DNA of 64,000 bases from Bolinopsis microptera (taxonomy: Eukaryota; Ctenophora; Tentaculata; Lobata; Bolinopsidae): NCBI RefSeq assembly GCF_026151205.1, contig NC_087076.1:8470902-8534901 (forward strand). Direction: 5' to 3'. Positions 1 through 64,000 of this stretch are shown here, piece after piece. Under the pieces are notes generated by a model. It saw only the letters and a list, made by a program, of their open reading frames with translations, searched no databases and was not told the DNA's origin. The position numbers were made by a program, and so were the translations under genes. Positions within the stretch are counted from its first letter, which is position 1. Each line of letters starts with the position of its first letter.

Positions 1-431
1 TTAGATTTTCTATTTTGAATTGTTTTACTATTTTGAATTGTTTTCTCAGGGCCTCAATTGATCCTGAAACTACATCGAAAGTTCTGGAAGCTTATCTGGG
101 CACCGGTGATCCTAATTGCTTTCTTCCCCTCTCCAAAACGGACAGAAGAACGACGGAACACTTCTTCAGGGTGTCAGTGTTCATGGCAACACTTTTTGAT
201 ATGTTATCAGATCAGGGACTTCCAGACAACCAAGATACAGAAATGATATGTTGAATGCGAAATATGAGTGCAACCCCAACAATTGCTATCAGCCATGGAT
301 ACAAAAACTGAAAGATGTTTGGAAAGCAAGGCAGGATGTCACTGTCAGATTTATGAACACTTTTGTGGAACAAAAGAGAAGAATCTCGAATAATTTAGTT
401 GCACTTGCAGCGTGCCACATGGCTATCTAAA
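1..431 (+). CDS. 3' end of an unrecognised gene (partial)
   Basis: A pyrimidine-rich stretch ends in a plausible splice acceptor at about 49, followed by an open frame that runs to a stop near 254. A second frame (248-430) continues with similar charged, helical-looking sequence and several cysteines and ends at a stop inside the sequence that is repeated inverted at 750-801. Together they could be one terminal exon of about 125 residues with a frameshift, or two unrelated frames. I do not recognise a family. The upstream flank has a direct 20-bp duplication just before the acceptor. Function unknown. Confidence 0.3.
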
Positions 432-801
432 CTACAAAACCCAACCCATTGCTGAGCAAGGCCTTTATCTCTCCGACGCGCGGGAATTCACAATAAATTG
501 AGGTCTGATCGTCTCTCGTACAGCGTTCGATGTCCTGTGTGAAGGTTAAATGGAGATATCCTCTGGATCAGGCGTGAGTTCGAGTGTTATCAGGATTATT
601 TCTGTAGTAGTGGAACAGCAATACTAAGGTAATGGGACTACTGCGGGACCCTCTAGCGGCCAAACCGTGTTAACAAAGCCGCAAGTCAAGTTCGGTGAAC
701 GGTAGTTAAAAGGCGCTAAGGGACAAAGTCAAATTGGGTAGGGTGTTGCAGTTAGATAGCCATGTGGCACGCTGCAACTAAATCTTCGAGATTCTTCTCG
801 A
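372..801. repeat. Inverted repeat (372-431 versus 750-801)
   Basis: The last about 55 bases of the partial gene (372-431, including its stop) reappear in reverse complement at about 750-801 with a few differences. The 320 bases between them are not symmetrical with each other, except that the second arm overlaps the foldback element at 620-1045. Confidence 0.7.
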
Positions 802-1045
802 ATAATGTTCAAGCTTGATGTTCAACTTATTAACGGAGAAAAAGACGATTTATAAAGGAGCAACCTAACATTCTACTACTCCCATTTCTTAAGACGTCCA
901 CTACATGATGTTGCTCCTACCAAATTGACTTAATGTCCTCTTAAGCGCTTTTAACTACCGTTCACAACCGAAACTTGGACTGCGGCTTTTGTTAACAAGG
1001 TTTGCCGGTAGAGGGTCCGCAGTAGTCCCCATTACCTAGTATTGC
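620..1045. mobile_element. Foldback (MITE-like) element
   Basis: About 130-150 bases at 620-755 match the reverse complement of about 900-1045 with small indels; the shared blocks include GGTAATGGG, CTACTGCGG and GAACGGTAGTTAAAAG. No coding capacity is visible. A target duplication was not identified. The inverted copy of the upstream gene end (750-801) lies within the loop, so the structure may be a rearranged element rather than a simple insertion. Confidence 0.55.
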
Positions 1046-1317
1046 TGATCCACTACTTAGATCATTACTATAAAAAATACGCAGCCATCTTTTCTAGGAT
1101 GAGTTATTACACAGATTTACTTTACACACTTTCATCGCTAAGATATAGTAGTCCTTCTGCAAAAATCCCCAAAAGAGGGGGTCTTCAATTCTACGTCGAT
1201 TTAGATGAATTATAATTTATAAATAAGTGGTAGTATACGTCACTCCCGACGAAAATTCCTCCAGAAACAATTTAATTTATTATTCAGGGATTCCAGTTTG
1301 TATGATCAGTATAAACT

Positions 1318-4300
1318 ATGAGTATAAGAACGAATATTTGGCAATTCCCAAAGGTTCTGTTGAGCAAAAGAGTCTTGTGGATACTGTGCTTGTTTGGAAT
1401 ATCAATGTACCTGATAACACTAGTGGTCATTGAAAGCCAAGCAAATATTTCATTTCACGAAGCAGAGGAATCGTGGTCTGAGAAAATCAAAAGGATAACC
1501 AGAACTGAACACTTGAAATTCGGAGAATGGGTTGCTGTCCAAACCCGGAAAGAAAATAAGCTAAGCTACAGGATTCAGTTTTCTAGATGGGGTAACTGCA
1601 TAGGCTCTTCAAGTTCTAACTCTTCTTATCTCGAAGTTATATATATATATTATATTATGTCAAGAAAATATCTGAGAGGTCTAAAGGAGAGATTTCATGG
1701 TACAAGGTTGAAGATAAAACTTGCGACTCGCACACACGCATTTTCTGGAAACCCTAAGCTTCATAAGACCCCTTACAAGGCGAGTTCATTGCAGGTGCCC
1801 GTTTTTTTTTTTTGCGTTACGAAAACAACTAACGTCCAAGTTAACTGTTGTCGAAACTTTTGAGGAAATACTTCAAGAAATACTGCGAGGCAATCTACAA
1901 CAACAGCGGTATAAACATGTTTTGGAGCAAGATTCCTCAAGTGAATTCCTTGCACTATCAAAAATAGGCGATGTTTATAATATACAAGTATATTATTTTA
2001 CTTTACTACTCTTTATACCAGATTAGACTTGATTGAAGTAGAGAATAAGATTATGAAGTTGTTGATTTAATATTTCAGACCGTAATAGATATATGAGTAT
2101 TCTAAAAGAGACAGTAATACATGTTTCTTTTCCAGTAAAACCTATGAATGTCATGCCTGCTTTAGTCCAAGATGACCTAAAAAGAGCGTTAAAATTATTA
2201 TTTATAAAACTTTATTTCCGTCTTCGTTGGATTGTAATCATACAAACCAAGGGTATTCTATGGGTGGAAATTCAAGTTCCCCTATAGCTGATCTCACTGT
2301 TGGCAAAAAGGAATTTAATTATATGAAACGTTTACTTTCAGAAAAGAAAATGGGATTAGCAAGATAGGTTCGGGATGTCGTGCAATGCAGGATAAACGAT
2401 AGTTGACGATTTATCTATATTAACTATCTTTACTTTCATAAATTGATTAAAGATATTTACCGAATTCATTGGAGATGGAGCGAGCTGGTTTCCAATAAGA
2501 AAATCATTAATACCTTGAGTTAAATATTAATATTGGTGGGGTCCAACGGAAGGACTAGAATATCAGTGTATAACAAAACTGATGATTTTAATTTTCATGT
2601 TGTATCCATTTCATTTTCTCACAGTAGACATCCCAACCGAAGGTGGCTACAACGTGTTTTCACGTCAAGTTCTTAGATATGGTAATGTTTGCCACTAGAA
2701 TTGGATATCTTTACCTCCCATCTTCACAAAATATTCAAATTCTAATTGATAGAGGATATAGCCGTGATAGACTGATTAAAGGCATTAAACGTTGTGTGAG
2801 GAAATATGATAACGTTTCAGAAGTTCGGTTTTCTAATGACCGTAACATTATTTAAAAGAACTCCCCTGAGATCTCTGATTTATTGAAACACGGTACTAAC
2901 TCTGCTAAAAACGAACAAATTCCTGAACTTAGGAGAAGTGTACAACCGTGCTAAACCGAAGTTCAGACTGTCCATGGAAAATGGGCGAGCGTAATAACCA
3001 GTGTCATTTTAATTAGAAGTTTAAGTCAGTGATATTATTGAAGCTTGTAATGACAATACTAATGCTCCATAAATCCTGTTAATAATTAATTTTTGTCCCG
3101 TTATTCTTTTTCCTTCTCCTTTTCTTGTCATCCCCCTTTAGTTTTTAAGTTCTTGCTATAAATGGCACCAGCTACCCTATTAATGCTAAGTATCCAACAA
3201 CAAGTGGGAAGGTGGATCGTTGTACCATTAAATCGATATTACACACCGCAATTCCAGTCGCAAGCCTGGGACACTACTAGCATAGTCACACATCTACTAA
3301 AGCCGCCTTAATAGCCTGACTGACAAATTTTAACTCGACATGACTGACAATGTTTCTTCTTTTTTCCCCTTTAGAAACAAAGAGTAGTGACATGTAAAGT
3401 TAGCTTATGATTAATATTATCATTTTACCTAAGGTTTAGTTTACTTAGATTCTGGTGACCACGAACGGATAAGCAGAAACATTTAATTGGAACAAAGACG
3501 GTAGTTTGGTATCTGAAAAGACTGGAGGATGTTTAGAAATCAAGGATACGGCTAAACTCAATCAAACGTTCCAGCTGAAATTGGGGGACTGCAGTGGGGA
3601 AATCGCTAAATTCACATACGTGAATGAGTCTTATCTCCAACTTAATTTAGATGCTGCACTACAAGATACCCAACTATGTCTGTCTCCTGTTAACTCATCG
3701 GAGACAGCTCCATTGGTCATTTATGACGAGAAGGCACAACTAGGAAGTTCAGTTGGTCTTCAATTTTGTCATGAAAATGCGTCCCAGCTGACTTTCATCG
3801 AGAAAAGTGACTTCAGAGAAAAACGAAAGGCTCTGCTATTACCACAGCCAGCAGATGGAGATCCTAATTGTGACTTTCCAGCTTGTGCAATCAACGCCAA
3901 AACTCCACCAGTGAAGCTCCTACCACTGGAAGTATGGTCCAGGTGTGACAACATCTCTGAATGTGTCACAATAGTCACAAAAACAGCCAGAAGGCCTGAG
4001 TTGATCTTGAGAATGGTTCAATCATTCAGAAGAGAGAAGGGGTATGATCTACCAACCATCGTATATGATGACGGAGGAGAACCCTACCCAGCAGACCCTG
4101 ATGGTGTCATGGAAAGTTTATCCGACTTCCCTGATTTGAGGTACATTGTTGGTGATAAAGAGGACCTGGGAATAGCTTTAGGCAGAAATCTAGCGATTCA
4201 ACAAGTCAGGACCAAATATTTTTTGCTGTTTGACGACGACACAGTCATCACTGAACGTACAGATATTGAACAGTTGGTTAAGATTCTAGACACAACCGAT

Positions 4301-4810
4301 GCTTCATTGGTTGGCGGAAAGTGTTCTGGTTACCGACATTTTGCTGGATTTCTACATTTTTCTCAAGAGTATCACCATGGTACGGACAATAGGGGTCTTT
4401 CTTTATACAGTCGTGGCTGTAATTATGCAAATGAAACTGTTGTCAATTTCCCGTCGTGTGTACGATGCGATTTGACTAGTAATGTATTCATGGCAAAAAC
4501 AAAGGACATCTTAGAAGTTGGCGGTTGGAGCGAAGAACTGAAGATAGCAGAACACAAGGATTTATTTTTGAAGCTTAAAGCTGCGAAAAAGAAGGTTGTC
4601 TACTGCCCAGACTTTCAAGTGAAGAATGCCAAAGAAAGCGTCGAATCCAAGAAAGCCTCAGGCTACTACTCGCTAAGACTAGAGCGGTACGGCCGAATGA
4701 ATAGAATGTTTAATAATATTTGGAATATAGATGTATTCAAGATGAGAGGCCTCGAAAGATTCTCCAGAGATAAAGATATATTGATCTGGGGTAATGTTAC
4801 TGAAGATTGA
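1318..4810 (+). CDS. Type II membrane glycosyltransferase, ricin-like domain plus GT2 / B4GALNT-like catalytic domain
   Basis: Two coding exons, 1318-1591 and 3474-4810, join in phase (one base plus two) to give about 536 aa. Exon 1 encodes a short cytosolic tail, a signal-anchor helix at about residues 17-38 and a stem, as expected for a Golgi enzyme. Exon 2 opens with a ricin-type beta-trefoil signature (FNWNKDGSLV, then GGCLEI and GDC). It continues into a GT-A domain: VTIVTKT strand, GRNLAIQQV, the metal/nucleotide-sugar DDD triad in LLFDDDTVI, then LVGGKCSGY, CDLTSNVFMA and the late EHKDLF acidic motif. This order resembles animal beta-1,4-N-acetylgalactosaminyltransferases. The donor, acceptor substrate and linkage cannot be told from sequence. 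The frame is intact. The first ATG in the exon was chosen; a 5' UTR exon may exist. AATAAA-type signals lie near 5110-5125. The intron holds a dead reverse-transcriptase element. Confidence 0.85.
1640..3000 (+). mobile_element. Dead reverse-transcriptase retroelement in the glycosyltransferase intron
   Basis: Scattered pieces in several frames match one reverse transcriptase in the right order: an NPKLHKTPYK block near 1760-1795, an MGGNSSSPIADL block near 2260-2300, a VDDL active-site block near 2400-2415, and a C-terminal VFSRQVLRYGNVC block near 2660-2700. The motifs resemble RT families common in cnidarian genomes (Penelope-like or a related group; class not settled). No terminal repeats were found. 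The copy is clearly broken, with several breaks, and looks old. It lies in sense orientation within the host intron. Confidence 0.6.
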
Positions 4811-5434
4811 GGTAAGAAATGTGTTTTCCGTCTAAATAAGCTGAAGAGCAACAAAACTTGATAATATGTTAATTTAACGTGATTGACTTGACATGTAAAT
4901 GTCAATGATCATGATGATTTACCGAAGATTCAAAGTAATCTAGATATCAACAGTACCACTTTATGCTACCACTTTAAATGGAGATTATTTTACGGGGCTG
5001 GCTGGTTGATAATATTGTTAATTTACAATTAAATTAATGATTATCCCTATTTTTTTATTTTTTAATTCGAACAAAATGTGTAATATGTTGTCCTCGAAGC
5101 ATTTCATGTTTAATAAATAAAAGAAATACCTATAGTTAACTTGAATTCAATTCACAGAATTTAAATACATACATATAAAGTAACTTCAGAATATTTGCCA
5201 TACAACATATCGGAAAATATAACAACTGCGTTTCAATTAAATAACAAGATTGTTTGACAATCATTAAAGTTTAGTTTATATTTAAATTCATCTAGAAAGA
5301 TGAACAACAAATTAAATTCGTCGATCGTCGTGTAAAACGAACTTCACCTTAGTGAAAAATTAAAGTCATAACTTGGCTAAATGATTAATTCAAATCCAGC
5401 ACCAATGGCAATAATAGAATGCGGAAAGCACATC
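4811..5434. other. Intergenic, tail-to-tail
   Basis: AT-rich sequence between the convergent ends of the glycosyltransferase and the minus-strand ABCA gene. AATAAATAAA-type polyadenylation signals lie at about 5110-5125. Nothing else was recognised. Confidence 0.5.
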
Positions 5435-6459
5435 TTAAAGTTCCGCTTTTATGAAACTCTTTTTCCAACTCATGGTAGACTCTTTAGGGTTGATTTGAGC
5501 TTTCTTTTTCTTTCCAAACCAGCCGCCACTTCTGTCATTAGCATCTCTTTGTTCTTTTGCAAAGTTTAGGAATACCTGCACGTGATTTGGAGGATAACAC
5601 TGAGTAATTATATGAATAAAACAACTGATACTGATAGTCTTAATATTATTTTAGGCTGACTGAAGCATATTAACGATCGGAAAATTTGATAACATAATAA
5701 ATATATGACCCCTTGTCAATTAATTACATTTTATAATCATAAATCATGACACATTTATTTATCATAAAAACTAACAACTCCATATTATTGTCAATTCATT
5801 ATTTGATTTAAAATTGTACCTGTTCTAAAGACGTCTGAGCGACAGAATAGTCGTTGAGGTTAATGGCACTTTTATTTGTTTCCATAATCTCAAATATGTA
5901 GCTCCATTTGTAATTTGTTCCTAGACTGAACATCAGGTAACCTGAAATTATCTTACTTGTTAGTAATGTTCTAAAATATTAACCATTCGCTTGTGTAGTG
6001 GCAAGGAAAGATTAAATTGATTAAAATTTCAATAGTTTCAACAATAAGATAATATGTAATATGAATTCCTTAGTTCGTATATTTATGGCAGGTAATATTG
6101 TGGTGGGTAAAAATAATGGCGGATAAAATTAAGCGGATTTTCCGAAAATCATTATGCCATATATCCAGAACTCCAAAATCTGTTCGGCGGGTTTTATTTA
6201 AATGGCGGGTAAAAATAAAAATATGGTGAAAATTCCAAAAAACCGTCATGATTAAACTAACTACCGTATAAGGTATAATAAATAATTTAAGATTATATTC
6301 GCATTCTTGATGAATCTTGAGTCCTGACGAGAAAGAAATAGGTTCGCAATCCGATATAAAACCATTTTTTATTCGTCAGAATTATTTCTCGTCTGAAAAA
6401 AAGCATATACGCCTCCATCCCTATCTTCCAAATCATTCCCGTTTACTAACTGACCTATA

Positions 6460-6519
6460 TGACGTCACTGACATGTATGACGTCACTGCCTGTATTACGT
6501 CACTGCCTGTATTACGTCA
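6460..6519. repeat. Tandem 17-18-bp repeat with four CRE-like sites
   Basis: TGACGTCA at 6460 and 6478, then TTACGTCA at 6495 and 6512, each followed by CTG or CTC, in a short tandem array. The core is the CREB/ATF palindrome or one change away. It lies inside the 3' ABCA locus with no obvious adjacent transcription start. Confidence 0.6.
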
Positions 6520-6807
6520 CTCACTCACCTGCATGACTCTCTTTCAGAACTGCGCCCACGAACTGGGACGCAACAAAGTTTATGATATTCTCCTGGTCCG
6601 CTGGCTCCATGAGAAGACAGATGGTGTATCCCTGACTGGAGGTATTCTTTCAGCCGCTTGGGTGCTAACCCAAACACGGCAAGCTCGTGAACCTGAACAT
6701 ATTTGGTTACTACTCTTCAATTTGATAAAAAGTGTTGTTGACGATTTCATATCGTAACAAAGGATTGTCCCAGTTTTAGGTTTTATATGAACATATTATC
6801 GTGCCTA

Positions 6808-7903
6808 CGGGTATTTGCCTCACAGGATGGCCAACAAAAAAAGGGTGGTCTCTCATATCACAAAAACACACTTTATTCCGTTTTTACTCTTAAGAAGCTA
6901 AGTTGACACTCTTATTTTTCTTCCCGGGTTCATTTAATTCGCATAAATCATTTTTCTTTGAGAAAAATTGACCGAAAATCTTCCTCAAAAAAACATGCCT
7001 CACAGAATGCCAATCTGAATTCTATAATTTTGTTGATGGAGATACTTTTTAAAAATTTTCTATCACCACACGTCATAGAAAACCTATTAAGGAATGGGGT
7101 AATTACCTAAAACTCACGAAAAACACTGAGCTGGAAAAATTAATTCACAAAAAAGAAAAAATGCCTGACAAAATGCAAAAAAAAATAGAAAACGGAAAAT
7201 TTTATTTTCCAAAACCTTGGCTCTTGTTTCAGTGCATGCGCGTATTAATATCTGGTTAACACCCCCATATAGGTGAAATTTTCTTAGAACTGATTAAAAA
7301 GGGCATAATTTTCCTACACCAAAAATGCCATTTGGGGTGGCGTTGTTCATATTCCTGATTTCATGATTTATTAACTTCATTCGGCGGTAAAAACAACTCC
7401 ATCTGGGTTGATATTGTATGTTAAATAGCTTGGCATACTTTTAGACTTATGTGTTTCAGTGAATTAAAAGGAGTTTTTTAAATTTTGGGCCATTTTGTGA
7501 GAGGGTCATGGATTTTGCCATTTTGTGAGGCGTGTAGCCATTGTAGCATTTTTTTTCTTCCTATATTGAACAAATGTTCGTTTTTGGGTTGGATGAATAC
7601 TATTCTTTAACATCTTCTGTCATACTGTGCCTGAAGTTCTCACCAAATGTAAACTTAGTTTAAAAAAAATCTGAAAACCAATTTCAGTGCTCAAAATTCT
7701 ACAAAACAGTCATATTTATGGCCAGAAAATGTGGTCCTAGTTAATGATTTCACCACAGGAAGTGTTGCCAGAAGACTTTGTTTTCCATATGGTATCCCCA
7801 AAACTACCAGGTCTTTTAATAAAAAAATTAGTTACAAAAAAATTTACAAATTTCTCTCAGGGCCATTCTGTGGAGGCTAGCCATTCGGTGAGGCATTTAC
7901 CCG
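6808..7903. mobile_element. Non-autonomous DNA transposon with TA target duplication (Tc1/mariner-like MITE)
   Basis: Terminal inverted repeats start CGGGTATTTGCCTCAC at the left, and the right end reads GTGAGGCATTTACCCG. A TA dinucleotide flanks both ends (6806-6807 and 7904-7905). Subterminal copies of the GCCTCACAGAATGCC / GGCATTTTGTGAGGC motif recur inside (about 6994, 7480 and 7520). No transposase frame. It splits the NBD2 region of the ABCA 3' half. Confidence 0.65.
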
Positions 7904-7905
7904 TA

Positions 7906-9080
7906 ACCTATATGGAGCACTGAAAGGAAGCCGTATTTAAACGGAGAATGTCCGGTAATACAAGTAACTAACCATAATAACAATACGAGTACACAGTGCT
8001 CACATACCACCAATAGAATGGAGTTAGAACAATACTGCAACCTGGGAGGGAATATAGTTACTGGAGTGAATATTGTTCAGAAATAAGGAGAAAACTGAAC
8101 AGATAACACTGTTCAGTCAACACTATATAATAATTATTATAACTATACTAATAATATTATACGTGTAGCCTGGGGGGAATATACTATAAGTGGTCCCGTC
8201 GTCCAGACTCCCAAACCTCATTCTTCAGAACAAAAAAAATACAGGTTCCCGCCTAGTATAACACTACAAGAGGACAATCACAGCTTCCAGGTATGAAAAG
8301 TAGAGCGAGTAAGATACAGTGGTAAAGTTTTAACTCACCACTTTCGCGAAGAAAAGACAGTACATCCCAGAGGAAACGTACCGACAGTGGGGGTCCATAC
8401 CAGCAGTTGTTCGTCCAGGAAATAAGTGTGGGATCCGATTATTTGCTAAACCGGTCGACAACTTCCTCTTGTTTCCTGTAGTTAAATAACAAATAACACG
8501 TGTACTTACTAATCGAGGATACTTTCGAAAAATCGTGTACTAGGCCGAAAATACAATTTGTTAGTACTAAGGGCCTAACTTGATTAAAGAGATTTCATCT
8601 TTGAACGTAGAACAACCTACACTTTAACTATGCTAAATTAAGGCTGAAAGTGAAAGTGAAACTCATGAAAGTGAAAGTCACGTGTGAGCAAGAACTAAGT
8701 GTCCTAGATGTGATTTCTCACTTTTCTAACCTCCACTATAGGATCTACATTCCTTCTCAGCGTGATCCTCAAGGTGAAACATCCTGATAACTCTTAACCA
8801 CTATCATCTAAAGCAAGTAGGGCACCCCTCTAAAGTTAGCAACTTTCCATAACTGCACGGCCCGTTAGGTCCCGCAAAGTTGTAGAGTTAGAAAAGATCT
8901 AGTACAAGCCTCCCCATAACTTTCGTGAGGAAGCATACCAACAAATACATAATCATTAATCATAATCATGTGTAATGAAAATAAATAAAGTAATAACATA
9001 AAAAGACATGACTTCAGTCACAAAGAGAAGATAATGAAATTAATCAAGTTTTCATCCTTATTTGATATCCCAACCTATAA
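7906..9080. other. Non-coding gap within the ABCA 3' half
   Basis: NBD2 sequence should lie here if the gene were whole, but only weak or no similarity could be read. A short GAAAGT-type simple repeat lies at about 8645-8685. No other feature recognised. Confidence 0.4.
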
Positions 9081-10687
9081 GAGCGTCGAAACTGAGGATC
9101 AAATATCCGATAAAACACTGAGCACTCCTCAGGTTCCTGGTGACTTCATGACCGTACAAATACCCTTTTCCTGACGATCATCACCGTGTCACCTGTCATC
9201 ATATTGAATGTTGTGGTTTTTGTTCCTGCCCCGTTGACCCCTAACAAAAACCAAAACATTCTCCCTTAGCGATGGCAAGAGAAAGGTTCTGAACAGCGGT
9301 CATATTCCCGAACTGACGATGAAGGTTCTGCATCACTACACTCTCTGACTCAACCAAACTTGCAAAGTTTTCGTCCACCTGATTGAAAAACTAAGATCAA
9401 CAAAGTCTTTCTAACTTGATAAACAACTTTTAAATGGCACTCCAAAAACAGAAAAATTATAAACACTTCAGCATGTTTCCTCGTACCCTAGTTCTTTCAC
9501 TGGTCACATTATCATCCTCAGCTTCACACGGCCATTATGGCTGTTTCTGCTGCATATTAATTGGCAAATGAATTGGCTCACTTCATTCAGTTTATGCCCG
9601 AATAACAAACCACCACGTTTCAATAATTAGCAAGGAACCCAGGTAGAGTATCGCCGTGAGAACCAGCGCCAGAACATGACGTCCAATTCCATACCCATTA
9701 AGTGCGAACAAGGCTGAAAGTGTACATTCTTTATTTAAACAATGATAAGGAAGTTAATTTATTATAAACACTCAAAATACAACCCGGTACAGGTTGTTCT
9801 TTATTCTCATTCTTACACTTACAGTCTGGTTTTGAAATTACACACGAGACGGCTCCTCCGATATCGCTGACCTCTGCCACACATTCTTCATACGCCAAAG
9901 ATTGGGAACGTAGCATCATTAGGTTATCTGAAACCAGAATACTCTACAAATTCGAAAAATCAAAAATAACATTCTTAGTACTGGGTTCCACTGGTCTTGG
10001 ACCGCTAAAAGAGAGACTTTTCTTTCGCAGGATTGGCGACTAGAGATTATTGATTATTGATTTAGTGATTATTGTCATTAGAAATGTTATTAGCTCTGAT
10101 AAGTTATTATTGAACCGCTAAAAGAGAGAGTGACTACTTACAGGTTGCCGCCGCAAACGCATAATGAGGGTGAAGGAGAAGAGCTCGGTCGATGTACATT
10201 ACAATATACTCGCTACCACCAGTGGCAGTACCATCCTGTCCGCTTAATTTGGCCAAAGTTCTGACTTTCTCGTAAAATGGGTAAGCAAGCATGTAGATAA
10301 GTATCCTAAAATGATAGATAATAGTAAGCTGTGGAAATTCCTGGGAATGATTTGATATGGTGCTCATATATGTTTGAAAGTATTGATAGGTACAGTTAGG
10401 CAATACTGGGTACTCTATTCCAGTGGACTCAAATCTAGGTGCAGAGAATCAGTATGGGATCAGCTGACTAACCCAACGAGGGGAAAGAGTAGAAAGAACA
10501 TGGTGACAAAACTGTAAGCGGTGGATGTCTCTCGAACAAATAGAGGAGAGGATGTAACTAGTGGGAAGCTAGCAAGTCCGGCCAGAATAATCATCAGGAA
10601 GAAGGAAGCACAGTATTCACCTTCAGTCAAACCAGTCACCTGTGGCATGGTGTATGATACAAAATTCAGTCATTTTGATACCAAGTA

Positions 10688-10724
10688 TGAAATGAAATAA
10701 ATGAAATGAAATGAAATGAAATAA
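10688..10724. repeat. AAATG-type microsatellite
   Basis: Consecutive GAAAT/GAAATAAAT pentamer-type units in an intron of the minus-strand ABCA 3' half. Confidence 0.8.
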
Positions 10725-12342
10725 CGTGCTTGTATACCGCCCATATGGTTAGGTACTAACCATGTCAGAGCGGTTTCTAAAGGGCCAGGGTGAGGTGAAA
10801 ATATCCAGCAACAAACAACTACATCATCTCAAAAACAAATCTATTCAGAAAATATAACTTTAATTATATCATTTAGTAATCATAGGAAGTTTTATTGATA
10901 TATACCACACTACGATTAACAATATACCACCAAAAATCACTTAAATAGATTCATATAGGAATCATAGGAATATTTATTGATATATTACACACTAGTAATA
11001 GGAAACAGGACGAGATAGAAGTAAGGTCACTTAAAATTAATCATTGTTCAATAAATTAATTTTGATTGACAGATGATAAATTTTAAATTTTACCTGGAAT
11101 GCAAGGATGAGGAAGAATATGAGAAGAGAGCAGAGGAAATAGACCAGGAAATCCCAAGTAAACATGGACAGCCAGTACAACCGAACTGTTAACCCAGAAA
11201 TCTCTGTCAGATGCTTGCCACTTACCTCGTCCTCTCTTCTACTGGGCCCTAGTTAGAAAGTTAGTTAAAGGTGACTAAATCAACATGATAACGTCTGTAA
11301 TTATCAAACAAAAAATGCGCTTGGAAGTGCTTGATATAGACTGAATTTGAAGATCTGTGCACTAGACGTGGTTATATAAAATGGTTGTTTCCCAACTATC
11401 ATGCACATCAGCTACTGACACATCAGACATGCAACCCCCCCCCCCACCCCCCCCTCCCCCATAGTAGACGCTGCACCTACCTGAGTAAAGGCTGCGTACA
11501 TAAACGCTCCTGCAAATATGTAAACCATGATTAACATGACTTTCTGAGGATCATCAGATATAATATCAACTTTATTCTCCTCCTCATCTTGTAATTCTGG
11601 AAGAGGTTCATTTGAAGCTGTCACTGTTATATCTATGTCGTTCATTTCCAGGATCAAGTTTGTGATGGCTGATTGGAAAGCAGGAATCAGATGAAAGCCT
11701 TCGTGGCTTACCCAACCGGATATAAACATCCCCATTAGCATCAGTGATATTGTCATCAGAAGACAGTTTAACTAGGTTTTCGCTATCACCGTTATAGCCA
11801 GTTTGTATCTGTGGATACAGATTCTGTTAAATATTTTATAGTAATCAATTAATAATGTGCAATTGCGATAGTTGGTGTTAAATGTATCAAAGCTCCTGGC
11901 ATTGATTCTCCTTAGACAATGGGAAGGCAACTCAAACAACTGGTACTTCTTGTCAAGAGAACTAGTGCTTCTAGTAAGTAACAAGAAACATTTGTTCAAC
12001 ACAAGATATAACAACAATTATTATAATATTATCAATTCGATATAATCGATATCTTGAAAGTATATTTATATACTTTTAAGATAAGTTTATAAACTTTATT
12101 ACTAAATTGTACTTTAAAAATATTCGACCATATTCTAATGTACACGTAATAAAATTTACCTCAGAGGCAGAGAAAGGGGCAAGTTCTTTTCGAGGTCCTT
12201 CTCACTTGTTTGACCCTGTTGGCATTTAGTTTTCTCCGTGGTACTTCAATGTTCGAAACACAGGAACAATGCATGAGTGAGTATCTGGAAGTTATTTTAT
12301 TTTCATTTCGTTTTCTATAAAATTCGATTTCTTTACGATAGA

Positions 12343-13343
12343 AATGACACGTATTATAACTCGTATTATATGTGTATTGTTACGATACAAAATAACACGT
12401 ATTATAACACGTATTAAATGTGTATTGTTACGATACAAATGACACGTACAGGAGGTGCCGGGATTGTCAATTTTGAGCTATCCTGGTCCGGTCCCGGTCC
12501 CAGTCAAAATTATGCTGATTTATTTATATTTATGATCCCGGTCCCGGTCCCGGTCCCGGTTAATTCGGGATTCTTGGTCCCGGTCCCGGGTCCCGGTCAA
12601 TCACTCAAATTTGCCGGGATTTTGACCGGGATCTTTTACATAATTTCATTCACTGTGATTTTAAGTTTTTCCTTTCATTCATTGTGATTTCATCTTTAAA
12701 CATCCTCTGAGCCAAATACAACAATGTTTAAAATTGCTAAACAAGTTTGAGTAATAAATTATGATCATGAATTAACCAGTTATCGACCGGAATTCCCGGT
12801 ACCGGGAATCCCGGTACAGGGATTGGCAATTTTGAGCTATCCCGGTCCCGGTCCCGGTCCCGGTCAAGTCACATTTTTCATCCCGGTCCCGGTCCCGGTC
12901 CCGGTAAATTGATAATATCAGGGGATCTCAGTCCCGGTCCCGGTCCCGGTCCCGGTCAAGTCACATTTTGTATCCCGGTCCCGGTCCCGGTCCCGGTCAG
13001 GCCTGAAATCATGTCCCGGTCACCTCCTGGACACGTATTATAACACGTATTATATGTGTATTGTTACGATACAAATGACACGTATTATAACACGTATTAT
13101 ATGTGTATTGTTACGATACAAATGACACGTATTATAACTCGTATTATATGTGTATTGTTACGATACAAATGACACGTATTATAACACGTATTATATGTGT
13201 ATTGCTACGATACAGATGACACGTATTATAACACGTATTATATGTGTATTGTTACGATACAAATGACACGTATTATAACACGTATTATATGTGTATTGCT
13301 ACGATACAGATGACACGTATTATAACACGTATTATATGTGTAT
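12343..13343. repeat. 47-bp satellite in ABCA intron 2, interrupted by a MITE (left arm)
   Basis: A unit of about 47 bp (core ACACGTATTATAACACGTAT followed by a TTGTTACGATACAAATG-type tail) recurs about nine times, at 12343-12448 and 13030-13343. The right arm has the same array at about 53,887-54,893, so it predates the duplication. Confidence 0.85.
12449..13029. mobile_element. hAT-type MITE filled with CCGGTC hexamers (left arm)
   Basis: Termini CAGGAGGTGCCGGGA and TCCCGGTCACCTCCTG are inverted repeats. The flanks are both GACACGTA (12441-12448 and 13030-13037), an 8-bp duplication, though the host satellite also contains that word. The interior is runs of CCGGTC hexamers separated by short unique pieces. 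Non-coding. Mirrored at 54,209-54,789. Confidence 0.65.
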
Positions 13344-15452
13344 TGTGTATATTACCACCCTGATGTCAGCTCCTGTTTCAGAGCCCTCTTCGTTATCAGA
13401 TCCTCTTCACGATATTTGGGGTGAAAAGAAAATGATCGCAATATCTCCTGCCAACAATAATCTAGGTTTTAAAGTCTAGGTTCTCAGACTCTTCTAGTCT
13501 CTCTTTTCTAGAACTGATATCAAAATGAAGAATGAAGAAGTTGATGCTTTATTTCTTATTGCTACAAATAGAATTGGTCGATTATTCACCTAAGCTGTAT
13601 AGTGTATAATGTATACTGTATTGTGTATACTGTATAGGGTATAATTTATACTGTATAGTCTATACTGTATAGTGTACAATGTATATTATATCATAATTTG
13701 TATGTAATAATTTCAACAATATATTATAACTTTCAGTCGATGATTTGTCGAGTAGAATGTTGACCATGGATACTTTCAAGTTCTCAGATGTTACAAGGAA
13801 AGTACTAGATTCAGAAAATATTACCGACGAAATCAAGGAATTTAGGGACGGGTATGTACATGATACAGAATACTGCTGGTCAATTGAAAGATATGAGCTG
13901 TTTTTTGTACAATTTAAAAGATACTGACCGTAATTAGTTTTTGCTGTATTTCCATCGGCTTTAATCTTTTAATTACATCAATCTAACGCCAATAAAGCGT
14001 CCATCCATTTACATGGTTATAAAATGGTTTGAATAACACAATTTCCAACGTAAGTGTAAAGATGATTCAATTTTCTTTTCTACGATCGATCAAGATGAGT
14101 AATCGTAATCAGAAACTTTCACAGCAATTCGAGGTATCTAGTTGTATTCCCAACCAATGACAAATTTAAAGAATACTTGAAAACGAACTCAACAGAGTTC
14201 AAAGCAGCTATTGTTTTTGAAGGGGATGAGAAGAATATATCCTACTCCATCCGGTACCACAGAGCGGATGCTGGTGAGTTTTTAAATTTGTCTATTTCAG
14301 AAGAGGTTTATCTTTAGAGCTTTAGGATTCAAATTTCAAATGATGAGAAAATACACTAATTATATTTTAATTTAGCAGATTATCTGCTTAATATAACTTT
14401 CTGAAATAGTAATATAACCATCTTAATTAAACTCCTAGACAATATAGACATTGACGGATACTGGAACACAGAAAGATTGTTTCTTCGTAAGCCTGATCAG
14501 AAAGAAATTACGTCCTCGTAAGTTTGAAAAAACTCCATTTTGTGGCACCTCAGAAGTGGGGCTAGACAGTAACATTACGTATTATTTTAAGACTCGAGAC
14601 TTATTTTTCGTCGAAATGACTCGTCCGTTTCGTCCGCATATGATGCGGATTTCTCGTTACATTTTACAACGGTCATAATATACTCAATTTCGTTATTCAG
14701 TGTTAATACAAATATTGTAAATAATCTTACACTTTTTTAATCTAGACCATACGACAATACGGGGTTCGCTGCTTTGCAGAGATTAATTGACTCCTGCATT
14801 CTTCTGAGAGAAGGAGTGGAGTACAATCCAGCAATCGCTATAAGGGTATTGTTATTTGTTAGGGTACCTACCTTTTGTTATCATCACCATTTATCTTGTC
14901 TTTCAACTAGTAACGAATTCGGATTTTAGTTCAATTAGATATCTCAACCTTCGTCCTACTGATCTTCCATTTAAATGATGCCGATTTTTAACACAACAGA
15001 AAATTAACATTTGAATAACACAACCAGAGTGTACCTACACCGGCAGAGAAGACAGATACCTTTGTGGATATGATGTTCCCAATGTTAATCCCTGTCTCAA
15101 TGCTCATCGGGGCATTCCTCATTACTTCCTCTATTGCAGCAGACATTGTCGAGGTAATCACCCGGCAGCTGGTTTTAAATTATACCAGTTTCATTCTTAG
15201 TTGTTTGCGTTATATAATCATCAGTTAGTTAGTTTCTATTATAAATAGACGAATACATTTTGTTATTATTACACGCGTCGACAGTAAAAACATGCTCCAA
15301 AACTATATAATTTTCAAGATGTGTAAACATTTTAAGTTTTTCTCCGCTCCACTTGGTGATCGTTTTTCATGAAAAGCTCAGAGCTAAACAGATCTTTATC
15401 TTAACATACTTGTAGGGTTGTTAGGTGCAATTGTGACAATTAATGCAATCAG

Positions 15453-15596
15453 GGGTCGTTCACATATTACGTAATCAATATTTTAGCAATTCTTACCCCC
15501 TCCCCAGTCCCCCTCCGTAATCAACCGTAATCAAGACCCAACCCCCCCTCCTGACAGCAATATTGCGTAATCATGGCCATAATATGTGAACGACCC
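15453..15596. mobile_element. Short foldback MITE with TCAG duplication (left arm)
   Basis: Ends GGGTCGTTCACATATTACG and CATAATATGTGAACGACCC are inverted repeats, flanked on both sides by TCAG. 144 bp, non-coding. The same insertion is in the right arm at 51,642-51,785. Confidence 0.75.
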
Positions 15597-16233
15597 TCAG
15601 TGGCAAAGTGACACTTTTTATCATCGGAAACATTTTAAACAGAACATACATGATCACAGAATAGAAAGAATATTTAAACAGTAATGTAAATTTCTATTGT
15701 TTGTCGAAACTTCTCAAAGAGTGTAAATATTCGAGCTATTTATATGGGATACCAAAACACAGAGATGTGGTACAGTTGTACCTATAAAATATGGTCCCGT
15801 AAAAGCAAGATGAACAATCAAAATATGATTAAATATAGCACAGCGTTCTACTTCTCTCAAACACCAATTAACAACTTTCAAACTCAGGGGCTGTTAAATA
15901 TATTGAATAATGTGTTAATAACACATCAAAACACAGCACAATAGCAGTGCCTGAAGCTGCAATGCACATAAACACGAAATGCATGCAGCTGACTTTAAAA
16001 AGTGAACAATAATCAGACCATGAATTGTACTTGTAGTCTATAATGTCATTCAATTTAATCGTGATTATGTTCACAAGATCAAGACATATGGAAGCAAGGA
16101 AATTTAATTTGGTTCAGTTCATAAAAAATAAGTCTTAGTTCACAATCCTTTCAGTTCAAATTCATCAAAAGTTACCAGCTCGGCTGTTTCCTAAGTTCAT
16201 TTTATCCAGTTTAGGTTTTCATGTCTAATATCT

Positions 16234-17202
16234 TCACAGCTTTGTCTCAGTTTCATTGCTCGTATTCGCTATCACCCCAGAAGGACTGCTTGCTCTATTT
16301 GGGAGGATCCTAACAATCCACAACCTCATTTCCCTCATCCTCAAAACATAGAGCAGTGGGTTTAGAGAAGCGTTTAGGACCGTACAGAAGATTCCGCTTA
16401 GAAGCCAGCTGTAGGAGGACATAAAATAGTTGTCGTATATTGAATATGAGTATATCTTGGCCGTCACCATGGTGTAGGTGAGAAGAAAGCTGTCAACGAA
16501 AGTGAAGCAATTGCAACAGAGGAAGAGGGCTGTAAAATAAGTAATGGTGATGGAAGCGTGTTGATTTCTCCTTTGGGACACATTGTTTGCGACAGGTTCC
16601 TTCCGGAGCATAACAATGGAGACAAGAAACGTCAGAAACACGATGATTGGAGGAATTCCCAAACAAGCGCTGTAGTTGAACATGTAGCAGATTACCAACG
16701 ATGGAGATTCTGGTGCTTCACTAGTTGACAGAGTGATGGTGCAAGTAATCTGGGTAAAAAGTGTAGTGTTCCAAATACAGTGGTATATGAGGTAGAGAGC
16801 AATGGACACAAGAACTGCTCTTTTGTTGACTTTGTAGAAAGGGTACTTTATGACAATCACTCGTGATAACGACAGTGTCATAACCACGAATATGGAAATT
16901 TGTTGAAGCAAGGAGAGGATGGAATGCCAAATCGAGCAGATAATTTTGTTGTCGAGTAAACCAGGATTTCTGTTTTTCAGCAAACTAAAAGCAACTGGAA
17001 GGTGGATGACGGAGGAACCTATATCGATAGAGCAGGCAACTATGTAAAGAAGAGTTGAAAGATTTCGTTTCTTTGTGTGGAGGAAATATTTCAAAGCTAG
17101 ACAGTTTCCCGGTAGTCCGATCACTAAGCAGACCAAGAGCCCGAACGCTATCAACCCATCATAAATTCTGCCTTGAGTTTCCAGAATGAGAGTATTATTC
17201 AT
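16234..17202 (-). CDS. Rhodopsin-type seven-helix receptor, copy 1 (left arm only)
   Basis: Intronless frame of 322 aa from the ATG matching the other copies' second methionine (11 more codons lie upstream in frame). Helix 1 has GLPGN and helix 2 CSIDIGSS. A conserved cysteine precedes helix 3, which ends LSRVIVIKYPF; the arginine of the usual DRY motif is kept but its acidic and tyrosine neighbours are not. Helix 4 has a tryptophan, helix 5 paired prolines, and helix 7 NASLNPLLYVLRM in place of NPxxY. An N-terminal NNT glycosylation site is present. Ligand unknown. It lies antisense in the eighth intron of the ABCA 5' half, next to copy 2; a MITE lies between them. Confidence 0.85.
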   Translation of the reverse strand: MNNTLILETQGRIYDGLIAFGLLVCLVIGLPGNCLALKYFLHTKKRNLSTLLYIVACSIDIGSSVIHLPVAFSLLKNRNPGLLDNKIICSIWHSILSLLQQISIFVVMTLSLSRVIVIKYPFYKVNKRAVLVSIALYLIYHCIWNTTLFTQITCTITLSTSEAPESPSLVICYMFNYSACLGIPPIIVFLTFLVSIVMLRKEPVANNVSQRRNQHASITITYFTALFLCCNCFTFVDSFLLTYTMVTAKIYSYSIYDNYFMSSYSWLLSGIFCTVLNASLNPLLYVLRMREMRLWIVRILPNRASSPSGVIANTSNETETKL

Positions 17203-17498
17203 CCTCAAACTTAGAATCAGCGTAGATTGAATCAATATAAATTATAAGGGCAGTTTCTCGGACTACTTTAAAAATATTTGAAGCTGCGGCTCACTGGCCC
17301 ACGTTTACTTTTATTTATATATAAGTTAAGACACCGGTAGTAAAACAATTAATGAGTAAACAACTCATAAGCCGAGGCACGGGTGCGCTAAGAGACTGCG
17401 TCACCATGTGATTAAGATCTGTACTGAACATGTTGAGCACGGAAAACGTTTGCAGGTGATCTAATATTAAATTAAACGTTGAAACATCATGTGTAATA

Positions 17499-18078
17499 CA
17501 GGGACGTAGCCAGGATTTTTCTTTGAGGGGGGCTGTCGGCGAGCGAAGCGAGCCGACGCGTCCAATCAAGCTGTGGCAGGGGTCTGGGGGCGCAGCCCCC
17601 AGCGGGGTCCAGGGGCGGAGCCCCTTGGCGGGGGCTAGGGGGGCACAGCCCCCCGGAAATTTTTTGTGAAACAGGGTGTTTTAGACGACATTTGGCATTA
17701 AAGAAATTTGTAGGACAGCAATAAACTGGGATTGAAAAGAATCAAGTACTCACGTAAATTTGGTAACTTCACAACAGCAATCTGCATTCTCCAATCAGAA
17801 TTTACGACTTACTCAGGCCTCATCGTCTTAAGATTTTTACATTTCCTACGGTCTAGGGGACACTATTGACTATAATTATAGAAGTCTTCTAGAATGTTTG
17901 CTTGGATTTAATGACATATATTTACTAATCCACAGTTCAAATCTTTGACTGACTGCAGTCATAAACACAGCCCAGTTACCAGGCGACCATGGGGACTAGG
18001 GGGCTTATCTTTTTTCTGGGGTTCGATTTTTTCCGGGGGGGCTGCCGCCCCCCTAGCCCCCCCCTGGCTACGTGCCTG
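17499..18078. mobile_element. hAT-type MITE, 580 bp
   Basis: Ends CAGGGACGTAGCCAGG and CCTGGCTACGTGCCTG are inverted repeats. A perfect 8-bp duplication GTGTAATA flanks it (17491-17498 and 18079-18086). GC-rich interior, no transposase. It lies between the two GPCR copies, so it landed after, or at, their duplication; the right arm has no counterpart. Confidence 0.9.
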
Positions 18079-18367
18079 GTGTAATATCACTTATCGTTGC
18101 TCTATCAGTTAACTTTAAGCTGTTTTTAGAGAACGTAGAGAAAATTGTCTACAGTTATTAAATTACTGTCTTTAATGGTTTCCAGGAAGTCAGAGGCTCT
18201 AAAAACTGGCGATAAACTGGGCTTTCATAATTGTCAAATTTATGTCTAGTAATAGTTTTGGCGTATTTGGGGTCCACAATCCTTTCAGTTCCAGTTCATC
18301 AAAAGTTACCAGCTCGGCTGTTTCCTAAGTTCATTTTATCCAGTTTAGGGTGTCATGGCTATTATCT

Positions 18368-19345
18368 TTACAGATCGGTCTCAGTTTCATTGCTCGTATT
18401 CGCTATCACCCCAGAGGCACTGCTTGCTCTATTTGGGAGGATCCCAACAATCCACAACCTCATTTCCCTCATCCTCAAAACATAGAGCAGTGGGTTTAGA
18501 GAAGCGTTTAGGACCGTACAGAAGATTTCACTCAGAAGCCAGCTGTAGAAGTACATAAAATAGTTGTCGTATATTGGACCCGGGTATATCTTGGCCGTCA
18601 CTATGGTGTAGGTGAGGAGACAGCAGTTGATGAAAGTAAAGCAATTGCAGCAGAGGAAGAGGGCTGTAAAGTAAGTAATGGTGATGGAAGCGTGTTGATT
18701 TCTCCTTTGGGACACATTGTTTGCGACAGGTTCCTTACGGAGCATAGCAATCGAGACAAGAAACGTCAGAAACACGATGGTTGGAGGAATTCCCAAACAA
18801 GCGGTGTAGTTAAGTGTATAGAAGATTAAGAACGATGAAGATTTTGGTACTTCATTAGGTGACAGTCGAGTGGTGGTGCAAGTAATCTGGGTAAAAAGTG
18901 TAGTGTTCCAAATACAGTGGTATATGAGGTAGAGAGCAATGGACACAAGAACTGCTCTTTTGTTGACTTTGTAGAAAGGGTACTTTATGACAATCACTCG
19001 TGATAACGACAGTGTCATAACCACGAATATGGACATTTGTTGAAGCAAGGAGAGGATGGAATGCCAAATCGAGCAGATAATTTTGTTGTCGAGTAAACCA
19101 GGATTTCGGTTTTTCAGCAAACTAAAAGCAATTGGAAGGTGGATGACGGAGGAACCTATATCGATAGAGCAGGCAACTATGTAAAGAAGAGTTGAAAGAT
19201 TTCGTTTCTTTGTGTGGAGGAAATATTTCAAAGCTAGACAGTTTCCCGGTAGTCCGATCACTAAGCAGACCAAGAGCCCGAACGCTATCAATCCATCATA
19301 AATTCTGTACTGAGTTTCCAGAAACAAAGTTTCATTCATTCTCAA
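18368..19345 (-). CDS. Rhodopsin-type seven-helix receptor, copy 2 (left arm)
   Basis: Intronless, 325 aa, beginning MRMNET. Same architecture as copy 1: GLPGN in helix 1, LSRVIVIKYPF after helix 3, NASLNPLLYVLRM in helix 7. It differs from copy 1 mainly in the second extracellular loop, helix 6-7 loop and C-terminal tail, as expected for ligand-facing divergence. Nearly identical to the right-arm receptor except at the C-terminus. Upstream flanks shared with copy 1 show a tandem duplication of about 2 kb. Confidence 0.87.
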   Translation of the reverse strand: MRMNETLFLETQYRIYDGLIAFGLLVCLVIGLPGNCLALKYFLHTKKRNLSTLLYIVACSIDIGSSVIHLPIAFSLLKNRNPGLLDNKIICSIWHSILSLLQQMSIFVVMTLSLSRVIVIKYPFYKVNKRAVLVSIALYLIYHCIWNTTLFTQITCTTTRLSPNEVPKSSSFLIFYTLNYTACLGIPPTIVFLTFLVSIAMLRKEPVANNVSQRRNQHASITITYFTALFLCCNCFTFINCCLLTYTIVTAKIYPGPIYDNYFMYFYSWLLSEIFCTVLNASLNPLLYVLRMREMRLWIVGILPNRASSASGVIANTSNETETDL

Positions 19346-20069
19346 ACTTAGAATCAGTGTAGGGCTTAGGGCAGTTTGTCGGACTACTTTATCACAAACG
19401 TATGTTAAGACCTCTAAGTACTAAGTAAGCCGATAAATATTTAAAGCTGCGGCTCACTGGCCCACGTTTACTTTTATTTATATATAAGTTAAGACACCGG
19501 TAATAAAATAATTAATGAGGAAACAACTCATGAGCCGAGGCACGGGTGCGCTAAGAGACTGCGTCGCCACGTGGTTAAGATCTGTAATGAACATGTTGAG
19601 CACGGAAAACGTTTGCAGGTGATCTAATATCAAATAAAACGTTGGAACATCATTGGTCGAAGTTGTTAGAATTAGAGAACGCAACGTTGAGAAAAATGCT
19701 ATGCTGCAAAATAAATAACATGGATAAATGTGAATCACTTACATTTTACCTTGCGGTAAATATGGGTCAACCTGTATTCCATAATCCACACTTCAATCCA
19801 CCCCCAGGAAAAGTTTTCTAAAATGAGGGAAATTCAGCGAATGATGGGTCTGACTGACACCATAATGTGGCTGAGTTGGATTATCCAGAGGTCTCTCATT
19901 ATAATCGCTTGTTCCGCCCTGAACGCCACAGTTCTGATGGTAAACTTACTTTCTACTTTATTTAATTAATTGGATAATTAGCTAATATAAACGAGTATCA
20001 TGCCTTTGATTTTAGAATGCCCGGTCTTGTTATTCAAGCTAAACTGTGTACCATACTGTACCATATTAA

Positions 20070-20797
20070 GGGGGCAGGGGGGGGTCTTCATGGAAATTTT
20101 CTCTAAATCGACTTTTTAGTTGTTTCTGATAGAGGGGAGTAATATCTATCAGATGCTTTTGATCCCGTGGAAAAATATCGTTCCTAGCCGAAATTATTGC
20201 CGGTCATAGGTCAGCGCGTGTGTGTAATTGTATTGCGCGAGCGATTTTTGATCGCGTGCCCTGAAAATCGAGTCTAAAAATCTATCTTCTCCTACATTTT
20301 TTGAGCAATCACCCTGAAACTTTCAGGATATGTTCTAGGGATCATTTAGAAAAGATGAGCCGGGCAGAATTTTGAGATAGGCCTTTAAACATTTTTTATT
20401 TGATTTTGAAAATCTTGGACCTCGAAAAATCATCAAAAAACGAGGTCCAAGATTTTCAAAATAGAATAAAAAAATTTCAAAGGCCTATCTCAAAATTCTG
20501 CCCGGCTCATCTCTTCTAAATGATCCCTAAAACATATCCTGAAAGTTTCAGGGCGATTGCTCAAAAAATGTAGGAGAAGATAGATTTTTAGACTCGATTT
20601 TCAGGGCACGCGATCAAAAATCGCTCGCGCAATACAATTACACACACGCGCTGACCTATGACCGGCAATAATTTCGGCTAGGAACGATATTTTTCCACGG
20701 GATCAAAAGCATCTGATAGATATTACTCCCCTCTACCAGAAACAACTAAAAAGTCGATTTTGAGAAAATTTCCATGAAGACCCCCCCCCCTGCCCCC
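20070..20797. mobile_element. TTAA foldback element (piggyBac-like MITE), left arm only
   Basis: 728 bp, a near-perfect palindrome over its whole length with a short centre near 20,430. Ends GGGGGCAGGGGGGGTC and its complement. TTAA flanks both sides (20066-20069 and 20798-20801). The right arm has a single TTAA at 49,283-49,286 in otherwise matching sequence, which is the empty site. TTAA duplication is the piggyBac hallmark; no transposase is present, so the family is inferred. It sits in ABCA intron 9. Confidence 0.9.
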
Positions 20798-22202
20798 TTA
20801 AACCATATTGAACCATATCGTACCATATTGTACCATATTGAACCATATTGTACCATTTTGTACCCTCAGTTTTGCGGATACACGCCACTGAGTGACGAAA
20901 CAGTGGTTTTTGTGTTTCTCCTGCTTTACTACACAGCTCATACCTTCTTCGTCTTCTTTGTAACGTGAGCTAATATTTCATTATTATTATGAAGCTTTTT
21001 TGACATAGTTTGAGTGAGATTTAAATTAAATGTTTTCTGTCTTATCATAATGTTTAATCCTAGCAAAGGTTATGAAGGTTGACGGTTAAGTGTACCTTTT
21101 GCTTGAGTAAGTTTTAAAAGCTATTTCACTTTGAAAGGCCTGCCTCAGATGTATTCATATTCGAAAATTGCAGACTATAAAATCATACCAAAATCCTAAT
21201 GCAATCTGCAAGACATGTTTTTAATTTTTCAGGTCACTACAACGGAACATGAAATCAGCTCCGGCAGTAATGATGTTCCTAACTTTTCTACAGTACCTTC
21301 CTTATATTGTCCTCGAGATCCCTCATCTCTCCAGGTTACAGATCAATGTTTTGTATAATTTGGATTTTTCATCGAGTACTTTTTTGAATCCTTTTTTGTG
21401 AAATGTCAGAAAAATTATGAATTATTATATATATGCTTTTAGTATCCTATTATTTTAGGAGTGTAAAGATGATTGTGTCTTTACTTCCGCTTTCGGGTTC
21501 TTCCATCGGATTGGTAACAATCGCCGAGTGGGAAAAGATTGGGGTAAGTAATTTATTGTACAGAATATTTACTGATGAATGATGAATGGTGATCTATTTA
21601 TTTCGTGCCACCACCTTCAGAGTTCAGACTTTCTTTCCTTTTTTGTTTATGGTACAAAAATATTACATCCACTTCTGCTGCAATGTAAAATTTAATGCTT
21701 AATTTTCAACAGCTCGGAGCAAAGTGGAACAACTTAGGGGACAGTCTGAGCGTTCTTACAGCATTTTCAATATCTGACGTGATGCTTATGCTCTTAGTCG
21801 ACATTTTCATCTACGGATTCCTTACTTGGTAAGCTCCATATTTTCTGGAGAGGGTAAATGATAACCAGATTACCGTTATTGTTTCAGATGTTTATTGTTT
21901 AACCCACTTAGTAATATAATTTAAATGATTCTTCATAAGATAAGCTTTGTGAAATAATGTAAGCTGTTTTATTCCGAGATTCTATGTTTCCCGCCCTTTA
22001 GGCGATTTATAAATTCCGCACGATGTTTGTCTTTTTATTTTCGACCCTCTGCCTTGAATTGTACAATTTAACAGAGAATCTGTTGAAACATTTGTTTAAT
22101 CTTTTACATTAGTTGACAATTAGCATGTACATTAAGATGTGTAATTCGACACATTTTAATTGTAGCGAAGCCCGTTCACTGCAATATCACATGTTCAGAC
22201 TG

Positions 22203-25200
22203 GAGGCGATGTTTTCGCTCAATTTGTAACGTATAGGTAACGTGCCCCCATTTCTTGCCCCCAAGTTGTAACGTCTGCCCCCATCATGATCTGACCTTGC
22301 CAATCTAATTAAGTTTCCTTGGTGAAACGATTTCTTGCTCGGTCGGATATACGTAATCGAATTATGCATACCAAAGACTGTAGTCCACAGGTCCACAGGT
22401 TAGTGCAAACAACAATACGAACCCGCGAACCGTGAAATAAACCATCTAGAAACCATTTATTCTGTTATAATGTAATACTGTTAGTGGAATAGTAGCAAGG
22501 ACGATCTAAACCGCAAAACAAACCATCGAGAAACCATATTGGGGGTTTTTTTGATCGAATGTAACGTAATAAATATCTCTGCCCCCATTTACTAAGATGT
22601 AATATAAGGTGGTTATCAGTGGTTCTATCAGTACAAGTATTCTGTAATACTGTTAGTAGTTACTTGAGTAGTGTGAACAACAATATAAATTATGAAATAA
22701 ACCGTTTGGAAACCATTTTAGGGTTTTTTTGATCGAATGTAACGTCATAAATATCTCTGCCCCCATTTACTAAGATGTAATATAAGGTGGTTATCAGTGG
22801 TTCTATCAGTACAAGTATTCTGTAATACTGTTAGTAGTTACTGGAGTAGTGTGAACAACAATATAAACTATCAAATAAACCGTTTGGAAACCATTTTAGG
22901 GTTTTTTTGATCGAATGTAACGTAATAAATATCTCTGCCCCCATTTACTAAGATGTAATATAAGGTGGTTATCAGTGGTTCTATCAGTACAAGTATTCTG
23001 TAATACTGTTAGTAGTTACTGGAGTAGTGTGAACAACAATATAAATTATGAAATAAACCGTTTGGAAACCATTTTAGGGTTTTTTTGATCGAATGTAACG
23101 TAATTAATATCTCTGCCCCCATTTACTAAGATGTAATATAAGGTGGTTATCAGTGGTTCTATCAGTACAAGTATTCTGTAATACTGTTAGTAGTTACTGG
23201 AGTAGTGTGAACAACAATATAAACTATCAAATAAACCGTTTGGAAACCATTTTAGGGTTTTTTTGATCGAATGTAACGTAATTAATATCTCTGCCCCCAT
23301 TTACTAAGATGTAATATAAGGTGGTTATCAGTGGTTCTATCAGTACAAGTATTCTGTAATACTGTTAGTAGTTACTGGAGTAGTGTGAACAACAATATAA
23401 ATTATGAAATAAACCGTTTGGAAACCATTTTAGGGTTTTTTTGATCGAATTTAACGTAATTAATATCTCTGCCCCCATTTACTAAGATGTAATATAAGGT
23501 GGTTATCAGTGGTTCTATCAGTACAAGTATTCTGTAATACTGTTAGTAGTTACTGGAGTAGTGTGAACAACAATATAAACTATCAAATAAACCGTTTGGA
23601 AACCATTTTAGGGTTTTTTGATCGAATGTAACGTAATTAATATCTCTGCCCCCATTTACTAAGATGTAATATAAGGTGGTTATCAGTGGTTCTATCAGTA
23701 CAAGTATTCTGTAATACTGTTAGTAGTTACTGGAGTAGTGTGAACAACAATATAACTTATGAAATAAACCGTTTGGAAACCATTTTAGGGTTTTTTTGAT
23801 CGAATGTAATGTAATTAATATCTCTGCCCCCATTTACTAAGATGTAATATAAGGTGGTTATCAGTGGTTCTATCAGTACAAGTATTCTGTAATACTGTTA
23901 GTAGTTACTGGAGTAGTGTGAACAACAATATAAACTATCAAATAAACCGTTTGGAAACCATTTTAGGGTTTTTTGATCGAATTTAACGTAATTAATATCT
24001 CTGCCCCCATTTACTAAGATGTAATATAAGGTGGTTATCAGTGGTTCTATCAGTACAAGTATTCTGTAATACTGTTAGTAGTTACTGGAGTAGTGTGAAC
24101 AACAATATAAACTGTCAAATAAACCGTTTGGAAACCATTTTAGGGTTTTTTGATCGAATGTAACGTAATTAATATCTCTGCCCCCATTTACTAAGATGTA
24201 ATATAAGGTGGTTATCAGTGGTTCTATCAGTACAAGTATTCTGTAATACTGTTAGTAGTTACTGGAGTAGTGTGAACAACAATATAAATTATGAAATAAA
24301 CCGTTTGGAAACCATTTTAGGGTTTTTTTGATCGAATGTAACGTAATTAATATCTCTGCCCCCATTTACTAAGATGTAATATAAGGTGGCTATCAGTGGT
24401 TCTATCAGTACAAGTATTCTGTAATACTGTTAGTAGTTACTACTTACTGGAATAGTGTGAACAAAAAAATAAACTATCAAATATATCAAAACTATCCAAA
24501 CCCTAAAATGGTTTCCAAATGGTTTATTTGATAGTTTATATTGTTGTTCACACTACTATACAGTAACTACTAACAGTATTACAGAATACTTGCACTGATA
24601 AAACCATTGAAAACCACCTAACATTACGTCTTAGTAAATGGGGGCAGAGATATTATTTACGTTACATTCGATCAAAAAAACCCTAAAATGGTTTCCAAAC
24701 GGTTTATTTCATAATTTATATTGTTGTTCACACTACTCCAGTAACTACTAACAGTATTACAGAATGCTTGTACTGATAGAACCACTGATAACCACCTTAT
24801 ATTACATCTTAGTAAATGGGGCAGAGATATTAATTACGTTACATTCGATCAAAAAAACCCTAAAATGGTTTCCAAACGGTTTATTTCATAATTTATATTG
24901 TTGTTCACACTACTCCAGTAACTACTAACAGTATTACAGAATACTTACATACTGATAGAACCACTGATAACCACCTTATATTACATCTTAGTAAATGGGG
25001 GCAGAGATATTAATTACGTTACATTCGATCAAAAAAACCCTAAAATGGTTTCCAAACGGTTTATTTCATAATTTATATTGTTGTTCACACTACTCCAGTA
25101 ACTACTAACAGTATTACAGAATACTTGTACTGATAGAACCACTGATAACCACCTTATATTACATCTTAGTAAATGGGGGCAGAGATATTTATTACGTTAC

Positions 25201-26777
25201 ATTCGATCAAAAAAACCCTAAAATGGTTTCCAAACGGTTTATTTCATAATTTATATTGTTGTTCACACTACTCCAGTAACTACTAACAGTATTACAGAAT
25301 ACTTGTACTGATAGAACCACTGATAACCACCTTATATTACATCTTAGTAAATGGGGGCAGAGATATTTATTACGTTACATTCGATCAAAAAAACCCTAAA
25401 ATGGTTTCCAAACGGTTTATTTCATAATTTATATTGTTGTTCACACTACTCCAGTAACTACTAACAGTATTACAGAATACTTGTACTGATAGAACCACTG
25501 ATAACCACCTTATATTACATCTTAGTAAATGGGGGCAGAGATATTAATTACGTTACATTCGATCAAAAAACCCTAAAATGGTTTCCAAATGATATATTTG
25601 ATAGCTTATATTGTTGTTCACACTACTCCAGTAACTACTAACAGTAATATTACAGAATACTTGCACTGATAAAACCGCTGAAAACCACCCTAATTTTCAT
25701 CTGTGTTAATTTAATTGTTGTATTAATATCTCTTCTTTATTGTCCTCCTGTTTGATAGCATGTTCAAAGGAGTGGTGACAGTCTTTGAGGAGTGTACACA
25801 TTACAAATTAATCTTGTACCAGTTAATAACTGTGTAGTGTGTTGATATGTAGTAGATTGAATATAATAGATAGACTATAATAGATTAGTACTTTTAAATA
25901 GATTAAAACTACCGAAGAAGTGATATTCTGAAGATTAAAGCAAGATCTTTTCTTGGGTTTTAAGAGGATTTCAGATTTGTGCAGGGTAATTTGAACATGA
26001 TTCCACGTTTTGGAAAATATAGTAACTAAAATGCACGCCCACACACCACACCCACTTCAGCCACGGGGTCAATATATATATATATATATGATATATATAT
26101 TGATAATAATATCAGATGTGATCAATTTCACGATCAAAATCAACTATTCACGAACACTTGTTCGGCGAACAACTGTTCGCGAACAGTGGTCGTGCTATCT
26201 GGATACTGCCTCAAGTTCGACTCAATCCAACACATAGATTTTGCTCCAAATATTGTATATTTCTGTATTGGTACCGTATGGCGTATGAGATATCATGTTG
26301 ATATATCTATAATATTAAAACCGTCTTATTCAGTGTTATAATAGTGATATCTTATTCCATGAGGGCAGAAATAATAAATACGTTACGGTGAAATAAACCA
26401 TAAAATAATCTTTAGAACTACTCCATTAACAACTAACAGTACTTCAGAACAAATACACTAACTAAACCACCTTATATTGAATTATGTACATAAAATTACC
26501 GCGATTTCCTTTGTCAAAATTTGGAGAATTGGATGGCGGATGCACTATACTTCAATGCTCCGAACACATTCAGGTATCATGTAAACAGTAAAGATATAAT
26601 CATCTGTGAATTAATTAAATTAGGGCGTGAAGCTGTGGCCTGGTAAGATATTGGACTAGTGCGTGAACTATTCTAAGATATAATCGAAATGTTTTAGGGA
26701 ACGCGCATGCTCAACCTATATATGAAGGCAGATTCAGGATGGGGGCAACGTTACAACTCAGTGAAAACAATCCTCTG
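22203..26777. mobile_element. 4.6-kb foldback transposon carrying an inverted satellite array (hAT-like)
   Basis: The right arm lacks exactly this segment: its sequence at 47,889-47,896 has one CAGTCTGA, while the left arm has TCAGACTG on both sides (22195-22202 and 26778-26785). The termini are imperfect inverted repeats: left end GAGGCGATGTTTTCGCTCA, right end in complement CAGAGGATTGTTTTCACTGA, both followed by TTGTAACGT and GCCCCCAT. An 8-bp duplication and a CAGAGG-type tip suit a hAT relative. The interior is satellite on both sides plus about 1 kb of AT-rich sequence; no transposase frame. Confidence 0.85.
22440..25700. repeat. 178-bp satellite, two blocks in opposite orientation
   Basis: About 11-12 units run forward to about 24,470, then about 7 units run in reverse complement to about 25,700. 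Each has GATCGAATGTAACGTAAT, CTGCCCCCATTTACTAAGA and AATAAACCGTTTGGAAACC. In the forward block two variants alternate (ATTATGAAATAAACC and ACTATCAAATAAACC), giving a roughly 356-bp higher-order unit; the reverse block is mostly the first variant. Degenerate units lie at 22,400-22,550 and 26,340-26,480. The unit's GTAACG and GCCCCCAT words also occur at the element termini. Confidence 0.92.
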
Positions 26778-26785
26778 TCAGACTG

Positions 26786-27600
26786 CCAGTCAAAAGCAAT
26801 CTGTCAAGTTTTGTAACGCGCGAATCATTGTAAGATGATGTGTACCGCGCTAAAATGCATATTATATGCGCGCAGCGCACGCAGTGCATGATATAATATG
26901 CAATGGCTGGCCGGCCGGAGTATTTACCTTATAGTCTGATCTGTTAAAAAAAGATAAACTCGTATTATTCATTACATGATTATGTGCACGAATATTATCA
27001 GCATGATAAGAAATGATTGCGTTAATCGTCTGATTATCGCCTCAAATACGTGGACGTCCTTCAGTAAAGTGGAGTAAAGTAGAATTAAAGAAAAGTGGAG
27101 TGAAAAGTAGAGAAAAGTCGATATAAGATAAACTTTTCACTATATTATAGTCCTGTCACTATAAAGTGCGTTTTGCACGCTATATAGTGACAAATATCAG
27201 CTGTCATTATAAAGTGCTTGTCACTATATAGTCCTGTCACTATATAGTGCGATTACCAAACGTGCACCGTCCGATAACCGCGGGATAATCGTCTTATTGC
27301 TAAATTTCTGCAACATTAAAATCCAAGAATTTTTCATTGTGATTAATTAATTGAATGTTTAGATTGTTTATCAATGCGACGTGATCTGATAATTTGATCC
27401 GATGCATATACCATATATACAGTGTCTTTTTTTTGAATTCTTTAATAAAACAACAGACATCTCACAAAATATATTGATTCTACGAATTTAATATTGGTAT
27501 TGTTATTCGATAAATCGTATAATCGCATTTTCAATGTAATATGTTAGTGTCATTCACACGAACAACATAAATATTCTTTTCACAGATAAACTCGGTGTTA
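26786..27600. repeat. Non-coding sequence with dispersed hairpins between the satellite element and the NERD gene
   Basis: A GTCACTATATAGT-type palindromic word recurs at about 27,126-27,255 (right-arm partner about 47,410-47,540). About 260 bases at 27,255-27,515 are absent from the right arm. No ABCA ATPase exon was found here. Confidence 0.6.
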
Positions 27601-30043
27601 TCAATCATACCGTATAACTCTGACAGAACCTCCAAGTACAACCAACATATCATTTAATGGTTTAAATTCTGACTTAAAGTAACTGCGGCTTGACAGGTCA
27701 TAATCTGAACTATTATATATTATAACAACACAATATACCCTTGCCCTTGAAATCTGCCGGTAAAGAATAGGTAGGTCCCTAGAATGAGCAACATCGTGTA
27801 ACACAATAACTGCTGGGTATTCTAATGAATAACAACTATCAAAATCACACCACTCTATTTTATTATTATCAAATACACTACATCGTTCTTCTATTACTTC
27901 TTGATCTTGTTTACTTGCAGCATATACTATACCTATTTTAATATTGTCTGTTTTACATAATTTATCTAGTTCTTCACTCAAGATACCAAACAAACTGCTC
28001 TCATAACTTGTCTTCTCAATAACATGGACTACAATCTGTTGTCCGTGAATATAGTGCCCTTGTTTTATTATTGGAATATTACCAACATCTATAAGTTCTC
28101 TTCCTTGCTGTAGAAGTTGTAGAACAATTTGCTCTCTGATCTTAGATAGAATGTCAGTAATGTCAGAAGTATTTCTTAAGTTCAGAGATAGAGTTACAAT
28201 GGTTTTAGGGGGCAAGTTTGTTAAGGATGAGTAAAATCGTTTTCTGTAACTATAAGCTGATAATGTGAAGAAGTATGACTGAGCTAAATCACAAGTTATC
28301 ACACAGTTAGTTAGTGCTCTGACAATCTGCAGTAAATCGAGCTCTGGAAACCTATGTCGGTTAACTGACGGACTCATCATACCCTGCAAGTCATCAATAA
28401 ATACGTGTATGTTGCTTTCCATCAGTTTAGTCACTGTATTATGTGTGAAACGTAACAAATGTGTGATCCTAACTATTACCACCCTGATTTCACTTTCTAA
28501 TACCCTCTGTACTGTGTACTCTGGATTGTTCGTGTAATCAACTATCATTTGGTTACTGATATCAGCTTTATGTAAAGCATCTTGATAATGTTTACATGAA
28601 ATGTCATGCTTTGAGAAAATGAACAACACAGCTCTGTTATCCACATTTGATTTGATCACTTTTATGATTTTGGCCAACAAGATGATAGTTTTCCCTGAAC
28701 CTGCTGGTCCATTAATTACCAGCAGATTCTGATCTCTGTTGAAAGCATCATGTTGTTCCACAGTCAAGTATTCTATACCGAGCATGTCTGTAAAAATGTT
28801 AATGCCACTGTCAATATTTGCAGACTTTATATCAGTTGCTTTTATCACATTAGGATTTGGTAGACGGTTTTTGCTGAGAAATGTAATATTTCCTTTCTTC
28901 AACTCGTCGTCAATGTCCATTATAGCTTTTCCCAAGCAACACTTCAGTTCATCACATAGGTTTTTATCAGTACAGTAGATAGCTACTAATACTTGCTTCA
29001 TTTCCTTGTGTTTAGCGAGAAAAGCTTCAGTTTGAACAAAGCTAGATATCGGACCTAACACGTCATGTTGTTTCCACCAGCTTGAGAAATCTAGAAAGTC
29101 CTCTTTGCACAATATCTGCTTATTGGTCTGTTCATCCATGTTCTGAAATAGATCACGACTTGTGCTAGGAAACGCGGACAGGCATATTATTGAGCATTGA
29201 TCTGCTTCCAAACCAACGAAAACTTGATGTACAAGACCATTTATCAATGATTTTGTCTTTTCAAGTTGTTCGAGTGAGCCTTTAAGTGCTCCTGTCAATT
29301 CCTTTCTCTGCTCATCTGTTAATTCACTATCTTCATCAATTGGGACATTCTTCACTTCAATAATGACAACATAGTTTTTCCCGATAAGAACAAAGTCACA
29401 TTCTGTTTTATCTGCAGCCTTACCTTTACATCGCTTGCAGTTTTTTCTGTCATGACTTTTATCACAAATTCGGTACTGATGATGGGTGTACTTGAAGCTA
29501 TGAAGAACCACACACCTTTCCTCTGTCAATCTCTCCAATGCTCTGTATGTCAGCACCTCAGCCTCATAGTTTGCTTGTTTACATCTCTCGTCATCAAATT
29601 TACTGCTGGATGCTCCCTCTTCGTCGATGTAAACATCAATGTAGGTCTGTTTGGGGGCAGGTGGTAACATAATCGGAGATTGGTCTTTAAACTCGCAATA
29701 CTTTTTACAGATTTCTCTGCCTTTGTTTCTATACTCTTCCAGCGTATTCATTTCTGTAAAAGTTGAATGAAATCAAACATTGTAAGTTGTAGAACCCTAC
29801 AATTATAATGGAGAGTCTAGTACAGTGGCTACCCGACCGGAGATAAATGTATCAATAGTATCAATTCTATAAGAACTGCTAGATTTTATAGCATAAATCA
29901 TAATAGACCTTGTTAATGTTTTACTACAAAAAGTCATGAATAATGAATATAGATATAAGTATGTACCGACCGCAAGTTGTTTTTTCTCTATCTGTACCCG
30001 ATTGATCTCCTTTTTGTTTCCCACTCTGCTTTCCTTTCCCCAT
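27601..30043 (-). CDS. NERD-nuclease / superfamily-1 helicase-like protein, left-arm copy
   Basis: Two exons, 30043-29998 (MGKGKQSGKQKGDQS) and 29753-27601, join in phase to about 732 aa. In the 716-residue main exon: a NERD-type PD-(D/E)xK nuclease at about 60-180 (E65, D119, E132, K134 in IIEVKN) with an inserted C-x8-C-x2-C-x9-C cluster (96-118) that may bind zinc; Walker A GPAGSGKT 348-355; Walker B FIDD 451-454; LNLRNT 523-528; SLEYPAVIVLHD 642-653; LYRQISRAR 663-671, matching SF1 motifs IV to VI. Such NERD-helicase fusions are known in bacteria; a nucleic-acid processing or defence role is inference. The basic first exon suggests a nuclear or RNA-binding tail. Convergent with the ABCA half gene; 11 residues differ from the right-arm copy. 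Confidence 0.85.
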
Positions 30044-30589
30044 CTTGATGTTATATCGGTTTGTAACGAGTTTTGAGGACTAACTTTTCTGAAAAATGTT
30101 TACCAATTTAGCAAAATTTAATGTGATCACAAGGGGATCACAACTTGTACACGGCAGCTTTTTACCAGAGACTATATTGATATTTACAGCTATTTGGCTA
30201 ATATTATAAACCTCTGATATAAGATATTGAATCTTTTTAAAACTCACACAATCTATCCTTAATCCGTATCGTTCCTACCTTACTTTAAAAAGTGAACAGT
30301 TCGTCTCAGATGTAGACAAAGTGAGGAGGAGGAGGAGGGTAAAATCAGGCGAATATCACAGAAAAAGAGAAAATAAGAAGTATGATAGTAACAGTTAAGT
30401 AACTAAAATAGGCATCCAGTTCGAACAGAGTCTGCTGAGAAACAAACTGCAGATCAGCACAATAAGAATTACGTAAGAGAGAACGGAGTTTGCGAAGCTA
30501 ATGTAAGGATGTAGATTGTAGGACCCTAATAACAGAATAGGATAATGTGCGTCATAGTAGCAGGGGTGTAGGAATGATTTTCTTCATGG

Positions 30590-30608
30590 GTGGGGGGGGG
30601 GGGGGGGC
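30590..30608. repeat. Homopolymer G tract (left arm)
   Basis: A long G run matches the run of about 27-30 C in the right arm (about 44,314-44,340). Different lengths are expected from slippage or sequencing error. Confidence 0.85.
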
Positions 30609-30994
30609 CAAATTCTAAATATTTTTTTCGAGGGTAAGGACAAAAGGAAATTGCAGCATGTGCGGTATCGCGATTTTTCACGATGCCAACAAGTCGCGAT
30701 TTTTCAGATCCTGGCCTCACGACAAATTGCGATTTTTTCAGTTCTCCGCGTCAAATTGTGCATTTTCCTTTAAATCTGAGGACTAAATTCGCGTATTTTC
30801 CTTCAAATCTGTGGGCCAAATATCACGTTTTCTATAATTAGTATATGAAACCAATCAGTATCACATCCACAACCTTCCGAATGTAGGAACGGACTTCAAA
30901 AAACCGAAAAATATATTTTCGGCTCAGAATGATCAGGGTAGTATGAAACATGAACAAAAGTGGTTTCCAGAAAAACTTTGAAAAATTTTGACTT

Positions 30995-31445
30995 AGATTT
31001 ACCATCTTTGTACCAGTAATTAACAAAACCTGGTAGTATTGCTCTAAGACTCATTTTTTGTTTTACAAATAGTGTTTCTATATGGGATTTGGCAGCAAAA
31101 CCCCAGACGAGGGAGCAGTAATTAAGGTGAGACTGCACAAAGCTGTGATATATTTGTAAACGTGCTTCCAGAGGCAAATATTTTTAAGTTTGTACATGAC
31201 TCCAATGTATCTGGCCATTTTCATTTTCATGGCAGAAATATGTTGCAACCAGTTCAGTTTGTTATCTATTATAACTCCTAAGAAACGGGCTTCTGTTTTT
31301 CTTTCGATTGTGACACCAGAAATTACTACATCGCGATAAATGAGGTTTCTTTGCCGAGAAAAGATCATATAATTCGTTTTTTAAAGATTTAGAGCTAATC
31401 CGTTGTTATCTACCCATTTAACTAAGACATCGCTAAGAATTTTGA
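30995..31445 (-). mobile_element. LINE reverse-transcriptase fragment
   Basis: Minus-strand translation gives the C-terminal part of a non-LTR reverse transcriptase: KTNYMIFS, then FLGVIIDNKLNW...HI, then YHSFVQSHLNYCSLVWG and QKMSLRAI. A frameshift separates the two frames near 31,170, and a stop lies just upstream of KTNY. It abuts the inner edge of the left arm: sequence beyond 30,994 is shared with the right arm, this part is not. Confidence 0.8.
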
Positions 31446-31749
31446 GCTTTCACACGTTACTTTCTAACTTTACTCACAATCACGTGACCCAAAACCAACA
31501 GGTACATTGAAAACGTGTTTCCTGGAGAATTCGGAGTTCCAAACAAACCGTTCTTCTTTTTAACAAAAAATTACTGGTTCGGAAATAAACAAACATCAAA
31601 TGACGTAAGTATGCTCTTTCTTGATTTGGTCATTGTCTCTTTTCAATTCATGACTACAGACTAATGTCTAGCTTTAAATCTCTAACATAATTTGTTGTGC
31701 GTTTAAAGAGATGTGCATTTTTTCGGTTAACCGTCATCAGTACCCTTGT

Positions 31750-31893
31750 AACTGTCTCCCCAGGCGTATCGTTATTCAGCCCCCCTGTAACTGACTACCC
31801 AGGCGTATCGTTATTCAGCCCCCCTGTAACTGACTACCCAGGCGTATCGTTATTCAGTACCCTTGTAACTGTCTCCCCAGGCGGATCGTCAAA
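31750..31893 (+). repeat. 39-bp minisatellite
   Basis: Period-39 repeat (AGGCGTATCGTTATTCAG plus CCTGTAACTGACTACCC) at 31,762, 31,801, 31,840 and a variant at 31,879. 39 is divisible by three so one frame stays open; probably not coding. Confidence 0.85.
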
Positions 31894-31924
31894 CTGAGGA
31901 CATACCACTTCTCCCAACCTAGGT

Positions 31925-32281
31925 ATGGGCCACAGCTACATGTACCTTAATACAAGTGGCAACACTTCTGGCAGCCAAGACCCAGCCAGGACAAAAGCCT
32001 CCATCACGCAGACGTCGTTTGCGATTTTGAGCTACTTAAAACCTTTTGATTGCAGTGAAGGACACAGAGGAACGGATTATGGAAGCAATACTGATGACGA
32101 ACTGGACCTAAAATCTTGCACACAACCACCACGATGAAGACAGGGGTGATGATGTTGATGATGACGAAGAGGAAGTTGATGATGAGGTTGAGAATGTAAA
32201 GGAAGAGGTTTCAGAAGAGTGGGCTGAAAAGAAACAAGAGTCTATTCTAATTTTACTTGATATATTATATTTATTGAAATA
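31925..32281 (+). other. Possible coding relic with acidic tail
   Basis: An open frame from 31,925 is overlapped by another frame that reads a highly acidic D/E run (32,132-32,210) and ends at a TAA near 32,281, followed by an AATAAA signal. It could be the end of a gene with a frameshift, or a GATGAT-rich simple sequence. No family recognised. Confidence 0.2.
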
Positions 32282-32379
32282 AACATATATATCCAATACT
32301 CCAGGGAGTGATGACAGGGACAACGCAAGCGTTATGCCCGGGCTTGTATAATAAGTCACTGGTACAGCTCATATAGAGT

Positions 32380-32810
32380 ATTGTTTCGAAAGCATGATGA
32401 AACTGTCCACTGTATCCTTGGATTGGAAGGTGATCGCCAGAGAGCTTCACCGTATGAGCGATGATTGGGCCTCATGACCTACAGAGAGAGACTGGGATTA
32501 CTAGAAGCTCAAAACCTTGCTTGAATGTAGGGTCCGTTTGGATCTCATTGAGATGTTCAAGATCGGAAGGCTTTGTGATTATGTGTCCTGATATATTGGT
32601 CGTGTGAGCTGGTAGGACTGTTCTCTGCTAGGTCAAAGCCACCACAGATTAACCACAAATGAGAGTGACTTCTTTTGCCCAAAGGGTCTTGCGCTAGCTG
32701 GAACATCTACCACCACTTGTGAAAGCTAGTATAGTCGGTTACTGTAGATAGCTCGCTCAAGGGGATTAGATTGCCTTTCCCCGTCAGGATATCAGGCAAA
32801 TAAGCTTGCC
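32380..32810 (+). mobile_element. LINE 3' fragment (CR1/L2-like)
   Basis: Decayed plus-strand frames show the end of a non-LTR reverse transcriptase ORF: TYRERLGLLEAQ, then VRLDLIEMFKI, then LTTNESDFF. Multiple stops and frame changes. 5' truncated. Confidence 0.55.
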
Positions 32811-35800
32811 ACTACTGGGAACTGTCATATGACATCTTTGATAGGAAGTATGGGTCCTGTGTCAATAGGAATTTTTATAGGCAATTTTCTTAATATTTAT
32901 AGGAATTATGTCGTCTTCAATTTGATAGGCTGATGAGTTTTTCATACTGAGATTTTCTTGTAATCCTAAGCATTTTATCAAGTGAGCCTCTGTCAGTCAG
33001 CCTTCTGCGGGCGGCGCGAAAAATGGCATGCAAGGTATGTCATCGACAGATTTAATTTACAGTTATGAACTTCTGTTTTCTTAACCAGTTTCTAACTTAG
33101 AATGATGCTCGTTCAAAAATCATCTTGTATTATACCTAGTAAGTTAGAATTCGTGGTCACTCACCCCGTCTAACCGTTATAATGGGTTTTGCCTTATGTT
33201 AGGGCAATCTTATAGCTACGGACTGTTTTATCATCGATAAGAAAGCAATGTGGCAAAGTAATTAACCACCTAGAATTACAAGCAAAATGTGTATGTGTGT
33301 TTGAAACAATGCCCCCAGGCCATTAAAGATTAATGTCAAAGGCCCTCTGTAATTACACATAAAATGTCTTGACCCCTTGCCGCTTCTGTGGAATATTGGC
33401 CCTACGTGTATTTTAAATAGGCTGGGGCCTTTGCTAACACTACAACTAATATTAGTGTCTTTTGATGCATAGACTTGGTGTCCGTACTGTACCCATTGGT
33501 AGTATTTTTATCCCTGACTTATTTTAACATACTGCTGCAGAAATACATTAAATGGTGTCCTGGCATGTTTTGTTTGTATACACTTGCACTGTATAACAAT
33601 CTCTGCTTTTTCTATTTTAGCTCACAGGATCTAGTTTTATATAGAGCTCCCCCCATTCGTAATGTTATTTGCCACTGTATAGGAGGAAATGCTTGAAAGC
33701 AACTATAGTTAAAACTGTAGTAACTATAAACGTAGAACGAGCCTAGAACAGTTATAGCTAACTAAGTAGTAACCGTAGTCCAAATGGTATCCTCTCAAAA
33801 TAATCCAATTTGTTCAATTATGTCCCAATTTTATAACGTTTTACAACAGGGAACCTTATGCCACTGGTTACGTCCAGTAAAAATGTTGGACCCTAACCAA
33901 ACATATGGCATGTCGATTTCTATCCACATGTACACCAGCGATGCAAGCTGAAGTATAGGCAAATCTGGATAGAACAAATAACGTTGAATGGTGCATAAAC
34001 CTCATCATTGGATAATCAGCAAATTTACAATGTTGAGGTATGGTGCCTACAATTCCATAGAATAATTCAAGATTTAAAAAATCAAACTGGGTGTACGAAT
34101 CATGTGAACAGCCCAAAGAAATCAAGACATGTACAAGAATACTCCCGTCCTGCTCCTAAGATCCAATAGTCACTCACACATGCAATAATCGATCAATCCT
34201 TATAAGGACAGTACACATATCATGGTTTTCATGCTGTTATAGCCACTGGTGTTATTCATGTTAATATATTGAACTTTACTGCTGGTATGGCAGAGAACTG
34301 AAGCTAAGTTCAGCAGAACTGAAAAATAACAGTTATTGGAAATAAAGCGTCCCCCACCAGAGTAATTTATTTATATCATATGTGGAGACACATTTTAATG
34401 TAACTAACGAAATGAAGTTCTAGGTAATGTACATGACCATACGATAAATGTCAAAACTTTAGTACTTATACTTTAATAGCTATGAAAATAGCATTGAAAA
34501 GGAACACCTGAGGGAAAGGGAGAGCTTCAGGCCCTTGTTTGCACGCATGAAGAATGTGATTAAAGAATATCGCATACAGTTGCCACATGTCTGTGAGGAG
34601 TACCAAAATTGCTCACTGTACATGTCCAGGTTTGTTTAATAAAGTTTATAAGACTAGGTCTGTAAAAGCACCTTGTTGTAAAATATGGGTTTTCCTATTT
34701 CATAAATTAGACTCGGTTAAAAAAAACTACAGTACGTAGTAGTTAATACAATAATAATCTTTGTGAGACGTCAGGTTACAATAGTTTAACCATCTGGCCA
34801 TTTACCCTTAAATAAGATAATCGATATTTTAATCATTACTGGAAAAATACCATTTATTCCATTTCTTTAGAGGAAAAGGTACATGAAGAGTCCTCAAGAC
34901 GAACAGTGGGGATAGTAACTAGTAGAGAACAAACCATACACTGACGGACCAGGAGGCGAGGGGCACAGTACGCGGGCTAAAAAAATAGTACCACATAGCG
35001 GACATGTTCCTCAGTACCATAAAAGTAAGTTCGCTGGCATGTCAGCATGTTCATTGTACATCATCAGTTTCAGTAAGTAAGACACGCTCATTTGTATATT
35101 TCGCTCCGTACCCTCCATCGAGAAGTAGAAAAACGGTTTATTTTTGATCCTTTTACTGTATAAAAATTTGACTGTGTGTAACGAGGTTTTATTCAGACGT
35201 TTATACCCAAGTCGCGCGGTCACTGCACGAAGAGGCGTGAATAGCCAACCCCTATGCACGGACAAGTTCTCCTCGAGTTTGTACCTAGATTTGTCCTGGA
35301 TATCGAGAGCAATATGTAGCTTTGACTTGTGGAACACAGGTTACTGTTCATCTGCTTTTTTAGGTTAATTTGTATCTGTACGTGTTCATTATAATTGTAG
35401 TGGAGAGAACAATAATGTGGAAATTCGATTCGTTCCACTTTAATCTGCTTAGTGTACAAGTTTTAGCTTTCGCCTCTAGCTGTATTATGGCGTTATAAAG
35501 TATAAGTTATAAAACAACAGGACCTCTAAGTCTTTTGTCAGTCAACTTAGATGATAGATACACCACGTTATGCCATTGTACATAGAATAGAATAAAATGA
35601 ATTAGGAAAGAGTGTTTTAAAAGCGAATCCTAATGATTCCAAAGCTGGGATTCTATCACTATGTCCACTCCCATCCACAATATAACCTTATCAACCATCA
35701 GCATCCCCCCAATGTTCCTTTAGATTTACTGCGTGCAATTATTGAATACACAGAGGGGGGCCCGTGAAGCATAGCCCAGTTCGTGCGACGGTGAGAAATA

Positions 35801-36150
35801 GACTTTAAATACAGCAGCTGTTCGTTTAATTAACTGAAATGCTATGTCCATCCAGAAGATGGTTAAATTTCGACGAAGTTGCTATTTGGCTAGATTCCAT
35901 TGGTACGATTTCGCAAGATTCTCAGGCTGTTAGAAAATTGCAATGAAACAACATAATTTATCTATATAATATTGTGGATTTTACACTTACCCGATGACAG
36001 TAATTGTGTTTCCAACGTGTTGAGAACATTAAAGGTAGGCAAAGTTTTCGAGCTGTCAGCCTTTCAAAACTGATAGTTGGTCAGAGCCGGTTTTATATTT
36101 TGTATTTGCAGTATATTCTCCGCGCACTCCCTGACTCTCGACGCAACGGT
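32811..36150. other. Spacer sequence without recognised genes
   Basis: AT-rich sequence with only short frames. I saw no convincing exon, tRNA or repeat array here. Confidence 0.4.
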
Positions 36151-36153
36151 CTC

Positions 36154-36229
36154 TGACGTCACAGACCCTGCAATTTTGCCCACGTGATTTAACTTGTGCA
36201 CGTGACCACAGTAACGAGACCAGCACGTG
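36154..36229. promoter_or_regulatory. CRE plus three E-boxes
   Basis: A perfect TGACGTCA at 36,154-36,161 is followed by three CACGTG palindromes at 36,181, 36,199 and 36,224, within 76 bp of AT-poor sequence. CREB/ATF and bHLH (Myc/MITF/USF class) factors bind these words. No coding start is visible nearby, so this may be an enhancer or a promoter of an unseen transcript. Confidence 0.4.
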
Positions 36230-36699
36230 CCTGCAGACAATAACTGATCATGTTTCATTGCCATATGCGTCGCAGGTGTTTTATGACATATCAGCTAAGG
36301 CTCCATAAAAGCAATTGCAATTTAGGCGAATTTGGGATGGTAACTATCGTGGAGTAGTTTGTGCACACCGGTTGTCAATGAGCTAGATTAATAGCATACA
36401 GGCTGTTCTGTTCTGAAGTAAATATAAGCTGCATGACGTTGCAGTCTATAATAGTTTGCGCTCAGTGCACAAGCTTAATTATAATTAGCGCCAGTCACTG
36501 CGGGCAACATAAACAACCATCTGATTGCAGGCGCTACATACAGGCATTCCGCACCAAATTACTGCATTCCGAGACAACGATTCCTGGAATTTGTGGAGGT
36601 TCTAAATATTTTAATACCATGCATATATCCTCGACATCCTTTTTATCTCGACACCTTCAAATAATAGGAACCGTATAAGAAGCGGAGACGACAAGAGAT

Positions 36700-37640
36700 A
36701 ATGTCACCGGTATAAGTCAGTACAGTATGTTCACCTCGAACCACCATATCCTAACTGAAGAGTCTTGATCAGTGCTACTAATACTGTCACACATGGCCTC
36801 ATGTTTATTGTTTAATGATAGATATAATATATAGAACAAGTAACCAGTTGTGTCATGTATAATGACATGTTCTCAACCTGGGATAACTGTTGTAAAAATA
36901 GTTCATCTGAAAGCCAGAAAGAAGGAGAAGTAGCCAGAAAAGAAGGAGAATGAGGACAGCTAGATGAAGGAGAAAGGTGTTATTCATAAACTAAAGGCAG
37001 TTAACCAAGAATAGACTGTATTTTATAATGACTTGCTCACCTCTAAGGTAATGGTAATCTACACAAAGGAAGGGTGCGGGGAGTGTGTTCTCAATTGATC
37101 AGCACAGTACCAACATCAGTGGAACACTCTAGACTCTAGAGGTACCCTCCGGGTAGACAAACGCCCCCCCTTTGTGTTACGTAAAACATATAACCGTAAA
37201 TTATCCTGGTAATTACATAATATATAATAACCTGACACCTCATTTAAGCAGTCGTCGTATGTATAGGTGTTGTATAGTTCTCTATTGAACTATCCTAGGA
37301 ACACAGGCAAACATACTTTATCACTGACTTTCATGACGTTGAAGGTGTACATGACATAATTTATGGTATAATCGCAACTGTGTACTTTGTAGAAAGCAGA
37401 AAACGCCCTCAATTGTGTGTGCTATGTCCAGCAGTTTATTTTATGCGCGTGAATATAAATAGTTTCTTCAAACCTGCTTTAGCTAAGAAAGTGGAGCAAA
37501 TGTTACATTTCTCACCGGGCAGCTCTTCGGTGAGAAAAATGTATTATGTATAGGATGTATAATTCTCATCGAGTTTTCCCTAGGCACATGTATCTAATTA
37601 ATTGTTTAAAAATTACTATTGGTTTTAAAACAAGTCACTG
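36700..37640. other. Spacer, ordinary composition
   Basis: AT-rich non-coding sequence with a short purine-rich GAAGGAGAA stretch at about 36,915-36,980. Nothing else seen. Confidence 0.35.
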
Positions 37641-40600
37641 CCTAGGGTAATTGCGCGTTAAGAGTTCATCTCCTGACAACGTAAATTCTCATGTCGCGCA
37701 TTAAGTGTTTACCGCTGCTTAATATACTTGACATGAGTTAATGTTCCGTGGGTAGTGTCGATCATTTATAGACCTCTATGTGTGGGGGGGAGGGGGGGGG
37801 GGGTGGGGATGGGCGAGCAGCAGCACGCGAGGATAATTACGAGGGTGTCTTATCATCAGTCTCATCGTCTCGTTTATGTATTGATGGAGTCACGTCTCTC
37901 TGTCGTGATCTCACTGATAAGGTGCTATCTGAATAATTGTACAGCATACAGGAGCACGGTGGGTGACGCGCGTTCATAGGACTTGTCGTCAAAATATCAT
38001 AGAAAGCTCACAGACACTGGACCGACTCTATTGGAGGTGACGTTTAAAATTGGCCCGGGTAATTGTTGTCTTAGCGAGCTGTGAAGGAGGTTACACACTT
38101 AGCTCGCTCTGTATAGTAGCATCTGTAGAGTCTTCCTCTGACGAGGGCAGCGTATACGCTGAAAAAGGTCTGCATATCAACCAGGATTGTATAGGTCGAC
38201 GTGCAGTAGGGGGGCGCGGTGGTATCCGCACGGAGATCCGCGAGTGTACTCGAGTTCTGACTGAGTGTGGAAGGAGGTATATCGTGTCAGCGACTCTCAC
38301 TCACTATCATAGAGAGCACCGCCATACATCAAAGTATAGATATTACCTTGTACCTAATGAATTAGTGGACGATGTCTGCGGGTGTATATGTTGAGGAGCT
38401 ATCGTCGACTATCCGTGGTAGCGGGAGGATCTCTCTAAGATCGTAAACTTATAATCTGGACGCTAAATGCGATGCTAATGAAGAAAGCGAGATGAACTGG
38501 AGGGGATGAGGGAAGTGTGGGCGAGGAAAGATAAGTGCTTATCAGAGCATGTTGTATCTCTGACTCCTAAAAATAAACGCAACGCGATATCTATCGATCT
38601 CGTTCACGCGAAATTAACAAATTATAGACGTAGATAACGATGGTGAGTTATCTAAACTCTACATTAGCATATTTACGCTCATAATCAAGCTTGGATGGCA
38701 TATAAAGAGCGTGCAAAATTGGGTACTGTCCACATTTATTATAATAAGAAGCAACAGATATTAATATACTCTAAAATTAGATTTTAAGAAACCGCCCATC
38801 TGCACTTAGAGGTAGTTTGAGGGGAGGTAAGGTAGACGTGAGCTGTGTCTCGGCTATCAATGACAAGGCTAATAGAGCATGGTAGTAAGGGAGCTGTGAC
38901 GTTGGTTAGAGACACATCACAGAGTCAGTAACAGATAAGACACGACTAGCGACTAGCCGAGCATGCACACATTAGGCATACGTGCAGTACACTAGGCTAG
39001 GGGAGTGTGGGGTGGGCGTGCTCACGTTGGACATGGAGTCCTAAAGCGACAAGTAGGTAGAGCGATCTCTCTGCACTACACCGACGAACACTGGGCAGAG
39101 TGGAAGTGTTCCTATAAGGGATGTGGTGCGTCTTATACTTATAAATATCTAAAGAGCACCATGAGTAGATATATAGAGGTAGTAGTGTGATAGAACGGGA
39201 ACAGTCAGGAGCAAGTCAATATTTAGCGTGAGACGCCAGTGCGTGATAAAAATTAGATAGCGGCAGGTACCTCTAGCGATACACAGAGCGAAGACGCACA
39301 TGCGCATAGATGCGGAGGATTGAGACAGTAGATTCTCGGAGAGTTAGCGGTCGCCTACTCACTCTCCACTGCAACAGCAGAGCTGTTGACGGAAGAGAAT
39401 AGCCATACCTAGAATACTTAACATGTGTGAACGCCAACTCTCGGCTCTTTTCTGGTGGTTTAGTGGAATGTGGTGGTCACTAGGTATTGGTGGAGGTTGA
39501 TATAAAACGCGATTGGTTGCCAAGATCGATCTCTAGAAGGAGCTATGAAGAATGACTGGCCTCAACTTAGGCAGCGTTAATAAAACGGTAGGAGGACGTC
39601 AGTCTACATAGACATTTCAGGACCACGAATACACTGTAGGTAGAGAGGCTATACAACAGATTGCATGCTCACTTTCCAGAGATCAAGTTTGTCGATGAAT
39701 CAGAGCACAAGTGGTACTGCACATTCAGATGGCAGGACTCGGATGAATAAGTCAGTGTGTGGTATAATTCAGCACACTCCTTCAGAGATTATCGCACGTA
39801 TTAGGTCTATCTAGGAGAGCTTGAGCGAGCTTAGTGAGCGACATATGGGTAGAGATGAGGACAGTCTGACAAGTAGAGATAGTCTTTTGATGGTAATGCG
39901 TGATACGCGCGAATGGGGGGGAAGTTGACCCGAGACTCCCTATCGTTCTAGCTAACTGGAGGGCATACATGGTCAGTGGTGGAGGGGACATACTAATCTG
40001 TAGGAGATGATATAGTATATTGGATGGAAGGGCTGGCGCGCACTGTGATGGTTACAGTCTCATTGTGGTTTGGTCGAGCAAGTGTATACTCTCACGTATA
40101 GGTGAATCATCACACGATGATTATATCACATTAGGGTCGCGGTTACTAGCTCGTTGACTAGATCACCACTCGATACCGAGCCCATCTGATCCTCCTAATA
40201 TGAGTCAGTCCCGTAGCAGCTACATGCATGCAACCCTTGCTTATCAGCGAGGCTCACATGCTTGTGCTCTCTGAGTTCAACCGACTACAAGCTTCACATG
40301 TGTTGGCAAGACCAGCGCGAGATAGCGGAAATGAAGGTGACCACAGAGCCGGTGGCGTGCTGAGTCATCACTGGTGATCGTCAGGTTAGTGTCTTTGTGT
40401 TATCTGGTTCCGCTGGTGTTCGTGAATGTAATAGTGGGTAGTTGCCAGGGGCCGAGAAGTGATGTGGGAATTTCACCGATTGTACGCTTCAGTATGAATG
40501 TCGGGAGAGATTGTCACATGATCGTACTGGATCCACGGTGATTTCGGGGACCGCTGGGGTTGAGCAGTACAGGGGATATTCGGTTGGTTCCTATATCTAA

Positions 40601-43600
40601 GTTGCATAATCCAACTAAAGTAAGTGATTGGGTAGGGACTCCGGGAAGTAGCTCACGCTCTCTCGGATAGGGACAGTGTCAGCAATCTAGGTATTAGGAT
40701 GGGGTATCTACCAGGGGGTTCTACCTTATAGTGACGAGTATGTATTTAGCAGTGTGACGCATTGTCTCTCGGCTCGCACCAGTTGAATCTCGCCTGAGCC
40801 GACGAGTTTGGGGGGGGTGGTGTGGGGGGAGCGAGATCAGAGTATTGAGTAGAGCGAATGTTCTCTGGTGATGCCAGGAAGCAGTGGGTGCGAGTAGTGT
40901 ATGTGAGGCGGGGCTTATTGTTCAGGGCGACGAGGAGATGTGAGACCCGCTTTATGGGGGGTCTGCTGAAGCGCCGAGGAGAGTGAGCGGGGATTGGGTG
41001 TCTTGAGGAGGCGCGGTGAGATGAACGACGGCGATCTCTAATGGGGACAGCTGGCCCGGATACGGATATCTAGCCGTGGTGAATGTGACTCGGCGGCCTA
41101 GGTCTGGGAGAGGCATAGTGACGGCTGAGGATCTAAATATGGTAGCTGAGGCGCGCCACAGGAGTGAGAGAAGAGTGGATGATAGAATGGCTCGCAGAAG
41201 ATGGAGTGCTATGGGCAGTGGGATAGTTCGAGCGATACTATCATGACCTCTATAACTTCTCACAGTAACAGAATTCCTTGTAATATGACGTATTATGGTG
41301 GCGGCGCCTGATAGTAGTGGAGGGTGAGCAACTGTTTATATGATGGTGACAATCTATAGTAAAAGGGGGACGGTGTGGTAGTGAGCGGGTGTGGATATGA
41401 CGCGGATGGTAGGAATGGCGGGAGTGACTGATGGTGACGAGGCTTGTGAACAAGAGAGATATTGGGGCTAGAACGAAGGAGAAGGGGAGGGATAGAGGTC
41501 TACAGTCATCGACTGTGTGCGGAAGGAGGGTGCGTGATCGTATATACTAGGGAGAGGAGGGAGCTAGACGGGTGAGGAAGTTAGTAGTGGAACTAGTCGA
41601 GGTGATGGTGTGGTAGATTGGAAGAGCACGGGCCGATGGCGAGCCCCTCATGGATCTCCTAGCATGGGGCACGGTAGATGGAATGGGGTCAGGAGCGAGA
41701 GCGATATCATGTTCTTCAGTGTATCGAAGAGTGGCTGAGGATTATCGATCTTGAGTCATACATAAGGGTATTGGACTTGGTGCCAGCACGAGTACGAGGC
41801 AGGTGTGGGTAGGTCTTGTTATATGCACAGATAGATTTGGTGTGACCGGGCGTCAGTGAGGCTAGAACTGATTTGTCATGCACGTTGGAGTATAGGAGAC
41901 ATACGGTGTATAGTACAAGCACAGTATTCCTTGGCCAGTAAGGGGTGGGTGGGTGGGAGCGTTGAGCCATAGGGAGGAATAGGACACAGGTTTGAACACT
42001 CTTGGGGGCTAGGAGCTGGGAGTCGCATGGGATGGATCCTACACGTCAGGCGGAACTGCGGGGGAGATGAGTGGTTAGGTACGGATGATAAAGAGGAGTG
42101 ATTAGATACGTGTGGGGGTTTGCCCGTAGGAGACAGAACTCGAATCTTGAGGTAGTGTCATCATATAGTGTAGTAGTGGAGAGAGTGAGTGGGCTTGATG
42201 ATTACAGTCATAGCATTGTGGGCAGAGTATATCCGCGTAGGATACGATCCGGGTTAAAGCTTGATGAGAGCAGCGGTGCAGATAAGGCTAAGTGTATATA
42301 CACATGTGTGCATCAGTTCTAATGAGGATGTTTATAAGAATAGAGCATTAGGAGCTTAGAGAAGATGGGGTGACACAGTTGAACCGTAGATGGTAGATGC
42401 CTCGGACTATAGGTGGCTAGAATAAGTGGGCATGTGTGGGGGGGGGAGGGGGGCAATATTGCTAGCTGAGTGGTCTATAGTGCTAGCGGAGTGGGGGATC
42501 TATTGTTTAAAATCTCCTGACCAGTGTTGCAGATTTGATACATCAACACAGTGGTTGATGATATGATATCCTGCTCATCTCCTCTGCGAAAACAATACAG
42601 CAAGGAAAATTGCATATTGCATCGAAGTTTTCGAAAGGGAAGTACCCAGAAGTATCCCAGAAGTGAAATATAAAGGTGGCTATTTTGGCAATTGGCCCAT
42701 TGCTAGATCGTGCTCCGCGTTACAATACCCTCACTTTTGTTCCTACCAATTGCTGTAAACGTTATGAAAGTTGACCTCTCATTGGCAGAGCCTAATGTAC
42801 TGCACTCTAGATATAGAATATAAACCAGTGCGTGTAGGCTAATGTATAAATTGTATTTATTATTATAAAATACACAGTGTACATTTATGTTTGCGGATTT
42901 TTATTACAGTGAAGTAAAGTAAGAGTGGCTCGTGACCACAAGGGAGAACTGGAAATTGGAACTGTAAAAGTGGACTCATTGTTTGGGGGGGGAAGGGGGG
43001 GTGTGGGTGGCCTTTCGCTAGATGTGAGGCCTGAAAGACTCTCGCATAGGGCGTAAAAGCAGTAGTGAGCTGTAATGGGGTGAATAGTATTTTAATTATC
43101 TAAAGAATGTGGTTTGAATGAATGATGTGCTTGGTTCATGGTGTATGTAGATTTGTCATAAGTAGTGGGTAGATGTTAAATGAATAATGTAGATAGCACG
43201 GTTTAAACAAGGATGGTTAATGAATATTAATTAGAAGAGTAAGTCGGAGTGTATAGGTTTTGATGTATTTAATGAGCTTTTGTATGGGAAGTATGGATAT
43301 GGGTGGTGTTATAGGGGGTATTGTTTGGTGGTTTTGGTGAGTAGGTTAGTTGGAGGGGGGGGTTGGGGGATAAGAATAAAGGAAGATAAAGCAGGGAGTG
43401 TTTATAAGGGTGTTTATATTGGTGAGAGGTGATTGGTGTGTTTATATGTGTTGTGTGGGAAGGGGTAGTGGGGGGGTTGGGTGGGTAGTGTTATGGGGTT
43501 GGGATTTGTGAGTTTTGTTGGTTTGGGGTTTGTGGAGATGGTGTGATAGGAAAGGAGGTGTTGGGATAATGGGTTGGTTATTGTATTTGTTGTATATAGT

Positions 43601-43655
43601 GTGTTGTATTGGATGGTTATTATGGGTGTTGGGGGGGGTTGGCTTCATAAGTTGT
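37640..43655. other. Compositionally foreign spacer segment, G-rich on the plus strand
   Basis: GC content is higher than in the flanks, only short frames are present, and there is no tandem period or match to the rest of the window. Plus-strand G exceeds C, increasingly so to the right. Between 43,321 and 43,641 a single C occurs. A stretch at about 42,500-43,000 looks like ordinary host sequence. It could be a low-quality consensus at the centre of a palindrome or a real strand-biased sequence. Confidence 0.5.
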
Positions 43656-43776
43656 ACATAAATATGGCCATTAGGCACATTTTAGTGTATCGGAATAGTC
43701 TTTAAGACCTTCCTGGGCTGAAATACAAAAATTCGACTTACCGCGAAACCCTGAAAAAGGGTGTGGCCGAAAACAC

Positions 43777-43809
43777 CACTATTGCATTTTTTTCAAAAAT
43801 GCAATAGTG
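43777..43809. other. Perfect hairpin
   Basis: CACTATTGCATTTTT and its exact complement separated by 3 bases, just outside the inner edge of the right arm. It could be a foldback junction scar or the core of a small MITE. Confidence 0.6.
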
Positions 43810-44886
43810 TCCAAATGTTTTAAGAATCATCTAGAGAGGTGATAACCGTTGAGAAATCGCTTTTAACACGAAAAGCTAACGAGATTCCGTTTCGTCTCTG
43901 ACTAAATGACTCGGACCGAAAATTTTCTAAGTCAAAATTTTTCAAAGTTTTTCTGGAAACCACTTTTGTTCATGTTTCATACTACCCTGATCATTCTGAG
44001 CCGAAAATATATTTTTTGGTTTTTTGAAGTCCGTTCCTACATTCGGAAGGTTGTGGATGTGATACTGATTGGTTTCATATACTAATTATAGAAAACGTGA
44101 TATTTGGCCCACAGATTTGAAGGAAAATACGCGAATTTAGTCCTCAGATTTAAAGGAAAATGCACAATTTGACGCGGAGAACTGAAAAAATCGCAATTTG
44201 TCGTGAGGCCAGGACCTGAAAAATCGCGACTTGTCGGCATCGTGAAAAATCGCGATACCGCACATGCTGCAATTTCCTTTTGTCCTTACCCTCGAAAAAA
44301 TATTTAGAATTTGGCCCCCCCCCCCCCCCCCCCCCCCCCCATGAAGAAAATCATTCCTACACCCCTGCTACTATGACGCACATTATCCTATTCTGTTATT
44401 AGGGTCATACAATCTACATCCTTACATTAGCTTCGCAAACTCCGTTCTCTCTTACGTAATTCTTATTGTGCTGATCTGCAGTTTGTTTCTCAGCAGACTC
44501 TGTTCGAACTGGATGCCTATTTTATATTTTAGTTACTTAACTGTTACAATCATACTTCTTATTTTCTCTTTTCTGTGATATTCGCCTGATTTTACCCTCC
44601 TCCTCCTCCTCACTTTGTCTACATCTGAGACGAACTGTTCACTTTTTAAAGTAATGTAGGAACGATACGGATTAAGGATAGATTGTGTGAGTTTTTTTAA
44701 AAGATTCAATATCTTATATCAGAGGTTTATGATATTAGCCAAATAGCTGTAAATATCAATATAGTCTCTGGTAAAAAGCTGCCGTGTACAATTCAAGTTG
44801 TGATCACATTAAATTTTGCTAAATTGGTAAACATTTTTCAGAAAAGTTAGTCCTCAAAACTCGTTACAAACCGATATAACATCAAG

Positions 44887-47329
44887 ATGGGGAAAGGAAA
44901 GCAGAGTGGGAAACAGAAAGGAGATCAATCGGGTACAGATAGAGAAAAAACAACTTGCGGTCGGTACATACTTATATCTATATTCATTATTCATGACTTT
45001 TTGTAGTAAAACATTAACAAGGTCTATTATGATTTATGCTATAAAATCTAGCAGTTCTTATAGAATTGATACTATTGATACATTTATCTCCGGCCGGGTA
45101 GCCACTGTACTAGACTCTCCATTATAATTGTAGGGTTCTACAACTTGCAATGTTTGATTTCATTCAACTTTTACAGAAATGAATACGCTGGAAGAGTATA
45201 GAAACAAAGGCAGAGAAATATGTAAAAAGTATTGCGAGTTTAAAGACCAATCTCCGATTATGTTACCACCTGCCCCCAAACAGACCTACATTGATGTTTA
45301 CATCGACGAAGAGGGAGCATCCAGCAGTAAATTTGATGACGAGAGATGTAAACAAGCAAACTATGAGGCTGAGGTGCTGACATACAGAGCATTGGAGAGA
45401 TTGACAGAAGAAAGGTGTGTGGTTCTTCATAGCTTCAAGTACACCCATCATCAGTACCGAATTTGTGATAAAAGTCATGACAGAAAAAACTGCAAGCGAT
45501 GTAAAGGTAAGGCTGCAGATAAAACAGAATGTGACTTTGTTGTTATCGGGAAAAACTATGTTGTCATTATTGAAGTGAAGAATGTCCCAATTGATGAAGA
45601 TAGTGAATTAACAGATGAGCAGAGAAAGGAATTGACAGGAGCACTTAAAGGCTCACTCGAACAACTTGAAAAGACAAAATCATTGATAAATGGTCTTGTA
45701 CATCAAGTTTTCGTTGGTTTGGAAGCAGATCAATGCTCAATAATATGCCTGTCCGCGTTTCCTAGCACAAGTCGTGATCTATTTCAGAACATGGATGAAC
45801 AGACCAATAAGCAGATATTGTGCAAAGAGGACTTTCTAGATTTCTCAAGCTGGTGGAAACAACATGACGTGTTAGGTCCGATATCTAGCTTTGTTCAAAC
45901 TGAAGCTTTTCTCGCTAAACACCAGGAAATGAAGCAAGTATTGGTAGCTATCTACTGTACTGATAAAAACCTATGTGATGAACTGAAGTGTTGCTTGGGA
46001 AAAGCTATAATGGACATTGACGACGAGTTGAAGAAAGGAAATATTACATTTCTCAGCAAAAACCGTCTACCAAATCCTAATGTGATAAAAGCAACTGATA
46101 TAAAGTCTGCAAATATTGACAGTGGCATTAACATTTTCACAGACATGCTCGGTATAGAATACTTGACTGTGGAACAACATGATGCTTTCAACAGAGATCA
46201 GAATCTGCTGGTAATTAATGGACCAGCAGGTTCAGGGAAAACTATCATCTTGTTGGCCAAAATCATAAAAGTGATCAAATCAAATGTGGATAACAGAGCT
46301 GTGTTGTTCATTTTCTCAAAGCATGACATTTCATGTAAACATTATCAAGATGCTTTACATAAAGCTGATATCAGTAACCAAATGATAGTTGATTACACGA
46401 ACAATCCAGATTACACAGTACAGAGGGTATTAGAAAGTGAAAGCAGGGTGGTAATAGTTAGGATCACACATTTGTTACGTTTCACACATAATACAGTGAC
46501 TAAACTGATGGAAAGCAACATACACGTATTTATTGATGACTTGCAGGGTATGATGAGTCCGTCAGTTAACCGACATAGGTTTCCAGAGCTCGATTTACTG
46601 CAGATTGTCAGAGCACTAACTAACTGTGTGATAACTTGTGATTTAGCTCAGTCATACTTCTTCACATTATCAGCTTATAGTTACAGAAAACGATTTTACT
46701 CATCCTTAACAAACTTGCCCCCTGAAACCATTGTAACTCTATCTCTGAACTTAAGAAATACTTCTTACATTACTGACATTCTATCTAAGATCAGAGAGCA
46801 AATTGTTCTACAACTTCTACAGCAAGGAAGAGAACTTATAGATGTTGGTAATATTCCAATAATAAAACAAGGGCACTATATTCACGGACAAAAGATTGTA
46901 GTCCATGTTATTGAGAAGACAAGTTATGAGAGCAGTTTGTTTGGTATCTTGAATGAAGAACTAGATAAATTATGTAAAACAGGCAATATTAAAATAGGTA
47001 TAGTATATGCTGCAAGTAAACAAGATCAAGAAGTAATAGAAGAACGATGTAGTGTATTTGATAATAATAAAATAGAGTGGTGTGATTTTGATAGTTGTTA
47101 TTCATTAGAATACCCAGCAGTTATTGTGTTACACGATGTTGCTCATTCTAGGGACCTACCTATTCTTTACCGGCAGATTTCAAGGGCAAGGGTATATTGT
47201 GTTGTTATAATATATAATAGTTCAGATTATGACCTGTCAAGCCGCGGTTACTTTAAGTCAGAATTTAAACCATTAAATGATATGTTGGTTGTACTTGGAG
47301 ATTCTGTCAGAGTTATACGGTATGATTGA
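44887..47329 (+). CDS. NERD-nuclease / superfamily-1 helicase-like protein, right-arm copy
   Basis: Exons 44887-44932 and 45177-47329, about 732 aa, with the same intron and splice phase as the left copy. All nuclease and helicase motifs are unchanged. Differences from the left copy are 11 substitutions in the main exon, for example V/L at the NERD strand, K/E near residue 516, D/Y at 530 and G/D near 708; none hits a motif residue. Both frames are open over 700 codons, so both copies may be functional. Convergent with the right ABCA half gene. Confidence 0.85.
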
Positions 47330-48252
47330 TAACACCGAGTTTTTTGTGAAAAGAATATTTATGTTGTTCGTGTGAATGACACTAACATATTACATTGAAA
47401 ATGCGATTATACGATTAGTGACAGGACACTATATAGTGACAGGACTATATAGTGACAAGCACTTTATAATGACAGCTGATATTTGTCACTATATAGCGTG
47501 CAAAACGCACTTTATAGTGACAGGACTATATAGTGAAAAGTTTATCTTATATCGACTTTTCTCTACTTTTCACTCCACTTTTCTTTAATTCTACTTTACT
47601 CCACTTTACTGAAGGACGTCCACGTATTTGAGGCGATAATCAGACGATTAACACAATCATTTCTTATCATGCTGATAATAATCGTGCACATAATCATGTA
47701 ATGAATAATAAAAATATCTTTTTTTAACAGATCAGACTATAAGGTAAATACTCCGGCCGGCCAGCCATTGCATATTATATCATGCACTGCGCGCGTGCAT
47801 GCATGCATATAATATGCATTTTAGCGCGGTACACATCATCTTACAATGATTCGCGCGTTACAAAACTTGACAGATTGCTTTTGACTGGCAGTCTGAACAT
47901 GTGATATTGCAGTGAACGGGCTTCGCTACAATTAAAATGTGTCGAATTACACATCTTAATGTACATGCTAATTGTCAACTAATGTAAAAGATTAAACACA
48001 GATTCTCTGTTAAATTGTACAATTCAAGGCAGAGGGTCGAAAATAAAAAGGCAAACATCGTGCGGAATTTATAAATCGCCTAAAGGGCGGGAAACATAGA
48101 ATCTCGGAATAAAACAGCTTACATTACTTCACAAAGCTTATCTTATGAAGAATCATTTAAATTATATTACTAAGTGGGTTAAACAATAAACATCTGAAAC
48201 AATAACGGTAATCTGGTTATCATTTACCCTCTCCAGAAAATATGGAGCTTAC

Positions 48253-51200
48253 CAAGTAAGGAATCCGTAGATGAAAATGTCGACTAAGAGCATAAGCATC
48301 ACGTCAGATATTGAAAATGCTGTAAGAACGCTCAGACTGTCCCCTAAGTTGTTCCACTTTGCTCCGAGCTGTTGAAAATTAAGCATTAAATTTTACATTG
48401 CAGCAGAAGTGGATGTAATATTTTTGTACCATAAACAAAAAAGGAAAGAAAGTCTGAACTCTGAAGGTGGTGGCACGAAATAAATAGATCACCATTCATC
48501 ATTCATCAGTAAATATTCTGCACAATAAATTACTTACCCCAATCTTTTCCCACTCGGCGATTGTTACCAATCCGATGGAAGAACCCGAAAGCGGAAGTAA
48601 AGACACAATCATCTTTACACTCCTAAAATAATAGGATACTAAAAGCATATATATAATAATTCATAATTTTTCTGACATTTCACAAAAAAGGATTCAAAAA
48701 AGTACTCGATGAAAAATCCAAATTATACAAAACATTGATCTGTAACCTGGAGAGATGAGGGATCTCGAGGACAATATAAGGAAGGTACTGTAGAAAAGTT
48801 AGGAACATCATTACTGCCGGAGCTGATTTCATGTTCCGTTGTAGTGACCTGAAAAATTAAAAACATGTCTTGCAGATTGCATTAGGATTTTGGTATGATT
48901 TTATAGTCTGCAATTTTCGAATATGAATACATCTGAGGCAGGCCTTTCAAAGTGAAATAGCTTTTAAAACTTACTCAAGCAAAAGGTACACTTAACCGTC
49001 AACCTTCATAACCTTTGCTAGGATTAAACATTATGATAAGACAGAAAACATTTAATTTAAATCTCACTCAAACTATGTCAAAAAAGCTACATCATAATAA
49101 TAATGAAATATAAGCTCACGTTACAAAGAAAACGAAGAAGGTATGAGCTGTGTAGTAAAGCAGGAGAAACACAAAAACCACTGTTCCGTCACTCAGTGGC
49201 GTGTATCCGCAAAACTGAGGGTACAAAATGGTACAATATGGTTCAATATGGTACAATATGGTACGATATGGTTCAATATGGTTTAATATGGTACAGTATG
49301 GTACACAGTTTAGCTTGAATAACAAGACCGGGCATTCTAAAATCAAAGGCATGATACTCGTTTATATTAGCTTATTATCCAATTAATTAAATAAAGTAGA
49401 AAGTAAGTTTACCATCAGAACTGTGGCGTTCAGGGCGGAGCAAGCGATTATAATGAGAGACCTCTGGATAATCCAACTCAGCCACATTATGGTGTCAGTC
49501 AGACCCATCATTCGCTGAATTTCCCTCATTTTAGAAAACTTTTCCTGGGGGTGGATTGAAGTGTGGATTATGGAATACAGGTTGACCCATATTTACCGCA
49601 AGGTAAAATGTAAGTGATTCACATTTATCCATGTTATTTATTTTGCAGCATAGCATTTTTCTCAACGTTGCGTTCTCTAATTCTAACAACTTCGACCAAT
49701 AATGTTCCAACGTTTTATTTGATATTAGATCACCTGCAAACGTTTTCCGTGCTCAACATGTTCATTACAGATCTTAACCACGTGGCGACGCAGTCTCTTA
49801 GCGCACCCGTGCCTCGGCTCATGAGTTGTTTCCTCATTAATTATTTTATTACCGGTGTCTTAACTTATATATAAATAAAAGTAAACGTGGGCCAGTGAGC
49901 CGCAGCTTTAAATATTTATCGGCTTACTTAGTACTCAGAGGTCTTAACATACGTTTGTGATAAAGTAGTCCGACAAACTGCCCTAAGCCCTACACTGATT
50001 CTAAGTTTGAGAATGAATGAAACTTTGTTTCTGGAAACTCAGTACAGAATTTATGATGGATTGATAGCGTTCGGGCTCTTGGTCTGCTTAGTGATCGGAC
50101 TACCGGGAAACTGTCTAGCTTTGAAATATTTCCTCCACACAAAGAAACGAAATCTTTCAACTCTTCTTTACATAGTTGCCTGCTCTATCGATATAGGTTC
50201 CTCCGTCATCCACCTTCCAATTGCTTTTAGTTTGCTGAAAAACCGAAATCCTGGTTTACTCGACAACAAAATTATCTGCTCGATTTGGCATTCCATCCTC
50301 TCCTTGCTTCAACAAATGTCCATATTCGTGGTTATGACACTGTCGTTATCACGAGTGATTGTCATAAAGTACCCTTTCTACAAAGTCAACAAAAGAGCAG
50401 TTCTTGTGTCCATTGCTCTCTACCTCATATACCACTGTATTTGGAACACTACACTTTTTACCCAGATTACTTGCACCACCACTCGACTGTCACCTAATGA
50501 AGTACCAAAATCTTCATCGTTCTTAATCTTCTATACACTTAACTACACCGCTTGTTTGGGAATTCCTCCAACCATCGTGTTTCTGACGTTTCTTGTCTCG
50601 ATTGCTATGCTCCGTAAGGAACCTGTCGCAAACAATGTGTCCCAAAGGAGAAATCAACACGCTTCCATCACCATTACTTACTTTACAGCCCTCTTCCTCT
50701 GCTGCAATTGCTTTACTTTCATCAACTGCTGTCTCCTCACCTACACCATAGTGACGGCCAAGACATACCCGGGTCCAATATACGACAACTATTTTATGTA
50801 CTTCTACAGCTGGCTTCTGAGTGAAATCTTCTGTACGGTCCTAAACGCTTCTCTAAACCCACTGCTCTATGTTTTGAGGATGAGGGAAATGAGGTTGTGG
50901 ATCGTTGGAATCCTCCAAAATAGAGCAAGTAGTCCTTCTGGGGTGATAGCGAATACGAGCAATGAAACTGAGACACAGCTGTGAAGATAATAGCCATGAC
51001 AACCTAAACTGGATAAAAAGAACTTAGGAAACAGCCGAGCTGGTAACTTTTGATGAACTGGAACTGAAAAGATTGTGAACTAAGACTTATTTTTGATGAA
51101 CTGAACCAAATCAAATTTCCTTGCTTCCATCAAGTTGCGTGTCTTGATCTTGTGAACATAATCACGATTAAATTGAATGACATTATAGACTACAAGTACA

Positions 51201-54200
51201 ATGCATGGTCCGATTATTGTACACTTTTAAAAGTCAGCTGCATGCATTTCGTGTTTATTTGCATTGCAGCTTCAGGCACTGCTATTGTGCTGTGTTTTGA
51301 TGTGTTACTAACGTATTATTCAATATATTTAACAGCCCCTAAGTTTGAAAGTTGTTAATTGGTGTTTGAGAGAAGTAGAACGCTGTATATTTAATATTTA
51401 ATATTTAATCATATTTTGATTGTTCATCTTGCTTTTACGGGACCATATTTTATAGGTACAACTGTACCACATCTCTGTGTTTTTGGTATACCATATAAAT
51501 AGCTCGAATATTTACACTCTTTGAGAAGTTTCGACAAACAATAGAAATTTACATTACTGTTTAAATATTCTTTCTATTCTGTGATCATGTATGTTCTGTT
51601 TAAAATGTTTCCGATGATAAAAAGTGTCACTTTGCCACTGAGGGTCGTTCACATATTATGGCCATGATTACGCAATATTGCTGTCAGGAGGGGGGGTTGG
51701 GTCTTGATTACGGTTGATTACGGAGGGGGACTGGGGAGGGGGTAAGAATTGCTAAAATATTGATTACGTAATATGTGAACGACCCCTGATTGCATTAATT
51801 GTCACAATTGCACCTAACAACCCTACAAGTTTGTTAAGATAAAGATCTGTTTAGCTCTGAGCTTTTCATGAAAAACGATCACCAAGTGGAGCGGAGAAAA
51901 ACTTAAAATGTTTACACATCTTGAAAATTATATAGTTTAGGAGCATGTTTTTACTGTCGACGCGTGTAATAATAACAAAATGTATTCGTCTATTTATAAT
52001 AGAAACTAACTAACTGATGATTATATAACGCAAACAACTAAGAATGAAACTGGTATAATTTAAAACCAGCTGCCGGGTGATTACCTCGACAATGTCTGCT
52101 GCAATAGAGGAAGTAATGAGGAATGCCCCGATGAGCATTGAGACAGGGATTAACATTGAGAACATCATATCCACAAAGGGATCTGTCTTCTCTGCCGGTG
52201 TAGGTACACTCTGGTTGTGTTATTCAAATGTTAATTTTCTGTTGTGTTAAAAATCGGCATCATTTAAATGGAAGATCAGTAGGACGAAGGTTGAGATATC
52301 TAATTGAACTAAAATCCGAATTCGTTACTAGTTGAATGACAAGATAAATGGTGATGATAACAAAAGGTAGGTACCCTAACAAATAACAATACCCTTATAG
52401 CGATTGCTGGATTGTACTCCACTCCTTCTCTCAGAAGAATGCAGGAGTCAATTAATCTCTGCAAAGCAGCGAACCCCGTATTGTCGTATGGTCTAGATTA
52501 AAAAAGTGTAAGATTATTTACAATATTTGTATTAACACTGAATAACGAAATTGAGTATATTATGACCGTTGTAAAATGTAACGAGAAATCCGCATCATAT
52601 GCGGACGAAACGGACGAGTCATTTCGACGAAAAATAAGTCTCGAGTCTTAAAATAATACGTAATGTTACTGTCTAGCCCCACTTCTGAGGTGCCACAAAA
52701 TGGAGTTTTTTCAAACTTACGAGGACGTAATTTCTTTCTGATCAGGCTTACGAAGAAACAATCTTTCTGTGTTCCAGTATCCGTCAATGTCTATATTGTC
52801 TAGGAGTTTAATTAAGATGGTTATATTACTATTTCAGAAAGTTATATTAAGCAGATAATCTGCTAAATTAAAATATAATTAGTGTATTTTCTCATCATTT
52901 GAAATTTGAATCCTAAAGCTCTAAAGATAAACCTCTTCTGAAATAGACAAATTTAAAAACTCACCAGCATCCGCTCTGTGGTACCGGATGGAGTAGGATA
53001 TATTCTTCTCATCCCCTTCAAAAACAATAGCTGCTTTGAACTCTGTTGAGTTCGTTTTCAAGTATTCTTTAAATTTGTCATTGGTTGGGAATACAACTAG
53101 ATACCTCGAATTGCTGTGAAAGTTTCTGATTACGATTACTCATCTTGATCGATCGTAGAAAAGAAAATTGAATCATCTTTACACTTACGTTGGAAATTGT
53201 GTTATTCAAACCATTTTATAACCATGTAAATGGATGGACGCTTTATTGGCGTTAGATTGATGTAATTAAAAGATTAAAGCCGATGGAAATACAGCAAAAA
53301 CTAATTACGGTCAGTATCTTTTAAATTGTACAAAAAACAGCTCATATCTTTCAATTGACCAGCAGTATTCTGTATCATGTACATACCCGTCCCTAAATTC
53401 CTTGATTTCGTCGGTAATATTTTCTGAATCTAGTACTTTCCTTGTAACATCTGAGAACTTGAAAGTATCCATGGTCAACATTCTACTCGACAAATCATCG
53501 ACTGAAAGTTATAATATATTGTTGAAATTATTACATACAAATTATGATATAATATACATTGTACACTATACAGTATAGACTATACAGTATAAATTATACC
53601 CTATACAGTATACACAATACAGTATACATTATACACTATACAGCTTAGGTGAATAATCGACCAATTCTATTTGTAGCAATAAGAAATAAAGCATCAACTT
53701 CTTCATTCTTCATTTTGATATCAGTTCTAGAAAAGAGAGACTAGAAGAGTCTGAGAACCTAGACTTTAAAACCTAGATTATTGTTGGCAGGAGATATTGC
53801 GATCATTTTCTTTTCACCCCAAATATCGTGAAGAGGATCTGATAACGAAGAGGGCTCTGAAACAGGAGCTGACATCAGGGTGGTAATATACACAATACAC
53901 ATATAATACGTGTTATAATACGTGTCATCTGTATCGTAGCAATACACATATAATACGTGTTATAATACGTGTCATTTGTATCGTAACAATACACATATAA
54001 TACGTGTTATAATACGTGTCATCTGTATCGTAGCAATACACATATAATACGTGTTATAATACGTGTCATTTGTATCGTAACAATACACATATAATACGAG
54101 TTATAATACGTGTCATTTGTATCGTAACAATACACATATAATACGTGTTATAATACGTGTCATTTGTATCGTAACAATACACATATAATACGTGTTATAA

Positions 54201-55321
54201 TACGTGTCCAGGAGGTGACCGGGACATGATTTCAGGCCTGACCGGGACCGGGACCGGGACCGGGATACAAAATGTGACTTGACCGGGACCGGGACCGGGA
54301 CCGGGACTGAGATCCCCTGATATTATCAATTTACCGGGACCGGGACCGGGACCGGGATGAAAAATGTGACTTGACCGGGACCGGGACCGGGACCGGGATA
54401 GCTCAAAATTGCCAATCCCTGTACCGGGATTCCCGGTACCGGGAATTCCGGTCGATAACTGGTTAATTCATGATCATAATTTATTACTCAAACTTGTTTA
54501 GCAATTTTAAACATTGTTGTATTTGGCTCAGAGGATGTTTAAAGATGAAATTCACAATGAATGAAAGGAAAAACTTAAAATCACAGTGAATGAAATTATG
54601 TAAAAGATCCCGGTCAAAATCCCGGCAAATTTGAGTGATTGACCGGGACCGGGACCGGGACCAAGAATCCCGAATTAACCGGGACCGGGACCGGGACCGG
54701 GATCATAAATAAATAAATCAGCATAATTTTGACTGGGACCGGGACCGGGACCAGGATAGCTCAAAATTGACAATCCCGGTCACCTCCTGTACGTGTCATT
54801 TGTATCGTAACAATACACATTTAATACGTGTTATAATACGTGTTATTTGTATCGTAACAATACACATATAATACGAGTTATAATACGTGTCATTTCTATC
54901 GTAAAGAAATCGAATTTTATAGAAAACGAAATGAAAATAAAAATAACTTCCAGATACTCACTCATGCATTGTTCCTGTGTTTCGAACATTGAAGTACCAC
55001 GGAGAAAACTAAATGCCAACAGGGTCAAACAAGTGAGAAGGACCTCGAAAAGAACTTGCCCCTTTCTCTGCCTCTGAGGTAAATTTTATTACGTGTACAT
55101 TAGAATATGGTCGAATATTTTAAAGTACAATTTAGTAATAAAGTTTATAAACTTATCTTAAAAGTATATAAATATACTTTCAAGATATCGATTATATCGG
55201 AATTGATAATATTATAATAATTGTTGTTATATCTTGTGTTGAACAAATGTTTCTTGTTACTTACTAGAAGCACTAAGTTCTTCTTGACAAGAAGTACCAG
55301 TTGTTTGAGTTGCCTTCCCAT
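48253..55321 (-). CDS. ABCA-family transporter 5' half (TMD1 only), right-arm copy
   Basis: Mirror of the left copy with the same 13 exons; first exon 55321-55265, second 55073-54962, last ending at 48253. Here exon 1 reads MGRQLKQLVLLVKKNLVLL and joins exon 2 (RQRKGQVLF) in phase, giving the normal ABCA N-terminus, so this copy is open through about 450 codons. The eighth exon keeps a TDPF motif where the left copy has TDTF. The last exon ends LLVDIFIYGFLTW with a splice donor, but no NBD1 exon follows on the minus strand before the NERD gene. Alone it would be an ATPase-less half transporter, so it is probably non-functional or spliced to something not seen. Confidence 0.78.
50007..50984 (+). 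CDS. Rhodopsin-type seven-helix receptor (right arm, single copy)
   Basis: Intronless, 325 aa, antisense in the eighth intron of the ABCA half gene. Over most of its length it is nearly identical to left copy 2 (same MRMNET start, second extracellular loop and TM6-7 region). From about residue 305 it resembles copy 1 (RASSPSGV, and copy-1-like 3' flank AGCTGTGAAGATA). Upstream flank equals copy 2, downstream flank equals copy 1. Either the ancestral single gene or the product of recombination between tandem copies. Confidence 0.87.
   Translation: MRMNETLFLETQYRIYDGLIAFGLLVCLVIGLPGNCLALKYFLHTKKRNLSTLLYIVACSIDIGSSVIHLPIAFSLLKNRNPGLLDNKIICSIWHSILSLLQQMSIFVVMTLSLSRVIVIKYPFYKVNKRAVLVSIALYLIYHCIWNTTLFTQITCTTTRLSPNEVPKSSSFLIFYTLNYTACLGIPPTIVFLTFLVSIAMLRKEPVANNVSQRRNQHASITITYFTALFLCCNCFTFINCCLLTYTIVTAKTYPGPIYDNYFMYFYSWLLSEIFCTVLNASLNPLLYVLRMREMRLWIVGILQNRASSPSGVIANTSNETETQL
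51642..51785. mobile_element. Short foldback MITE with CTGA (TCAG) duplication (right arm)
   Basis: Mirror of 15,453-15,596, flanked by CTGA on both sides; same ends. Present in both arms, so inserted before the arms separated. Confidence 0.75.
53887..54893. repeat. 47-bp satellite in ABCA intron 2 (right arm)
   Basis: Mirror of the left array with a similar number of units, interrupted at 54,209-54,789 by the hexamer-filled MITE. Confidence 0.85.
54209..54789. mobile_element. hAT-type MITE filled with GACCGG hexamers (right arm)
   Basis: Mirror of 12,449-13,029, same length, flanked by TACGTGTC on both sides. Confidence 0.65.
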
Positions 55322-55398
55322 TGTCTAAGGAGAATCAATGCCAGGAGCTTTGATACATTTAACACCACTATCGCAATTGCACATTATTAATTGATTAC

Positions 55399-55910
55399 CG
55401 TGAAAAATTGATTAAAAGTGCATCACATAGAATAACAGCCAACATTTTCACTTTTAAGGACGATATAATATGGTATTAGCTTTAGAGGATTCTTATGAAT
55501 AATGCAAAGAATTCAGTATTAATATTATCATAGTTGAAACAGTAATAGATAATAATTTGGCTTGATAATGGGTGTAATTAACCAGCTCTCAATCAAGTGA
55601 GCAGTAACATGGAATTGTGAAATGTCATTATATAGGATTCTCCAATAGTTCTAATTGTTTTTTTTTTAATTTTTACTGGTGTCTTCATCGATTCGACCTT
55701 CAAAAATGGTAGTCCTCGAAAATGGTTAACCATTATTGAGTATGATATCGGCAAAAGTTAAAACTGTGCAGTGTAGATGTTTTGGCTAAAATAATTTTTA
55801 ACCTGTTGAAGTTAAAAATACAGGGCAAGTCATGAACAGCCTCAATATCACATGACATGAGGTTTAGTACTGGGCCACACTTTCATTTCAGTTCTAGATT
55901 GTAGTTCACC
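55399..55910. other. Non-coding flank upstream of the protease gene
   Basis: AT-rich sequence unique to the right side of the palindrome. It should contain the promoter of the protease gene; no clear TATA box could be assigned. Confidence 0.35.
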
Positions 55911-58556
55911 ATGCTACCACTAACTGCATGTCATGTTGTAATCTTAGTGTCATTGTTTTGCACATTTAATTGTTTATGTAGTGTAAAGGAGCTGACTTAT
56001 AGCACAGGGAGCAAGGTCACAGCGTTCGGACCTCCGGGTAAGCTTATATCGTTTAGTGATCACGTAATGTTAACTGATTGTTAAAAGCACATTCAGAGCC
56101 CTGAACAAAAACTGTAAACTAGAACTATAATCCTTAGTTTCCTCTGTTATAGAGGTGATACCAGGCACCTGAACACTAAACAGTATTAAACTGCTACTAT
56201 CCTAGGAAAGTTCAGAGCAGTAAGTAATGGTGATGTGTTAAGTCTGCCTGGAGGAGAAGTAGAGCTGGTAGAGGAAGGAATGTACCAGTGTAACGGTAAA
56301 GACGAGTGGACCAAGATATCCAAACTAGTGGGGGTTTTCTATAAACTTTACACTGTTCCAGCACGACCAGTGCTGACAGAGGAGATGTGTAAGGAGCAGG
56401 GAGGGGGGCTCGCTACTGTATACAACACCAGGATCAACAACGTCATGGCTGGTTTATACTTACTATTTTTCATCATTTAAATATATCTATCTATTTTACT
56501 TTAGTCTTACACCTTATTTCACCAAGGTTAGTGCCCAAGATCCGTTTATATTGAAGTCTAAATTTAACATAATCATGATGAGTGATGACCTCATATCAGC
56601 GGTTATGAAGGACAGTGAGGTTAACGTTGCACTGATTGGGATATCAGACTCTAAAGAGGAAGGGAAGTGGGTGTGGAGATCAGGGTACATCACTGAAACT
56701 GAACGCATAAGTAGAAACGCAGCGCAGAAAGACACAATACCAGGTGGGAACATCAATTTGCATTTCGCCATTTTACTTTTTGTCAAATCAAGGTTGAGGG
56801 TGAAACTAAAATTCTGAGTTCTATTTCAAACACACTGTGCTCCAGGACCCAGGTGCCATATTACTAAATCTCTGCAGGACTAGAAGACTCCTCGCCTGAT
56901 AATATGGTCCGTTACACTGGTTTCACAAACTGGCAGACAGGACAGCCTAATAACTGGGGGCGTGGTGAGGATTATTGTGTCATGACCTCCTTCCCGGGGG
57001 CTTACGGGAAGTGGTACGATATCGGGCCACCAAACCCTACCTCTCCCCTAGTCATAAACCCTGTCACCAGACGTCCTTTTAGCCCTCTGAGGGTGCCGTT
57101 CTGGTGTCAGCTTGAACTGACAGATTATCAGAGCAATGTAAAGCTGGAGAAGGGAGATGGTGAGAGTAATGGTGTGCTTATCATAGAGACAGAACCAGAC
57201 GTGTGGTCAGCAGTTTGCTTTGATGAGTTCTCACTCGCAGCTGCAAGTGTGGTGTGTAAGAGTATGGGATATGTGTCAGGGGAGTACAGTGAGTATAATG
57301 GTGTACAAGAGTACAGTGTTACTATAAGCAAGGTAGAGTGTGAAGGACAGGAGGAATCATTATTGGACTGTGCTCAATCTGACTCTCAAACTTACTGTGT
57401 TATACCTGTCTGGATACAGTGCTATGAGGACTGTCCTGCTGGGACACATCTGGATAGTGTCTGTAACTTGTGTCCAGTAGGGAGGTACAGTGATAAGAGG
57501 GGAGCTGTACAATGTGATGAGTGTGAGGTTGGGTTCTATCAAGACCAAGAGGGAGGGATTAGTTGTAAGCAGTGTCCAGGAGGTAGAATGACACGGAGAA
57601 AAGGCAGCATATCAGTTGAAGAGTGTGTGGTCCTTGAATCTAAGCCAGCTAACTGTGGAGTGAGCAATTATATTGACTATAATAGCGCACGTATCATAGG
57701 GGGTACTGAGGCACTTGCAGGTGAGTTTCCTTGGCATGTTACCATAAACTTAAGAGGGAAAGTGGTGTGTGGAGGAACGCTAATATCCAGCGACACAGTT
57801 GTCACAGCAGCACATTGTCTACACAAAGCGACTACCAAGAGCAAACGTATCTGTCACTCCGCTCCTTCATTCAGAAGGTTTAGTACTGTACTGAAACAAG
57901 ACAACATTCAACTGAATCCTAAAGATTGGTCTGATGCTGCCCCTTGTGAGTGGTTTGATAAGGAGATGATGTCTGTCACTGCAGGAGCCACAGACAGAAC
58001 AAATGACAAAACACAGACAAAACAAGTGGACAAAGGATATGTGTCACCACGTTACATCTACACCCTGTCCACTTCACAACACAATGACATAGCAGTGCTC
58101 AAACTAAAATCTCCCTTTACCCTCAACATTAAAGTGTCATCTGTGTGTCTCCCTGACGCTAATACTCCTTTAAACGAAGGCAAAATACTCACCATCACTG
58201 GATTTGGAGTCACTCAGCTCCCATCTTTTACACTAGCAAGCAAGCTAATGAAAGCGAATGTACCTGTTGAGAACTCAGAAGTGTGCAACCAGTATATGAG
58301 AGGGGAGGTGTCTGCAAGGATGGTGTGTGCAGGGTCTAAGGATGGCGGAGTAGACAGCTGTCAGGGTGATAGTGGAGGTCCTTTATTAGATGTTTCAATG
58401 AGTAGGTACAACAAACAAAGGTACAGTCTGGTTGGGGTAGTGAGTTGGGGGATTGGTTGTGCAAATAAGAACAGGTTTGGTGTGTACACTGATGTAAGGA
58501 AATTTCTAAAATTCATAGATGATGCAAGAAGAGGTGGTATTGTGCCTGTGATCTGA
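55911..58556 (+). CDS. Secreted C-type lectin / SRCR / cysteine-rich / trypsin mosaic serine protease
   Basis: Four exons, 55911-56037, 56206-56451, 56540-56743 (acceptor least sure) and 56878-58556, phase-consistent, about 751 aa. Exon 1 encodes a signal peptide. Exons 2-4 spell a C-type lectin fold (CKEQGGGLATV, IGISDSKEEGKWVW, NWQTGQPNNWGRGEDYC...FWC). An SRCR domain follows (VWSAVCFDEF...VVCKSMGY...ECEGQEESLLDC), then a TNFR/ephrin-receptor-like repeat (CPAGTHL...CPVGRYSD...CPGG). Last is an S1 protease: cleavage site RIIGG, TAAHC, HNDIAVL, GDSGGPL. Aspartate before SCQGDSGG (chymotrypsin position 189) and SWG predict trypsin-like cleavage after Arg/Lys. The layout suggests a zymogen recruited by glycans, as in innate immunity or coagulation-like cascades (inference). 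Confidence 0.9.
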
Positions 58557-58563
58557 AGGGGGG

Positions 58564-58604
58564 CAGTGGCATGACGTAACATGCAACGTTACGTCATGCC
58601 ACTG
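58564..58604. other. Perfect 17-bp-arm hairpin just after the protease stop
   Basis: CAGTGGCATGACGTAAC, a 7-base loop, then the exact complement, starting 8 bases after the stop codon. It falls in the 3' UTR, so the mRNA would carry this stem-loop. CAGTGGC is also a hAT-type tip, as in the MITE at 59,908, so it may be a collapsed MITE. Confidence 0.75.
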
Positions 58605-59080
58605 GAATAAATCCCTTATTTTTAGGGGGAAATTGTAACTTTCCCCTTTTACTGTCATGAAAAGAAAATTTCAGCTATATACAGACCTGAAACTAAGGCT
58701 TGTCTTTTGTAGCGTAAATTGTTTGCTCGATGACTGAGGCCAATATCTAAACAAGTAACAACCTATTTTTAAAACTACTAAAAAAGTTTTAAGTACATTT
58801 CACATTTATCTATTTCCTGATCTTCATTTCGAAAAATAAGTTCTTACTACTACATGGTTTATTTGAGTTAATAATGTTAAACGGAAGAAGCAAATGTGTT
58901 ATAGTGAAAAGCTATATCATCACCTCCCAAGTAAAAGGGTATATGATCTCTAAAAAGTTCATTTTGAGATGATCAGTAAAAACTGTTTGTTGCTTACAAT
59001 TAAGGACTAAGAAACAATTTCCTGTCGCATAGGCAAGTGTTCTGGGTGAAATATTGGACAAAATATTTATTTTCAGTTAA

Positions 59081-59791
59081 GGGGGCCGGGGGGGGTCTTC
59101 ATCAAAATTCTCTCGAAATTGACTTTATAGTTGTTTCTGGTAGAAGGGAGTGATATCTACCAGCTGCTTTTGGTCCCATGGAAAAATATTGTTCCTAGCC
59201 GAAATTATCGCCGGTCTAAGGTCAGCTCTTATGTGTAATTGTATTGCGCGAGCGATTTTCAATCGCAAATTCTGAAAATCGAGTCTAACAATCTATCTTC
59301 TCCTACATTTTTTGAGCAATCACCCTGAAACTTTCAGGATATGTTCTAGGGACCATTTAAAAGATAGGCCTTTAAAAATTTTTATTCAATTTTGAAAATC
59401 TTGGACCTCGTTTAAATGTTACGATTTTTTCAGGTCCAAGATTTTCAAAATTGAATAAAATTTTTTTAAAGGCCTATCTCAAAATTTTGGCTCAATCAAA
59501 TCTTTTAAATGGTCCCTAGAACATCTGAAAGTTTCAGAGTGATTGCTCAAAAAATGTAGGAGAAGATAGATTTTTAGACTCGATTTTCAGAATTTGCGAT
59601 TGAAAATCGCTCGCGCAATACAATTACACATAAGAGCTGACCTTAGACCGGCGATAATTTCGGCTAGGAACAATATTTTTCCATGGGACCAAAAGCAGCT
59701 GGTAGATATCACTCCCTTCTACCAGAAACAACTATAAAGTCAATTTCGAGAGAATTTTGATGAAGACCCCCCCCCCCCCCCCCCGGCCCCC
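59081..59791. mobile_element. TTAA foldback element (piggyBac-like MITE), second copy
   Basis: 711 bp, palindromic throughout, same family as 20,070-20,797 (shared GTATTGCGCGAGCGATTTT, TCTTCTCCTACATTTTTTGA, AAAATCTTGGACCTCG). TTAA at 59,077-59,080 and 59,792-59,795. It differs from the first copy at many positions, so it is not a recent sister. Confidence 0.9.
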
Positions 59792-59907
59792 TTAAACATC
59801 TCTATAATGAATCTTAAAAATGGGATAGTAGATGAACATATACCCTTTTGAATAAACTTTCTCAAGTTATACCCTTTTAAGCTGCTATAATAAAATGTGG
59901 ATTTATC

Positions 59908-60193
59908 CAGTGGCGTAATGAAGGGCCCCACTGACCCTGCTGTTCGGGGGGGGCGCCCTGTTAGGGGGCGCCGAATGGTTGTTTGAATGTGGGACGATTT
60001 CGAAAACTTAACTAAAGCACTAGCAAAACTGCGCGTTTTGCTAGCTAGATACACACTTTTTTAGAGATTTTACCGGCGTATCCTCTAAAATCACCTAATT
60101 TGTTCAATTTTAGGGAGGGGCACCAAAAGGGGAGGGGCGCCAACAGGGGGTCGCTTTTTCGGCGGGGTGCCAACAGGTAACGTTACGCCACTG
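59908..60193. mobile_element. hAT-type MITE, 286 bp
   Basis: Ends CAGTGGCGTAA and TTACGCCACTG. Perfect 8-bp duplication GATTTATC at 59,900-59,907 and 60,194-60,201. GC-rich GGCGCC interior, non-coding. Confidence 0.9.
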
Positions 60194-60508
60194 GATTTAT
60201 CATAATATGGGGTATATATCAACATAATATACCCTTTTATTTATTATTAATTGTTTGCTAGATGATTTCTGCACAATCATGCAACATCAAAATGTCATTT
60301 AATTATGCAACACATCGTTTTGATAATAAGGGATCTAAAACGATCACTGTCAGTTTTTCATAACATGGAGGGGGTTCTTGAAACATATAAGTGATACAAA
60401 CGTTCTGCAACATTCATAATCGGTCTAAAAGCGAGAAATTAGAAAGCCTCCCGAAAGGAGGTAAGTGCAGTTACTTTCTTTCACAGATCTTTCACGGATC
60501 TTTTATCT

Positions 60509-60551
60509 GAGAAAAGGAAGTAAGTCCGGACTTACTTCCTTCTCTCAGAAA
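60509..60551. repeat. Near-perfect palindrome with dispersed half-sites
   Basis: CTGAGAAAAGGAAGTAAGTC is followed at once by its near-complement. Half-sites (ACTTACTTCCTT plus TCTGAGA) recur at about 60,590-60,610 and 60,700-60,722, so this may be part of a degraded foldback element spanning about 60,450-60,725. Confidence 0.6.
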
Positions 60552-60904
60552 TTATTAAGGCAAAACCGGACATAGTTTTTTAAACTCATGGTACTTACTT
60601 CCTTGAGAATTGCATGCAACAATGTTTTGATACGTTAATATGTAGCTTATGTTTCTACTAAAAATGTTGATACCAATATTGCCATATTTCGAAAAATTGG
60701 ACTTACTTCCTTTTCTGAGAAAACAGCGGTACACCTGTATAGTATACCGTTTTGTTGACGATTATTCTGTCAAAGGGCCCGATATGGAGACAATTAGAAA
60801 GGTTGCATTTTGTGATATGCCCCTTTTAAATTAGCAATTATACAAAAGTATACCTATATCTACAAATAGAAGGGGTATATTTTGAGATGTACCCCTTTGA
60901 CATT

Positions 60905-61005
60905 ACATTTACCTGACCATGTGCTTTCGCGCCACTTGCACTGCGGGGGCGCCAGGTCAGCGGGTGCACTACTGCAAGCACAAGGACTCTGATAGAGCAA
61001 GACTG
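60905..61005 (+). repeat. Dispersed GC-rich repeat, copy A
   Basis: Shares CATGTGCTTTCGC, CACTGCGG and GGCTCTG-to-AGAGCAAG blocks with 62,160-62,285. Also related to the inverted copy at 61,868-61,965. Possibly a short interspersed element or MITE; no promoter boxes could be confirmed. Confidence 0.5.
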
Positions 61006-61705
61006 AAGACATTACAATTTGCAAATTCTTATAGCATATAGAAAGGGTACACCTCAAGTTATATCCTTTCTACTTCTCTATTTGATATAAAATTCTAAAA
61101 TGTGAAACGTGGAGAAAGGGTATATTTCAAAATATATCCTGTCTAATTGCATGAATCTAAGTATATTTATTAACCATTTAAATGGATCTAAGTTGATTTA
61201 TATCTTTTCTAAAAATCAAGCTTATCCCAATTTTGTATTTCGTCAAATGATTCTCATATTTTGGTAATAGTTGACCCTTGGTACAAGGACTCCAAAAAAG
61301 GACTCAAATAAAAAAGGTTATATTTTGATTTATACCATTTATGCGACAAAAAAGCCTCTAAAAGTGACACAAAAGTGACACCGATTTATATGTATGATTT
61401 ATTTTATTGTACTTTGTGTTATAGTAGTGAGGGGGAACTGAGCAATATTCAAGCTTTTGTTTTTTTGGCTATAATACAGGCTAAGACTACAACACACTAA
61501 CCAATTTAATACTTTTAATTTTGCATTTTTAATAAGTATAAAATGGCATGCATTTAAACTAAACATTTGGAGTTTGAAAAATTGAAAATAAATAACAAAT
61601 AAATTTTAAGTTCAAAATTGTTTGATATAAAACATTTATAAGCACCAATAATGCGTAAAATAATAACAAATTTAATAAATTGACTGTTAATTGGATTTGA
61701 AATTT

Positions 61706-61812
61706 AACCGAGTTCAACTCGTCGACAAATATTTTACGAGTATCACCCGTTAAGTGTTAACGGGTGATATTTGTAAAACATTTGTTTGACCGTCGACGAG
61801 TCCAACTCGGCG
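61706..61812. repeat. Small foldback repeat
   Basis: CCGAGTT-AACTCGTCGAC at the left pairs with GTCGACGAGT-AACTCGG at the right, and inside it ATCACCCGTTAA pairs with TTAACGGGTGAT. About 105 bp, non-coding. Confidence 0.7.
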
Positions 61813-61867
61813 CGTGTCCTGGTAGCTGTTACATATTTACAATACAAGTTAAGTGTCACTCAAAATT

Positions 61868-61965
61868 TGCTCTAACCAGAGCCCTCTCGCTTGCAGTAGC
61901 GCGCGACCGCCGAAGGCGACAAAGGAGGAATATATTCTACTTGTGAAACAAGCGCGTCACGCAGT
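61868..61965 (-). repeat. Dispersed GC-rich repeat, copy B (inverted)
   Basis: Reverse complement matches 62,186-62,283 (GCGCTTGTTTCACAAG, GGGCTCTGG, AGAGCAA). With copy C it forms an inverted pair separated by about 220 bases. Confidence 0.55.
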
Positions 61966-62159
61966 ACACGTATACACATGGCTAATTGGCTATGTGAAAC
62001 TCAAAATAATGACTGAACATGAATGATGAAAGTTTTTATACATATTTGATTTTGTAAATGTCTGATGTTATGTGTAAATCCTTTCCAGCTCGTAGTGCAG
62101 TGACCCAATAAATACAAAATAGTGCTACAATCTGTAGTAGTGTTAATATTCACTTATAA

Positions 62160-62285
62160 TAAGCATGTGCTTTCGCACCACCAACCACTGCGGACACGCT
62201 TTGCGCTTGTTTCACAAGTTTAGTACCGCTGGGAGGCGGGCGCGCGCCACGGCAAGCGCAAGGGCTCTGGATAGAGCAAGTGTTG
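62160..62285 (+). repeat. Dispersed GC-rich repeat, copy C
   Basis: Full-length match to copies A and B; GC-rich against an AT-rich background. Confidence 0.55.
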
Positions 62286-62496
62286 CTACAGTATTTACTA
62301 TTTGTCCCTTGTTAATTGTTAATGGACTTACCCAGCGCGCTACTACGTAGCGACTTGCCTCGAGCTATTTCGAGAAGAAAGCGGCGCGCGCTACTTCGAA
62401 GAAATTTGGATGAGGAGTAACATTGAACATAAAACATCTGTCAAATACAGTATACACATTTCACATTTGCATATGGACACGTTCAAAAAAAGGTGG

Positions 62497-64000
62497 CACT
62501 AGAGATTGATTTTTTTAAATGCGTTTTTAAAATAGTCATTGTTCTTTGTTGGTTGATATATCTATCTATACCTTTAGAAATTCGATTAAATTTCATGATC
62601 CTGAAATCACGGAGTCTCTAGTGCTTATATCACAGGAGTTATCGTTATTTGTGTGCCAATGATTCAAATATCACACAATTAGAAATGCAAGATGAATCAA
62701 CACTAGATAATCTGAAAAGTACTATTCACAAAGACGCCAAAATTGATATGGTGATTATAATGCATGTAAGGAATGGAATGTCTTATCTGAAATTGTTATT
62801 GGTGCCAAAATGATTCAAAAATCACAACTTAAACGTTGGAAATGAGCCTATTTTGAGCAGTGATTATTGAATCATCTTACGTTTTTATTGGCTTTCTATC
62901 ATTTTTTAGGGTACAAAATAGTATTAAATAGTATTAAAACCAGTTAATATGATTCAAAAATCACATTTTCGTTAAAGGTGCGCTATTAAGTCACACTATA
63001 GTAAGTCTTAAATTAAGTGCACGATATGACAATTTATCTCCATTCTATGATTCTTATTATGTGATTTTTGAATCCATGTCTAAGCTTATACCATATTGAA
63101 GGCCTTTGAGTGATAATTTTTGATCTGGGTGCTTAAATGATTCAAAAATCACACAAATCTGGCTACCAAATATGTAATTTCCTTTAAAGTGTGATAATTG
63201 AATCATATGTAATGTTCAAGTTGTAATGACATTTTGAAAGGAAAGGTAATGAATCGATAATCACATTTCAAAAATCCGATTAAGTATTATATGTTACTGA
63301 TATGATTCATTTGTCACATTATGGCGACAAAATTATCATGGCTTGAGTAGTAAAAGTACTTGCCTAGTTTACTCAGTTTAAAATCAGCGTTTTGTGATTA
63401 TTGATTCCACTATTACTCTAATAACGAACTTCTCCATGACCATAAACAAGTGTCACAACAAATTACTGCAGATTTACTATGAATACCAACCTGATATAGA
63501 GCCAAAAAGTGATACATTCCCCTGATACAGCATAATTTCAATACATGCTCATTTATGTGATTTTTGACTCATTATGGCACTTTTAACCATCTAAATTCTC
63601 TAAATAATAGTTAGCACGATATAATTGTGATTGATAGAGTTCATTGTTACAATCGTTCCGTTGATATTCATATCACATTCACCATTCTAAAACACTTAGT
63701 CAGAATTAACCCTGTGTGTGATAATTGCATCGTAACTCCACATTTAACCAGTGATACTTTGCACTTTTAACACTCAACTATCTCAAAAAGGTTCAATAAT
63801 CACATTGAGAAGCAGGACACACTCACAGAATGTAAATTCATCATTAGAGGTGCAAGAAATGAATATTTTGTGATTTCTGGCTCATATCTGCACAATTAAC
63901 AGATATAAAGAGATGAATGACTTAATTATGTGATATTTGAATCTTTTTGGACCACATATTAAAATTTGGTTAACTTTCATAGCATACTCCTTGAGATACA
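62497..64000. mobile_element. Probable end of a CACTA (EnSpm)-type transposon with subterminal repeats; runs off the window
   Basis: Begins CACTAGAGATTGATTTTTTT. An inverted piece of the tip (TCTCTAGTGC) occurs at about 62,613. From about 62,596 to the window end, a 16-bp motif, consensus TGATTCAAAAATCACA, recurs at least 16 times in both orientations 50-110 bp apart. Short motifs in both orientations near the ends are a known trait of CACTA elements. The other end and any transposase lie outside the window, so the family is provisional. Confidence 0.45.

Follow-up and report, generated by a model that had tools for sequence, protein, structure and literature searches.

A non-coding foldback-type transposon with mirror-image arrays in Bolinopsis microptera, and a motif shared by its tips and array units

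The window element and its empty counterpart

The window analysed here is a stretch of 64,000 nucleotides from the ctenophore Bolinopsis microptera. Its genes, which include a GPCR gene and a scavenger-receptor/trypsin gene, are animal-like, and an Rfam scan of the window returned nothing at gathering scores. The window contains a large inverted duplication (11830–30997 against 43926–55409), in which the matching pieces are 96.4–98.9% identical. The left arm carries a transposon of 4575 bp at 22203–26777, flanked on both sides by the 8-bp duplication TCAGACTG. The features of the element and of its target site are as follows.

22195–22202, unstranded: left target site duplication, TCAGACTG
22203–26777, plus strand: non-autonomous foldback-type transposon of family A, lineage A1, 4575 bp
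22203–22216, plus strand: left tip, GAGGCGATGTTTTC
22225–22231, plus strand: first motif word of the left end, TGTAACG, replaced by TGTATCG in lineage A2 and by TGTGGCG in family B
22267–22273, plus strand: second complete motif word of the left end, again TGTAACG, with a TGCCCCCAT after it
22530–24483, plus strand: forward array of the 178-bp unit, about 10.9 copies
24484–24497, unstranded: 14-bp switch point separating the array halves
24498–25689, minus strand: reversed array of the same 178-bp unit, about 6.7 copies
25711–26777, plus strand: right domain of 1067 bp, with one decayed reversed unit (it scores 50, and the best shuffle 34)
26749–26755, minus strand: right motif word TGTAACG, reversed
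26763–26777, minus strand: right tip, CAGAGGATTGTTTTC, with one T more than the family version
26778–26785, unstranded: right target site duplication, TCAGACTG
47889–47896, minus strand: empty target site, with no insertion, in the opposite arm of the duplication

The initial annotation had described a segment bounded by an 8-bp duplication and imperfect inverted termini, with a 178-bp satellite running forward in its left half and reversed in its right half, and both descriptions agree with the positions above. The left tip GAGGCGATGTTTTC and the right tip, CAGAGGATTGTTTTC in the window copy and CAGAGGATGTTTTC in the copies on contigs C1 and C7, in the array-less relatives L073 and L075 and in others, form imperfect inverted repeats. 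Units match at 96–97% in both the forward and the reversed array. The longest stop-to-stop frame of the element is 103 codons, and the window element is a non-coding foldback-type transposon.

An empty site in the right arm had also been proposed, and it was recovered: when the left-arm flanks are joined through one TCAGACTG, the product is the right-arm sequence around 47889–47896. The shared flanks of the two arms are 98.1% identical over 1871 aligned columns (15 mismatches and 21 gap positions). The window copy would have inserted into one arm of the inverted duplication while the other arm stayed empty, and since the right arm has the 8-bp site just once and unaltered, a site that was never occupied is favoured. 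Two other histories could leave the same picture, namely a precise excision from the right arm, or two haplotypes of one locus that were misjoined as arms in the assembly. The divergence of the arms, about 1 to 4%, is comparable to the heterozygosity of some invertebrates, and a second insertion (20070–20801) is likewise confined to one arm. Against misjoined haplotypes, the arms are separated by roughly 13 kb for which the window contains no inverted counterpart, their outer flanks are unlike each other, and the GPCR gene is present in two copies in one arm and one copy in the other. Furthermore, the 53 bp adjoining the insertion have a full-length match in the genome at these two places only, and excision seldom restores exactly one 8-bp copy. 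We therefore regard these histories, taken together, as unlikely.

Related elements and the origin of the arrays

The genome (264.65 Mb in 232 contigs) was searched for the ends and the units. The outer left end, from 22203 onward, is nearly complete at four further places, and all four also contain the 178-bp unit; five additional places hold shorter or weaker pieces of it. These four copies and the window copy constitute family A. They lie on five contigs and are named by contig, as C5 (the window copy), C9, C2, C1 and C7. Tandem 178-bp arrays were found at these five places, each inside a family A element with an 8-bp duplication: TCAGACTG, GATCAGTT, TGTCTAAT, AAACCAAC and AAATTCAG, read allowing for a right tip shortened by 6 bp in C9 and lengthened by one base in C2. 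The array halves are opposed in four of the five copies, while C2 has no reversed half; with partial units counted, the forward array has about 1 to 11 units and the reversed one 0 to 7. C5, C9 and the pair C1/C7 each have their own sequence at the switch point.

A second family with a 167-bp unit was reached through the left tip. The tip GAGGCGATGTTTTC has 20 exact matches in the genome, against one for the reversed control pattern. Six of 16 left-tip matches have a different inner sequence, and one of them opens into a 167-bp array. The right-tip search for this family B gave 17 matches at up to two mismatches, against four for the control pattern. Three full elements of 10–12.5 kb were identified (C3:17802004–17812138, C2:9720232–9731022 and C9:16369108–16381602), and all three have perfect 8-bp duplications, GTGCGAAC, TGATGATA and TTCTACTG. 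The array direction switches near 17806651 in the C3 element and near 9729840 in the C2 element; in the first 4.4 kb of the C9 element, which is the part that was read, all units run forward. Family B shares the plan of family A.

Other members of this clan of related elements have the tips and no array. The right tip CAGAGGRTGTTTTC has 27 matches in the genome, against five for the control. Seven other exact left-tip matches were read over about 650–690 bp, of which L083, L085, L086, L088 and L089 resemble clan members; L084 and L087 show no further clan mark over that length and may be chance matches. Perfect 8-bp duplications flank 11 of the 17 clan members judged at both ends, namely the five family A copies, the three family B copies and three small array-less elements, L075 (233 bp, CATAACTC), L074 (195 bp, CAGACTAC) and L085 (168 bp, GTTAAATC). 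In array-less L073 (754 bp) the duplication matches at 7 of 8 positions, and L083, L082 and L090, judged at both ends, have no duplication. The duplication match of L086 and L077 is uninformative because both sit in a minisatellite. From the above, long inverted arms of tandem repeats, the mark of a foldback element, are present in four of the five family A copies and in the two family B copies with array positions, and target site duplications and dispersed copies accompany them.

Of 61 matches to the 178-bp unit, with all six candidates scored and repeat counts to be read as lower bounds, 60 lie within the five elements, and the remaining one, of 50 bp, adjoins another right tip on C5. For the 167-bp unit, 73 matches were listed, one of them in a short C3 relative (13318001–13318289), and four single partial units lie elsewhere, on C8, C5, C1 and C7, the last near a right-tip match; seven of eight candidates were scored in this search, and the known C9 array is absent from its results. 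The initial annotation had asked whether the arrays are always bounded by the termini and by 8-bp duplications, and a satellite occurring mostly outside the termini would have counted against it; this did not happen, as all eight arrays found lie within both ends and an 8-bp duplication. The further suggestion that the element seeds satellite arrays across the genome was not borne out: for either unit, no array of at least two units outside the elements is among the matches listed. The same result disfavours an ordinary genomic satellite and is not proof against it, since the search that omitted the known C9 array could also miss a free array of the 167-bp unit.

Some array-less relatives hold traces of the units. 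One decayed 178-bp unit is present in L086, L077 and L073 (scores of 69, 70 and 77 against shuffle maxima of 35, 33 and 31), and about 1.5 decayed family B units in L088 and L089 (99 and 92 against 28 and 27). L074 and L075 were scored in the same way and have kept no unit, and L083 is marginal (36 against 29). Scores in the low 30s, as in L085 and in the left end of the window element, are uninformative on their own, since a stretch of the window taken as control reached 31, with 30 as the best of its shuffles. The units of families A and B are partly homologous over 55 bp (score of 39, where two rounds of 500 shuffles peaked at 29 and 34). The unit had also been said to share words with the subterminal sequence, and eight 8-mers are indeed common to the outer 100 bp of both ends and the unit, all running in the same inward direction, a number reached by 2 of 1000 unit shuffles. 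In lineage A2, eight 8-mers are shared between the ends and the unit (1 of 1000 shuffles), and in family B eleven (0 of 1000).

The initial annotation derived the satellite from subterminal repeats of the element. What stands of this is that the array belongs to the transposon and that, judging from the one to 1.5 decayed units in array-less relatives, the arrays probably grew from the element's own internal sequence. The simplest course would be that one internal unit multiplied separately in families A and B. The reverse order, in which an independent satellite came first and a transposon captured it and was wrapped around it, can be argued from the tandem repeats that many mobile elements contain (PMC8101967) and from the absence of free arrays being unproven while one known 167-bp array escaped the search. 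It has to be set against arrays of at least two units that were found only inside elements, the single decayed units in relatives that have no array, and the partial homology of the A and B units, and we consider it very improbable.

The history of the arrays was followed in a tree of 48 full family A units, in which 4 of 38 inner branches are well supported. Units of lineage A1 (C5 and C9) are parted from those of lineage A2 (C1, C2 and C7), except for the A1 unit C5_2315R, which falls on the A2 side. Because the units are not strictly clustered by copy, some tandem units probably predate the separation of the copies. The tree pairs the last forward and the last reversed units of C1 and C7, with support (92/83 and 92/80) below the tree's own star; by difference count only the reversed pair of last units is closest, and the array ends of C1 and C7 were not retained as orthologues. 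In C1, two of five mirror unit pairs are identical (808F with 1831R, and 986F with 1655R), compared with 3 to 10 differences in the other comparisons of these units, which suggests that sequence was copied between the arms. Mirrored identical units were also sought in C5 and C7, with no such pattern; the array halves are not perfectly mirrored in all copies, the identity being confined to these two of five pairs in C1.

A motif that differs between lineages and agrees between tips and arrays

The unit and both ends of the element have in common the word TGTNNCG and a TGCCCCCAT, oriented inward alike. The word differs by lineage, and it is TGTAACG in C5 and C9, TGTATCG in C1, C2 and C7, and TGTGGCG in family B. 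Over the left end, array and right end of the five family A copies, all 64 of the 64 words counted fit their lineage (C5, 17; C9, 9; C2, 12; C1, 14; C7, 12), as do 28 of 28 in the part of the C9 family B copy that was read, and all three family B right ends carry TGTGGCG. Some units have no intact TGTNNCG word. The comparison rests on two contrasts, A1 with A2 and A with B.

Lineages A1 and A2 show seven fixed differences in the left outer 118 bp. Three of these, at positions 27, 38 and 69, are the identical A-to-T change, which affects base 5 in two words and in a near-word. At the right end, where C5, C9 and L075 were set against C1 and C7, the same A-to-T is the sole fixed difference in alignment columns 1 to 91; the outermost columns are not comparable for C9, because its tip is eroded, and C2 was excluded from the count as lacking most of the right domain, though it still has TGTATCG there. 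Taken one by one, the chance of the motif pattern is about 5 in a million on the left and 0.4% on the right, figures that serve as a guide only because the word was picked after the fact, from its sharing by tip and unit.

Six array-less relatives were checked for the word. L075 and L085 have an identical word at both ends, while L073 is mixed, its left end reading TGTAACG and its right end TGTATCG. The two directions also disagree in L086 (TGTTACG and TGTAACG), and in L077 and L074 the word occurs in one direction only.

Affiliation, proposed mechanism and meaning

The superfamily may be P-like or hAT-like. Duplications of hAT elements are 8 bp long, with an insertion bias of nTnnnnAn, and hAT tips carry an A as second and a G as fifth base. 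In the clan, T is at position 2 in 3 of 11 duplications and A at position 7 in 5 of 11, so the bias is absent; the right tip CAGAGG fits both of these bases, and the left tip GAGGCG fits at position 2 only. The length of the duplications and the right tip agree with the hAT relationship suggested earlier, and the insertion bias and position 5 of the left tip do not. A THAP-type site has the consensus TxxGGGCA. TGGGGGCA, the reverse of TGCCCCCA, resembles it, which may point to P, whose catalytic domain is PF21787; a literature search listed no paper containing the consensus string. GCCCCCAT occurs at both ends and in the majority of units, and the right end of the C2 copy reads GCCCCCAA. Inverted arms made of tandem repeats are known in TU of the sea urchin, which has 8-bp duplications, and in Foldback of Drosophila; by description, the TU unit of about 15 bp differs in length from the 178 and 167 bp of the clan.

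P elements make 8-bp duplications (PMC7776569), and the clan's duplications fit both P and hAT. Some Merlin families resemble the clan in their internal tandem repeats, 8–9 bp duplications and imperfect termini; Merlin tips begin with GG (PMC8101967), while those of the clan begin with GA and CA. Closest in form, likened by description, is Tetris of Drosophila virilis, which has long inverted arms with internal tandem repeats of about 220 bp, duplications of 8–10 bp, no transposase found and a small relative sharing its tips, and in which 37 bp of the unit are common to the flanking domain at about 80% (PMC4079207). Its TIR-220 repeats form free arrays (39 repeat-only contigs), unlike the clan, for which none was found in a search that missed the C9 array, and the text consulted on Tetris does not describe a tip motif that changes by lineage throughout the array (PMC4079207). 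That account provides a precedent for foldback elements giving birth to satellites, and it also names the foldbacks of sea urchin and D. melanogaster (PMC4079207). Galileo, a foldback-like element of the P superfamily, has long, internally repetitive inverted arms as here, and its THAP domain was shown to have binding sites both close to the end and within the tandem repeats (PMC3688188). Its transposase is known (PMC3688188), while none was found in the clan sequence read, and the inverted arms of the clan differ in being mostly array, with units changing together with the tips. For Foldback and Phantom, a role of extra binding sites is called untested in the same source (PMC3688188).

The architecture is already known from Foldback, Galileo and Tetris. 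What is new here, as read from the aligned copies, is a TGTNNCG site that appears to have changed in step in tips and arrays, by lineage. A literature search of titles and the beginnings of abstracts, mostly among papers outside subscription, listed no paper in which the motif of the tips and the units of an internal array change jointly. Since the tandem repeats of Galileo were shown to hold extra transposase-binding sites, we read the arrays as ladders of putative transposase-binding sites that would have changed with the transposase. It is fairly probable, in our judgement, that the element is a non-autonomous cut-and-paste foldback transposon whose arrays are extra transposase-binding sites changing with the tips.

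The process may be pictured as follows. A transposase made elsewhere would recognise pairs of TGTNNCG and TGCCCCCAT near both ends, excise the element and reinsert it through an 8-bp staggered cut, of which the duplication is the visible mark. An internal stretch with one motif pair would have been multiplied in tandem and duplicated as its mirror image, which would have turned each arm into an array of candidate extra binding sites oriented as the nearest tip. The arrays would travel with the element, unequal exchange would alter their length, and some copying between arms, as suggested by the C1 mirror pairs, may occur. Tips and units would have changed motif together most simply because the same transposase reads both. 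No transposase or autonomous copy was found in the clan sequence read; a transposase gene may lie in the 8.7-kb right part of the family B element C2:9720232–9731022 (C2:9720232–9728953) or in C9:16369108–16381602 beyond its first 4.4 kb. Two candidates were rejected. L076 has long frames that by eye resemble a LINE-type retroelement inserted in an old copy, and a 239-codon frame in the family A C2 copy lies mostly in an insertion, with a weak DUF6451 match below the Pfam cut-off, which is not a known transposase domain.

The same foldback transposon could also carry its arrays passively: slippage and unequal exchange would have produced them, they would contribute nothing to movement, and the motif would have spread between tip and unit through gene conversion or because tip sequence was duplicated into the array again and again. 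The wide variation in copy number, the C2 copy that has no reversed array and the arm-to-arm copying that seems to occur all agree with passive arrays. Gene conversion, however, would have to work in tracts about 8 bp long, and to do so at several distinct sites of each element, because tips and units differ around the shared word, and at the right end nothing except the motif's A-to-T is fixed within the columns compared. Passive arrays thus seem rather unlikely to us, and the joint change of the motif in tips and repeats suggests that the arrays help the element move.

Why foldback arms contain tandem repeats is an unsettled question. The two families, and the two lineages within one of them, form a natural experiment in which the motif differs between lineages and agrees between tips and array, and the binding-site idea is therefore testable. 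The clan also grades from members with one unit to members with dozens, and offers useful material on the birth of satellites. The broader proposal, that mirror-image arrays in foldback transposons are selected ladders of binding sites evolving in step with the transposase, is put forward tentatively, at somewhat less than even confidence. If it is true, a shift in transposase specificity would carry tips and satellite units along with it, and the birth of a satellite would be a product of selection for transposition, not of slippage alone.

Inverted duplication and its gene content

The window contains a large inverted duplication (11830-30997 versus 43926-55409), in which the identity of the pieces ranges from 96.4 to 98.9%. 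The following features are located in its two arms:

12333-13346 and 53892-54904: tandem repeats of 47-48 bp, mirrored, one set per arm
16234-17241 and 18368-19420: rhodopsin-like GPCR frame, two copies in the left arm
49932-50984: rhodopsin-like GPCR frame, single copy in the right arm (Pfam 7tm_1 match below the cut-off)
27601-29772 and 45158-47329: open frame of 723 codons, uninterrupted in both arms

The mirrored tandem repeats adjoin CCCGGT-rich repeats. In the right arm, the 723-codon frame shows similarity to the NERD nuclease-related domain and has weak matches to helicase and NTPase families.

A second insertion limited to one arm

Another insertion (20066-20801) is found in one arm only; the inserted element, about 730 bp long and palindromic, has TTAA on both flanks, and a single TTAA is present in the right arm. 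A relative is located at 59077-59781 of the window.

Other repeats associated with the transposon and its relatives

The flanks of L077 and L086, two array-less members of the transposon's clan that are both located on contig C7, look like one and the same minisatellite, which also takes up the rest of L077. Within the right domain of the transposon itself, a stretch of about 70 bp (26138-26211) has about 40 further matches on many contigs, and is probably a small nested repeat.
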